From assembly GCA_028015205.1 (NCBI GenBank), contig CM051510.1, positions 31,248,580 to 31,312,579 on the forward strand: a stretch of DNA of 64,000 nucleotides, given 5' to 3'. Below, in pieces: positions 1-64,000 of the stretch (the first letter of the stretch is position 1; the number at the start of each line of letters is the position of its first letter). A program made the position numbers and the translations under genes. Source of the stretch: Mytilisepta virgata. Lineage: Eukaryota; Mollusca; Bivalvia; Mytilida; Mytilidae. Below the pieces are notes generated by a model. It saw only the letters and a list, made by a program, of their open reading frames with translations. It did no database searches and was not told the DNA's origin.

Positions 1-279
1 TAGTCTTTTGTGTGTACCAACTCTTCCCAAATACATTTGCCACCCATACTCTGCAAAAATATTCACCAGTATCTTGAAAACTGCACGATTCTATATTTAG
101 TGTAGACATTTTCTTGCTTGTTATAGCGGATAATTTTCTGATGAATATCCCATTTCTATAATGCAACCAAGAAGCAAAGGCATACGGAAATCTAGGAATT
201 TTTTCCATTTGACATGCAATCGAAGCATTAGATGAATCTTTACAGTCAACTGAACTAGTGACTTTAAGTCGAATGTTCC
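1..279 (-). CDS. Ig domain exon 3 (incomplete at window edge)
   Basis: Acceptor ttctttgcag|GGAAC, phase 1. The reading is open for 93 codons to the window end. It has ASIACQM (first Cys), FASWLHY (core Trp), STLNIESCSFQDTGEYFCRV (second Cys with the diagnostic D-x-G-x-Y-x-C) and then a typical F/G strand region. This is the clearest Ig domain of the three. The donor lies outside the window. Confidence 0.85.
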
Positions 280-3200
280 CTGCAAAGAAAACAGTTCTTT
301 TTACAGGTATAATGATCACATAACATTTTTAACATTATTCAATACATTGTACCTTTCAATTAGATAAAGTATAGGTTCATCTAGTAAAACACACATTTCG
401 CTCAACTCAAACCATAAGTTCGTCATCAAACATGCAGGCGTAGGGATACACCTGTTACTGACTACAACCGACTTACATATAGTATTTAACAAGCTGACAG
501 AGCAACACAATTTATTTAATACATCAATGCAATAAACAGCAAGGTTTACAACGAATTTTCTAAGGGTAATAAACAATTTAGCACCAGTAATTGAATTAAC
601 TTTAATCCATTTTATCAGTATTTAGCTCTATTATGGCTTTTAACGTATATCGACTTGAGAAGAACTGATGAGTTTTAAGAAGACTAAATACATGCATATA
701 GATCTTGTCTATCAAAACTGATACCTTCACTACCACAAAATGCATGATTGTGCCTGCTGTTCGACGCTAGCTTGAAAGTGATACTTTGAAATTTGCTTAT
801 TGTAATCTTAGGAGTATTTTCCTCCTGTTCAGCACTATCCTTTGCTAATTTTAGTTTTCCCGATTGGTCATTTTGGCATCTGGATCTGTTATTCAACTTT
901 TATAAGTATTTTGGCTTTCAAACTTATTGGCCATTAGCACAACCGTGCAGAAATAAGCAGACGAAATATGCATATCTGTTTTGCGCCTAATTGGTATTAG
1001 AAAGTATATAATTACAAAACAAAAATGACAAAGTGGACAACAGGAAAAGTCAACAGTAAAATGTTAATATATCAACAAACAGAAAGAATCCCGGACAGAA
1101 AGAATATAAAAGAGCACAAAATATAACCATAAACACAACAGAGAGTCACGATAGTCTGACTTAATACAGACACTAAGCAGTGGTTAAGCCGGTCCAAACC
1201 TCTCCCTTATCTCCTGACATTCTGGTATATAAAACATACTATAAAAGCAAATACAGTATGATTGCCCAACAACATAACCAATTTCTATAACTGCAACAAT
1301 TTGTTAAAAGGTACATAATTTAGATAGCACCATCAGAACGTGCCCGTTTTAACAGTAAGACTAGCTCTCATTCTTGGTCTGATTTGTCGCTCTATTAAAC
1401 AAAATTGTTAGCACTCCCATACAGGGTTTACTGCTATTTAGTCATCGAGTGCAACCAGAAATCTGCAGTATTCGTGCGAGGCCATTAAAAAGCTACAGTC
1501 TTCAGGTCATTTGGAGGAAGAACAATATTTCCATAAGTACACAAACTTTCGTAGTTGAAGCCCATATTGTGAAAAGATCCTACGTAACTTCCAAATTTTT
1601 GTGGGTAATTGGTGATACTTTTGGATTTATTCACGATATTAGGGACGAGATCAAAAGTTCAATGTAGGATAAAAAAACTGAATTCAAATACCTTTTTCAC
1701 TGACCCCCACCACCCCTTTTAACTTAATTTGGGAAAAATTGATTGACCAATATGGGCATATCCAAAATCGATGTCGGATAACAAAACTTGCAGCGATGTT
1801 TAACCCCAATCCCACCCCCACCCCCAAACTACTTGAATTAAGTTTTTTATTCTACATTGAACTTTGATCTCGTCCCTTACAATAGAAACTTCATGTAGAA
1901 TTGAAAAACCCGTTCATGGTACGTGCTTTTCTGAACGCCTGGTATTTAGGTAAAAGATGATGATATTATATAACTTTTTAGCGAATAAGCAGTTTTAGAA
2001 ATAAATAACCCTTTAATTAATGCTTTTTAGTAATCGCATGGTTTCGCTCGTTAAAATATTTTAACCTTGAGCAATTCATGCAGAACATAAAAGGTGTGAT
2101 ATTTACACGATATACAATATTTTCACAGAACATGAATAGATAAGCATTACCGAGATCTTCATCGGACAACTGGATTCACTCCTGGCTTACATGTTTATAT
2201 ATAATATATTTTATATGTAAAAAAAAAAAATTCCCGGGTATATCTATCTGTTTTGTCATTACATTTGGTTTAATCAGTATCACTTTTAGAAGACAATACA
2301 TAATAAAAGTAATGTTTCTGAATTTCTGAATTCAGCGTAAGATCAAAGACGGTGTCGCGGTGCATGCATTATTTTTGGAAAAGGCAGATATTTGTTCAAA
2401 TTAAGCTTACCCAACACTTCTACCAAGAAACAGTCAGAGGTGCTCTCTCCTGTTCGCAGTTCGACTGAACAAGAAAATTTGAATGTGTCATCGTAAGAAA
2501 AGCCTTTATATCGTATGCTATATTCCATTTTATCGACAGAACAATAGCATTCGGTAGTAAAACATATGGATTTTTTCCTGCTTGAAAAACATCCATCCGA
2601 ACCTCTTGTTAGAGACGTGAACGGTTGATCATTTATGTAAAAAAGTAAACTTGAGTTAACCGGTACTGACGTTGAGCAATTGACCTGAAATTCTTCGTTT
2701 ATGTCAACATAGTTACGTCCATGTACTTGTACAACTGAAGATGATGTGTAATCTGCAAAGAAATTATATAATGGTAAAAAAAAATTTACATCGCATGAAA
2801 GATGTTTGTGTTAATTATACATCGTTTTATAATCTTTTTAACCGGACATTGTGTATGTTACAAATGCATTTTTGTTTTGAGGAAATCCTTTGAGGATTAA
2901 TTTCCTTAATTTGTAACGGAAATGGTAAAAATGTTAAAAAAAATCTATAAAACATATAAACTCCAAAAATAAATGATGTGAAAGGCTTCTTTTGGAAACA
3001 TCTGACGCCAAAGGCCTCATCCAGTTCAAAACCAGACCGTTTGATCTGAGAAGAATCTATTTTAAAAAATGTCCATTCAATATGAATGCACCTCGACAAA
3101 AATGTACAATACTCACTAATCGTCTTTGCAAATCCAATTACAGTATTTTATATACATATACGTAGAGTATGTTTCAAGAATAAGCTTGAACATTTGTTTG

Positions 3201-4180
3201 AGATTTATTTACTTGAAATAGGGCGGAATCAGAGTAATAAATATCGACTTTAGTATATACTAAAATGAATTAGTATATGCTAAAATTATTTGGGATACCC
3301 TAAAATAAAAATGATTTGAGGATATAAAAAAATCGATAATTATGACCTTGATTCCGCTCCTTAATTTTATGTGCTCGTTATACACATTGGTTCTATTTAG
3401 ATGTTTTCTGATTGTAACATATTATACTTCATCCATGTAGCTTTCCTTTGCAATGTTGTTTATTTTGTGTGTTTTTGCACGTGAGTCTCAAAGGATATTA
3501 GATTGTGATGAATGTATTAGCTTAAAAATATTTAATTATCATTTATAAAGTAATATTAGTATCTTGTCTAAACTAGTGCTTTTTAGTTTCTAATTAAAGT
3601 TAGTCAATCTATAACTTAACATTACCTTTATTCATGTGTAATAAAAAAGTAATTATGTTAAAACATATTCCCTAGTATCATAAAATAAAAGACTCAACTA
3701 TTACCAACAACATGAGCATACGCCTTGTCATTATGGGCTCCATGTCGACATGACCAATTCCCATACATTTGGCGGTGGCTGTCAATTTTACCATGAAGTG
3801 TAAAAATCGTTTCGTTGGTCGTGAGATTCTGTGTCACACTTCCATTTTCATGATAATGAAAACAAGATGATGTCGGGACAGGAAGAAGGCAGTAAGCCTG
3901 TTCATTGCCAAAGGGATCCTCAATTGAAACGCCTAGATCTAGCCTGCTGACTTTACAGTTCAATTGTAGAGTCCCTTCTTTTACCCTCCATCTCAAACAT
4001 ATAAGGCAACTACAGTCTGGGTATCCTGAAAAAAAAATAGTGATCAACATTATGACAAAATAATTAAAGAAAACAACAGTTACATTATTGCATTAAACTC
4101 TCTTTTACGACTGAAAGAGAAAATTACACACACCCACCATGTAATAATATCAAGCAAGCAAAAATCGCATAGACCTTCAT
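1..4180 (-). CDS. Multi-immunoglobulin-domain secreted or membrane protein, 5' part of gene (runs off window start)
   Basis: Spliced gene read on the minus strand. A signal-peptide exon (4138-4180) is followed by three exons, 3705-4025, 2411-2752 and 1-279 (incomplete). Each has a good acceptor (pyrimidine tract plus cag) and, where visible, a GT donor. All the introns are phase 1, the usual arrangement for single-exon Ig domains. The third domain carries the canonical end of an Ig fold (Cys, Trp, then DTGEYFCRV). The first two are cysteine-rich and more divergent. This suggests an extracellular recognition or adhesion protein; whether it is anchored or secreted depends on sequence beyond the window. 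An unseen exon inside the 2.1-kb intron 279-2411 cannot be excluded. The Ig identity is firm for the last exon and good for the others; the precise family is not recognised. Confidence 0.8.
1639..1879. repeat. Foldback (long inverted repeat) in the Ig-gene intron
   Basis: Left arm 1639-1688 and right arm 1831-1879 are inverted copies about 90% identical over 48-50 bp (ends ttagggacgagatc / gatctcgtccctta). The spacer is about 140 bp and contains a CCC-rich stretch. It looks like a small non-autonomous foldback or MITE-like insert. No target-site duplication was established. Nothing else is evident between 280 and 2410. Confidence 0.7.
2411..2752 (-). CDS. Ig-type domain exon 2 (divergent, cysteine-rich)
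   Basis: 342 bp, phase 1 at both ends; acceptor ctttgcag|ATTAC and donor TTGG|gtaagc. The translation has EEFQVNCSTS near the N-terminus and FKFSCSVEL near the C-terminus, giving the two Ig cysteines in beta-strand-like contexts. In between is a Cys-rich insert (CFSS, SICF, TECYCSV). No Trp in the usual position was seen. Assignment rests on the exon architecture and on its neighbours as much as on sequence. Confidence 0.65.
3705..4025 (-). CDS. Ig-type domain exon 1
   Basis: 321 bp, phase 1 at both ends, acceptor after a run of T (cag|GATACC) and donor GTTG|gtaatag. It encodes about 107 residues with Cys early (LQLNCKV), potential N-glycosylation sites (NGS, NLT, NET) and a late GNWSCRHG with Trp-x-Cys where the second Ig cysteine belongs. 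Extra Cys residues (CLICLRW near the start, CLL and CFHY mid-domain) suggest additional disulfides. The spacing fits an Ig-like fold, but the canonical DxGxYxC is replaced by MYGNWSC. Confidence 0.7.
4138..4180 (-). CDS. Signal-peptide exon of the Ig-domain gene
   Basis: The exon begins with ATG (4178-4180) and encodes MKVYAIFACLILLH plus one base: a short basic start then a hydrophobic core, as in a secretory signal. The donor reads ATG|gtgggtg at 4137. The single base left over joins GA of the next exon to make Gly, so the frame continues. I chose this ATG over the longer reading from 4324 because it places the hydrophobic stretch at the N-terminus and the splice phases agree. Confidence 0.75.
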
Positions 4181-4324
4181 TTTGTGTTGTATGTCATCAA
4201 ATAACTTTTTTCCAATAATAAACTGCAATTTTCTCTTTGAAGAGGAAACACAATGTACTCTATCTAAAAAATAACGATTAATTTCCTCATTTTCTTCCCT
4301 ATAATGCTTTAAATACATATACAT

Positions 4325-4856
4325 TTAATGATAAAAAAATGCATCGAAATGCAATAATCTCCACGAGGTGTTAGTGAAGAAGGAAATAAATCTATCAATA
4401 ACATTAATTTTATTCTATGACAAAGACTATTTCTACACTTTACATTGGGAAACACAATAAAATAGCAGATGAATTTACTGTAGTGAATCTCGTTTCAGCT
4501 CAATGCTAGTTTGTTTTAATTGAAAGGCTATAAAGTGAAATACCCAAAAGTATCATTTTCGTTTTTTGATAATTTCTTTAATTTTTTTTTCGGAGAATTA
4601 GCTCCCCCTTTCAAACATTCCTTGTCAGACGGTTTTTGTATTCTCGAATATTATTGTCAGCTGTTGAATGATAATTTCAATAATCTTTTTCATATTCTGT
4701 TATTTACATCTGAGAAAAACCGAGACAAGAGAACTGATACCAATTAGCCGTACATGTATATAAGCAGCTATGCAAGCCTTACATACGAGAACATTCTAAC
4801 CCGGCTATATATATATAATATTTATTGTCCTACCAAATTTGGCGGTTCTAGCAATC
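4325..4856. other. Intergenic, nothing recognised
   Basis: AT-rich sequence upstream of the Ig gene start. It should contain that gene's promoter, but I see no convincing TATA box or conserved site. The open reading of about 75 codons at 4520-4747 on the plus strand is low-complexity Phe/Asn-rich and has no family features. Confidence 0.4.
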
Positions 4857-5110
4857 GGTCACCTTGTTGGAAATCATACTGTATTGGTTTTTATAGTATG
4901 TTTTTATACACCTGAGTGGCAGAATGAAGGGGTTTGTTACCCATAAATCCGGTTTAACTCCACCACTGTTCAGTATCTGTACCAATTCAGACTATCCTGA
5001 CTATCTGTTATATATGTTTGTGTTTTGTTTCCTTTTATGTTATTTTTTGTCCGGGGTTCTGTCTACTGGCGATGATTGAATGGTCTGTCATTGTTGACCT
5101 TCCTGTTATC
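4857..5110. repeat. Dispersed repeat, family shared with 41.77, 42.72 and 43.84 kb
   Basis: Two modules. 4857-4908 (ggtcaccttgttggaaatca...) recurs at 41767-41815 and 43838-43890. 4925-5010 (ccggtttaactccaccactg...tctgtaccaa) recurs at 42725-42810. Copies are roughly 75-85% alike by eye. No coding capacity is seen. The element class is unknown; the family is probably a degraded transposon. Confidence 0.6.
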
Positions 5111-5156
5111 CATTTTGTTTTTAAGCAAAATTATGTATTATTTTCATTGGAATCAC

Positions 5157-5351
5157 TTCTCTCATTACAAACGGTGGAGGACAACGTTTGCAGGTGTAAG
5201 ACACCTATGTGGAATATTCATTTCTCTCATTACAGGCTGTTGAAGACAAAGTTTGCCGGTGTAAGACACCCATGTGGAATACTCATTTCTCTCATTACGG
5301 ACGGTTGAAGACAAAGTTTGCGAGTGTAAGACACCCATGTGGAAAATTAAG
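5157..5351 (+). repeat. Three tandem copies of a 65-bp unit
   Basis: Units start at 5157, 5222 and 5287, each beginning ttctctcattac and containing ggtgtaagacacc, itself a 5-bp stem with a 3-nt loop. A fourth, isolated copy lies at about 6081-6142. Units differ by several substitutions, so the array is not recent. The last unit runs into the palindrome at 5349. Confidence 0.85.
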
Positions 5352-5514
5352 AATCTAACACCGGTGCAAGTGCGAGATAAGGAAATCTCAGACATCCAAG
5401 GGTAAGATTTGATCGTTCTCTAACGAGAATCCGCCGAGTTAGAGAACGATCAATCTTACCCATGCTGTTTGAGATTTCCTTACTTCGCACAAGCATAACC
5501 GATGTTAGATTCTT
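5349..5514. repeat. Long palindrome with 76-bp arms
   Basis: Left arm 5349-5424 and right arm 5438-5514 are inverted copies, nearly perfect over the inner 40 bp (gttagagaacgatc...), with a 13-bp spacer. Outer ends read aagaatctaaca / tgttagattctt. A transcript would form one very long hairpin. Part of it (gagataaggaaatctca) also occurs at 6031-6048 next to a short palindrome, so it belongs to a repeated family. Confidence 0.85.
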
Positions 5515-6740
5515 TTTCTCACTTTGTTTGCGATAGAAATAGTGTGGGGACTGACATTGATCACCTGTTCGTGACGTAACACTATGCGTAGCAATATGCT
5601 GTATCACACATGTAAATGAACGATGTGCACAGTAAAATAGGATTTGAAAAACGAAGTTGAAAAACAAATTTTAGGTTGTAACCATTATTTTTTAAGATAA
5701 AATGTAATAAAATTAATTTTTTTAATCCATCAAAACAATGAAGTATGGCTAAACACATTTGAATAACACAGTTATATTGACGGTCAGGATCAGTACTTTC
5801 AATTTTCCCTGTCGCGCTTGGGAGCGGAGAAATGAATGTTCAAGTTGAAAGTGCATCCATTGATCGTAGATTTATAGAAAACGGAATTCAGAAAGTGAGA
5901 TGGAGTTTGTTTGAAAATGTATGAAGTAAGAGGATATCGGTATTTTTTGCATATTAGTCATAACACGCCCCGACACTTTGGTGATAGTTTTTTACGGGAA
6001 AAGGCATGTGTTTTATCTCAACCCATGGGTGAGATAAGGAAATCTCACACCTGAAAAAATTAGAATTGTGAGAAATCCTTTTCATTAATTACAAGCGGTT
6101 GAAGACAAAGTTTGCCGGTGTAAGACACCAATGTGGAATATCCTTGTCTTACATCACACAACACAAAACGTAACGTCACAGTACATTTCGTCGACGTCAT
6201 AATATCAAAACGTCAAGAAAACATCAACCTTCCCGGATTTGGACGTAAACTTTCGAAACGACATCGCTAATAAAAAGAAAACTAATACATGATTATCATT
6301 TGAAATTTAATTTCGAGTTTTATACTTTTTAGTATAAAACCAATTTGCGTATGATCTTTCTGATTACGATGTTAGTTTTTCTCTAGAATCCCCGTATTGT
6401 GATCCATCAGGTGGAATTCCCCTATCGTACATCTCTCTGTATAGTCACATATATATTCTTATACATTGACTTGTGCTCGGTATTAATTTTCAAATAAATA
6501 TAATATCTTAATAATAAATTAAGATTTTGAGTTACGCTATTTTGAGCTTTCTATTTAAATATCTTCATTCATTCTACAATTCTTTTTCAGCTTCTGATTC
6601 ATTTTTTGTGCTTTCTATGATTGTTGTCTTCACCATTTGTTTGCTTCATAGATTTCTTTTTTACACCCAAGTTTAGAATACTGCTAAGTACAAAATACTG
6701 ACAAGGTGATAATAGACCACTTCTCTCTGGCATGTCCGGG
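5515..6740. other. Intergenic with repeat scraps
   Basis: Holds the isolated copy of the 65-bp unit (about 6081-6142) and a short palindrome around 6016-6050 (tatctcaacccatgggtgagata). No coding sequence is supported. Confidence 0.5.
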
Positions 6741-7894
6741 CAATTTTTTTTTCTCAACTTGCCCCCCCCCCCCCCCGTGTGGGTCCCGGGCAAACAAATA
6801 GAATAAGCCCACAGCTCCTCGGCTTGACGTAAGAGGCCCCTAAAGAGGCGGCATGTTTGCCGTGTGTCGCAAACCTGTGTCGGTAATAGGGAGTGTTCCT
6901 GGATGGCCGGATAAACGGTCGCGATTACCATCTAGGGCACAACCTTCACCAAGACGGGACACCGAATGGACCTGGTTCGGTGAATCGGCCGGTCACATCA
7001 ATCCTTTTAAAATACTTCAAATATTTTTTGTTTCCATCAAATGTTTTCTCTTAATTCTAAATTCCTGATTGGCGGATTGATATTGGCTCATGGGTCACAC
7101 ATTTCAACATGCTCAAAATTGTTTACGTTCGAATTTGGCATTTTATTCTCTTTCGTTGTTTCTATTTAGTTTATTTTCTATAAGTTCTTCTCTGTAAAAG
7201 ATATTGTATTTCATAGATTTCACTATTATTCAGTTTCATTTTCATTTTTGGTTTGACAATTTTCCTATAACCTGCTCAAGAATGGCTGGATGGTCCCAGT
7301 CCAGCCAAAAAATGATCACGTCTTACCCTCTGCTGTTTTCTCGTGGTTGTTTGAAAAAGACCCAAAAGAGCCCACAATGATACCTTGGATGAGTGGTAAC
7401 CCTGTATCTAATAGGTTGATGTTTGGGTTCCTGGGTCTTGGAAAATGACCACTGACGGAAACACGGAGAAGGCAGTGGCTAATGTGACAAGGCTTCCTCG
7501 GCTTAATGAGGCCACATGTTTGCCGTGTGTGGATACCCGTAAGGATAGAGGACGGGATCCTGGTGGCTGAAACACGCCACTTTGGCCCTTACTTTATCTG
7601 AAACGGGCGGTCGGATGGGCCCAGTCCTGATCAATCGGATGGTCACGCCAAGCCCTTGAACTTGACCTTTCTCTAATATGTACAACAATAGTACCATTTA
7701 CATAGGTTGGGTTCAAGAAGGCGGTGACTCATGCGTCAATCGTGTAGATGTTACTTTTGGCGGTTGTCTTGTCGGGCAACCCTGGCATAAGACTTGTGCC
7801 CATTAAGAGGTACTGTATGCGAGTATCTTGTCAGTGTATCCTTGGTGTTTGTCGCATATGCGGCAGACATACATCGTTTTGATGCTACTCCGAG

Positions 7895-9360
7895 GTGGTC
7901 ATTTCAAGTCACAATTCGGAAAAACCTCTTTCTAAAATTTCACAGTTCGTATTACAAAAGACAATCCAAAGTCGTGCTGGCAGTGTTAAAAATGTTACCA
8001 AACTAAAATCAGGAAGTCTTCTTGTGGAATGTATTCGGCCTCAACAATCTAAAAAATTTACTTTCTTTGGCTGCTATTGGTACTCTTCCTATTTCGGTAA
8101 CTCCTCACAGGACACTAAATTCTTGTCAGGGAGTTATTCGAGATAGAGACCATGACCTTCAAGAACTTTCTGAAAATGATATCTGTGAAGAATTAGAACC
8201 CCAAAATGTTTCGAAAGTCAAAAGATTCACAAAAAAAAACAACATAATTAAACTTCATACTTACCTTCTCAGTTTTGATCTCCCGAAAGTTCCTGACCAC
8301 ATCTACATTGGCCCCTACAGAATTAAGGTTGATACATATGTTCCGAACACTATCCGTTGTTTCAAATGTCAGAAATTTGGACAGGGTAGGACTGTCTGCA
8401 AGGGAATCGAAAGGTGTGTCAAATGTTCTGTAGCTGGACATTCCAGTTTTGAGTCCGAAGGATCAACAAAATGTGCAAACTGTGGTGGAGATCACATGTC
8501 AAATTCCAGGATATGTGATCATTACAAAACTGAACTTCAAATTCAAAAAATTAAAGCGGAAAAAAATATTACTTACCAAGAAGCCGGGAAATTGGTCTCT
8601 GTCTCGAATAACTCGACTCGCAGTTCTACTTATGCTGACAAGGTGAAATGACCTCCAACTACAAGATCTCTTGTCTCTGTTCAAACAGTTTTTACATGGC
8701 CGCATGACACTGAATATCCAGTACTTCTTTTTGAATTTGATCCATCCAAACTAAAATCCAGTACCCAGACTTTCAGTTCTTCGCAAACATCAGCCTCATC
8801 TCTACCTTTTAACCACGTTGAGATGGCTGATATCTACCTCAACTCCAATGTTGACAAAATGATGCACGAAGAATTCGGAAGAAAACTCGAAATTTCATCA
8901 AACGCTGCTAAAAATGCAAAAGCTCAACCCCGAGCACAAAAAACCTTCTACCTCAAAAAATCAGTCTTCACAACAGAAAACTTCTAACAAACAGTCGTCA
9001 CCTAAAACGTCTTCAACAAAGCAATCATCAGATAAACAGTATTCTTCAACAAAACAGTCATCACCTAAACAGTCTTCATCACAACACCAAAGAACTCGTT
9101 CCAACTCAACAAAAAAGACCAACCCTAAACAAAGCACTTGTCGACTTAAGAAGGCAGAAAAGCACTTGGTCAAATTCCAAACGCTGTCATCAGAGTATGG
9201 CGATGATGAAAGTCAAATGGATATAACCCCAGATGATTCTTCTGAATCTATCTGGGGTGTCGCAAAACCAAGTGCCTTTGCTGAGAGGAACAGAAGTTAT
9301 TTCCCCCCCTCCCCCCCAGGCAGGGCAAAGCTCCAGATTCTCGCCAATTCGTCCGCCTAA
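7895..9360 (+). pseudogene. LINE ORF1: gag-like RNA-binding protein with three zinc knuckles (frameshifted)
   Basis: The N-terminal part (frame starting 7895: FVLQKTIQS, VKNVTKLKSGSLLVE) resembles the fold preceding the knuckles in gag-like LINE proteins. It shifts frame near 8050 into 8022-8651. That stretch carries CFKCQKFGQGRTVC, CVKCSVAGHSSF and CANCGGDHMSNSRIC. The first and third are CCHC-like; the second lacks its terminal Cys (Phe-Glu-Ser instead). A stop at 8651 separates this from a second piece (8914-9360) rich in Lys-Gln-Ser repeats, a low-complexity C-terminus. The last stop lies 3 bases before the ORF2 ATG. Role: binds element RNA. Non-functional here. Confidence 0.8.
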
Positions 9361-9363
9361 AAT

Positions 9364-12300
9364 ATGAACAACATTGTACAATGGAATTGTCGGGGTTTAA
9401 AAGTTAATTTAATTGAAATATCTTTACTTGTCCAAGCTTTCCTACCTGTTGCCTTTTGTCTCCAAGAAACTCACTTAAAGAAAAACGATAATGTAAATAT
9501 AAAAAAATTACTCTCTTGACAGTGCTAGAACTAAACAGGATGAACGGGCTGCAGGTGGCTCTTCGATCCTTATTAAAAACAACGTCATTCATAGTCAAAT
9601 AAATTTGAACACTGATCTCCAGGCAGTTGCTGTTCGCCTTTCTCTTAATAAGACTATTAGATTATGTTCTGTGTATAACCCTCCAAACAAAAACTTGGAA
9701 ATTAGTTCACTCAAAACTTTGACGGATCAGTTACATGCCCCATTTCTTCTTATGGGTGATTTCAACGCTCATAATCTTGTTTGGGCAGTAATTCACAAAA
9801 CGATAAAGACAAAAAGATCGATGATTTTTTAAATCAGAAAAGCTTGTGCAGTTTCAATGATGGATCTGATACCTATCTCCATCCGGGGAATGGTTCTTAC
9901 TCTGCTATCGATTTAACAATTTATGACCCTTCGTTATTACTGGATTTCTCATGGCGCGTCCATGATGATTTGTGTGGAAGCGACCACTTTCCCATAATTT
10001 TGGAAAATTTATTTCCAATTGGCCTTTGTTCGAGCAACTGAAGAAAGATACTTTTGATAATGTTATTAATCCTGTCCTTAAATTTAGTGAAACGTTAGTA
10101 TCGATAGCTGAGAGAACCATTCCTAAAACCTCGACAAATCAAAAACAACCCAACAAATCATGGTTTGACGATGATTGTGAGGGGGCAAAAAGAAATAGGA
10201 AGAAGGCCGAACGACAATTAAATAAGCATCAAACCCAAGATAATTTAAGTAGCCTCCGTATATTCCGTGCAAAAGCGCGTCGAACATTGGAACAAAAAAG
10301 ACGAAAGTCTTGGCAAAACTTCGTCTCAAAAATAAATTCTCATACTCTAATGAATAAAGTTTGGAACTTTATACAAAAACTAAACGGTAAAAACAGGAAA
10401 GCCAATCTTCACCATCTAAAAGATGGGCAAACCTTTTTAACAGCAGAAAATGAAATATCTCAAAAACTTGGTGAAACCTTTTCAAAAAAATCTTCTTCTC
10501 AAAATTACTCCCTGGAATTTCAACGTATTAAAAACCGAACCGAAAAAACCAAACTTAACTTTCGATCAAATAATGCAGAAGACTACAACCGTCCTTTCTC
10601 TCTTGGTGAACTAAAATATTCTCTGGAAAAGGCCCATGACACAGCATGTGGCCCAGACGATATTCATTATACACCACTGAAACACCTTCCTGACACATGT
10701 TTAGAAACTCTTTTGGATCTCCTCAATAAAGTATGGGTTACTGGTGACTTGCCTTCCATCTGGAAGCAAGCTACAGTTATCCCTATTCCCAAACCTGGGA
10801 AAGATAATTTTGAATCGTCGAATTATCGGCCAATTGCCCTCACAATTTGCGTATGCAAGACGATGGAACGGATGATCAACGACCGCCTTGTCTTGTTTCT
10901 CGAGACCAATGGTCTCATGTCCAGTGTGGATTCCGGCAGGGCAGAAGCACGTTAGATCATCTTGTTCGCTTCGAGTCTTTCATACGCAACGGGTTTTCTA
11001 AAGGTGAACACGTGGTGTCGGTCTTTTTCGACCTTGAAAAAGCATACGACACCATTTGGAAACATGAAATTTTAAAAGACTTAAATGATATGGGGTTGAA
11101 AGGTAGATTACCTTCATTTATTGATAACTTCTTGTCAGACAGACAGTTTAAAGTCAAGGTTAATACTACAATGTCTGACACATTTGAACAAGAGATGAGT
11201 GTCACTCAGGGGAGTATCCTCTTCGTTACTCTATTAAAATAAATAGTTTGGTTAAAACATTACAAACGAATGTTGAAGGCTCGCTTTATGTTGATGATTT
11301 TCTTATATGCTATAGAGTTGAAAATATACAACATAGAAAGACAACTACAATTATCTTTGAATACAATTGTAAAATGGGCTATGGAAAATGGTTTTAAATT
11401 TTCCAACTCCAAAACAGTATGTATGCATTTTTGTAATAAACGAAAACTACATTTAGACCCCGAACTTAAAATTTATAATTCTCCCATTAAGGTCGTCAAA
11501 GAAACCAAATTTCTTGGTGTTCTATTTGACAATAAACTTACCTTTCTACCCCATATCAAAATGCTTAAAGCTAAATGCTTGAAGGCATTGGATATTTTAA
11601 AAGTTCTTTCCAGCATTGACTGGGGTCCTGCCAAAAACATTTTATTAAATCTATATCGATCACTTGTACGACTAAAACTTGATTATGGTTCCATTATATA
11701 TGGATCTGCTCGCAAATCCTATATAAAGATTTTAGATACTGTTCACTACCAAGGCCTACGTTTGCCAATGGGGCTTTCAGAACATCTCCTGTGGAGAGTT
11801 TATATGTAGAGGCGAACGAGCCGTCTCTTTATAACCGTAGGATTAAACTTGGTTTACAATACTTAACCAAGCTCAAAGCATATCCTTCAAATCCTGCATA
11901 CGACTGTGTTTTCAATCTTCTCCATGAGGATTTATTTGAACATGAAAATAAAATTCATCCATTTGGTATTCGGATGAAACCACATATTTCTGGTTCTGAT
12001 ATCAATCTTGATGAAATAGCCCCTATCAATATACTTCAATCGCCACCTTGGCTTATACCTGAACCTAAATTAATTTTTGACCTCAGAAAACATAAAAAGT
12101 CTGAGACTAATCCCATTGAAATTCAGCAACAGTTTGCTGAAATTAAATCACATTTTTAAAGGTTTGATACAGTTTATACAAATGGATCAAAGACGGAGAT
12201 AGAGTAGCTGCTGCTCCTGTCTATGGGCAAAGAGCAGCAACCCTCAGTCTTCCATCTTCCAGTTCTAAATTTACAGCTGAAGCAAGAGCTATTATTCTTG

Positions 12301-12947
12301 CCTTGAAATTAATTAGATCTTCTGATAAACAAAACTTTCTAATTTGTTCAGATTTTCTTTCATGTTTATTGGCTATAGAAAGTCAAAAGTATAAAGGCCC
12401 TTTAATATCACACATTATTGAATTCTATAAAAGGTTTGTCCATATGGGTTAACACATAATCTTTTTCTGGATACCAAGTCATATTGGTATAAGAGGAAAC
12501 ACAGTTGTAGATAGGATAGCGAAGGATGCTTTAGACGACCCCGTTACTAATGTGTCAGGGCCATATACGGATTTTAAACCTTTGATTTTCAAGTATATTT
12601 TACGTCTGCGGTAGTTCCAGTGGGATCAGCTCACAGACAGTAAATTACATTGTATTAAGCCAATTGTTGGCAAGAATGTTTGTTTCTCTGCCAAAAGCCG
12701 AAGAGATCAAGTTGTTTTAACTAGATGTCGCATTGGCCACACCAGGACGACTCACTCTTTTATTTTAGAGTGTATACCCTGCTAATGTCGACATAGTATT
12801 GAACATCTTTTAATTGACTGTGTAGATAAATCCGACATTATTTGTCGGTACGACATAGTCAGCAATATGAGAGATTTGTTTACAAAGGTTGCTGGCAACC
12901 GTATATTACAATATTTAAAGGACGTGGGACTATACTCGAGAATATAG
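9364..12947 (+). pseudogene. LINE ORF2: endonuclease, reverse transcriptase, RNase H (multiple frameshifts)
   Basis: Starts MNNIVQWNCRGLK at 9364. Endonuclease motifs follow in order: QETH (about 9465), YNPP, MGDFNAH (about 9750) and GSDHFPI (about 9980), spread over three frames. RT: CGPDDIHYTPLKHL, NYRPIALT, FRQGRSTLDHL, FFDLEKAYDTIW, VTQGSI and YVDDF (about 11290). YVDD replaces the more usual FADD. RNase H: TNGSK (about 12180), AEARAIILAL, CSDFLSCL and WIPSHIGIRGN with a stop just before it. The C-terminal Cys/His cluster is near 12780-12830. At least six frame changes or stops are present. In life the protein nicks DNA and copies element RNA by target-primed reverse transcription. Confidence 0.85.
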
Positions 12948-12960
12948 TCTGTCTGACTGT

Positions 12961-15900
12961 ATTCCTGATTATAGTCTATATCCAGAATTTTAATTTGTTA
13001 TATGTTTTGACTTAATTTATTGATTGTATTAATTTGTCTGATAGCGTTTCTGGGATATTTTGCAAGGTATTTGTCTGATAGCGTTTCTGTTATTTTTTGC
13101 AAGTCTGTGATATTGGAAATGTTTTGTAACGTTTTGTCACATATGTATTTTATTGTTTATACTGTCATTTATATTTTATTTGTAAATAGTCTATTGGTTT
13201 TAGATGCTGTATTTAATTTTAATCAGCTCCATTTCAAATTAGTTCTTGCCGTTATATTGAAGAGCAAATTCAAAAATGCCTATATTAATAAAAGGGTAAA
13301 GCCAAAACTATCTAAGGACAAACTAATATTATTTTTAACAGTTTACGTGAAATGAACATAAAATTTATTAATTAGGGTGAAATTAACGTAAATTTGACTT
13401 ATAAACTCGATTAATATTAAATATTTAAATTTGATATAATACTTGATTGAATAAAATGATCCAACACTACATTGTATAATTTACTATTGAGAAAATTTTA
13501 CCTATTAAAAATAAGGAAAATTTTCCTTTCACTATTTCATTCATCAGTGGTTATGTGTCAATTCTGACCAAATTGAAAAAAAAAGAAATACCAAGATGTT
13601 AAATTTCAGCTTCCTTAATATGAATGAGTAACTGCCTCTTAATACATTAAGAATTACCTTCATCTCGGCCAATTTAACTTGAAATTAAAGAATCCTGTGA
13701 TATGTTAACTTCTACTTTATATCTAGACGCATACAATCATTTTTAAAAGAGATAATGGAACAGAAACCTTATGACAGATTTTATGTGTAGATTTTAATTT
13801 CCATTTATGAACTTCCCCCATCTCAGCACTTACATGCATCTTTCTAATAAAAAATGTCTCCATGTATTGGCACAAGTAGTTTTTTTTGAAGAAGGAATCT
13901 TACCTTCATCGTCTGTCACAATGAGCTTAATTACAGTATGAACATTTCGCTTTTTTGGCATTTGGAAGATTCATCGTTATTGGTCGGATTCAGACTTGGT
14001 GAAAATACCGAAAAAATCCTTATTTGTCAAGTTTTCATGTATATTGTGTATAGGAATGACATTTGTAGTTTTACTGATGCCTCTAATACATCAATCGATT
14101 AAAAAAATCGTTGATATTTGGAACAGCTCATCGAACAATTCACTATCAACATAAGGTAATATTGGATTCTTGTGCACATTCATATGGCTGTGGGAAAATG
14201 CGACAATCTGAAAGGAAACCAAAATAATATTAAAACATAAATACTTTCAAATACTCAATTAAAACTCAACGTGTAACTGTTACTCGGCAATATTCAAATG
14301 TCTGATTATAGGATAATAACCATAGAGCCATGCCTGGGTTTACAGATAAAATTATAACAGAAACAGTTACAATATCGTACAAATGTTGAAACACAATCTA
14401 TACTGGATTAAGTCCACTATGACGTTACGATATTGTTGTCTAGAATAACACTTGATTTGTACATTGAAAATGAACAACTTGAGTAAATCTGGAAATCACT
14501 CGTTATGTTCAAGGTCATAAATTCAAATTAATTCAAAGTAAACAAGAAATGAGATGTGAATTGACAATAAACCGGATTTTCCCTCGACAATGTTTTGTTC
14601 GGAATATTGTTAGACTAATGACAGTATATCCTGTTAAAAAGTTCGAAACCATATCGAAATCTGATTCATTGCCCTAGATGAAAGGTATTGTATGCATGTA
14701 TTGTTTATTATTATTGTGGAGTTTGAATATCTGTTTTTTCGGCTAATTGTAAAAAGTTAACCTAAAGCGATGAATAACCAAAAATATAATAAAACAAAAC
14801 AATTGGATTCTGATTAAATGAAGTAATTACAAAGTAACAAATTTGTCATTTTTCTTATCAAAATTTAAATATGTATATGTACGTTTCAAAAATGTGGTAT
14901 TAATAGTAGTTTTCAGATAAATTTACCTATAAATGCTTGTGTACTTTTAGTTAGAAAAAATAGTGATGAAGAATTTAGGAGTACTGACTTCGACCCCTTT
15001 CATTATTACATACTAATGTTGTATAACACCGACTGTATATCCGAGATGACGAAAAGGTGCAGCCGAGGCTATTATTTTGCGTGTTAAGTGAAAACACTAT
15101 TATTATTATTATTATTATTATTATTTTTATCATTATTATTTTAATCCCTACTGTAATTTTCAGTTAATGTCTATTAAATTATTAAATGTATTCACTGTTC
15201 CATTTCCGTGATGTTTCTTAATACTAAAAAAATAATAGTCATTCTGCTCATTTCACTGCTTCAAAGAAAGTGACGTTGTTAGTATCGCCTGACGCCGTGG
15301 TGACGCTCCGCATACTGCATATGACAATTACAGCAGAGTGCATTAATATCGATGCCAAAATAGCGTTTAGACGACTAGAACATTCCTTTGTCTATTAATT
15401 GCATACAATGTTCGCAACATAACTCAAGACCTTGCGATTGTACAAATTACATCTACAGTCCCTGTGGCAGTATTTTTACCACTGATTGAAACACCGTCGC
15501 AGGGCACGAGGTTTCTTCTTAAAGGGCCAAAATATCGCCTTACTTCCAAAATATGAATTTATGAAATTGTCTTATAAATAGTAAACAGTGATGCAGTTAC
15601 CAAATAATGACAAGCGTGTATTAAATACATGTAAATCCAAGAATAAAGTTTTGAGTTTATAGAGAAACCAATGCATGCGATATACAGATATAAACTAACA
15701 CTGATAGGTTATCTTACATAGAATTAAAAGCATAATAATTAAGTGTGACAGTTGTAAAGCTTTTGTTCAGTCATAAAAAGAATGAAAAGTACAGTTGTTG
15801 GGTTAGCGATGGCTTGATCAAGGCTTTACACTTTTTGCTGGGCAAAATCATTTTATTCGTTGTGGCAAATAATGTGGTTACAAATTTTGAATGGTAAAAC

Positions 15901-16817
15901 ACAGGACTATGATAAATTAAACTGATATCTTTAACACCAACTGCATATATCTTGATGATCTTATTACTGTTAATATTCCCTAGTTTCTAAACATGCAAAA
16001 AAACATTTATCCATAAGAGCTACAATTAGACGAAGCTAATATTAATATTAAGTGCTGTTCCTTTTAAAATCATACCATTAATGATGAAAATTGCAAAATA
16101 TATACTAAAGTTTATGATAAAAGACACAATTTTATTTCTTCAATTATAGTAGAGTTCTTTTAAAACGAATCCTAGCGCGTTCTCGGTCTCATTGCTTTAT
16201 TAGTATCTACAGTTTACAAATGTATCCGATTTAAATAAATATGTTTGACCACCGAATGTAGAGATCGGATATAACAGTAGAACGTCTTTTGATTGGATAT
16301 TACTGACAAGCAGGAAAATATGAATGTAATCAAAATAAAGTTGATATGTTTTAAAATGGATTACTTGCTATGAGCATTTTTTTTATAGCAGTAAATAAAT
16401 GATGATGAAAAAGTTTGGATTTTGGAGAGAACACGTAATTTTCAAATACAATATCAACGTGAATATTTTATTTAGAAAGATGAAAATTTCCGTGCTTGTC
16501 CTTATCTAAACAATTTTTTTTCTTGAAGGTCAAATTCATACCGGAAAATATAAAAAACAAATTTGAAATGGCATCGTCACCAATATCGAAATTGCCCTGT
16601 AGATACCTATATGCATAGTTCATTATAATATAAAAAATGCAGACTACTTCCCCCGACATTATAAAGCTTCCTCAAAGTTTCTAGTATGTTATATCAATAC
16701 TGTGTAAAAATCTAGAAAAATTTATAATAAAAAATTTTTTGCTAAGTATATGTATATTTTTGATAATTTTTTTTATTTCTTCATAATATTTTCAAACATT
16801 TTTTCCCTACATATTGT
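12961..16817. other. Long intergenic stretch, no gene supported
   Basis: AT-rich. A short direct repeat (ttgtctgatagcgtttctg, at about 13034 and 13070) sits at the tail of the preceding LINE. An ATT microsatellite is at 15098-15125. A 58-bp minus-strand open piece with a good donor (13904-13961, MPKKRNVHTV...) is discussed under rejected items. Nothing else was recognised. Confidence 0.5.
15098..15142. repeat. (ATT)n microsatellite
   Basis: About nine perfect tat/att units from 15098 to 15125, continuing imperfectly to 15142. Confidence 0.9.
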
Positions 16818-16868
16818 AAAATAATAACAATCCAAAGACACTGATATTGGATATAGTAAATTTATACT

Positions 16869-16915
16869 ATGCTGTATACGACGCATTTCAAGGAGTTTCC
16901 TCTCATCAGCAGCAT
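16869..16915 (-). ncRNA. Type-I hammerhead ribozyme, intact core (locus 1, unit a)
   Basis: Read on the minus strand: stem I 5' strand AUGCUG (16915-16910), core CUGAUGA (16909-16903), stem II GAGG/CCUU with a 5-nt loop, core GAA, stem III AUGC/GUAU (one G-U) with triloop GUC, cleavage residue A17, and stem I 3' strand CAGCAU (16874-16869). All conserved core residues are present and stem I has six pairs. The predicted cut follows the UA of GUAUA. This is the best-formed copy. Self-cleavage is inferred from sequence only. Confidence 0.8.
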
Positions 16916-17244
16916 TAAAACCGAAACTTATAGACCAAAAACCAAACTTATATTAATCAAGAAGTACTCAACCAAAAATACCGAAATAGGAAGCCAAATT
17001 TCAGCTAAGGAGATCTACCATGTGCAATACAAGGAATGAACCCTTAGTTATTTTTATTATTTTTGAATTTTGCTAAATACTGGTAATTTCTGTAACAAAT
17101 CAATGAATAATCATGTCAGACAAGTCTGACGACTGGGTTGGCGAATACCCTCGGGGACCTAGGGTTCACCAGCAGAGGCATCATCCCAGGAGTTTCAAAA
17201 TAACAATCCAAAGATACTTATATTAGATATAGTAAATTTATACT

Positions 17245-17292
17245 ATGCTGTATAACGACGCATTTCAAGGAGTTACCTCTCATCAGCAGCAT
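17245..17292 (-). ncRNA. Hammerhead ribozyme (locus 1, unit b), stem III with one extra base
   Basis: Same stem I (AUGCUG/CAGCAU), CUGAUGA core, stem II and GAAA as unit a. An extra base in the stem III 3' strand (tataacgac on the plus strand instead of tatacgac) puts a bulge next to the cleavage site and should weaken it. Confidence 0.65.
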
Positions 17293-17424
17293 TAAAACCG
17301 AAACATTTTGGAAGACCAAAAACCAAACTTATATTAAACAAGAATTACTCAACCAAAAATACCGAAATAGGAAGCCAAATTTCAGCTAAGGAGATCTACC
17401 ATGTGCAATACAAGGAATGAACCC

Positions 17425-18408
17425 TGACAAATTATTCGTGACCCTGTTACTAGGTCATCACAAACGCAAATCAGTATTAATACCTCGGAATATAAATTCA
17501 TATAGTACTTTAAAATATAAATAATATACCCAATATCTTGAAGCAAAAAAATAATTCTTGAGGGCCAACGACTTCAATAATGAATTAAAAATTATCTTTT
17601 CTTCTAAAAAACTCCAAAATAACTAATTTTCGGCGACTTCCAATATGGTTGTAAACAAAAAGTAGCATGATTTGAGGCATCGAATTTTCCAATATTCTCT
17701 TGGAATGACTGATCGTATTTCCATACTATGAAAAATATGGTTAAATTTTGACCCCGGTAGAGTAAGCATTACACTAATATGTACAAAGTAAAGTCAAGAA
17801 ATACCAAAGGTATATTCGTCAATTTATCTTAAATCCCATGAAAAACCATTCAAGAACGACACTGTCCAAGCTCCTCAGTGGTGTAAACAAAAAAGGGGGG
17901 GAAGACTGAAATGTGAAACATTATTTTCAATAGAAAAGAATTATTATGCTTGTTTGGAAAGAACAAAAATTATTTCAGTACTCGGTATTCCATTTACATT
18001 ACGAATAAGACCCTTATCTAAAACAAACGGAATAAGGAAAGTTATTTATCAAGACTTGGACAGGCAATTTTTTACACACAGAAAAATAAAATAAATTTTG
18101 ATTTTCCAATATATAACACCCTTCCCCACCTTAAGATCTGAATTCTAACGAATTAGAAAAAAACGAAAAGGGGAGTAATCAGATCTTATCAATATGTATA
18201 TACAGAGAAAACATGCAACCAAAAAAAAAAAAAAAAAATAATTATTAAACCTCATGCAAAAAAAATATGATTGTCACTATATGTAAAGTCAAGAAATACC
18301 AAAGGGATATTCGAAGGAGAGAAAAATCGTTACAACTGACAAACTCCGGAGAACAACGAAGACAAGACCAAAACAATACATGCACTACAATTAAAAACTA
18401 AAAACGCC
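17425..18408. other. Repeat-rich stretch upstream of the Tx1-like LINE
   Basis: Contains two copies of gtcaagaaataccaaag (about 17793 and 18290). A 65-bp module at about 18052-18116 (acttggacaggc...aatatataac) recurs at 35811-35874. A segment at 18336-18401 (ctccggagaacaacga...aaaactaaaaac) is shared with 47359-47418. It may include the LINE's 5' untranslated region. A poly-A run is at 18219-18238. No protein gene. Confidence 0.5.
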
Positions 18409-19569
18409 ATGATAGCCGGTCGAAGTGCAGATGATCAAACTATTCACACTTCCCAAATCTCAACTGTAAAGCTCATCTTCATAAAAGAGTATGACATTTT
18501 TGGGACCACCAAACCACCAAAACAATTCTGGTTAAAACATGTTGAGGTGTACAAGGCTATAGGGCAGGTCATTCAGACACAATGCATTAGAGGGATACAA
18601 AGAATCCACAATATGTGGAGAATATATCTCGATAATGAAGAAGATAGATTGACAATCCTAACTCAAGGAATAGTCCTAAGAGAAAAGACAATCATGCTCC
18701 ATGCCCATAATCCAAGAGATTTTAGAATTGATACCATCACAGTCAGAGTCAAGAACATTCCCTTATCTGCTGATGATGGACAAATAGAAAGGGCCCTGAT
18801 CATCAGTAACATCCAACTAGTCAGTCTCACTAGAGAAAGATTGAGAGTGGATGGGAAACTCACTAATTGTGAGACTGGAGACAGGCTCATTGTGTGCAAG
18901 AAATTTGAAAGCCCTCTTCCTAAAACCATGAGGATAGGAAAATACACTGCAAGGGTCTTTCATTATGGGCAGGAAACAGATGAAGACAAATTCTTATGCA
19001 ACAAGTGCTTGCAAAAGGGACACACCCTAAGAAGCTGCCCTAATGACTGGACATGTAGAAAATGTAACCAGTCAGGGCACAAAATGTTGGAATGCCCAGA
19101 CTTGCTAGACAAGATTGCAAATAGAAAAGGTGAAGAAACCAATGAAAATGACAATAGTGAAATATCAGGAAGTACAATAACACAGCAATCCACTCAATAT
19201 AGACATAAAGCTGACTCAGATTCTGAAACAGAAGAGCAAGAACAATCCCAATCTCAGTCAATCCTAACAGCAAGCACTATGCAAGTTAAAGAGAAAACTC
19301 AGGAGAACATTGCAAACAAGAGATTAAGTAAAGTCAAACAAACACACAAGTCAGATGAGCCTCAAATAAAGAAACTTGGTTCATACACAGACTCACAAAA
19401 GACAAATTCAAAAAAGGGAAAACAAAAAACTAGTACGACAGGTGCTATCCCAAAACAGGCAGATATGTCAAGTTTTGTGACTCCAAGTAATAGACGCAAA
19501 GCCCAAGGTGACAAGAGGACCCCGCCAACTCCCCAAGATAGAGACAATAACAAAGTGCCTAAGACCTAA
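18409..19569 (+). CDS. LINE ORF1: RNA-binding protein with two CCHC knuckles (intact)
   Basis: 386 codons, uninterrupted. Residues about 10-180 form a domain with an RRM-like region (TVKLIFIKEYDIFGTTKPP; TITVRVKNIPLSADDGQIER, an RNP-type stretch). Residues about 195-230 hold two zinc knuckles, CNKCLQKGHTLRSCP and CRKCNQSGHKMLECP, both with all metal ligands. The rest is a charged, Ser/Gln/Lys-rich tail ending in basic clusters. It should bind element RNA and form the retrotransposition particle. The whole frame is open, unlike other element genes here. Confidence 0.8.
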   Translation: MIAGRSADDQTIHTSQISTVKLIFIKEYDIFGTTKPPKQFWLKHVEVYKAIGQVIQTQCIRGIQRIHNMWRIYLDNEEDRLTILTQGIVLREKTIMLHAHNPRDFRIDTITVRVKNIPLSADDGQIERALIISNIQLVSLTRERLRVDGKLTNCETGDRLIVCKKFESPLPKTMRIGKYTARVFHYGQETDEDKFLCNKCLQKGHTLRSCPNDWTCRKCNQSGHKMLECPDLLDKIANRKGEETNENDNSEISGSTITQQSTQYRHKADSDSETEEQEQSQSQSILTASTMQVKEKTQENIANKRLSKVKQTHKSDEPQIKKLGSYTDSQKTNSKKGKQKTSTTGAIPKQADMSSFVTPSNRRKAQGDKRTPPTPQDRDNNKVPKT

Positions 19570-20881
19570 TAAACAGTTACATTAAAATATTTTACCTATA
19601 ATTCAAAAAAAAAAACTTATAAAAAAATGTCATTTTTGTATAGAAATTTCCAGTTCTGCATGACAGAGGGATCCATGAACTGTAAGCTCTTAGCTTTTTT
19701 TTCTCTCTTATTCATGTTCATATATATGTACAGAGTATATGTTTGGAACTGGAACTATTTATGTATGTATTATTTATTAATGCAAGATTTACAAAGAGCA
19801 TGGCTCTTTCGTAAAAAAAAAAAAAAAAAAAAAAATTAAAAAAAATCTTAAGTTAAAGGAACAAAATATTATTTTGTAAACATGTACTTAAGATCAACAA
19901 GGGCTAGTGCAAATTTACAAGATGTGTATAACAAATACATCGTTATGTGGTTTTATCATCAGATTTTCATCTTAAAATCAACATTTAAGACAAATGTTAG
20001 AGTGAGGAGTGCAAACTCATTTAAAAAGTGCGAATTCAATAAAACTATTTTGTGTGTAAAAGTACGTAACGTATGTAACTGCATTACAAAGATATACTGG
20101 GTTTCCCCCTATCTATTTATAGAAAATCATTGATCAGCACGACCAATAATACTTGTAGAATATATGAAACAATTTATAAAATCAAATATACTATGAAGAG
20201 AATAATAATGTCAAATCGGAAACAAAACAAAAACAAAACAATAGTTAGGAGTCAATACAAAACATTTCAACTTACCTTCTTAAATTCATCTGTTTCATGT
20301 TTGAATCTACAAAATCCAAGTATATTAAACTATATACCGGATTCAATAATCAATTTACGAAGCCGAAATTGAATGACTTTCATGTTCTGCTTTGGAATAT
20401 ATGTCATATATGTACTGTTTCAAATATGCCCATAGTAATGACTTCTGTTATACATACTGAACATGAAAACTTCTCTTATATCCCGCTATATATATATAGG
20501 GAGAAAATATTGAATGTAAACAATAAGGCATTTTCAAAATAACGTAATATAGATGTCATTATTAAAATTTAATATAAAGATTACATGGGATTTATTTGTT
20601 TACAATTACTTAATAATTATAAGCATAATATATATTGTATGTATGAATTTTTTGCTTTATGATACAAAGGTAAAGCCAATTACGTTCGTCCAATAGCCAG
20701 TACATTTGTACTACGGAATTGTGTCTAATAGTAGATAAGTATCAAACAAAAGTTTACAGACAATCACGGAAATAGATTTATGTGTATTACCTTAAAAAAC
20801 AGGTGTCTTATGTTTAAATTTTACTGTATAATGATAATGTGTTGTATATACTAAGTATTTTTATAATTATTTTCATAATTT
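19570..20881. other. AT-rich gap between LINE ORF1 and ORF2
   Basis: Very AT-rich with a poly-A run at about 19814-19836 flanked by more A-rich sequence. Open readings here are low-complexity and resemble no protein. Possibly an insertion, or the 3' tail of one element copy followed by the start of another. Confidence 0.4.
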
Positions 20882-23437
20882 ATGTTAAAAAATATACATA
20901 TTTGTACCACGAATGTGAAAGGTTTCAGAGATAAACAAAAAAGGCACAGATTTTATTTGTGGATTAAGAATCAAAAATGTCAAATAATATTCATACAAGA
21001 GAGCCATTTTGACATAGAATTAGAAAATAATTTAAGCATAGAATCGAACTTTAAATATTATTACAGCCATGGAACTAGTTCTAGTAGGGGTGTAGCAATT
21101 CTCAAAGATGAAAATTTCTACTTTAAGTTTATTGACATGCATAAAGATGAAGAAGGGAGAATTTTACTAATAAATATTGAAGTAGAAAATATAATATACT
21201 CATTGATAAACATATACGGACCAAATATTGAATCTAATAGAAATAAATTTTATAAAAAGTAAATGACTTCATAAACAAGCATGCAATTGGAACTCTAATT
21301 ATGGGTGGAGACATGAATGACGCATTGTCCAACCTAGATAGAAAATCTAAAAATAATACTAAAACAGTCAAACCTGTTAATAGTCTAAAAACTTTAATAA
21401 AATCAAATAATTTAATTGATATTTGGCGACAATTAAACCCTAAAAAGATACAATTCACCTGAAAAGAGACAATTATAGTCAAGCTAACCGAATTGATTTA
21501 TTTTTAATAAATAAAGATTTTGTCTTAATGTTAAATCATGCGACATCAGACCAATAATTATAAAAAGCACAGATCATCAAGCTGTCTCATTAAAAATTCA
21601 TAGTGTTGCAGCAAAAAGTAAAGGACCTGGATACTGGAAATTAAATAATTCCATTTTAAGTGAAGTGATTTATCAAAACCAAATTAAGAAGTTGATAAAT
21701 AAATACAACAAACTGATGCAACAAAACAAGATGGATCTTGGTCTACTTTGGGATATGCTCAAGCTAGAAATGGAAGAATATAGCATACAATTTTGTAAAA
21801 ATATAGCAAAAACTAGGAAAAATGAAATAAACATAATAATTTAGAAAGTAAACTAGAAAAAGCATACGAATATAAAGCGAGGGGGGGGCACAAATAAGGT
21901 CAAAACAAGAATGGATTGAAAAAGGAGAAAAAAACAATGCATATTTCTTAGGCTTAGAAAAAAGTAGGCAAACCAAAAAAAATATTTTAAAATTAAAAGA
22001 TGGGAAAGGAAATGTTGTAATAAATCAAGAAAAAATATTAAAAATTGAAAGAGCCTTCTATGAAAAACTTTATTCTGAAGAAAACGAAGAAAACCATGAA
22101 AACTGTTTTGAATACATAAGAGATACTAATTTAAATCATAAACTAACTACGGAAGAAAGCAGTTCTTGTGATGGTTATGTAACTTTAGAAGAATTAACAA
22201 ATGCAATTAACAATCTGAAATCAAATAAAAGTCCAGGCATGGATGGACTAAGTGCAAATTTTTATAAAACATTCTGGCATTTACTGGGGCCTATTTTGGT
22301 CAATATCCTTAACTCAAGTTATGATAAACGAAAACTTCCTTTTTCACAAAGACAGAGTGTATTGAATTTGATATATAAAAAGAATGACCCATTAAACCTT
22401 TCAAATTATAGACCTATCTCCCTTTTAAACACTGATTATAAAATACTTTCCTATACTTTAGCCAATAGAATAAAAAAAGTTTTAAATGCAATCATAAATC
22501 CTGATCAAACAGGATACATTAAAAATAGATATATAGGTTTCAATCTTCGTCAGATACAGGATATTATTGATTATGCAGACCGTTTCAATGTAGAAGGGGC
22601 AATCTTATTTGTTGACTTTTCTAAAGCCTTTGACACACTGAATTGGACTTTTATGTATGAAACACTACAACATTTTGGATTTAATGACTTTTTTATTAAC
22701 TGGATTAAAACACTATATACTGATATAAATAGTTTGGTGATAAATAATGGATGGATTTCAGCCCCTGTGGGAATGCAAAGAGGTATCAAACAGGGATGCC
22801 CATGCTCTTCTATAATTTTCGTAACTGCAGTTGAAATTATGGCAAATCGGTTAAGAAATAATACTAATATTAAAGGAATAGAAATAAAACTGGACGGGAA
22901 AACACATAATCTCAAAATATCACAGTTAGCAGATGATACCACCATATTTTTGAAATCTAAGAAAGAAATACTTACTGCTTAAAACATAATAGAAATTTTT
23001 GGATCATTCTCTGGCCTCAAATTAAATAAAAGCAAGACAGAAGGTATTTGGATTGGAAAACTGAAACACTGTAAAGATAACATAGATAATATAAATTTCA
23101 CAGATAAACCAGTAAAAGTTTTAGGTCTATATTTTGGAGCTAATCAAAAAGAATGTGACTACCTTAATTGGGAAACCAAATTTGATAAAGCCAAAAATTT
23201 AATAAAGTCATGGGAAAAAAGAAATCTAACTCTATTAGGCAAAATACTTATTGTTAAAACTCTTATTATTCCTCAATTTACATATATTGCAAGTTCAACA
23301 GTGCTAAATAAACAGTATGTTGACCTACTAGAAAGAGAAATCTACAAATTTATATGGGATGGTAAAAAGGACAAAGTGAAAAGGAAAACACTGATAGCCA
23401 ACTATGAAAAAGGGGGACTTAAAATGATAGATATAAA

Positions 23438-24309
23438 AAGCTATTTTAAATCTTTGATAGTCAAATGGGTATTAAGGTTGTTAGAATCTACTACAGAAAA
23501 TTGGGCTTTAATACCAAAACAATTTTTTAATAAATATGGGGAAAACTTTCTTATATTTAAAATGAACATAGGTGAACAAAATTTAAAATTAATACAAAAT
23601 ATACAAGAAATCTCAGAATTTTACCTAGAAATTCTAAAATGTTGGATACAAGTAGGAGGTGGAGAAACTAAAATACCCAACAATTTCAGAAATATTAGGA
23701 AAGAAATAATTTGGGGAAATAAAAACATCAAATTCAAAAATAAACCATTAATTATGCTTAACAGGATAAACAGTGGCTTAATTTACATAAATGACATACT
23801 AGATGAAAAGGGAAATATCTCAGAAAATCACATATTTGACACTTTAAAAACAAAGCAGAATTGGATATCCGAAATTACTATTCTTAAACAATCTATTCCT
23901 AAAGATTGGATCAATATTTTAAATACTGAAAATTCCAGAAAAACTATTGTGAATATTAATAACAATAAAATAAGAATAAGAAAAATAGAAATGTCAATAA
24001 AAAACATAAACAATAAAACTATATATAATTTCTTCCTTGCAAATAAAACTGAAGAAAATATTGGGATTGAAAAATGGAAAAACATTTTAAAAACTGACTC
24101 CACGCAAATAGCAAAAACGCTAGAATTTACACATTATATAATAAATCTTAACAAATTCAAGGTTTACAGATGGAAGTTGATTAGCAATATTTTACCAAAT
24201 CAACAAAATCTTTATACATGGAAATTATCTGAAACACCTATGTGTCCTTTATGTAATCTTGCTGACACATACCAACATTTTTTTTAGAATGTAAATTAGT
24301 ATTCAATTT
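23438..24309 (+). repeat. Direct duplication within LINE ORF2, copy 1
   Basis: 872 bp, matching 24382-25252 base for base as far as I could follow by eye, apart from one T in a homopolymer. It covers the region C-terminal to RT up to the Cys/His knuckle and stops abruptly at attcaattt. Confidence 0.9.
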
Positions 24310-24368
24310 AAATGCAATCATAAATCCTGATCAAACAGGATACATTAAAAATAGATATATAGGTTTCA
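24307..24368 (+). repeat. Displaced 62-bp RT fragment between the duplicated copies
   Basis: Identical to 22481-22542 (tttaaatgcaatc...ataggtttca), from the RT core. The junction with copy 1 shares ttt. The junction with copy 2 has about a dozen A/T bases of filler. Confidence 0.9.
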
Positions 24369-24381
24369 TAAAAAAATATAT

Positions 24382-25252
24382 AAGCTATTTTAAATCTTTG
24401 ATAGTCAAATGGGTATTAAGGTTGTTAGAATCTACTACAGAAAATTGGGCTTTAATACCAAAACAATTTTTTAATAAATATGGGGAAAACTTTCTTATAT
24501 TTAAAATGAACATAGGTGAACAAAATTTAAAATTAATACAAAATATACAAGAAATCTCAGAATTTTACCTAGAAATTCTAAAATGTTGGATACAAGTAGG
24601 AGGTGGAGAAACTAAAATACCCAACAATTTCAGAAATATTAGGAAAGAAATAATTTGGGGAAATAAAAACATCAAATTCAAAAATAAACCATTAATTATG
24701 CTTAACAGGATAAACAGTGGCTTAATTTACATAAATGACATACTAGATGAAAAGGGAAATATCTCAGAAAATCACATATTTGACACTTTAAAAACAAAGC
24801 AGAATTGGATATCCGAAATTACTATTCTTAAACAATCTATTCCTAAAGATTGGATCAATATTTTAAATACTGAAAATTCCAGAAAAACTATTGTGAATAT
24901 TAATAACAATAAAATAAGAATAAGAAAAATAGAAATGTCAATAAAAAACATAAACAATAAAACTATATATAATTTCTTCCTTGCAAATAAAACTGAAGAA
25001 AATATTGGGATTGAAAAATGGAAAAACATTTTAAAAACTGACTCCACGCAAATAGCAAAAACGCTAGAATTTACACATTATATAATAAATCTTAACAAAT
25101 TCAAGGTTTACAGATGGAAGTTGATTAGCAATATTTTACCAAATCAACAAAATCTTTATACATGGAAATTATCTGAAACACCTATGTGTCCTTTATGTAA
25201 TCTTGCTGACACATACCAACATTTTTTTAGAATGTAAATTAGTATTCAATTT
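24382..25252 (+). repeat. Direct duplication within LINE ORF2, copy 2
   Basis: 871 bp, near-identical to copy 1, and then continues into the genuine ORF2 end that copy 1 lacks. Copy 2 plus the 62-bp fragment therefore looks like a 5'-truncated, internally deleted second element inserted in tandem. Confidence 0.9.
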
Positions 25253-25547
25253 CTGGAAAATTATCTATGATATATTAAGCAAGGTTGGTTTCACAAATAA
25301 AATCTCACTTAAACATCTAGTTTTGGGTTACAAAATTCAGGACAAGGATTGCTGGAATTTCAATATTATATTCACTGTTTTGGGATTTTAAATTTATAAA
25401 GCTTTTTATGTATCTGAACAAAGGAAAAAATCGGTGGATATTCTGAAAATATTTAAAAATGAATTTAACTTATATTTTGACCAAATTCAAAAGAACATTA
25501 AAGATAACATGTTGTACAAATTTCAACAGTTTCTTAATTGTTTGTAA

Positions 25548-26039
25548 TTGTGGTACTTATATACATGATTGATTTATCTATCGAGTGATTTATTGGTTTG
25601 TTACAATTTTACTTCCCTGTCTATATTTGGTACAAGATTAGTCCGAAGTAATGACCTAATTTCGATACATAGATAAGAAAGGTCAACTAGCATAATTACA
25701 ATTTACTACAGTACTCACATAAAGTGTTATCTTCATTCATTATTCCAAATACTAAAGTAAAATCAAATTAGAAGCCGTACCATGTAGATTATCACATACT
25801 AAAAAAATCAGTCATGGAAATGATATGAAAAACTTCCGGATTTATTTCAAGTTATTGTAATGTGTATTATTATGGAATATAACTAACATAGAGTAGCTCA
25901 TTTACCCATATGAAACCCTGCTCACATGGGTATTAACATAACAGGGTACTTTGTCAGCGACAGCTGTAGTTGGCAAAGTGATTGTTCACAGCTTATTTGG
26001 TGCAATAAATTATTTATGTTTGGAAAAAAAAATAAAAAT
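25548..26039. other. Intergenic, nothing recognised
   Basis: About 490 bp after the LINE. AT-rich, no open frame of note. An A-rich run at about 26022-26042 borders the Penelope-like tail. Confidence 0.4.
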
Positions 26040-26960
26040 AAAACTAGAAACGTATGAACAACATGGACCCCACCAAAAAACCGGGGGTAGACTCAGGTGC
26101 TCCGGAAGAGTAAGCAGTCTCTGCTTCCTGTAGGACACCCGCCATGGTGCTCATGTCAAATCCGGTATGAGGAAGGGATAATATCAATGGAACAGGTCAT
26201 TTTCATTTGGGAAACGGTTTTTTCATACCTGTCAACCAAGTCATGATGACGCCCATAAAACTTTAATAAGGATGACTTCAGCTTAGGAGTAACGTACCCC
26301 TGTCTGAGCAACTTTTCTGTCAGGAGCCGGGCTCTGTCCAGGAAGTCAATTAATGTATATGTCACAAGCTCTGGAATAACGTATGAGTTGTGAAATATAT
26401 ACTCCATACGCCGGCGCTTCTGGAATATTGCCGCTCAAAAATGGAACGTTGACGATTGGAAAGTCAAAGTCATCCCGTTTGTCGTAAAGTTTTGTATTCA
26501 ACCTTCCTCTTTTGTCAATTTCGAGGTGAAGGTCAAGATAAGATGCAGACTTGGCAGTGTCTGTGGTATCTTTAATTTCGAGCTCATTGGGATAGATGAG
26601 ATGTAAGAAATTCCCAAAACGTGAATTGTTGAGTGATAAAACATCATCTTTGTAGCGGAAGCTGAAATTAAAGGTACGGGCTAACTTCTTTTGTTTTTCC
26701 TTAAGAAGCCCGTCAAGGAAGTCTGCCTCATATGAGTAAAGGAACAAGTCGGCCAGAAGTGGCGCACAATTAGTACCCATAGGAATGCCAATTGTCTGTT
26801 GGAAAACAAGTCCACCAAATTGAACAAATATGTTGTCGATCAAAAATTCAATCATCAGGACAATTTCGTCCTCTGTATATTTTTTGTTAGATTTAGAGTG
26901 GTTTTTAACAAAGTATGATTTATCTCTACCAATGACAAGGTATGTGTATCTGTTGTTGCT
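26040..26960 (-). pseudogene. Penelope-like element: reverse transcriptase C-terminal half plus 3' tail
   Basis: Minus-strand reading begins near 26960 (YLVIGRDKSYF) and runs through EFLIDNIFVQFGG, QTIGIPMGTNCAPLLADLFL and the catalytic box FRYKDDV (26635-26660), then SASYLDLHLEID and KLYDKRDDFDFPIV. A 4-bp insertion near 26352 shifts the frame; the continuation (DFLDRARLLTEKLL...FYGRHHDLVDRYEK) is at 26156-26350. Then comes a tail (about 26040-26155) shared with 47.4 kb and partly with 33.5 and 50.9 kb. The second residue of the catalytic box is Lys where a hydrophobic residue is usual. I assign it to the Penelope-like group from these motifs with moderate certainty. The N-terminal half is missing. 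Confidence 0.7.
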
Positions 26961-27117
26961 ATTTTTATTTTGAAAGCATCGATGGATTAGATGTTATAAT
27001 GTCATTTGTCCATGTCTATCGCAATATGCTGGAATGTTCATCATAATTTGTCCAATATAAAAAAATGTTCTTCTTTTCCTTTTCTAGTTTCAGGCGTAAT
27101 GACAAATGTTCTATTTT

Positions 27118-28650
27118 CTAAAGAATTCCAGTAGGTCCAGCAGTACGGTCAGCACCGGCTCTTGCAGTTTCAAACACTTTTATCCATGGGCCAGCTTCCT
27201 CTTCCTTCATATTTCCCAAAAACATGTCCTTCAACAGTGTGTAATTTTGTAGTCGAAGAGCCACAACCCTGTTTTCCTCCGTTGGTCCCGGTAAGGCCAA
27301 AAATGCGTATCGGTCAAGAAGGTTCCCTATATCCTTGACTAATGCAACTCCTCTGTTAAATTCCAGTGCTATGCTAGTGAGCGTCCAGACCGTCAACTTC
27401 TCATCCTCTGTCATTGATGTCCAACCTTCCGGTTGCCAGGTGATAGTTGTTGTGTCTGTCGTCAGTTCTATCTGTTCTGTCTGGCCCCATTTTCTCCTTG
27501 CTTGTGGCAAAAGGGGCATACATAACACCAGCTCTTTCAACTATGGTCTTCTTCTCTTTCAGTTGCTCCTCCGACTTTGATATTTCTTCTGGTTGTACTT
27601 TAATTTCCTTCTCTGACTCCTCTAGTGTTTCTTCTGACTCAGCTTCCCGGATCTCAGTTAGATTTTCCTCTATTGTGTTGGTGGTCTCAGGTGTTGTTGT
27701 TTCTTTGGACTTGACCTCAGGACTTGGTGTTAAAAGCTCTGGGTCTCTATCTGGTGTAATCTTTGGATTCTGTTTTTTTTCCTGTTATGGTTCTTTCAGT
27801 GGAGTTGGTGTTGACGGTACTGATTTCCACATCATCACACACACCTAGTTCTTCGGCAAGGCACTCGAGCTTCCTCTTTTTGGTCACAGAGAAAGAAACA
27901 ATCTGTCGGTACATCTTGGCAATGTACTTCTCTCCAATCCCAAGTGTCTTGGCTGCTGATCTTGTGAGTCCCTCTCTGTTCCTAACCCCAGTGCTAACAT
28001 CTGACGGCACTGTATTCACTGGTTTGAGGGTCTGCAGCCTTCTAAGTAGACTGTCCGCCACTTTCCTGTTTGTGAAGAGATCAATGGTCATCACTACCCT
28101 TTACCATACATCACCGATTGTCGCTTCCTCGTCCGGCAAGTACGCCACGTTTCCCTTTGATGACAGCTCAAGGTTCTGTAGCCCCATCCTGGCCTCTGGT
28201 AATGTTGGTTTTGAGGGCTGTACACTGTCTTGGGATCCATGGTCTTTACCAGGTCCTACCCTTCTTTCCATTTGTCTCTGGTCCTTGTCTTGCCCTTCAC
28301 TTTATCCATCCATCTCCCAGCTATGGCTCTTGTCTGTAGTGTTGAGGTAGACTGGTAATCTGTAGGCTTTATCAGTTTTAAGAAGTCCCTGGGTTTGATG
28401 GACAGCCAGAAACCGTGATTCTCCGAAAAGACCTCTCCCTCCTTGGTCTCTTCTGTTACGTACTGATGTCTCTTTTCAACGAGTGTTTCAGTAAATCTTC
28501 TGATGTCCTATAGGTTTTCTCCCCTTCATAACACCATGGCCAGATTACTGTCAGGGCTGAATGTGCTGATGATGCTGCGTGGTTCTTCAGATCTCTGTTT
28601 TCAAAGCTTTCACTGCAGATCCAACACTTCACTCTAACAACTGGAGACAT
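27118..28650 (-). pseudogene. Decayed ORF upstream of the Penelope-like RT, with C2H2-like finger
   Basis: Minus-strand pieces in successive frames. 28456-28650 begins MSPVVRVKCWICSESFENRD with a Cys-x2-Cys...His-x4-His pattern (NHAASSAHSAL). After a shift come FWLSIKPRDFLKLIKP and AIAGRWMDKVKGKTR. 27747-28094 holds a basic helical region (LLRRLQTLKP, AAKTLGIGEKYIAKMYR), followed by a Glu/Thr-rich stretch. 27118-27540 includes ITWQPEGWTSMTEDEKLTVW and LVKDIGNLLDRYAFLALPG. GC content is higher than the surroundings. Its position just upstream suggests an ORF1 of the same element. I do not recognise the family. Confidence 0.5.
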
Positions 28651-29060
28651 TCTGGAAAGACAGAAGGAAGATCAACTTTTTGTGTTGCATCATCAAACTT
28701 TACCGAAGAAACCTGATATCTACGTTATCAAAATCTTTTATCCGATATCCCACCGCCCCTAATAGTACTAAATTAATGCTGTTCACATACACAGCTTCTT
28801 TGCTTTTTTCATGAAGTTTTCGAAAGGAAGGCCATCATCTCATCTTTGTAAAATATAATATCATGCAATAAAACAACTTAAACAATAACGACAAAAACAT
28901 TTTCTTTTCATCAGGCTTCTGTTCCCCTTTAATTCGTTGTCAAAATTCTATCTCATAGGACAATGTGATTTGACCGGTTGATCAGGCCAGCCACAAATTC
29001 CCCAAAAAATATCAACGGTCGTTTTTCAGTTTGCTTCCTCTTAAGAACCAGAACGCTGAA
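28651..29060. other. Spacer between decayed ORF and gypsy integrase
   Basis: Contains a purine run on the minus strand near 28930 (aaaggggaacagaag) that could be the polypurine tract of the Ty3/gypsy element. No matching long terminal repeat was found, so this stays a guess. Confidence 0.3.
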
Positions 29061-30298
29061 TTAACTCATCTGTTTTATGTACACAGTGACTTGCATATGT
29101 TTCGACAATTGTTTTGTCCATGATGGTATGTTCCTTCCGTGATATAAGGCTAGTCTGTCGATATGATACACCCCTGATGGCTGACGGATGGATCTTTTAA
29201 CTCTGTCAGTTACGTCGTCTATTTTCTTTTCAACAATGTAAGGTCCCTTCCATGGTGAAGTTAATTTTCTATAGACTCCTACTTTGCGTAAAGGCTCATG
29301 TACCCATACAGCTTGTCCCGTTTTAGACATCGTTTTTTAGCTTTCAAGTCATAGTGTATTCCTGATAATTCGCTGCTTGTTTAAGACATTTCCTAGCAAT
29401 TTCATGATTTTCAGTTAATTTATTTTTCAGGTTGATTATGTGTTCGTCGGTATCAGAAAATGGTTTGTCAAGGTTGGATTCTTCAGGAGCGCTAACTACA
29501 GCTTGCATTGGAAGAACATTTTCTCTGCCAAATATCATTGAGTTTGGAGTTTTGGATGTTGACTTGTGTGGTGAAGACCAATATGCTATCGTTACCTGAT
29601 GGAGAAAGTCGTCCCATGTAATTTGATTTTTTCTCACAATACATTGTTAACATAGCTGTTAATGTTCTATTGTATTTTTCTACTGCGCCGTTGGATTGAG
29701 CTGTTAATGTTCTGTTGTATTTTTCTACTGCGCCGTTGGATTGTGGTCTATAACTGGTTGTCCTTGTCTTGTCGATGCCAAATATTTCGCAGATTTGTTT
29801 GAAGAGCTCAGACTCAAAATTTCTCCCCGTGTCTGTATGAAGTTGTAGTAGTGTTCCAAGCCTGCATATAAAGTTGTCGATTAATGCGTTAGCCACTATA
29901 AAGCTCTCCTGCGATGGTACATGTATGACAACGGCTTCAGTCCATTTAGTAAAGGTATCCATGATAACAAGTATGTAACGATTACGGTGCATAGTTAAAG
30001 GTAGTGGTCCAAGTATGTATACCGATATCCCCTCCATCGGTTCTCCAATCTGGTAAGTGGACATTTGTGCTTCATTTTTTAGTTTCCTTGCAAAACATCT
30101 GTCGCACTCCCTGCAGAAAATTTGTATATACTCTTTCATGCCTGGCCAATAAATCTTTGCAACTGTTTTTTCAGTACTCAAATGTCCTGCTGTTGGGATA
30201 TCGTGATGATATTTCAGTACTTCTGTTATCTTTTGTTTTGGCAAAACAAGCTCTAATTTTGACTCATTGCTACCCTCAATTTCCCATCTTCGATACAA
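29061..30298 (-). pseudogene. Ty3/gypsy integrase with duplicated catalytic-Glu segment
   Basis: The zinc-binding region has HHDIPTAGH...CRECDRC (H-H-C-C). The core has MDTFTKWTEA (first Asp), HTDTGRNFES (second Asp) and NGAVEKYNRTL (Glu). A 45-bp in-frame duplication (29654-29743) repeats QSNGAVEKYNRTLTA, so the catalytic Glu motif is present twice. After a frameshift near 29637 the core continues (ITWDDFLHQVTIAYWSSPH...). After another the C-terminal part at 29061-29330 has WKGPYIVEKK, a GPY/F module, and a terminal stop. Confidence 0.85.
29654..29743. repeat. 45-bp tandem duplication in integrase
   Basis: Two adjacent copies (29654-29698, 29699-29743) differing at one base (ttctattg / ttctgttg). 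In frame. Confidence 0.95.
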
Positions 30299-30434
30299 TA
30301 TTCAATTGTTCAATTCCAGCCTATCCCATTGGCTCCACAGTGCCTTCAACTGTGTTCGTCTTGCAGAAATACTTTCCCAGGTTGGTCGTTTCATTAGATC
30401 GCTTTCTTTTGCAACCATGACAGGGCCAATATCC

Positions 30435-31196
30435 TCATCTGACAATTGCAGTTGCCTCACATTTGATGACTCCCATCCTATGAGAAGTTGACAGTTTTTC
30501 GTTTTTGGTTGGTTGTTTACTCCTAGTTATTGCCCTTATATCTCCTTGAGTTTGCTTCTCTGTGTCAACTGTAGTGAGCTGTTTCTGACTGATTCTGCTG
30601 ACACCTGGTAATTGTTTTTCAGCACTGTTTGTTGGAGCTTCATCTTTTTTATCAAAATTATGGTACTTGACAAGGTTGCAAGTTTTTAGTCTCCTTGTTT
30701 CAATTGGTTTATTTTCTTTGACCAATTTCTCTGTTTTTAACTCTGCGGTATCATTTTCATTTAGCTTTTCTTGTCTTTGACAGGCTTTGCCAGGTGCCCG
30801 GCTCAATGCGTCGGCATTACTGTGGCTTTTTCCAGCACGATCTGCTATTCTCATATTATAGGTCCCATGTATCTGCAACCATCTGGCAACTTGACCTGAC
30901 GGGTTTTTCAGACTTTTTAACCAACTGACGGCTGCATTATCAGTGCGCAGGAGTATTTCTTGGCCATAAAGATAATGATGGAAATTTTTGAGTGCAACAA
31001 CAGCCAATAGTTCCTTTCGTGTGGTGCAATATGATTCTTCGTGCGTGTTCAGTGCTTTGATCGTGTAGACAATAACGTGTTCTTTGCCATTAATTTCTTG
31101 TGACAAAACTGCCCCGACTGCAACGTTGCTGGCATCCGTATCAACGAAGAATTCTCTTCCATCGGTCAGATAGTTCAGTATTAATGGGCTAATCAT
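30435..31196 (-). pseudogene. Ty3/gypsy RNase H and following linker
   Basis: Motifs in order: FFVDTDASNVAVGAVLSQ (first Asp), TTRKELLAVV (Glu), LLRTDNAAVSWL (Asp) and HSNADALSR (C-terminal Asp/His box). The segment is open from 31196 to 30435. The later part is a hydrophilic linker towards the integrase. It degrades the RNA strand during reverse transcription. This is the best-preserved domain of the element. Confidence 0.85.
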
Positions 31197-31264
31197 TGCC
31201 TGTTTTAGGTTCTGGAAAGAATTTTCACATTCATTCGTCCAGTTAAACTTTGTGATTTTCTAGC

Positions 31265-32080
31265 AAGCTTTATTCAGAGGTCTGGCTATGTCAGCAAATC
31301 CCTGTAGATAGCTTCTGTAGTAACTACAGAGTCCTAGAAAACTTTTTATTTCTTTGGCATTTTTAGGAAATTGCAATTCCTGTATTGTCCTGATTTTGTT
31401 TGGGTCTATGCTAATGCCATCCTCTGTTAAAACATGTCACAAAAACTTCCGGATTTCTGGAATAAGATACAATTTGAAGGTTTCAGTTTAAGGTTAGTTT
31501 GTCTAATTCTAATAAAAATGTTTTCTAGTCTAAGTAAACTTTGGTCAACAGTCGCGACCGGGACAATACTGTCGTCATATAGAGTTAATATTCAGTCCAC
31601 TGAAGTCCCCTTAAAACATCTAAAACTAAACGTCCTTGGTTGGTGGAGAATGCTGTCTTTTCTCCGTCATTTGGATGAAGGCCAATTTGGAAAAATCATT
31701 GATTCAAATCAAGACAGCTGAACCATTTTGAAAAAGCTAATGAATCCAGACATTCATTCACTCTGGGTAAGGGGTAAGCATCCTTTAATATGACTTGGTT
31801 CAAGCCTTGGAAGTCAACACAGAAGCGTGTTGATCCATCCTTTTTGATTACAAGTACCAGCGGTAATGACCACGGGCAGTTAGAAGGTTCGATCACTCCC
31901 CTGTTTAACATTCTGGTTATTTCCTCTCCTTCAATTTGTCTCTTTCTTAAAGGTAATCATAATGGTGCCTGGCGGATAGGTATTGCTGTGCCTGTGTTAA
32001 TTCTATGTTGAACTCTGTCAGTTCTTCCCAAATCATCAGCTGATTTGGCAAATACATCTTAATACTTAATGAGGAGTTCC
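31265..32080 (-). pseudogene. Ty3/gypsy reverse transcriptase with internal deletion
   Basis: Begins with LGRTDRVQHRINTG and PWSLPLVLVIKKDGSTRFCVDF (31911-31700), then FFQIGLHPNDGEKTAFST. The stretch that should lead to the FGLCNAP region is missing: the sequence jumps to LRGLQWTEY and then to a catalytic-like YDDSIVPVATVD near 31570. The thumb/connection follows (NLKLKPSNCILFQ; ISIDPNKIRTIQEL; FLGLCSYYRSYLQGFADIARPLNKAC). Several stops. Not functional. Confidence 0.8.
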
Positions 32081-33505
32081 GCGACCTTTGGTTCATCATC
32101 ATCCTGTAAGTCCTTTGTGCTACGGTTGTGTAAATCTTGCATGTGTTCAGGTACCGTTGCTGCTGGTGAGTCACACATTTCACTCTGTATTCTGTAGCAG
32201 TGGTTGGCTGTGATTGCATCCGACTCATAGTATGATTCGCATGTTCCCAGGTGCTCTTTTGCATGCACAGTGATTGGAGTTTTGCTGAAATTTATTACCT
32301 GTACATTAATTGTTTCATCATGTGGGTCTATTATTCCTCTTGTTATGTAGGTCCTGTCGTTGCTTTTTAAATTTTCTTTTTGCTCTATTAGCCCTCATTG
32401 TCCCAAATGCTGAGTTTCTTCAATTAAAACTGGTATTAACATTTTACTTTGTCCTGGAATACTGACTCTATCCCTAGAAATAACTCTGCATCTTACATTT
32501 GCTTGTCCTCCTATCCAACATGTAATGTCGTTTTCCCCTGTGCTTAAGACATGCTTCGTGTAGTCAATTCTATGTACATTTTGTAATAAAAATTCTTGTC
32601 ATAATATTGCGTCTTGGTCTATATTGCAAAGAAGAAAAGCACAATTGTTGGAGGTGCTCCCTAATTGGAGGTCACTTCGTAATACTCCGTGTAACTATAA
32701 TTCTTTTCCATTAACATCAAATAACTGACGTTCCGTACGTAGCAACTGTTTATTAACATTTGCTTGTTCTAAATCTGTTCATAAACTTTTAATTTAATAT
32801 AGATGAAATAGATCCGTTATCAATTGAAATAACTGCTGGAAAGTTATCAATATACCCTTTTGTATATAAAAAAAAAACCATTCTCCCAAGTCCCACAGTA
32901 ATTTCACAATTGTCCTATTCTACAAAACTGCCTGACCGTAATTCTCCCACTGGTTTCCGTTCTAACGAGCCAGTGGGTGGTTGAAGTTTCCTTAGTCATG
33001 TTTAATCATTGGGGAAGTCTGGGTGGTCTGGTTACCTGCTGAAATACTTTTAGTCTGGGTCCGTTAATGGACTCGAAATTCGTCTTTGCACTTTAGGTAT
33101 GCTTAGCAGTTCTTTATTAAGTGGTCCGTGTTGCCGCAACAATGATAGGCTAATATCTTCCTCTCGGTCTAATTACTGTAACTGGGCTTATTGTACCCTC
33201 TGTATAATTGGTTCCATTTGCCTTTTAAATTCCTTATCCTTTTGTACAAATAGTCCATCTTATTAGTCATGCTGTTGGTCCGTTCTGTATTTTCTGAAAT
33301 CGCTTCCCTTGATACCATTCTCATACTGGACCGCTTTTTGTCCATACTGTCACCTATTATGGCTTCAAAACGCTCTATAATTTGCACAGCGTCTGCAACA
33401 TTTTTACAGCCTTGATTAGTGCACTGGTTTCTTTAAATCAGCAGATACGCTTTTGTAAATGTGAGATGATGTTGGACCTGTTCCCACTGTCGTAACCTTT
33501 CATGT
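32081..33505 (-). pseudogene. Ty3/gypsy gag C-terminus, knuckle and protease region (decayed)
   Basis: 33420-33505 reads EAHERLRQWEQVQHHLT, a gag-like helix. 33169-33387 is a basic Met-rich piece. At about 33160-33115 the sequence YHCCGNTDHLIKNC is a zinc knuckle whose first Cys is Tyr. Downstream pieces (ITCWIGGQANVRCRVISR, IPGQSKMLIPVLIEE, ITRGIIDP) match the region after the retropepsin in such elements. The protease active-site triad itself could not be read with confidence. Confidence 0.6.
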
Positions 33506-33544
33506 GCCTCCACCGATTTGTGACTTCCACCGGATTGACTTTGT

Positions 33545-33720
33545 TGAACTTCACGATGGGTGCCGTATACGGAGCAGGAACTGCTTACCCTTCCGGAGCA
33601 CCTTAGTTCACTCCTGGTTTTTATAGGAGTTCGTGTTGTTCATTGTTTTTAGTTTTCTGTGTTTATTTGTTGTGCTTGTGGTTGTTCGTTTGTCTTCCCG
33701 GGTTTGTCTGTCCAATGGAT
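33545..33720 (+). repeat. 3'-tail repeat shared with Penelope-like copies
   Basis: Contains gcttacccttccggagcacc and then gagttcactcctgg...ttcgtgttgttca, matching on the minus strand the tails at about 26160-26040, 47530-47400 and 51000-50925. Inserted directly against the broken gag end. Confidence 0.7.
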
Positions 33721-33919
33721 TTAGGAGTTCACATTAATAATTTTGAAATTGTGAAAAAATAGTTTCCAATATCATAAAAAAAGTTAATGCAATATTAAGA
33801 TTTTATATAGAAATGCAAAATGTTTGGATACTAGATCAAGGATGACTCTCATAGCAGCTCTGATACTTGTATATTTCGATTATTCTTGCTCTTCATGGTA
33901 TAGTAGACTGGGCAAAGGG
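33721..33919. other. Short spacer, nothing recognised
   Basis: AT-rich, no open frame. Confidence 0.4.
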
Positions 33920-34380
33920 ATGACAAAAAAAAGTGCCAGTTGTACAGAATAAGGTGGTGAGATTCATCCTTGGTCTGGATTCAAGGAGTAGAACTACATG
34001 TGATATTTAGGACAAAGTCAATATGCTATGTGTATAAGATAGAGTTAGTCAACTTAGATTAAACCATGTATTCAATATTTATCATGGACATGCTCCAGAG
34101 TATTTGTGTGAACATTTTGATTTAAATAATAATAATACCAGAAGTGCTGCACATAATACCAAATATTAAAAACTGTAATAAAAACAGCTTTGTCTATAAT
34201 TCTATACAAGACTGGAACAATCTACCATCCAATATAAAAAACATATCAAATAGATCTGCTTTTAAGACTGCAGTTAAGGAACATTTAAAAATAAGAAATA
34301 TGGAAGCTGGAGACTTTTTATATGTTTTTTTAAAAAAACAGTTGATCTGTTTTTTGGTGAAAGTCAAATTTTAATAATAA
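33920..34380 (+). pseudogene. C-terminal remnant of a CR1/Jockey-like LINE reverse transcriptase
   Basis: Reading VQNKVVRFILGLDSRSRTTCD, then QLRLNHVFNIYHGHAPEYL, then in the frame 34144-34374 NSFVYNSIQDWNNLPSNIK...AFKTAVKEHL. This order (QNK...R-I, L-x-x-I-x-HG-x-AP-x-YL, Y-x-x-x-x-WN-x-LP) is typical of the region after RT in CR1-group LINEs. A likely 3' signal (tgaataaaac) lies at 34597-34606, immediately before the pentamer array. Confidence 0.7.
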
Positions 34381-34516
34381 ATTGAAATATTGTTTTTATA
34401 TATTTTCAAACAAGGGACTCCATTGGAAATAAGCTATACAATTGTAAGATTTATGGGATACCCCATGCTTTTTTCTAAGCACTGTTTTTAAAATATATTA
34501 TGATACTATTTCAAAA

Positions 34517-34553
<37 letters not shown>
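34517..34553. repeat. (TA)n microsatellite
   Basis: About 17-18 TA units in one uninterrupted run. Confidence 0.95.
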
Positions 34554-34557
<4 letters not shown>

Positions 34558-34604
34558 CTTGTCTTGTAACTTTTTGTATATTTGCTTTAATTTGCCTGAA
34601 TAAA

Positions 34605-34830
34605 ACTACACTACACTACACTACACTACACTACACTACACTACACTACACTACACTACACTACACTACACTACACTACACTACACTACACTACACTACA
34701 CTACACTACACTACACTACACTACACTACACTACACTACACTACACTACACTACACTACACTACACTACACTACACTACACTACACTACACTACACCACA
34801 CCACACCACACCACACCACACCACACCACA
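34605..34830. repeat. (ACTAC)n pentamer array grading into (ACCAC)n
   Basis: About 38 perfect ACTAC units followed by about 7 ACCAC units, starting right after the LINE remnant's AATAAA. It produces long artificial reading frames on the plus strand; these are not genes. Confidence 0.95.
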
Positions 34831-35192
34831 TAGAGGTTTCCCTAGACCACTTTAGCATGGCGTTGCACCATGGCCCTATCTTCAAGAACCATGCTGCCTT
34901 CATCACGAATTTTACAATGTGCCCCCAGGTATCAAAACCTAACTTTCAATTTTAATTTAATCTTATCTTTTTGAAACTGATTTGCATTTAATCATGTACC
35001 CCTGTTGTGTTGGCACACTTTTATGAAACTTTTACACTATCATACTAGGATGGAGGCTGTTTATTGCAGGTTTTGACAATTATACTGCCCTCATGTCAAG
35101 GTGGGGTGCCTCCAATATTACTTTTTTTAACCATTGGGTGCCCTTAAATATAAAATTTACCATTCCTTCACAAATTTCTTTGGAAAGCACTT

Positions 35193-35808
35193 CTATACTA
35201 TACTATACTATACTATACTATACTATACTATACTATACTATACTATACTATACTATACTATACTATACTATACTATACTATACTATACTATACTATACTA
35301 TACTATACTATACTATACTATACTATACTATACTATACTATACTATACTATACTATACTATACTATACTATACTATACTATACTATACTATACTATACTA
35401 TACTATACTATACTATACTATACTATACTATACTATACTATACTATACTATACTATACTATACTATACTATACTATACTATACTATACTATACTATACTA
35501 TACTATACTATACTATACTATACTATACTATACTATACTATACTATACTATACTATACTATACTATACTATACTATACTATACTATACTATACTATACTA
35601 TACTATACTATACTATACTATACTATACTATACTATACTATACTATACTATACTATACTATACTATACTATACTATACTATACTATACTATACTATACTA
35701 TACTATACTATACTATACTATACTATACTATACTATACTATACTATACTATACTATACTATACTATACTATACTATACTATACTATACTATACTATACTA
35801 TACTATAC
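35193..35808. repeat. (ACTAT)n array, about 123 perfect units
   Basis: 616 bp of uninterrupted pentamer, differing from the preceding ACTAC array by a single base per unit. A unit of 5 has no stop in any plus-strand phase, so it creates open frames of about 250 codons that encode only Tyr-Thr-Ile-Leu repeats. It is followed at 35809 by a module also present at 18052. Confidence 0.97.
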
Positions 35809-35875
35809 AGACTTGGACAGGCTATTTGTTACACCCAGAACAGTAAAATAAAGTTTGATTTTGCCAATATATAAC
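35809..35875 (+). repeat. 65-bp module shared with 18052-18116
   Basis: Starts agacttggacaggctatttg and ends gccaatatataacaa, about 85% like the copy at 18 kb. Possibly the 3' end of a small element whose other side is the pentamer array. Confidence 0.65.
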
Positions 35876-38336
35876 AATATCATGAAAATAAAATATCGAA
35901 CAGAAAATGTCATTTCACGATATGTTAAACTTTTTCAGTTGTTTTTATATTTGATAGCATTTAAAGTTGTGATATGACAATATTCTTGTTATGATTTTTT
36001 TAATTAAAATTTTGTGAGTTCCTTACTTTTTTCTATCGCAGTTGACGAAGTTCAAGTCATACTGAATTACACAAAGAAAAAAAACAAACTTTCCACAAAA
36101 TATGTATAGCCATTACAATTGGAAAGCGTTGATTAACATCACCCACAATTTTATAAGTGGAAATATTGATTAGTCAGTGCTCTATACCTCTTTGATAATA
36201 TAATCGTCCATGCGACATAAGACAGTGCTTGAACAGAACAGTTTTTTGCGATGAATTAACAAGAAGTAAAGTCAAGAAGTTAAATAATAAAGTTGAATAT
36301 TTTAAAAACTCCTCCCTTGCATAAGAAGCTGAGAAGAAAAATCAAAATTATCTCCCTTGGCGAATTAAGCTGAGGTAGATAACCGATTTTTGTTTGTTTC
36401 TCTATCTCATTATCCCATTAAAATCTTCTGGATATAATGTAAAGGGGTAAAATTATTCCAGCAGGTAATTTATTTAACTTGGTTAAAAGTAGGTAGGAGT
36501 TACCACTGCCATTTGACAGAAGATTGGTCTTGTGTCATTGATATACAAAGAGAATTTATCATATTGATGTTGCCATTTCATTTGTTATGTATCCCATTAA
36601 ATTCTTATGGACAATATTTTTTTGTCAGATCTGTCAGTATGAAATCTTTATTTGTTAAACTTTCTAAGTGTAATAATCATTTCTACTGGTGCTATGTTAA
36701 TACATGTATATTGGATAATTTTAGGATACTGAATTTTTTATGCTTCTAAAAGTGATTTTATATCCTGTTCAGAACACTTAGAAAAACAGAGAACCTTAGC
36801 AACTGATTTCTTGATGAAAAAAAATCTGTATTTTACTACAATTCTTTTTATATCAAATAATAATTAGATAGGTCTTTTAATGTCAACATAGTTCAAACTC
36901 TCTGAAACAAAACTTGCAGGAATTCTGCATTTTAATATGACTTGCTTCTAACACTTTCATTTAAATTAAATATGGATATTTTGATTCCAACGTCACATAG
37001 GTTTGTTTAGCAGTGTCATAAGAAAGTTTTCTACAAGCTTTAACCACAACATTGTATAACTTGCTTTGTGTAATGGCATGTTCGTGTCTGTATTATTCCA
37101 AAATGTTATAGAAACTTTTGCTCATGGCAACTTATTTGTCATAAAGAGCCTACCCATGGTAATATCGGGACATTTTGAAGTTTTAATCATTTGCAGATGT
37201 AGTCATAAAAGTCATATGAACATTTTCCCTAAAAGGATGACCTTGCATCTTCATGTGCAACAGACAAATGCCATCTGAACAATTTAGATTAGATTTTAGT
37301 GTGATTGTCTTTTAATAACACTGCCATTTCACTAGTTTTTTAGGTTACGAATTTAATACTTTAAATGTAGAAATTATTGCTAGTCTTAGAAAATCAGCAA
37401 TAAAGTATAGATAATTATTGTGATTCATGTACAATTATTAAAAGAAATCACAAGAAAAAAAATTATTATGCAAGTTTGAATAATTGTGATACCTCATCAT
37501 GTGGCATTTTTGTTGCTAATAGAAACATCAAATTAATTTTTAAATTTACACATAAAATATTGTGAAATAAAAGTTTTTTGTAGGGATAAATAAGAATTAT
37601 TCTTTTAACTTAAACTTCAGAACCCTTTTAATGCATTTATTATTGGTGTACTTTATGGGATGGAATAAAACAAGCAAAATTCAAAATGTGACCATCATCT
37701 TGTCACATTTATACCATTAATAAAAAGATCACATTAAATTCTTAATTACACCTTATACACAATGTATAAGAAACAAGGATTCTGATTGGTTGATAGTAGA
37801 ATATTTTTCTCAAATCATCTCGGTTTTCCTTCATTGATTAAAAGGGGGGTTTTTGTCATGTGAATTTGTCCTTTTTTACCAACTGCAGAGGGGTAATTGC
37901 AAAACATTTTCCTTTGAGTTGAATACTTAACGTCTTTATCATCACTGCATTTTAATAAATGATATTCGGTGTAATTATGCAGATACATCACAAACAGTAA
38001 AAATATTTGGTCGCTGTAGTCTTGAGACTAAATATCCCTCGACTGGCAGCTTGGCATATCATACTACCACTTAAAAATTATTTTTTGCAAATACCCCTCC
38101 TTATCATGTTTAGAATATATTTTTTGATTGAACAATTTCTTTGATTGATAAAAACCTCGAAATAGAATTTTAAGAAATTTTAGAAATTTGCATTTATGGT
38201 GTTGTATAAAATGGTGTTAAATTAATTTGTTATCATCGGTGCTATGTAAATAGATTTAATATTTTGAAAGATTCTTGATTTTTTTGATGCTTATAAAAAT
38301 GTTTTAGTGTATAGCCTGCTCAAAACTTTTTAAAAT
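35876..38336. other. Intergenic, no gene supported
   Basis: 2.4 kb of AT-rich sequence with short hydrophobic open readings (for example 36513-36749) lacking family features or good splice contexts. Confidence 0.4.
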
Positions 38337-38458
38337 AACAATCCAAAGATACTAATATTAGATATAGTAAATATATACTATGCTGTATACGACACATTTC
38401 AATGAGTTACCTCTCATCAGCAGCGTTAAAACCGAAACATTTGGAAGACCAAAAACAA
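38337..38458 (-). mobile_element. Retrozyme-like element, 5'-truncated single copy (locus 2)
   Basis: Same family as 16.8 kb. In sense orientation it begins within the ...tttttggtcttccaaatg region and ends at the common ggattgttatttt 3' end. Contains a degenerate hammerhead (38380-38426). Confidence 0.75.
38380..38426 (-). ncRNA. Degenerate hammerhead (locus 2)
   Basis: Core CUGAUGA and GAAA are present, but one stem I pair is lost (cagcgt instead of cagcat on the plus strand), stem II has a mismatch (caatgag) and stem III has a change (gacacat). Probably inactive. Confidence 0.55.
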
Positions 38459-38870
38459 TTCTTGTAATTCAATTCATAAAATATTTTTTTAATGAAACCT
38501 TTTCTTTTCAATCTAACATTCAACTGAGATTTGGAAAGTAGTGTACATAAAGATATACATGTATGTCAACAGTTTATTTGTAATTTCTTTTTTGATGACA
38601 TTTGATGGCATTTACTTAAGACATTAATGAATCATGGTTAATTATACAGTAAAATAAAAATGCTGAAACATCAATGATTGAAAATTCCTTGTTTTTTTTG
38701 TTCATTTGTCTAATGACAACATTTTGGTGTCCTTTTTAAAATTATTAACATAACACATTTCATTCTGTGATTTCGGCAGACATATTTTTATTGCCATTTA
38801 TATGTTATAAAAATGTACTATCCAATATTTCTAATTTGTTCTGTATTTTAGTTCAATGTACTAAAAATAA

Positions 38871-38912
38871 AATAACAATCCAAAGATACTAATATTAGAT
38901 ATGGTAAATATA
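38871..38912 (-). mobile_element. Retrozyme 3'-end fragment (locus 3)
   Basis: Only about 40 bp of the family's 3' end (aacaatccaaagatactaat on the plus strand), the shortest 5' truncation seen. Confidence 0.65.
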
Positions 38913-39221
38913 GTTTTACCATACATTTATTTAAAGTAGTAAAAAATATTGAAAAATGTATTTATAGGATGTGTTTATGTAATATGTATATGTGATATCT
39001 ATAATACAATTTATTAATACAAATAGTGAACTTATTCTTTCTATTTTCATTTTCCACAAATGTGAATGGGACATATATGTGTGGGGAGTAGCACAAATAG
39101 GGTAAATGTCAAGTAAACAACATCGTATCTCCAAATTGAAAAGTAAAAAAAAAAGCTTATTGCTACCAAACAATCTTGAAAACAGTGGGAAGCCCCACAT
39201 GCTTGGTCTTAAATGGACCCT

Positions 39222-39824
39222 TCTTGTTATACCCCCCGCAAAGTTTGGGGGGTATATAGGAATCACCTTGTCCGTCCGTCTGTCTGTCTGTCCGTTTGTC
39301 CATATATCTTGTAAGTGCAACTCCTCCTAGACCGCTCAATGGATTTCAACGAAACTTCACAGAAAGGAAGTACATCATGCAAAGATGTGCATGAAGAAAA
39401 ATCTTTGCTTTCCGATATCACACAAGGGAGATAATCTGACTTCTATTTTTTTTGGCTTATACATTATATATGAACCTCGTAAGCGCAACTCCTCCTAGAC
39501 CGCTCAATGGATTTCAACGAAACTTTACAGAAAGGAAGTACATCATCCAAAGATGTGCATGAAGAAAAATCTTTGCTTTCCGATATCACACAAGGGAGAT
39601 AATCTGACTTCTATTTTTTTTGGCTTATACATTATATATGAACCTCGTAAGCGCAACTCATCCTAGACCGCTCAATGGATTTCAACGAAACTTTACAGAA
39701 AGGAAGTACATCATCCAAAGATGTGCATGAAGAAAAATATTTGCTTTCCGATATCACACAAGGGAGATAATTGGACTTCAAAGCCGAGGGTATCCTTTGT
39801 GAGCTTTGCTCACAGTACATCTAG
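39222..39824 (+). mobile_element. Putative non-autonomous Helitron-like repeat with 168-bp internal tandem
   Basis: The left end reads TCTTGTTATACC followed by a palindrome (ataccccccgc...ggggggtat, 9-bp stem). The right end has the hairpin gtgagctttgctcac (6-bp stem), then 7 bp, then CTAG, then T. A TC start, a terminal hairpin and CTRR with T beyond are the known Helitron marks. Inside are three copies of a 168-bp unit (starts about 39316, 39484, 39652; cctagaccgctcaatgg...) that are very similar. No protein coded. An alternative is another palindromic bivalve repeat family; I cannot decide without homologues. Confidence 0.5.
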
Positions 39825-40932
39825 TTTGACATTGAAGCCTTTTCTCTGCTATTTGGGACAATTTGCTTATCCACATCTTGTCTTTGGAAAGGAGAAAATA
39901 GCTGTTGATTTTAACTCACGTTATGTATTCTCAAATGGCATGCTGTCTTGGTCTTGTGAAAATTACTTCTGACATTCTTATAGGGTCTTAGAAATAGCCA
40001 AAGACAGATGTTATGGATGACTAGAATTCCATGTTTTTTGGATAGTGTACTATGTGTTTTCATTTTTTCAGGGGTGTTGCATGCAAAAGTCTAATAAGAA
40101 GAGGATATGTGCTTAGCAACATTTTAGCAATTTGAATGGTTGTTCTCTGGGTTGTTACTGTGGTTTCTGCAGCTTCAATTGGGCGTGCTTCCATTTTCAA
40201 GTCCGACCTGAAGGTGAGGTCCATGCCATTGTTTCATTTCCGGCCTTGAGTACAAAGGAGCAGTATATATCAGGCAACAAAACTGTTATATAATATTACT
40301 ACAAGAATGGAGACAGGGATAAAGAACATGTCCTGACACTTCATGTTTATACTGTTATTCATATCTTGCTCAGGATATAATTAATTTAATGCTACCCAGG
40401 TCTAAGTTCACCCGACTAGACTGCTGAGGAAGAACAAGTAGGCTGGTTCTGGTAGAATAATAGGGAGAAAATTTTCTTGCTTTTGCCGTTCATTCTCTTG
40501 GTGTTCTTAGAACTAATAGTGTGTAAAAGAATGAAGAGGCCTGGTACTTTAAGAAAAATTAGAAATATATGATACGGCTGTTATTCCTCTATTTTCTCTT
40601 GGTCATGTTCCGAGACTTAATAGGAATAGGCTGCCACAGAAAAGTAACAAAATTAAGCTAAAGGTAACAACGACACAATGAGCATTGAAATAAAGGACAA
40701 CGGTAGTCATCAAAAGCAGCTGCAGCTAGTCCGCCAGCAGCAGAGAAGGATTAGATTAGTCAACCAAACCAACCTGTTCAGGGAAACATGCCTCACCTTC
40801 ATTTTTATCGTTCCAATATTGCATTGAGTATAAACCTAGCGGCATGTGTTTTTCATACAAACTTGTACATCCCGTAAAAATTGCCATAATGCTGTAATCT
40901 TTAATTTTAAACTTAGAAAGACGCGCGCCTTT
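39825..40932. other. Intergenic, downstream of C1q gene A
   Basis: No coding sequence recognised. The 3' end of gene A should lie near 40900: an ATTAAA-type poly(A) signal is on the minus strand at 40900-40905. Confidence 0.4.
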
Positions 40933-41363
40933 TTATCGTAGTAACCAACCTGAAAAAGAGGGTTTGCCACGCCTATCACTATAAATACTTCCAGATCCAG
41001 AAATAATTCGAACAAAGACCACATCTCCCCGAGAGACATGCGCAACGACAGTTCCGCTTACAGAACTATCGTTACTGGATGTGGCATACAGGTAACTTGT
41101 TCCATATACTGCATTGTTGATCATCAGGTCTGTGGCATGACCAGAATTATACATACGAATGGTCCAAACAAACACATAAACACCGTCAGTTGGAGCAGTA
41201 AAAACACCTGTTACGCCGTTATAACCGCTTCCATAATTTGATGTAATGACATCAAATATAAGCGTATGTCCAGGACCCGGATTAACTGTATTCGCAGACA
41301 TCTGTGCATAAAAAGCAACGATTCCTTCGGTACCAATATTACCACGTGGAATAAGCAATCGTA
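40933..41363 (-). CDS. C1q gene A, exon 2 (C1q domain)
   Basis: 431 bp from a phase-1 acceptor to TAA. Contains the conserved aromatic and Gly positions of a C1q head, including FxGxxL-type ending FSGWLL. Confidence 0.92.
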
Positions 41364-43493
41364 CTGGAACAAAAAATGAAAACATCTTACATTATACAGT
41401 TCTTCTAGGATTCCATTCAGTGTCTATCAATTATTCAAATTTCTCGCTTAGTTGTGTTCAGAAAACAATTTTATTTGATATAACTAAATTGTCAATGAAC
41501 ATATATTTCAATAGAGCGACAGTATCCGACCAGCAGCTATGTTTTGTTTGTTTAGTTGGGGTTTTACGCCGTTTTCAGCACATTTGGCTATTTCGCGGAG
41601 GCCAGTTTTTATTGGTGGAGGAAGCCGGAGTACCCAGAAAGAACCACCGACCTCCGGTAGCAGCAGCTATGAGAGCATTCGCCAATTTTACTGTTAAAAA
41701 GAGCAGATTCCAACCATGCTATCTAAATTATATAATGTCCAACGAATTGTTTAATTTCTAGTAAGTAATCACTTTATTGGTAATCATACTGTATACTGGT
41801 CTTTATAGTATGTTTTATCCTTCAATCATGTAATCTTCTGACCTAATAAGGGGGACGAATAAATTTCAATGTTATTATGTCAATGACCAAATAAACTATT
41901 AAGCCCCGTCCATTAACCAGAACCTCGTGTGACCAACATTTACAACGGGACGGCTATGTATTGCAAAAACAATTCAAATTAGGAAAAAATTTAGGGGATA
42001 CTGTATAGCATTTTATCAGCTGCCGACGTAAACCGCAAATTGAGTTTACCTGGCGATATTTGCGATGGTAAAACCATCGGTTTATGTCGGCAACTGATAA
42101 AATACAATACAGTTATCCCCATTCTAATGCAACCTCCGTTAAACGTTAAAAAATAGAATAAAAAGTAAACAGGAAACGTCAAATGCGTTTGCGCAACGTT
42201 GTCGTCAATGGTTCCGACGGTAAACCGTGGGTTTTACGCTTGACGTTATCCAATCAAAAAGGACGTTATATGTTATGTTGCATTAGAATATGTAATTGAC
42301 TTTATTTTATGCTGTTTTCTGTCTTATTTCATAATGAATATAAAAAATACTTTGCACTTGTATAGTTGTCGTCATGATTTACAGGGAATTGTTTCACGCG
42401 GAAGAACAAAATCCCGTGTTTGTAAACAGTGCTTGATATTTAATTACACCAAGCTGTGAGGTACCTCACGGGATTCAATTGTTAGAAAAAAATATTTATC
42501 CATTGAAGAAAAATATGTCCCCTTCATAAATTGCAGGATAAAGACAACATTGATACCTTGGCTTTGAATAAAGAATTTATTTGGACTCGGCACGAAACTG
42601 GGGAAAAGACTCACTGAAAGCTCGTCTTTTCTTCAGTTTCTAAGACTCATCCAAATAAATTCTGTATTCAAAGCCAAGGTATCAATATTGTATATTTATA
42701 CACAAGAGTGTCATGATAGATAAATGATTTGGGTACCCACAAAACCGGTTTAACCCCACCCCTGTTGAGGGTCTGTACCAAATCACACTATCCAGACTCT
42801 GTTGTGTTTATCTTTGTGATTTGTGCACTTTTATGTTATCTTCTGTCTGAAAATCTATCTGTTGGGTGGCATTCATGTTTATCCAATGTTGTTGTTTATC
42901 TACTTGCCAATGAACTATTATTGGATAAAATGCTGTATATAACAATGAAAGGGATAAACATCCATGAAAATACAACCCTGAAACGGACACTAAACAAATA
43001 ATATTTAATGTTATATTCAAAATGTACAGTTACCTTTTCTTTTCACGGGGAAATGGCTATTCCTCTTTACTTTATGTCCACCTTTAGGAAAATTCTCTGA
43101 ATTAGTCTGATATCGTGATGCCTCTATACCATTACTCTTTTCGTCTTTCGCCGATTTAGCGACCTCATGGTGCAGTTGCAACATTTTTATTCGACCGTCA
43201 AGTTCGTCTATGTATAGACCTTGTTTGTTTTTGGACAACTTTAACTCATCAATAAATCTCTTGTTGATAGTCACTTCATGTCGAAGACCAAATATTTCTT
43301 TCTCCTGCGATTCAACTTTACTCTGAAGAACAGTGATTATTTCATTTTGTGCATGGACTTCTTTCTCTAGAGATTGTACTGTTATTTTCAGTCCCCGAAT
43401 TTCATTCAGGATCAGCTCCATGTTCTGTTGAGTAAAATCTGAACAGTCAGATAGAACAGGTAACAATATCAACACACATATTTGAAGGACCAT
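40933..43493 (-). CDS. C1q gene A: secreted coiled-coil + C1q-domain protein
   Basis: Two coding exons on the minus strand. Exon 1 (43034-43493) starts MVLQICVLILLPVLSDCSDF, a signal peptide. A heptad-rich coiled coil (about residues 25-110) and a basic linker ending PVKRK follow. Donor AAAAG|gtaact, phase 1. Exon 2 (40933-41363; acceptor tgttccag|TACG) encodes VRLLIPRG and then a complete C1q domain of about 130 residues (GIVAFYAQ, HTLIFDVI, GVFTAPTDGVYVFVW, DSSVSGTVVAHV, GKPSFSGWLLR*). Two exons give about 296 residues. The coiled coil should drive trimerisation and the C1q head should bind ligands; related bivalve proteins act in innate recognition. Compared with genes B and C the head lacks the AGDG loop. 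The 1.67-kb intron carries several repeats. Confidence 0.92.
41538..41672 (+). repeat. SINE-like dispersed repeat in C1q gene A intron
   Basis: Sequence ggggttttacgccgttttca...ttcgcggaggccag...ggaggaagccggagtaccca, GC-rich against its surroundings. It matches a repeat I associate with molluscan genomes. It is not established here as tRNA-derived; no A or B box was identified. Confidence 0.5.
41994..42290. repeat. Nested foldback palindromes in C1q gene A intron
   Basis: Arms 41994-42035 and 42078-42120 (ggggata...taaaccg / cggttta...tatcccc) are inverted, about 38 of 42 bases matching, with further short stems inside (cgcaaat/atttgcg; gatggt/accatc). A flanking pair attctaatgcaac (42121-42133) / gttgcattagaat (42278-42290) forms a second inverted repeat. 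Likely one or two MITE-like inserts. Confidence 0.75.
42544..42691. repeat. 148-bp foldback in C1q gene A intron
   Basis: Arms 42544-42585 and 42650-42691 (gataccttggctttgaata / tattcaaagccaaggtatc) are inverted with about 39 of 42 matches. The interior also folds (gaaactg...aaaagac / gtctttt...cagtttc), so nearly the whole element is one hairpin. Confidence 0.85.
42722..42905 (+). repeat. Dispersed repeat (same family as 4.9 kb)
   Basis: ccggtttaaccccacccctg...ggtctgtaccaa matches 4935-4985. Companion module copies are at 41767-41815 and 43838-43890. Confidence 0.6.
43034..43493 (-). CDS. C1q gene A, exon 1 (signal peptide and coiled coil)
   Basis: 460 bp, 153 codons plus one base. Heptad-like pattern from about residue 25 (LILNEIRGLKITVQSLEKEV...). 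No collagen repeats, so this is a collagen-free C1q-like protein. A TATA-like TATAAA lies 107 bp upstream of the ATG. Confidence 0.88.
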
Positions 43494-43599
43494 TTTGGTT
43501 TAAGTTATAATCGCCACTGATAGTGTGTTAGTAACAACTCCACTGTACGCCGATTTAGTTTGTTTTATCTTTGAGACAATGCGTACAAGGTCATATACG

Positions 43600-43605
43600 T
43601 TTATA
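43600..43605 (-). promoter_or_regulatory. Possible TATA box of C1q gene A
   Basis: TATAAA on the minus strand about 107 bp upstream of the start codon. A simple match in AT-rich DNA, so weak. Confidence 0.25.
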
Positions 43606-45182
43606 AATCAAAACCATTGCAAAATTAGAATTTAAGATGTAAAACATAATCAAAATTTCCTCATGCAGAAGGAAAATACGTGAACATTTATCTGTATTAA
43701 AATACTTCACGATCAGTTTCGAATGCATTGTGCCTTGATTAAGTATTGTGTCATATTTCTTTTTATTTGAAAACGAACCCACACCCATTTTTCATCCTCT
43801 TGCTAAACAAAACCACGTTGCCATTTCTATAGGAAACGGTCATCTTGTTGGTAACCATACTGTGTTTGCCTTTGTAGTGTTTTATTTTCCAGGGAGCATA
43901 GATAAGTTGATAATTGGGTATCATTAAAAACTGTTTAAACCAACCAGAATTAAAAGTCAGTAAAAAGGCAGACCATGGAAACATTTCTCTTTCTTCCTTT
44001 CTTTGACTCAGTAACTACAATCCAACATGTTCATACGGCATATTTTCCACCGGGCATTTTCCTCTGAAGGCCAGTGTTTATTTCCTTTCATGCAGTAATT
44101 TTTTGCTCTAGAAACTGCACTGTTATTTTCACATCTGGATTTTTATTTAGGATTTGCCCAGATTTTCAGTACAGTAAACTGTAAACAGCCAGATACAGGA
44201 AGCATAATGAACTCGTATTTTGGTTTTCTCTTTTAATCAGTCAAGGCGTAGCTTCCATTGAGGCAGTGAGGCAAAGGCTTCACCTTAAGTTTGACAAAAC
44301 ATTTTTCCTGCCAAACAAACTTTTTAATCCAATAGAAAACATGCATATAAGAAACTCTTAGAATCAATACTTTATTAGGTTGGAAAATGTTACTTAATAC
44401 CGACACAGGTGTGTAAACCTTATTTCATTTTCATACTCATGCTTTCTTTTCCAAATGAAATGTGCAGATTTTATTTGCTATTTGAGAGGATCCAGATGTT
44501 GGAAGAGCGAAACGTTCATAACAACTAAAGAGATCAAAAATACCAAAAAAAAAGTTTTATAGAATTTTTTAAAGGCAAAAAACGTCCCACAACACAATTT
44601 AAAAAAAAGTTTATACGAGATAAGAAATCTATATGCTGGATTATTTCTTGAGACAAAATCGCTACATACATATGGTTTCTTTTATTGCATTTGTTCTTCG
44701 TAATGGAGTAGGGCCATATTCCCCTTATCTGTGTTCCCTTCGATCTTGTTCAAAAAGTCTCCTAATGCCTTTCAAAATATACAAGGACATGGCCTTTTCT
44801 TCAGATCTGTTAATAATACCCACCTTTAATAAATAACTTGAAATATAGTCCATCTCAAAACATATCTTTGGGGCACAGTTTTAGCACTAATTTTGGGTTT
44901 TTAATGAAAGAGTTTATAACACCACAGTCAGTTGAAAGCAAAGTAATTTTTTTTGCGATACTTTACATAATATCCTCTTTTATGTAACAGTAAAATGGTT
45001 TTGAGTCTGAATATATCCTTCCAAAAAATATTACAAAAAACAATATAAACTGGTGAACATTTGACTAAAACTACCGCTTTTCATGCACGAACTTTAAACG
45101 TTTTAAATTATCAGTTATGAGGGAAACAAATACAAGCCATATTGGCTCTACTCCTTTTAAAATTACAGTGAGGCATTACAAA
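43606..45182. other. Intergenic between C1q genes A and B
   Basis: One repeat module at 43838-43890; otherwise nothing recognised. Weak open readings without family features. Confidence 0.4.
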
Positions 45183-45227
45183 AAAACAATCCAAAGATAC
45201 TAATTTTAGATATAGTAAATTTATACT

Positions 45228-45274
45228 ATGCTATATACGACGCATTTCAAGGAGTTACCTCTCATCAGCAGCAT
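45228..45274 (-). ncRNA. Hammerhead ribozyme (locus 4, unit a)
   Basis: Core CUGAUGA, stem II GAGG/CCUU with loop UAACU, GAA, stem III AUGC/GUAU with loop GUC, A17, and stem I AUGCUG/UAGCAU in which the pair next to the cleavage site is G-U instead of G-C. Otherwise intact. Confidence 0.75.
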
Positions 45275-45605
45275 TAAAACCGAAACATTTGGAAGACCAA
45301 AAACCAAACTTATATTAAACAAGAAGTACTCAACCAAAAATACCGAAATAGGAAGCCAAATTTTAGCTAAGGAGATCTACCATGTGCAATACAAGGAATA
45401 AACCCTTAGTATTTCTATTATTTTTGAATTTTGCTAAATACTGGTAATTTATGTAACAAATTAATGAATAATAATGTCAGACAAGTCTAACGACTGGGTT
45501 GGCGAATACCCTCGAGGACCTAGGGTCCACCAGCAGAGGCATCATCCTAGGAGTTTCAAAATAACAATCCAAAGATACTAATATTAGATACAGTAAATTT
45601 ATACT

Positions 45606-45652
45606 AAGCTGTATACGATGCATTTCAAGGAGTTACCTCTCATCAGCAGCAT
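45606..45652 (-). ncRNA. Hammerhead ribozyme (locus 4, unit b)
   Basis: Core and stem II intact. Stem III loop is AUC instead of GUC. Stem I has one mismatch (aagctg on the plus strand in place of atgctg). Confidence 0.7.
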
Positions 45653-45741
45653 TAAAACCGAAACATCTGGAAGACCAAAAACCAAACTTATATTAAACAA
45701 GAAGTACTCAACCAAAAATACCGAAATAGGAAGCCAAATCA

Positions 45742-46352
45742 CTTTTTCTGGTAAGTAACATTCATATTTAGGATTATGGTAGGTTGTCAAGAAATAGTTG
45801 CCTCACCTATATAGACTGGGGCAAGTTACGCAACTGATAAGTCTTCTAATCTACACCGATTAAAAATATTTGTCTTTCCTTGATACATCTCCTTTCGTGT
45901 CCATCTTCAACAATAAAAAACTCTTGCATCTCACTCCAAATTTAAGAATGTTTCTATCGCCCGTTTGACTGATGTTACATGAAACTAAACTGAGACTTGT
46001 AGCGATTTTTTACAGTATTTCATGACCACATTATGCATATCTTGAGTCGGGACTGTTGCTCCATGTTGAAGGCCATAATATAACGACTCCATTTCTAATG
46101 CTGTTTAGACCATATCATTTTTTAATGTCATATGCATATCTTTTCGGTTCAAGGTTATAATAATTCGTGTATCTTGATAAAAGTGAACATTTTTATTCCA
46201 CTCTTTATGAACCTTATGAAAGGGTTTCATTGTCTCCATTCTGTAGAACAACTACAATAAACAGATTAAGGGATATGTGATATACGTCACTACCACATAT
46301 CAAGGTCTGGATATAATGCCACAAAATTAACTCAGTTTTAAATTTTAATTAG
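45742..46352. other. Spacer downstream of C1q gene B
   Basis: No gene recognised. Confidence 0.4.
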
Positions 46353-46358
46353 TTTATT
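46353..46358 (-). terminator. Poly(A) signal of C1q gene B
   Basis: AATAAA on the minus strand about 10 bases after the TAA stop, a very short 3' UTR if used. Confidence 0.5.
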
Positions 46359-46368
46359 CAAAATCTTT

Positions 46369-46808
46369 TTAGTGTAATAACCATCCGGAGAAAGATGGAT
46401 AACCATTACTATCACTCCACACAAAACCATCACCAGCATACGCGGAATGGATCTGAACATACACCTTTTCACCTTGCGAAACATATGCAACCACGGTCCC
46501 GCTTACTGAACTGTCGTCATTGTTTTTAGCTCGTAGAAAAGTAGTTCCATAGACTGCGTTATTTATCTTCAAGTCCGTGGAATGTTCGCCGTTGTGAATG
46601 CGAACCACCCATACAAATACATAAACTCCGTCCTGTGGAACGGAAAATATTCCAGAAGCTGCGTTGTAGCCGTTTCCGTAATTCGTTTTGATGACGTCAA
46701 ATATAAGGGTATGTTGAGCTACTGGGTTTACGGTGTGCTTAGACATTTGGGCATAAAAAGCAACAATTCCCTCTGTACTGGGACCAGCGGTTGGTATAGC
46801 TAATCGTT
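46369..46808 (-). CDS. C1q gene B, exon 2 (C1q domain)
   Basis: 440 bp, phase-1 acceptor to TAA. Complete head domain. Confidence 0.92.
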
Positions 46809-48301
46809 CTGGGGATGAAACAAAGACAAATTGAAATTGAAAACTTGATTAAATTTAAGTTAAGATATAAATTGTTAAGTTAAGATAAAATGTTCCTTAT
46901 AAATAAGCAATAAATACTAGTATATTGATGACAAACTCCTGGCTTTACTTACTTTTGTAAATTTTAAATAATTATCAGGTGTGTTCTTAAATAAACATTA
47001 TTCAAAGTTTTGGAAACAAATTTACACCAAACATATCAGCAATAGTGACTTCATAATATGGACATCTAAAATATGTAGAAGGCAACTGATAATTAATTAA
47101 CAAAAACAAAAAGTTACACTTTTAACTGACATATTAAAGTCATTTATAGATATGCCCAAAAAACACTTGCATATCACAGAGACATGATGTAGGTGATGTT
47201 TGTTTTGTATGCCATTTAAAGTACTTTAGGAAATAGTCAGCCGATTAAAAACCGATTTTAAAATGCTTGAATGATGAATCAAATTTATTATTTATTGTTT
47301 TGTCTTTACACTGAGAACAAGTATTTTATATAGAAGAAATATATAAGTATAAAAACATACTCCGGAGAACAACGAAAAGACCAAAACAATACAGACCCTA
47401 CACTTAAAAACTAAAAACATATGAACAACATGAACCCCACCATAAAAACCGGGGGTAGACTCAGGTGCTTCGGAAGAGTAAGCAGTCTCTGCTTCTTGCA
47501 GGACACCCGTCATACTGCCCATGTCAAATCCGGTATGAGAAGTGGACAACATCAATGGAACAGGTCCATATTCATTTAGGAAACGGTTTTTTCATACCTG
47601 TCAGCCAAGTCATGATGACGTCCATAAAACTTTTATAAGGATGACTGCAACTTACGAGCAACATACCCCTGTTTGAGTAACTTTTCTGTCAGGAGCCGGG
47701 CTCTGCTCAGGAAGTCAATGTATATGTCACAAGCTCTGGAATAACGTATGAGTTGTGAAATATACACTCCATATTGCCGCTCAAAAATGGGAAATTGACG
47801 ATTAGAAAGTCAAAGTTTATGAGAGTTACCCTTCCGAATAACATGGTTATTGTCCAGTTTCTTCTGTGCCTTCTCTCCAGCTGAAATGTATTTTCTCTTC
47901 ACGTTGTCTATAGGCTCCAATGTATCATTTCGGACTGTATGGGAGATATATGTAATGTGGTTTTTCAAATGGTTTGCTGTCGGTGTTTGGTTACCATGTT
48001 CCAGTACTTCATTTTCATCCGTTCTTCCTTTTTCAAGCAACATGTCGTCAATTCTTTTCTCCTGGCCAATGACAGTCTGTTGGAGATTCATGATTTTTTC
48101 ATGTTGCACCCCCACTGTTTGTTGAAGGTCAATAATTAGTGTGTTTTGTACTTTCACAGTGTTTTGTAACAAGTCTATCATTTTTCGGAAACTTTTAAAC
48201 TCTTTTGCAAGTGCAAGTGTATCGATTTTGTCATCTACAAGCTTTCTACCTGCGTTGTGAGGTACTAAGAGAATAATTCCAAATATTGTCAGGAAAAACA
48301 T
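46369..48301 (-). CDS. C1q gene B: secreted coiled-coil + C1q-domain protein
   Basis: Exon 1 (47830-48301): signal peptide MFFLTIFGIILLVPHNAG, a coiled coil with repeated LQQTV heptads (about residues 35-90), then a basic linker ending NNHVIRKG. Donor AAGG|gtaact, phase 1. Exon 2 (46369-46808; acceptor catccccag|AACG): ERLAIPTAG then the C1q head (GIVAFYAQ, HTLIFDVI, GIFSVPQDGVYVFVW, RAKNNDDSSVSGTVVAYV, AYAGDGFVW, GYPSFSGWLLH*). Total about 304 residues. The head is closer to gene C than to gene A. Same orientation and exon plan as its neighbours, so it arose by tandem duplication. A Penelope-like fragment abuts the exon 1 donor. Confidence 0.92.
47360..47816 (-). mobile_element. Penelope-like 3' fragment inserted beside the gene B splice donor
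   Basis: Matches about 26040-26480: the RT C-terminus (SRACDIYIDFLSRARLLTEKLL in a frame without the 4-bp insertion seen at 26.35 kb) plus the tail. Its sense 5' edge is at about 47816, some 13 bp inside the intron from the exon 1 donor at 47829. Strongly 5'-truncated. Confidence 0.8.
47830..48301 (-). CDS. C1q gene B, exon 1 (signal peptide and coiled coil)
   Basis: 472 bp, 157 codons plus one base. A TATA-like ATAAAAG lies about 35 bp upstream of the ATG near 48332, which would imply a very short 5' UTR; uncertain. Confidence 0.88.
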
Positions 48302-48384
48302 TATTAAGTACTCTTGTCGTCCTCAGTGTACTTTTATCTCAACATAAATGATCGAAAGCTAATAGGACGGTCTCTTATCTTTCA

Positions 48385-48505
48385 GAAACCTAACAATGTC
48401 ATTAGATATCTAAGATGCGGTATGTGCGTCATAAATATTTATTTATGCTCTATATTTAGGACGCACATGCCGCGTCTTAGATATCTAATGACATTGTTAC
48501 GTTTC
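48385..48505. repeat. Palindrome with 46-bp arms upstream of C1q gene B
   Basis: Arms 48385-48430 and 48460-48505 are inverted copies with about 41 of 46 matches (caatgtcattagatatctaa / ttagatatctaatgacattg), spacer 29 bp. The near edge is 84 bp upstream of the ATG, in the presumed promoter. Confidence 0.9.
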
Positions 48506-48699
48506 TTCCTATTATTATTGCCTAGCTTTCTTTCTTCATATGAACCATATCCAAGGCCGTTCTCAATAACCATTTGTGAAATGGGTTTTTTGTTTTGCTT
48601 TTAAGAAGAAAATTATTAATATACTGACAGATCAATCGAAAAGACTTTACCCAAAGGGACTATTGCCAATCAACAAGTGGAGGCCTTACGTCCATGTCT

Positions 48700-48930
48700 G
48701 CGGTAGAGTATAAATGATGAGAGATAAATCGACGAAATGTGCTCATATTGTTCTTCAAAATTTATTATGCAGTGTAAACCACCGAGTCGATATCGCTACT
48801 GGCGAACTCCAAGTCTCCGAGGGTATTATTGTCAAAATTGTAGACCTTGAGCACATGTACAACCGACGAGTCTTAAATCGACGAAATGTGCACATATTGT
48901 GCATCAAAGTTGGTACCAAAGAATTTATTA
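48700..48930 (+). repeat. Second hammerhead-like family, 149-bp dimer, degenerate
   Basis: aaatcgacgaaatgtgc occurs at 48726 and 48875, 149 bp apart, with similar flanks. Each copy shows the stem II to GAAA to stem III part of a hammerhead (compare 56621). The CUGAUGA box is altered: AUGAUGA in the first copy and a C-GACGAG form in the second. Likely inactive relics of a small ribozyme-bearing repeat. Confidence 0.5.
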
Positions 48931-50924
48931 ATTTAAACTGGGTTTTAAATTATAATTGGGAGACCAAAAGAAGGTCAGACTGTATTTGTGCTCTTTTATG
49001 TTGATCACAGTCACGTGAATTTCTATCAATAAATTGTATATAATAGTATAGTAGGTGACAGTGTGTTGCTTTTGTCTAACCTGGTGTTTGATGGCGTCAA
49101 ATGATTGATATGCCATTATTGCAATTTCCGTGATATTATTTAGTTACCATAAAATTCTCAAAGTCATGATTAAATTGTTCAAATTTAAGAGAAGGACATG
49201 GGTTCCTAGTAAGATCTCGGAAAAAACAAGGTCAATAGTCAAAGTATACTGTGACCTTTAACATATTTTCGGAATTTCGTCGAAATTAAGGTACCAAACC
49301 CTTAAGCTGATGATGCAAAAAAGTGAAGAATGCCAATGTAAATGAAGTGCAAGGTTTTTCGTTCTCTCGTGGTTCCACTACGACTTTCATAAGAAGAACA
49401 GCTATAAAAGTGTTGTTTAAAAATTTACACTGTTGTACTCTTAATTTGTCGTGATTTACTACAACATCACATTTTAAGACAACTTAAAGATAAAAAAGAT
49501 CGAATCAATCAATCAGTCACTCAAGATGGGTCAAGAAAACTTTAGATTAGACAAACACAGATAAAGTTAAACCTTATATAATTCATTCGTAAAATAATTT
49601 ATGAACTGACCTTGATAGAATGCAAGGCATTACATTTTGTTGAAAATAAAACGATTTTTTTTAATTTCAAAAAATAAAAAGAATTAAAATTATAAGAAAA
49701 AAAAACCCCAAAAAGACACCAAGACAACAAGACAGAAAAGTCAATCTCAGATCAAATTTGTTTCTAGATTTGATATCTCTATGTTGTGAAATATTCAATA
49801 TATTATATATTTAAGATTTTCAGTATCATATCATGAGTATTTAAGTCATGTGAGATTCATAAATTATCGCAATCAACGGGTTCTCCCTCAACTCGCTTCC
49901 CATTCAAAGAGAACAGCGGACAAAAGTCAGATTTGTGCTACGGGTATAGGTATTATAGATTGTAACGCCAAATTAAAATTCAATCTCATTTGCTATATTT
50001 GTTGAATTACTTCACCGGATTTGACTCTCTAGTGGATTTCACCCTATTGCAGTGTGACATGGGTGAGGGATGTCGTATCGATCACGTTTACTCTGTGTTA
50101 GATTACGCGCAGAATCAGTCTTTACCCATTTAATTTCTGAGTCCTATCCAAAGTGTTAACAGGACATCACGTATCTCGTGGAATACTTTTACGGGAATTA
50201 TTTATCAATTAGATTTTTATCCAGATATTGTATTGTGTTTGTATTTGTACTTTTAGACATATCGCTCCCAGAAAGACAAAGGTAGGTAACTCCCCCAGTG
50301 TTTTTACGGGAGCTAACGTTTCAATAGCTGTATATTTTGTGTTGTCCTGCTCTTAATATCATTGGTTTTTATATTATTTTACCACTTATCTTATATATCT
50401 ATAGAATTTGTTTCCTATATGACTGGTGCCGTTAACGCAACAGATCATGCTTCCCGGAGCACTTGAGTTCAAGTTGAAATAGCTGTATTATAGTGCCGCC
50501 CTGGTCTTATTCTCTTATGTTTTGATAAAAATTGCTGTTTTTTTACCACTTGTATTTAATAATTATTCCTGGGTTACTATTTTCGTCATGTCTTCTCTGT
50601 TCTTTTGTCGATATTTGTTTCCACATTTATTAAACAGAATATCAGGCAATTTACGCCATTGGGTTTTTTTTATGAATAAATCAAAATCTAAACCATTAAG
50701 GCTAAAACCAAAACCATCTAAGCATTGAGCTAATCACTATGGAGATATTTCTTATTTTTCACAATATTTGACATTGTTTTAACAGTTAACAAATAATACA
50801 GTACACCAGCAGTATGAAAGAGGACAAATATACCTCATGAGCAAATAAAAAAACACAGCCCATTAGACATACAAATCCGGGAAGAAAAGTATAACGAATA
50901 AACACTGAAAAATAAAAAACAATG
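48931..50924. other. Intergenic between C1q genes B and C
   Basis: No gene recognised. A scrap of the Penelope-tail repeat (cttcccggagcacttgagttc) is at about 50450-50470. Confidence 0.4.
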
Positions 50925-51010
50925 AACAACAAGAACTCTTATAAAAACCAGGAGTGAACTCAGGTGCCCCGGGAGGGTAAGCAATTCCTGTATACGGTAC
51001 CCATTGTGTA
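50925..51010 (-). repeat. Penelope-tail repeat
   Basis: Minus-strand reading matches the 33.55-kb copy (gcttaccctcccggggcacc, then gagttcactcctgg). Confidence 0.65.
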
Positions 51011-51231
51011 CTGTCTTAAATCCACCCAGACCATGGACCGATATACAGTTATTTCCTCAGTACAGTGACATATATTTGTAATTCAAGTAATGGTTCAACA
51101 AACGAAAGTTTTTCATTCATGAATTTTCTATTTTGCTTACAAAAGTTTGATTTTTGAGGTCACGAGGGTACCTGATTAAGTTTACTCAGGAAACGTTGAA
51201 TGTATGCAATAAGATTAGTATCTTAGATAAC

Positions 51232-51237
51232 TTTATT
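51232..51237 (-). terminator. Poly(A) signal of C1q gene C
   Basis: AATAAA on the minus strand about 19 bases after the stop codon of exon 3. Confidence 0.5.
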
Positions 51238-51255
51238 CTGATATTATACATTCAT

Positions 51256-51695
51256 TTAATGCAAGATCCAGCCCGAAAAAGACGGATGACCGTGCTCGTT
51301 ACTAAGCACAAGACCATCTCCTGCGTACGTAGAATGAATACGGACAAACACAACGTCTCCTTGATTGATTTGTGCAACCACGACTCCACTTACGGAACTA
51401 TCATCACCGTTTTTAGCTCTCAGAAACGTTGCACCATACACTGCATTGTTGATCATAAGTTCGGTTGGATGTTCACCAGCTGAAATTCGAATGACCCACA
51501 CAAAAACATATACACCATCTCTTGGAGCTGTAAAAACGCCAGTTGCCTTATTGTAGGCTTGACCTACATTCGTCTTAAGGATGTCAAATATTAGCGTCTG
51601 ATGTACCCCAGGATTGTTCGTAGTAGCAGACATGTACGCATAAAACGCGATGACCCCGTTAGATTCTGCGTCTCCACTTGGAAGCAGTACACGTT
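51256..51695 (-). CDS. C1q gene C, exon 3 (C1q domain)
   Basis: 440 bp, phase-1 acceptor to TAA; same length as gene B exon 2. Confidence 0.92.
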
Positions 51696-54600
51696 CTGTA
51701 AAAAGTAATTAGAAGAATTGATTCGAGTTACAGGGACTGCGAATTTCATCTGTATAATTGTGTAAAATCTATTTGATATAAATACCCTATATTATAAAAA
51801 TCCCAGATCAACAGGTAAAGATGTTTTTTGCAGTTATAAACATCATGATTTGGGAATCCGTTCGTCAGGCCTGATCTGTGGTTAAAAACCAGCTGGGGTA
51901 AAGGGGGAAGGCCTTTGGGGTAAATTCATAATCAGTTTGACATGGGTAAATTACACCATTGGGTTTATAGGAACTGAACCTCGAATTTACCGACCCCAGA
52001 AAATTATAGCCTGAATGAAAAATATGAATGCGGAATGTGACATTGAACAGACATTATATACGCTCACCTATATATAGACAATTTTAACAGTTATTATACA
52101 GGAATTATTCAGGAAGTGAAACAGCATTTCCCCAGTATTTACCCAGTATTCGCTGTCATTCGGAAATAAGGATACACCATTCATATATAATTTTTGTCTG
52201 GTTATTAATTACTTTTTTAGAATTATTTTTTGGTTCTATTGAGCAAACCTGTTCGATCATATGCAAAATTTTTATTACTTGAACAAGATTTCGGTACTCT
52301 TTTGTATCTGGTATAGAATAAATTGATACAAAATGTAATGGATAAAATATGCAAATATCAGCTAAATTCGACACATGAGTTGTGGACAAGGCAAAAAATG
52401 TTGAAAATCCAAAATATTTTAAAGAGCGGATATAAATTCGTCCAATCCACATATGGGGACTCTGGCAACGGATTTTTTTGCGGCGATTCAGTGGTGTTTC
52501 CTTGCAGATTTCTTCAAAAGATTACTGATTTCAACAAACCAAATAATTTATCAGAACACTGTGGTTATACATAAAGACTTTAAACCCATTATGTTGGGTA
52601 CAAATTGTCCCGGAAATCATTAAACACCCCGAGATTATCTAAGAAGAGTTGTCAAAACCAATGGTGATTATATCATATATATATATATCATTGTATTAGC
52701 TAAAGAAAAGGAGTTAAATCACCACTAGATGTTCCCATATCTGTCAAATTTCAACCTTCTATGGGAAAATTTATGTTGATTTTAAAAAAAGTGAGAGGCA
52801 TATCATTTGAAAACAGCATCATGTCAGTTCTTTTCCTCAAAATCTCACCTCACCTTAACTTGCATATAAGAAAGCAATGTGCCTTGGAACTCCAAAGGCC
52901 TGAATTTGTCCATCATTTTTAATGGTCATCTTTGACATTCTGTACACCCACAAAAGTTTGGAATAAATTCATGTGAGTAATTTAAAAATTCTACCAAGAC
53001 CCTAAGCTTTCCATAGATACCAAATTCAATTCAAAATACTAATTAATTTACATAACACTAACAGCGCAAGGAACTATGTTTTTTATATGCATTATTTTTA
53101 GGTACGTTCTAAAAAGGGATTTCCCGTAATAGTGGTATTACAGCAAAATCCTCATATCGTAAAATATCCACACTGAATCTTATAAAAAAGGTACTCCGAG
53201 GCTTATTTTGTTAACATTTCTTATCTACTCTATCTTTGTTCTACATTTTATCTACATGTATTGCGTACATCCACTATACCGCTTCATGCCTAGATATATA
53301 ATTCTAAACGATCAACAAACTTATGACAACCTGATGATTTTGAACTTTCTAATTCATTGAGAAATGTACCAGCGTAGGGCATAACCGTTTACTAGTATTG
53401 TTACTGTCGAGCATTTGACTTGTATGTTCACTTTCATGACAGAACGAAACTAACACAGACTCAGTCTGCTTATATCATCCAGATATTTTACGGTTTTTAT
53501 CACGACTTGATTGACAGATACAAAGTTTCTAACTCGCATATATGAGAAAAGATATTTTAAGTACGATTTTAATTTTTACTGGAATTGCTATGTTTGTGTT
53601 CTCGCGAATCCGCATTTTCTTTGGATGTTGTTTTTTTTTTTGGAATTAGCCAATTGGGTTCGTTATCCTTTTGTTGATATTTACAGTGACGTTGTTTCTT
53701 TGTATTTGTTTCTGTATAAGTCTAGTAAAAACAATCGCAGATATCATAATATATGTCTAAAGAGCTGAAAACAATCATTACCCTTCCTAATGACAGAGTT
53801 TGTCCTTCGTGAAACGTTATCTTTTCTACTACCCGTCGAGTTACTGGATTTGACATTTTCACGGTGGACGTCTTCAGGGTCATTTTTAATTTTCTCATAG
53901 CAGTGCACTTCTAAGGATCTCATTCTCTCCACCAATTCTGCAAATTTAGTATTTTGTTTTCCCAGAGTTATTAAGGTAAGGTTTGCGTTCACAGGGAGAT
54001 AACTCGAATTGGAAAGTTCTGATCACTTGAGCGTTTATTCCGGTGAATTTTAACAACGTCGAAAAAGCGCGCTGCGTACAATTATCGTCTGACAAAATGT
54101 CAACACATCGTAGCAGTGAATCGAATCACATGTTGTATATAACGATTAAAAATCAAAACGTTGCTCTATTCCTTGGAATGCATTCGGGAACTAGATCAAT
54201 GTCAATTTAAGAAAAGTTTTTTTTTGCCAGAAACAGGTGAAAGTCTAGAAAATTGCCGAAGCGTATATCTATGTGTTGAATATTGATCAACGTTGATTTG
54301 GGAGAATATTTTTTAAAACGACAAAGTCTCATGTTTATGGACGACTTCATCATTACCGATGCTTTGAATTATTAGATTTCAGTAACTGATCGTCTTTAAC
54401 AAGGCCAGAAATTATGAGGATACAGTGAATAAATCATTATTACATGTTCATGTAATAGAGTCGCTACTTGCTACGAGATTCAAACAACGAACTCTTTGAG
54501 GTCATAAATCCTGATCTTTCCACGAATTGAAAATCTAACCTTTAACAGTTCAAGAAGAGATTTTGAATAGCTACGTATGTTGTATATAACGATTAAAAAT

Positions 54601-56392
54601 CAAAACGTTGCTCTATTCCTTGGAATGCATTCGGGAACTAGATCAATGTCAATTTAAGAAAAGTTTTTTTTTGCCAGAAACAGGTGAAAGTCTAGAAAAT
54701 TGCCGAAGCGTATATCTATGTGTTGAATATTGATCAACGTTGATTTGGGAGAATATTTTTTAAAACGACAAAGTCTCATGTTTATGGACGACTTCATCAT
54801 TACCGATGCTTTGAATTATTAGATTTCAGTAACTGATCGTCTTTAACAAGGCCAGAAATTATGAGGATACAGTGAATAAATCATTATTACATGTTCATGT
54901 AATAGAGTCGCTACTTGCTACGAGATTCAAACAACGAACTCTTTGAGGTCATAAATCCTGATCTTTCCACGAATTGAAAATCTAACCTTTAACAGTTCAA
55001 GAAGAGATTTTGAATAGCTACGTGTATTTTGACTTCATTAGTTAAATAAAAATGTCCATTGATTTCCTGTTCTTCATCTACTTTACTTTTAGCGCCCATT
55101 CTTATACTGTAGAGCTATGATTTGGTAGGGATATGGTTAGCTGAGGGAAGGGTTCCTTCTCGCAGGTCAGAGCCTATTACATTTATAATTTGATGTTTTT
55201 TTCTTATTTCTATTTAGAATATAAAAAGGGAAAACTATGCAGTATTTTTCATACATAAAAAAAAAAAAAAAAAAAACACACATGCCATGCGTGGGGCATG
55301 TTTTATAGTTGAATATACATTGCACCACGATGCATGCTAAACAGATCCAACACAATATTTGCTTAGTACTTTGTTTTACTATAATCGAATTTAAACTTGA
55401 TCTAAATACTATCAAAACAAGACTTCCATATGAATTTCATCAAAATTCTCAAATTAATATAGGAATGAGAGCGCTTAAAATGAGGACGAACGGACAGACG
55501 GACAGACGCCCGGCATTTCGATGTCCCCGCATTGCGTTCCGGCGGGGGAAATAAATTATGCCCTGAAAACGGCTTTCAGTGATTTAGTTTCTTACAAAAC
55601 GGGGAAAATACTTTATTTATGTGTTTAAGAGGGGTTAATATATCATCCGTTTCCATGGAAACGAGATCGGGGACACATGAATTTTATTATTTTATCATAA
55701 TGGAAATATTTAAATCTATGAGTTCTCAATTTTTCATGAAATCGTGGGACCCGGAAACAGGACATTTTCACCTTTTTGTTGCCATGGCAACGTCTCTATT
55801 TTTTGCAAGGAAATGTTAAAATGTTGTGTTTTCATGATTTTTTCTTACATTTTCATGCAGATTTGATAATAATATGTAGAACATAATCTTTTTTACAATT
55901 TGCATTAAAAACTTTAATAGTTTTAATACTTGCATAAATTATTTCTTGAAAATAGTAAAATAAATACATTGTGATAAAACTACCAAAAATCCAAATTTTG
56001 AGCTGTTTTTACAAAAAAACTGGACGGGCGATTTTCTTAAAAATGCCACTAAATAAGAGAGGTTCCCCCAATGAACAAATAAATATGTCACATTACTACA
56101 ATATTATAATGATAAAAATCCAAGGAGAGCGCAAACCTTACCTTAATAGCCGATCAACACGCAAACTTTGGCTTTCAGTAGTCTTCTTCAAGGTATCCAT
56201 GTCTTCATTTTGTCGTTTGATCTGGCCATTCTGGTTTTTGATAGTTTCCTCCTGCAATTCTACTTTATTTCGTAAGAAATCTATTTCACTGAAGATTTTG
56301 TCGACCTGTTGGTCACTAAATGCCATACAAGCACAATTAAGGCAACAAAAAATCCCAAGAAATAGAAGCCAGATTAATTTGAACGGCGCCAT
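51256..56392 (-). CDS. C1q gene C: secreted coiled-coil + C1q-domain protein (three-exon model)
   Basis: Exon 1 (56142-56392): MAPFKLIWLLFLGIFCC signal peptide and a coiled coil (IFSEIDFLRNKVELQEETIK...) ending VDRLL; donor TTAAG|gtaagg, phase 2. Exon 2 (53782-54002): YLPVNANLTLITLG, FAELVERMRSLEVHCYEK and a Ser/Arg linker ending NSVIRKG, donor phase 1. The acceptor at 54002 (ttcgag|TTATC) has a weak pyrimidine tract but the phase fits. Exon 3 (51256-51695; acceptor ttttacag|AACG): ERVLLPSG and a C1q head (GVIAFYAY, QTLIFDIL, GVFTAPRDGVYVFVW, DSSVSGVVVAQI, YAGDGLVL, PSFSGWILH*). Exons 2 and 3 join as in gene B (VIRKG|E). The link of exon 1 to exon 2 is the least certain step. Confidence 0.8.
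51696..53781. other. Intron 2 of C1q gene C, no feature recognised
   Basis: AT-rich. A minus-strand open reading (52156-52452) has no family features. Confidence 0.4.
53782..54002 (-). CDS. C1q gene C, exon 2 (linker)
   Basis: 221 bp. The terminal VIRKG with a phase-1 donor is the same as in gene B, which strongly supports the 3' boundary. The 5' boundary is inferred from phase. Confidence 0.65.
54131..54577. repeat. 447-bp tandem duplication, copy 1 (intron of C1q gene C)
   Basis: Begins tgttgtatataacgattaaa. Identical by eye to the following 447 bp. Confidence 0.95.
54578..55024. repeat. 447-bp tandem duplication, copy 2
   Basis: Identical to copy 1 until 55022. No coding sequence; lies between exons 1 and 2 of gene C. 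Confidence 0.95.
55025..56141. other. Rest of C1q gene C intron 1
   Basis: Contains poly-A (about 55257-55276) and a GC-rich scrap at 55486-55556 (gaacggacagacggacagac...ggcgggggaaata) that resembles the inverse of the start of the 39.2-kb Helitron-like repeat. Confidence 0.45.
56142..56392 (-). CDS. C1q gene C, exon 1 (signal peptide and coiled coil)
   Basis: 251 bp. Clear hydrophobic signal then heptads. In genes A and B the coil and linker form one exon; here they are split. Confidence 0.7.
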
Positions 56393-56620
56393 GATATTCC
56401 AGTATCTTGTTTATGTAGTGGCCTTCACACTATTATTATCTAAACAGGCCAATATATTGACTTATTGTGAATCTTTATCTATGGAAATCTCAAATTAAGG
56501 CGTATCTCCCTCGTACAATGCTCTGTGCGTAGATGCTTTTTGCTTTTGCTTTTTTCATTTTGGAATTTGCTCTTAAACCTTTTGGATTGTTGTTTTGGTT
56601 GTCAACATTTTTGGCCTTGA

Positions 56621-56666
56621 GCACAACTGATGGGTCGTAAATCGACGAAATGTGCGTATCTTGTGC
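56621..56666 (+). ncRNA. Hammerhead-like ribozyme, second family, A9-to-G change
   Basis: Plus strand: stem I GCACAA (56621-56626), core CUGAUGG (conserved CUGAUGA with its last A changed), stem II GUCG/CGAC with loop UAAAU (56634-56646), GAA, stem III AUG/UAU with loop UGCG (56650-56659), cleavage residue C at 56660, and stem I 3' strand UUGUGC (56661-56666). Stem I extends past a single bulged A by UUGA/UCAA. All three stems form; the single core change would reduce or abolish cleavage. Confidence 0.6.
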
Positions 56667-58329
56667 ATCAAAATTGGTATAAAATAATTTTAATTCTATC
56701 AAAATTATCTTCAATGGATTGATTCCTTCGCGTTGGCCATACTACGAAGGAAATGATACTCAGATTAAATTAATCTCTAAGCTTACAAAGTACAGTTCAC
56801 ACTGATAAAACAGATCCAAACAACAGAAACACCCAATTAAGTTCTTTTAAAATTCTGAATTCAGGTAAATGATTTATTTCTTTACCGTTTCGACGAGAAT
56901 TGGAACCGACAGAAAATATATAGCACATTTCAAATGACTGCGTAGTTCCAGCAACTGCATCTGTGTCATCAGAGCTAAGTAACAACAGTCTGGACTTGCG
57001 ATTACTGCTGCATCTTTCCTTTGTATGAGAGAACCTCTAACATGTTTTTGTTACCAAATCAAAATAATAATTTTAGTGCAACATTCAATAAGAGTGAAAT
57101 ATCGATTTAATTTTTATTTTCGATTAAACTGTCATTTACATTATTGTGTAAAAAAAAGGTAGAAAACGCCCAAATATTATCCCTGTTCATCAGTAAGTAA
57201 ATAGTGTTCATGCATCCAACCAAACGCAAATCCTGACACCTTGTATGGACTGGTATAGTTGTCAACAGTTACTAATTAAGAGTAATTAGATAATAATCCA
57301 TATATTCCTGATATAGATTTAGAGGTCGACTGCCATCGTAAACTTTTGTTAACACTTGGGAGCGCATTAGCTCAGTGTGAAATTATATCCATGCAAGAAT
57401 AAAGTATATTTCAAGTATTCTAAACTGGTCGCGTTAATATCAATGAAGGAAGGTGACTCTAATGACAGATGAACATATTAAGAAACGCAGGCGTAACTCA
57501 TCAAAATCATTACCCTCCATTTCTAACACGAAGACAAAAAAAAAAAAAAAACAGTGTTAGTTACTGTTTCTGACTCTGAATTTCGACCCTCTGTGTCAGT
57601 TGATTCCCAAGTATACACTACAAAAATGAGCCAAGCATTTGATTCCTTGCCAAAAGTTTCACTCGCCGACGAAGGAAATATTACGGGTTCATATTGATAA
57701 AAATGCATTACGGGTATTTGAAGAAGAAGAAAAAAAAAACCAATTGAATAAAATTGAGGTTCTGACTGCCAAAAACACTGAACTCGAATCCAAAGTAAAC
57801 CAGATTTTTTTTTCACTCAAAATTGAAAAAAAAGCTTCGTGATAATTTCAATGATTTGGAGTCAGCGGTATACTAAACAGACAAAACAAGAAGTTGCACG
57901 CGATGTCATGCTAATTAAGGATACCCCTACTCGTCAAAGTCCCATCAAACAGTTCTGACCTGTAGAAGCTGAGAAAAATGCGACATAAATATATGTATAA
58001 ATTTTATATGTAACATTGTATTTTTACAAAGTCAAAGTCCCGTCAAACAGGAAGTTGGGGTCCGGCAGAACTGAAAATAGGAGACAACGTATAACTCATC
58101 ATGTCAAGGCTACTAACCACTTATAAATAATTCTGCGCAGTATAAGCTGAGAAAAAGGTGACAAAAATATTTGTTGACGAACGGACGAACGGACAAGGTG
58201 AATGCAGTATAGCCCCCACTTACTAACGGGTGTATAATTAACATAAAAATAGTTAACAGAAAAAAATGGCAATATTATCTTGGGATTTTTGGTAATCATA
58301 GAAATGAAGTGGTAAATACAAATTGTGAT
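56667..58329. other. Intergenic with a possible element ORF1 scrap
   Basis: 57690-57842 (+) reads a Glu/Lys/Asn-rich coiled-coil-like piece (TAKNTELESKVNQ) that may be a remnant of ORF1 of the LINE at 58.3 kb. A scrap related to the mollusc palindromic repeat is at 58178-58245 (gaacggacgaacggac). A poly-A run is at 57537-57552. No host gene supported. Confidence 0.4.
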
Positions 58330-59850
58330 GATCTTTTTGAAAACTCTAACCTAGATACTGCATGCAGTTGATAATGTTTTAGATAAGATCACAAATGCCG
58401 CTGATTTGTTCATTCCCAATAAAAAAATGTATTAGAAAAAACAAACCCCCATGAATAAATGGTAAATTCCTAAACGATAAGAAAATGCAAAAGACTCCAC
58501 CGTAAAGCGAAGTTATCAAACAGAGACATTGACTGGTTTAAATCTCGCTCAATTAGAAATACTGTTACGGACCTCAAAACGAAATATCATGAAAAACAAA
58601 TAAATGAACTTTGCTGGTGAAAAATTATTGGAAAATACTAGAAAACCTAGCTTGATATTGCACTAAAAAATCTAATTATCAAACACTGAATATTGGAGAC
58701 AGGTATATCGATGGTGATATTGACAACGCGAATTGCTTTAACAATTTCATGTGTGAACAGTCTACTGTTGATTATTCTAACACATCGCTCCCTCATTATA
58801 GAAAAAATAATAGACCGAAAATTGAAACCCTAGTCATTACTGAGCAAGATGTCAAAAATGTCTAAATCGATTTAAGCGTAACAAAGGCGTCTGGACCGGA
58901 TTTAATTAACCCAAGACTTTTAAGAGAATGAGCAACTATATATATTGAGGTATCCTATTGCAAAGGTGTTTGGGAAACTTTCCAATGTTATACCAGTATT
59001 TAAAAATAAAGGTACTGCCGAATCTATTCAAAATTATCGTCCAATTTCGTTGTTTTCTGTTCTTGGGAAAGTAATAGAAAGATATATCTTTAAATATTTA
59101 TTTAAATTTATTTCAACCCATTCCATAATAACAAACTATCAGTCTGGTTTCATAGTGAAGGAGCTTCCACAGTGAATCAATTATTATGCATTACAAATAT
59201 TGGCAAAGCTTTAGACGAGGGTAAGGACGTTAGGGTGATTTTTTATGATATAAAAAAAGCATTTGATCGAGTTTGGCATTAGGGGCTTATATTCAAATTA
59301 AGAAGCATTGGAATAGACGTAAAACTTCTAAGATGGTTTCAGATTTACTTATCATGTAGACGACAACAAGTAGTTATTAACGGGAAAAACCTCTCAAACT
59401 AAGTATGTATCAGCAGGCGTACCGCAGAGATCTATATTAGGCTCCTACTTTTCCTGATATATGTAAACGATATGGTTAATAATATTGAATGCGATATTAA
59501 ATTATTTGCCGATGACACGTCTAAATATCTTGTGGTTGTTATATGAGGAAACACGACGGGAAACATTACAAATAAGGAGAAATAAACATACTAGTAAATT
59601 AATAAAGTTCAATCACATGGTACATAAAAAAAACACCCGAATACTTATATTCATTAATTCCAACCCAACAGCATAATCTCCACGACCACAATACAAGAGT
59701 CATTACGAAAACTCTTTCTTACCGTTCGGTATTCGGGACTGGAATAACATTTCACTTGAAATTCGAAGTAATCCGTCGCTGTTTGCTACGAAAGAATTCT
59801 TGAATCTGAACGTAACTAGAAAACTTAAGTATTTTGATCATGGCTAATGT
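58330..59850 (+). pseudogene. LINE reverse transcriptase remnant, CR1/Jockey-like
   Basis: Plus strand with many stops and shifts. In order: KASGPDLINPRLL (about 58880), NYRPISLFSVLGKVIER (59035), VIFYDIKKAFDRVWH (59240), LKLRSIG-type palm, VPQ-like turn (59420) and IKLFADDTS (59500). Directly after FADD the sequence jumps to the far C-terminus (ENSFLPFGIRDWNNISLEIR, 59715-59770), so the thumb region is deleted. Endonuclease is not recognised upstream. Confidence 0.8.
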
Positions 59851-60880
59851 CTTATGAAGAAAATGAAACTTTATTCAATAAGATGTCTGAGTATATAAGA
59901 AAAACAAAACGTTTTATTTCAATTTTTTGTATGGTAGGGGATAGTATTGTAATTGAAGGAAAATGTGTTTTTTAGTGTTAAGTAAATTTTTATGTTACAG
60001 TATTTTTCATCGGGTAGTCCAGCAATAATGCCAATATGAGCTGCGGAAGGTATATATATATTCATTCTCAAAAACAAATTATCAAAACCATTGTTGATAC
60101 GTAATATACCGGAGACCGATTTATACAAGTCTTTGTTTGCTTGTTTCTTAATCCCATTCATGTATTCATGTTTATATTTTTGTATTGTACTTTTTATAAC
60201 GGATTGGAAATTAAAGGTCTGCATCTGTATCTGTAACTGGTGTATGTTTATTGAATAACATATTATGTTTATACTAACTTTATTTTAATTTAAAAAAAAA
60301 CCTTATCAAGTAGCGTGCTTATACTGCTTATGTTAAGTTGTATTTCTCCCGAAAAGCTTTAAAATTACTAACTAATAAAATTCTCCATCGAACGCAGCGT
60401 GATACAACCGCAAAACCGCTGATATTGTATGACATAAAAGCAGTTATATACCCCCCGCCCCACCCCCCCCAAAAAAAAACAAACTTTAAGGGGATAGGAC
60501 AAATCTGTCTTTGCTGAACTTTCAGAATAACATTAAGTGAACGTCCCTCGAACAATTACAATAAAGAAAACTTAATCTAATACTAGAATTACTGTAGGCA
60601 GGGTTGACAAATGGATTATACCCCCCCCCCCCCCACTTCCATATTTACCTTTATCGTATTTCCCCATGCCTATATCGACCTGCTGAGGCCTTCACAATTT
60701 CCCGTATTTCGGCACTGTGACGTCGTAAAGAGTTGACCCGACCCGAATATGAGCTGACCCGAATATTTCAGGAAAACATCCAGTTATAGGCAGATGCCCA
60801 TTAAAAAGTAAGAAATTCCATTAAGATTGCTAGTTAACAATACGATAAATTGATCATCAAATTTTCTTCAAACAAATATT

Positions 60881-60982
60881 GTAAAATATAAGCCGCTCGA
60901 CACAGTATGAAGCTTTTTAACTCGTTCGCTACGCTCACTCGCCGAAAAAGCTTCACATTGTGTCTCGCGGCTGATATTTTAC
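60881..60982. repeat. Hairpin with 38-bp arms
   Basis: Arms 60881-60918 and 60945-60982 are inverted, about 31 of 38 matching (gtaaaatata...gaagcttttt / aaaaagcttc...atattttac). Loop of 26 bp with a tcgttcgctacgctcac motif. Confidence 0.8.
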
Positions 60983-61041
60983 GATATACGTTTGCAGAAA
61001 ACCTGATAATATGTACATATCCCCATATAACCAGCCTTATA

Positions 61042-61097
61042 ATAAGACCTCGTGCGCTCAGGTTAGTACAATGTATCTCGAGCGCACGAGTTGTTAT
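61042..61097. repeat. Short hairpin, 11-bp perfect arms
   Basis: ctcgtgcgctc (61049-61059) and gagcgcacgag (61080-61090), 20-bp loop, flanked by partly complementary AT. About 60 bp after the previous hairpin, so possibly one composite element. Confidence 0.7.
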
Positions 61098-61995
61098 TTA
61101 TTTTTTGCATGGTACTCCAGAGCTTCCGTATATTTCAGCTACTGCAACACGGGTTCAAGAAGAACGATTGATATCAACACTTCTCACATTATATGGTCGA
61201 AATCATTAAAACTGAAGATGATATGGGTCCTTAGTGGTTAGCTATTTTAAATATGATATTACTGTCAGTTTTATCCTTTCCAGGATATTAAATATTTAAA
61301 TTTTGGTATACAACTTTATTGAATTTGTAAGTTGACAAATAAAATGATCATATATACAGTAACTGTTACAATATTCGTAAAATTGTTGAAACGGAATATA
61401 TATTATGATGATAAGTTGTTATCTAGAATAACACTTAACTTGGACACTGAAAATGAAGCACTTGAAGCATCCGGAAATTATTTGTTATATTCAAGGTCAT
61501 AAATTCAAATTAATTCACGGTAAACGAGAAATAAGCTGTGAACAAACACAGTGCAGACTGATATGAAGAGTCAGAAAAACAGAGAAATTCAGATAATAAA
61601 CTGTCAGTTCTAAATAAGTTTGGGTACAATGAAGATCTCGTTGTAACTGTCAACTATAAGTATAATTTGAAGTTTTGACCAATTTTCAAAATATCAACTA
61701 GAACGTATAGTTTTAAAGTTATACTGCGAAGCACAAAATCAACCAATTTTAACTATAATTGCTAAAATGTTACTATGATGGTTTACATATTTTTCAGTCT
61801 GTCAATACCATGCTGCTATTATTTCATTCATACACATTGGCCGAAAAGATATTTATTTCAGGGAAATACATATATAACACCATTCGAAAATGTCGAATAA
61901 CCCGTAAATATTAGTTTCATTGAAGTCTATCATCAATACTATTTGAAATATTAATTCTCTATTCTTGTAACGTATATTTGTAAACCTGTATGTTG

Positions 61996-62434
61996 TGCGT
62001 CGTATACAGCATAGTATAAATTTACTGTATCTAATATTAGTATCTTTGGATTGTTATTTTGAAACTCCTGGGATGATGCCTCTGCTGGTGGACCCTAGGT
62101 CCCCGAGGGTATTCGCCAACCCAGTCGTCAAACTTGTCTGATATGATTATTCATTGATTTGTTACAGAAATTACCAGTATTTAGCAAAATTCAAAAATAA
62201 TAGAAATACTAAGGGTTCATTCCCTGTATTACACATGGTAGATCTTCTTAGCTGAAATTTGGCTTCCTATTTCGGTATTTTTGGTTGAGTACTTCTTGTT
62301 TAATATGTTTGGTTTTTGGTCTTCCAAATATTTCGGTTTTAATGCTGCTGATGAGATTTAACTCTTGAAATGCGTCGTATACAGCATAGTATAAATTTAC
62401 TGTATCTAATATTAGTATCTTTGGATTGTTATTT
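61996..62434 (+). mobile_element. Retrozyme-like element (locus 5), opposite orientation
   Basis: Sense on the plus strand. It starts at tgcgtcgtata (61996), 11 bp before the predicted cleavage position, spans one 375-bp monomer to the next hammerhead cleavage position (62381/62382), and continues to the common 3' end ggattgttattttg (62434). Confidence 0.8.
62342..62387 (+). ncRNA. Hammerhead ribozyme (locus 5), stem II weakened
   Basis: Stem I AUGCUG/CAGCAU, core CUGAUGA, GAA, stem III AUGC/GUAU with loop GUC and A17 all intact. Stem II (gatttaactctt) has lost pairs relative to the other copies. Confidence 0.7.
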
Positions 62435-63600
62435 TGTTATATTGTTTGTGTTGGGTACAATTGCAAATAAATAAATAAATAAATTATTATGACAGGATAT
62501 ATCTATTAACAATTCAAACCCTTTTCCATAATTGATGCTGTAAGGAGAAACCAATTTTTGGAATTATTGTACCTATGGACATTAGGCCCAGAAGGGATAA
62601 CAAGACAGAAAGGCAAAAAAAAAAATCGGTTATAACCCTGAACTAAATTCAACAGAGGAGATAATATGGTTTTTTTTCTTAAGAAAATGGGAGGTTATGT
62701 ATTAAACTTGTTTAAAAGCAGGTAATTTACACATGCTTACTGAATGACATTAACAATATATGGTTTAAGAATCCCAAGAAAGGGGAGAGTGGGCCCAAAA
62801 AGAGCTGAAAAAAAATTGCGAAAAAATGTACGTTAATCTATACCACAAAAAAAACCATATAGAAACCCCCCCCCTGTTAAATATCAAGGGGTTTCTCCTT
62901 ACATCAACAATTATAAACGTAAGAAGCACATAAGCACATATAATATAACAATATAATGCTTAATTAACAAATGTAGCATACTTGGTAATACAAAAAAGAT
63001 TTTAAACGTCCTTTAAGTCTGCTTATTTGATTTTAATGAAATATAATGGATAATTAAACATCACGGTAGAAAAAAAGCGTGTAGATCTGATATAATGTCC
63101 CCTTTTAAATAAAAAATGTTCCCAACTGTATTTTCGAAAAATTCGTTACACACGAGTCAACATATTTTTTAAAATGTGATTGGAATGAAATCCGAGATAT
63201 GTAGCTGTTTAAAATCTCCTTACGTTTGAAATAGTCTGAAGTCGCCACGTTGCTGTGTATTTTGGATGCTTATATCCTTTACATAGCTATCCTTATATAT
63301 AAAAACTGAATATTTAGGATTCATAGCAGTTCAAAAATGTTATTTTTAATTTCATAATTTTCCACCGTCCATGGCATAGTGATATATTTAGTAACGACCG
63401 ATATTTCACGAATTCATAAAACAGTTAAAGTAGAACGTTTAAAAGGTTCCTAGGTAGAACTTTAAAGGTCGACGGAAACACAAAACACAACCATATACAG
63501 TTAGTTATACTATTTTTACAACGATTTAAATATAGCTAAGGTGTATTGATTACATCTTTACCTGTGTAACAATATTAAATTGTGATTCTTTTGTTTCATT
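62435..63600. other. Upstream region of the SDR gene
   Basis: A short (AAAT)n run at about 62465-62485, otherwise AT-rich sequence without a recognised feature. Should hold the promoter of the gene starting at 63601. Confidence 0.4.
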
Positions 63601-63676
63601 ATGGGTGGAAGTGTATCTTTTCCACGGCAAAGATTAGACAGAGGAAGAACAGTGATAGTTACCGGCGGGAACACTG
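63601..63676 (+). CDS. Short-chain dehydrogenase/reductase, first coding exon (continues beyond window)
   Basis: ATG at 63601 in a good context (A at -3, G at +4) opens MGGSVSFPRQRLDRGRTVIV, then TGGNTG, and splices at AACACTG|gtgagt (phase 1). A basic stretch, a beta strand RTVIVTG and the Gly-rich turn TGGNTG form the start of the NAD(P)-binding TGxxxGxG motif of classical SDRs. The next exon should supply IG. The N-terminus resembles retinol dehydrogenase-like SDRs. Substrate unknown. No further exon could be identified before 64000. Confidence 0.75.
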
Positions 63677-64000
63677 GTGAGTCCTTTTTATTTTTTTTTA
63701 AATGAAGGCGAGGTACTAATACAAAGCGTACTAATGCTTGGCGATTCCCCTCTTATTCTTCATAAACAAAATGTCAAGGCTATGATGTTATGACATTGTG
63801 ATATTAGGTTCCTTAGATGGTTATACAGAAAATTTGTCAGGCGCAACCGTTTGATTTTGAATTAATCTTGAATCCTGTTAATTTTTTCGCGAAATTCATG
63901 ATCCTGATTTTGTCGGTGTGCAAACTCGCCCACTTCTATTTTTGCTCTTGTTTGATTAGAGGTAAAATTTGATCTTGCACCAAATTTTGGACCTTGCCCT

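Follow-up and report, generated by a model that had tools for sequence, protein, structure and literature searches.

A hammerhead retrozyme of Mytilisepta virgata has a fixed internal 3' end and is probably copied by primed reverse transcription of circular or multimeric RNA

The window, a 64-kb stretch of Mytilisepta virgata DNA that is part of contig C3, contains one non-coding unit of 375-379 bp which, by sequence comparison, was found inserted at five places. The initial annotation had reported a common sequence at 16.8, 38.3, 38.9, 45.2 and 62.0 kb, and the repeat was indeed present at all five, with copies 91-100% identical to the 45.2-kb unit. The ribozyme strand is minus at 16.8, 38.3 and 45.2 kb and plus at 62.0 kb. 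The 16.8-, 45.2- and 62.0-kb insertions each consist of a truncated unit followed by a full unit (379, 378 and 375 bp, respectively), which bears out the two unit ends claimed for these loci; the spacing, given as 375-378 bp, was revised to 375-379 bp for full units and 376-381 bp at 16.8 kb depending on the measuring point. At 16.8 kb (minus strand), a first unit truncated to unit position 152 at its 5' end (17197-17425; by eye, one extra base in stem III of its hammerhead, core at 17286) is followed by a full unit (16823-17196) with a complete hammerhead at 16869-16915, and by a tail (16818-16822) in which an extra ATTT(T) unit follows GTTATT. The 38.3-kb insertion is a single 5'-truncated copy of 125 nt (38332-38456, minus; unit 254-378) with mismatches in stems I and II (by eye, 38420), and the 38.9-kb insertion is a 44-nt 3'-end copy (38869-38912, minus; unit 335-378) without a ribozyme. 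At 45.2 kb (minus), a first unit truncated to position 197 (45558-45739; stem I mismatch by eye, 45646) precedes a full unit with a complete hammerhead (45180-45557; core at 45268), and at 62.0 kb (plus) a first unit starting inside the ribozyme at position 314 (61996-62060) precedes a full unit in which the hammerhead core is present and stem II is broken (62061-62435; by eye, 62348). The G+C content of the unit is 34-36%, the longest stop-free stretch in three units is 73 aa, and no LTR, primer-binding site or polypurine tract was seen in the unit by eye.

Several other features of the window were recorded. LINE-type reverse transcriptase (RT) reading frames lie at 21876-25237 (+) (Pfam RVT_1, with zf-RVT slightly below its cut-off), and much of 22983-24287 recurs at 24266-25237. 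An RT-like fragment at 26349-26993 (-) (..QTIGIPMGTNCAPLLADLFL..RYKDDV..), Penelope-like by eye only, had no Pfam match, a weak NCBIfam match to a group II intron RT (E 0.0014) and no relative in the viral contig collection. Integrase and RNase H fragments of an LTR retrotransposon were found at 29495-31259 (-), and three reading frames with a C1q domain at 40936-41391, 46372-46848 and 51259-51708 (-). Long hairpins at 48391-48499 and 42534-42704, matching microRNA models below cut-off, are possibly small inverted-repeat DNA transposons, while a 447-bp unit present twice at 100% identity (54130-55023) is a recent duplication or an assembly artefact.

The minus strand of 16869-16915 is predicted to form a type I hammerhead on the basis of its sequence, a fold descriptor and a full-length, sub-cut-off match to Rfam RF00163. 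Stem I (AUGCUG/CAGCAU) is followed by CUGAUGA, stem II (GAGG/CCUU, with a G-U pair adjoining the core), GAA, stem III (AUGC-GUC-GUAU) and an A that precedes the cut, predicted between 16875 and 16874. GUC had been read as closing stem III; it is instead the stem III loop, and the cut falls after the A of ..GUAUA. A dimeric hammerhead with a palindromic stem III, in which GUC would be the cut triplet, was ruled out by inspection, because stem I would then not abut the cut. The CTGATGA...GAAA core is found in six copies of the window, four of them with a stem lesion. A complete fold had been ascribed to each full unit, and two of the three have one: only the copies with cores at 16909 (-) and 45268 (-) combine stems I, II and III of 6, 4 and 4 bp, and the 62.0-kb unit does not. 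Of the cuts proposed earlier, 16875/16874 on minus and 62381 on plus fit the fold, and 62006 was dropped: with its start at 61996, within the ribozyme, that copy has no catalytic strand.

The fold descriptor matched twice in the window and never in 150 simulated 64-kb windows. The covariance-model check suggested for the hammerhead did yield a match, but only below the Rfam cut-off: searched in 131 bases alone, Hammerhead_1 (RF00163) aligned end to end with 16869-16915 (-) at 15.5 bits (E 0.3 over 4227 families), where the cut-off is 34 bits. An Rfam scan of the whole window returned nothing at the gathering threshold and no hammerhead among its 10 matches up to E 10. RNA folding recovered the hammerhead as the optimal fold in none of six sequences, the one unit folded was of ordinary stability (z -0.90; 21 of 100 shuffles fold as well), and among 68 distinct sequences no stem pair had changed on both sides. 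Across a larger set of copies, described below, 142/151 units had an intact core, and each of the 43 keyed arrays that cover it had one or more such units.

The repeat is abundant in the genome (1.03 Gb in 109 contigs, of which C1-C14, 37.6-129.9 Mb each, make up ~946 of 1,034 Mb). The 14 large contigs agree with the n = 14 of mussels, and the three C1q reading frames of the window likewise fit a bivalve. An exact 35-nt hammerhead stretch occurs 7,737 times (3,926 forward, 3,811 reverse), compared to zero for the same pattern backward, and among the 100 matches listed the copies are scattered over many separate places. No match was found to the hammerhead pattern in a viral contig collection or to a 21-mer in a genome contig collection. 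A genome run of Rfam Hammerhead_1 scored 73 of 120,184 first-look candidates and listed 34 matches with E no higher than 10, of which six exceeded the cut-off; matches were likewise obtained in 11 of 14 control genomes, none of them above it. All 12 of the genome matches that we examined were other hammerhead elements, ten belonging to one ~200-bp family (GCACAACUGA..) and the remaining two (L072, L078) to a different kind. The lowest listed genome score, 21.6 bits, exceeds the 15.5 bits of the window copy, so that a standard hammerhead search can easily miss the retrozyme family.

We compared 43 insertions, made up of the five in the window plus 38 loci taken from among the matches listed for a 613-base query; this sample is biased to long copies. 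The 3' end lay at unit position 373-378 in all 42 insertions with a visible 3' end, and at 376-378 in 40 of them, ~54 nt beyond the ribozyme cut between positions 324 and 325. A second sample, drawn against the length bias, took the first 20 separate places on C1, in map order, from the list of exact hammerhead-pattern copies. Here the 3' end was at 376-378 in 19/20 (L083 ends at 240), and 16/20 consisted of one continuous piece no longer than roughly a unit, the other four being in two or three pieces; because this sample holds the hammerhead by design, its 5' starts are not a free sample. In the main sample, the 5' starts of 40 insertions were spread over the unit in a manner compatible with a uniform distribution (KS p 0.24), and none fell within 2 nt of the ribozyme cut. 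Unit length across insertions was ~371-385 bp; many copies were shorter than one unit, with extremes of 44 nt and 24.6 units (C9:46913310-46922608).

The outer 3' ends differ from the internal junctions. Extra ATT(T) units followed the terminal GTTATTTT in 8/41 parsable outer ends, compared to 24/731 control positions, and by eye a further insertion outside the 41 (L065) also has an extra ATT+ unit. Internal junctions were of three forms, ATTTT|GAAAC (98), ATTTTA|AAACT (8, from L041 and L042) and ATTTC|GAAAC (1), and none of these 107, out of ~115 junctions, caught by the search pattern had extra ATT+ units, suggesting that inner borders were read through rather than primed. No target-site duplication was detected in 40 insertions, either within 20 nt (direct 4.18 versus 4.19 permuted; inverted 4.38 versus 4.24) or within 100 nt (7.2 versus 6.86 permuted, sd 0.26). 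The 5' flank of one insertion, L091 (C1:2657175-2658610), contains a further scrap resembling the unit near positions 74-85, as if the template had jumped.

The course of the copies through the unit constrains their template. A cut linear monomer would start at position 325, and synthesis from 378 could yield only 54 nt of it. Copies instead pass through the cut site in 39/40 insertions, the exception being the 44-nt piece at 38.9 kb, which means that this bond was intact in their template, whether a circle or an uncut multimer. We then compared units within arrays; the 43 insertions correspond to 45 keyed arrays, since the 16.8- and 62.0-kb insertions of the window were keyed as two arrays each, and neither of these two is among the 39 arrays with at least two units. 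On average, 2.59 rare variants were common to a pair of units from the same array, compared to 0.09 for random pairs between arrays, and rare variants were common to an array's units in 32/39 arrays. The seven arrays without any were L040, L041, L047, L051, L057 (whose two units are 98.8% identical), L060 and the 45.2-kb array of the window. In two-unit arrays, the truncated and the full unit had at least one private or rare variant in common in 11/17 cases, and two long arrays, of 23 and 14 units, were each 99.8% homogeneous. An uncut multimer could also give such homogeneity, as could exchange or conversion at a later time. One seven-unit array, L064 343-2759 (C14), has two diverged unit types in strict alternation, corresponding to either a two-unit circle or a higher-order repeat.

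Variants common to all array units that cover a site (founder variants) most likely passed through the array's template, while single-unit variants, mostly arisen after insertion, served as the yardstick. The 47-nt hammerhead held 2 founder and 88 single-unit variants, compared to 101 and 370 elsewhere (Fisher p 1e-6), and the result held without CpG sites (1/76 versus 97/350, p 9e-7). Per site, founder variants were rarer in the hammerhead (0.0011 versus 0.0096) and single variants were commoner (0.048 versus 0.035). Among 332 windows of 47 nt along the unit, the four lowest p-values were for those starting at 283-286, the hammerhead itself occupying 284-330. A bootstrap over the 39 arrays gave a difference of -0.173 (CI -0.253 to -0.104), and the depletion was found separately in young (18; p 0.003) and old (21; p 0.0004) arrays. 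The fold is preserved by both founder changes in the hammerhead, A302G in loop II and C316U, which produces a U-G pair in stem III. Positions 21-100 were depleted too (8/80, p 0.01), indicating that the hammerhead is not the sole constrained part, and 101-283 and 331-360 showed an excess; the last 18 nt had 0 founder versus 14 single-unit variants (p 0.08, not significant alone). In these counts a subfamily variant that several arrays have inherited is scored anew for each of them, and later changes could look common to all units of an array if conversion has spread them. Depletion of variants in the copying lineage makes the hammerhead unlike a decayed coincidence and is evidence, at the level of sequence, for ribozyme function that does not depend on expression data.

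By its identity the repeat is a non-autonomous, non-LTR retrozyme and an ordinary member of that class, and the initial annotation was right to propose a retrozyme family: it is tandem and dispersed, 375-379 bp long and 34-36% G+C, has a type I hammerhead, and has neither a long open frame nor, by eye, an LTR. It is like the animal non-LTR retrozymes in its type I hammerhead, units within 150-450 bp, dimers to multimers, G+C below 50% and absence of ORF and LTR. Published retrozyme circles are stable, highly self-paired RNA, and animal retrozymes have optional target-site duplications, over 4 bp when present (PMC7229834); here, in contrast, no duplication was detected in 40 insertions and the one unit folded was not unusually stable. 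The closest counterpart is the retrozyme of Mytilus galloprovincialis, apparently from the same animal group, for which the accessible text of Cervera and de la Pena 2020 (PMC7229834; MN642551-MN642576) describes ~5000 type I hammerheads in two similar families with repeats of ~350-390 bp. Those hammerheads lack most loop-loop nucleotides and cleave at ~0.1 per minute, and the circRNA is abundant on blots. Likened by description (low-GC tandem type I repeats in thousands of copies) rather than by sequence comparison, the Mytilisepta repeat is probably of the same family, or orthologous. This kind of element is therefore already published from a mussel, and what is added here is many-copy evidence on the copying mechanism: the fixed 3' end, tail and founder structure are not described in the accessible part of PMC7229834, and we found no description of a fixed 3' end or founder structure for any animal retrozyme in the open-licence PMC literature. 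Plant LTR retrozymes are also non-autonomous, hammerhead-bearing and associated with circular RNA, but are described as having a type III hammerhead, LTRs, PBS/PPT, 4-bp target-site duplications and lengths of 600-800 nt (PMC4918200, PMC7229834). The hammerhead satellites of newt and axolotl similarly form tandem units of ~330-350 bp with a type I motif, but have a weak stem III and are reported to be efficient only as dimers (PMC7229834), whereas stem III is 4 bp here.

We consider it quite likely that the retrozyme is copied by primed reverse transcription of an RNA circle or multimer from a fixed internal start. Tandem copies would be transcribed and the hammerhead would cut the RNA after ..GUAUA, with unit-length RNA then presumably closed into a circle, as reported for the mussel retrozyme (PMC7229834). 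The RT of another element would start at a fixed internal site, unit position 378 (..CTTTGGATTGTTATTTT), which lies 54 nt past the cut, and priming would take place at T- or ATTT-rich DNA. The enzyme would run around the template, circle or uncut multimer, for anything from 44 nt to 24.6 units, stopping anywhere. Insertions made in this way should have a constant 3' end, a variable 5' end and units descended from a single founder. The fixed 3' end, scattered 5' ends, seamless internal junctions, founder structure of most arrays and depletion of founder variants in the hammerhead are observed directly in the copies, while we infer the circle as template, the priming and the identity of the enzyme. 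A route from primed circRNA to tandem cDNA, with Penelope-like elements (PLEs) as strong candidates, was proposed in PMC7229834; a review from the discoverers' laboratory states that animal retrozymes have no conserved motif from which to deduce the mobilising element (PMC7761336, in its accessible part). By analogy, a Penelope-like RT is a plausible enzyme and preferred over that of a LINE, because the anole PLE Poseidon is reported to start internally, downstream of its hammerhead, after cutting AT-rich 5'-ATT-3' sites on both strands (PMC11167929). The retrozyme resembles Poseidon in combining a hammerhead and a downstream internal start with ATT-rich targets and partial tandems, and differs in that the PLE encodes an RT/GIY-YIG protein, whereas the retrozyme unit has no long frame; the start lies 85-92 nt past the cut in the anole element (start 111-118, cut 26 nt into the ORF) and 54 nt past it here.

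For the same retrozyme, the template could instead be a linear multimer, transcribed from a donor array and left uncut, with ribozyme-made circles a by-product. In the anole PLE, insertion in vitro is reported to persist when the hammerhead is mutated, with uncut RNA as the main substrate (PMC11167929), which speaks against a need for cutting, and the copies analysed here establish no more than an intact cut-site bond in the template. The depletion of founder variants in the hammerhead implies, however, that cutting matters, and young arrays have few unit-specific variants though the units of older arrays differ by several percent; we regard an uncut template as rather unlikely. An ordinary satellite, expanded by unequal crossing-over and dispersed by chance with the hammerhead as a passenger, might account for the 24.6-unit array on C9 and for the A/B alternation of L064, which is like that of higher-order repeats, but would leave unexplained the constant 3' end of 42/42 and 19/20 insertions, the 16/20 copies at most about one unit long, the tails at 8/41 ends, the 7,737 exact hammerhead copies, in many separate places among the 100 matches listed, and a depletion specific to the hammerhead. 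We hold this explanation to be extremely improbable.

Conceivably, too, an autonomous Penelope-like element has this unit as its terminal pseudo-LTR, and the copies are truncated insertions of that element. PLEs carry hammerheads, form partial tandems on insertion and have their reverse transcription start downstream of the ribozyme (PMC11167929). A further link comes from the second, ~200-bp hammerhead family of this genome, which often has TTTGGATTGTTGTTTT or a close variant ~45 nt before its hammerhead: one of its 11 copies (L068) has a 17-mer, TTTGGATTGTTATTTTG, in common with the retrozyme 3' border (1/2000 shuffles reach 17). The other ten have at most 11 nt in common with that border, and beyond the 17-mer the unit has no homology to the second family, profile searches scoring below shuffles. 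In the multi-unit insertions that we examined, units also adjoin directly, with no coding sequence between them, so neither the unit, which has no long frame, nor its junctions provide RT/GIY-YIG coding capacity. A pseudo-LTR origin appears improbable.

The second family, a possible lead to the mobilising element, is also represented in the window, at about 56496-56695 (+), by a ~200-bp copy (GCACAACUGAUGGGUCG...) with a damaged core (CTGATGG), which was absent from the Rfam scans of the window; it carries TTTGGATTGTTGTTTT, close to the retrozyme 3' end. Homology between the unit and this family upstream of the ribozyme was considered and is not claimed: in Smith-Waterman comparisons with five copies, 0, 3, 15, 31 and 70 of 300 shuffles reached the observed score, and the profile searches that fell below shuffles used 5 and 11 copies. 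No RT reading frame was recognised by eye upstream of six further Rfam hammerhead matches. At L069 1-690 (C11:89276700), a retrozyme insertion ends ~35 nt before a second-family copy in the same orientation.

Returning to copying by primed reverse transcription, we tentatively extend it to a broader relationship, possible though short of an even chance, in which animal retrozymes would be to PLEs what SINEs are to LINEs. A PLE enzyme would load the ribozyme-made circle at ..CTTTGGATTGTTATTTT, 54 nt past the scar, and copy it over successive circuits at a nicked, ATTT-rich target; arrays would thereby be written in one event, and L064 would record a two-unit circle. The fixed RT start offers a concrete handle on the mobilising element, as retrozyme RNA can be assayed with purified PLE or LINE enzymes. 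The founder test, in turn, provides a sequence-only assay of ribozyme use in genomes that could extend to other hammerhead repeats.
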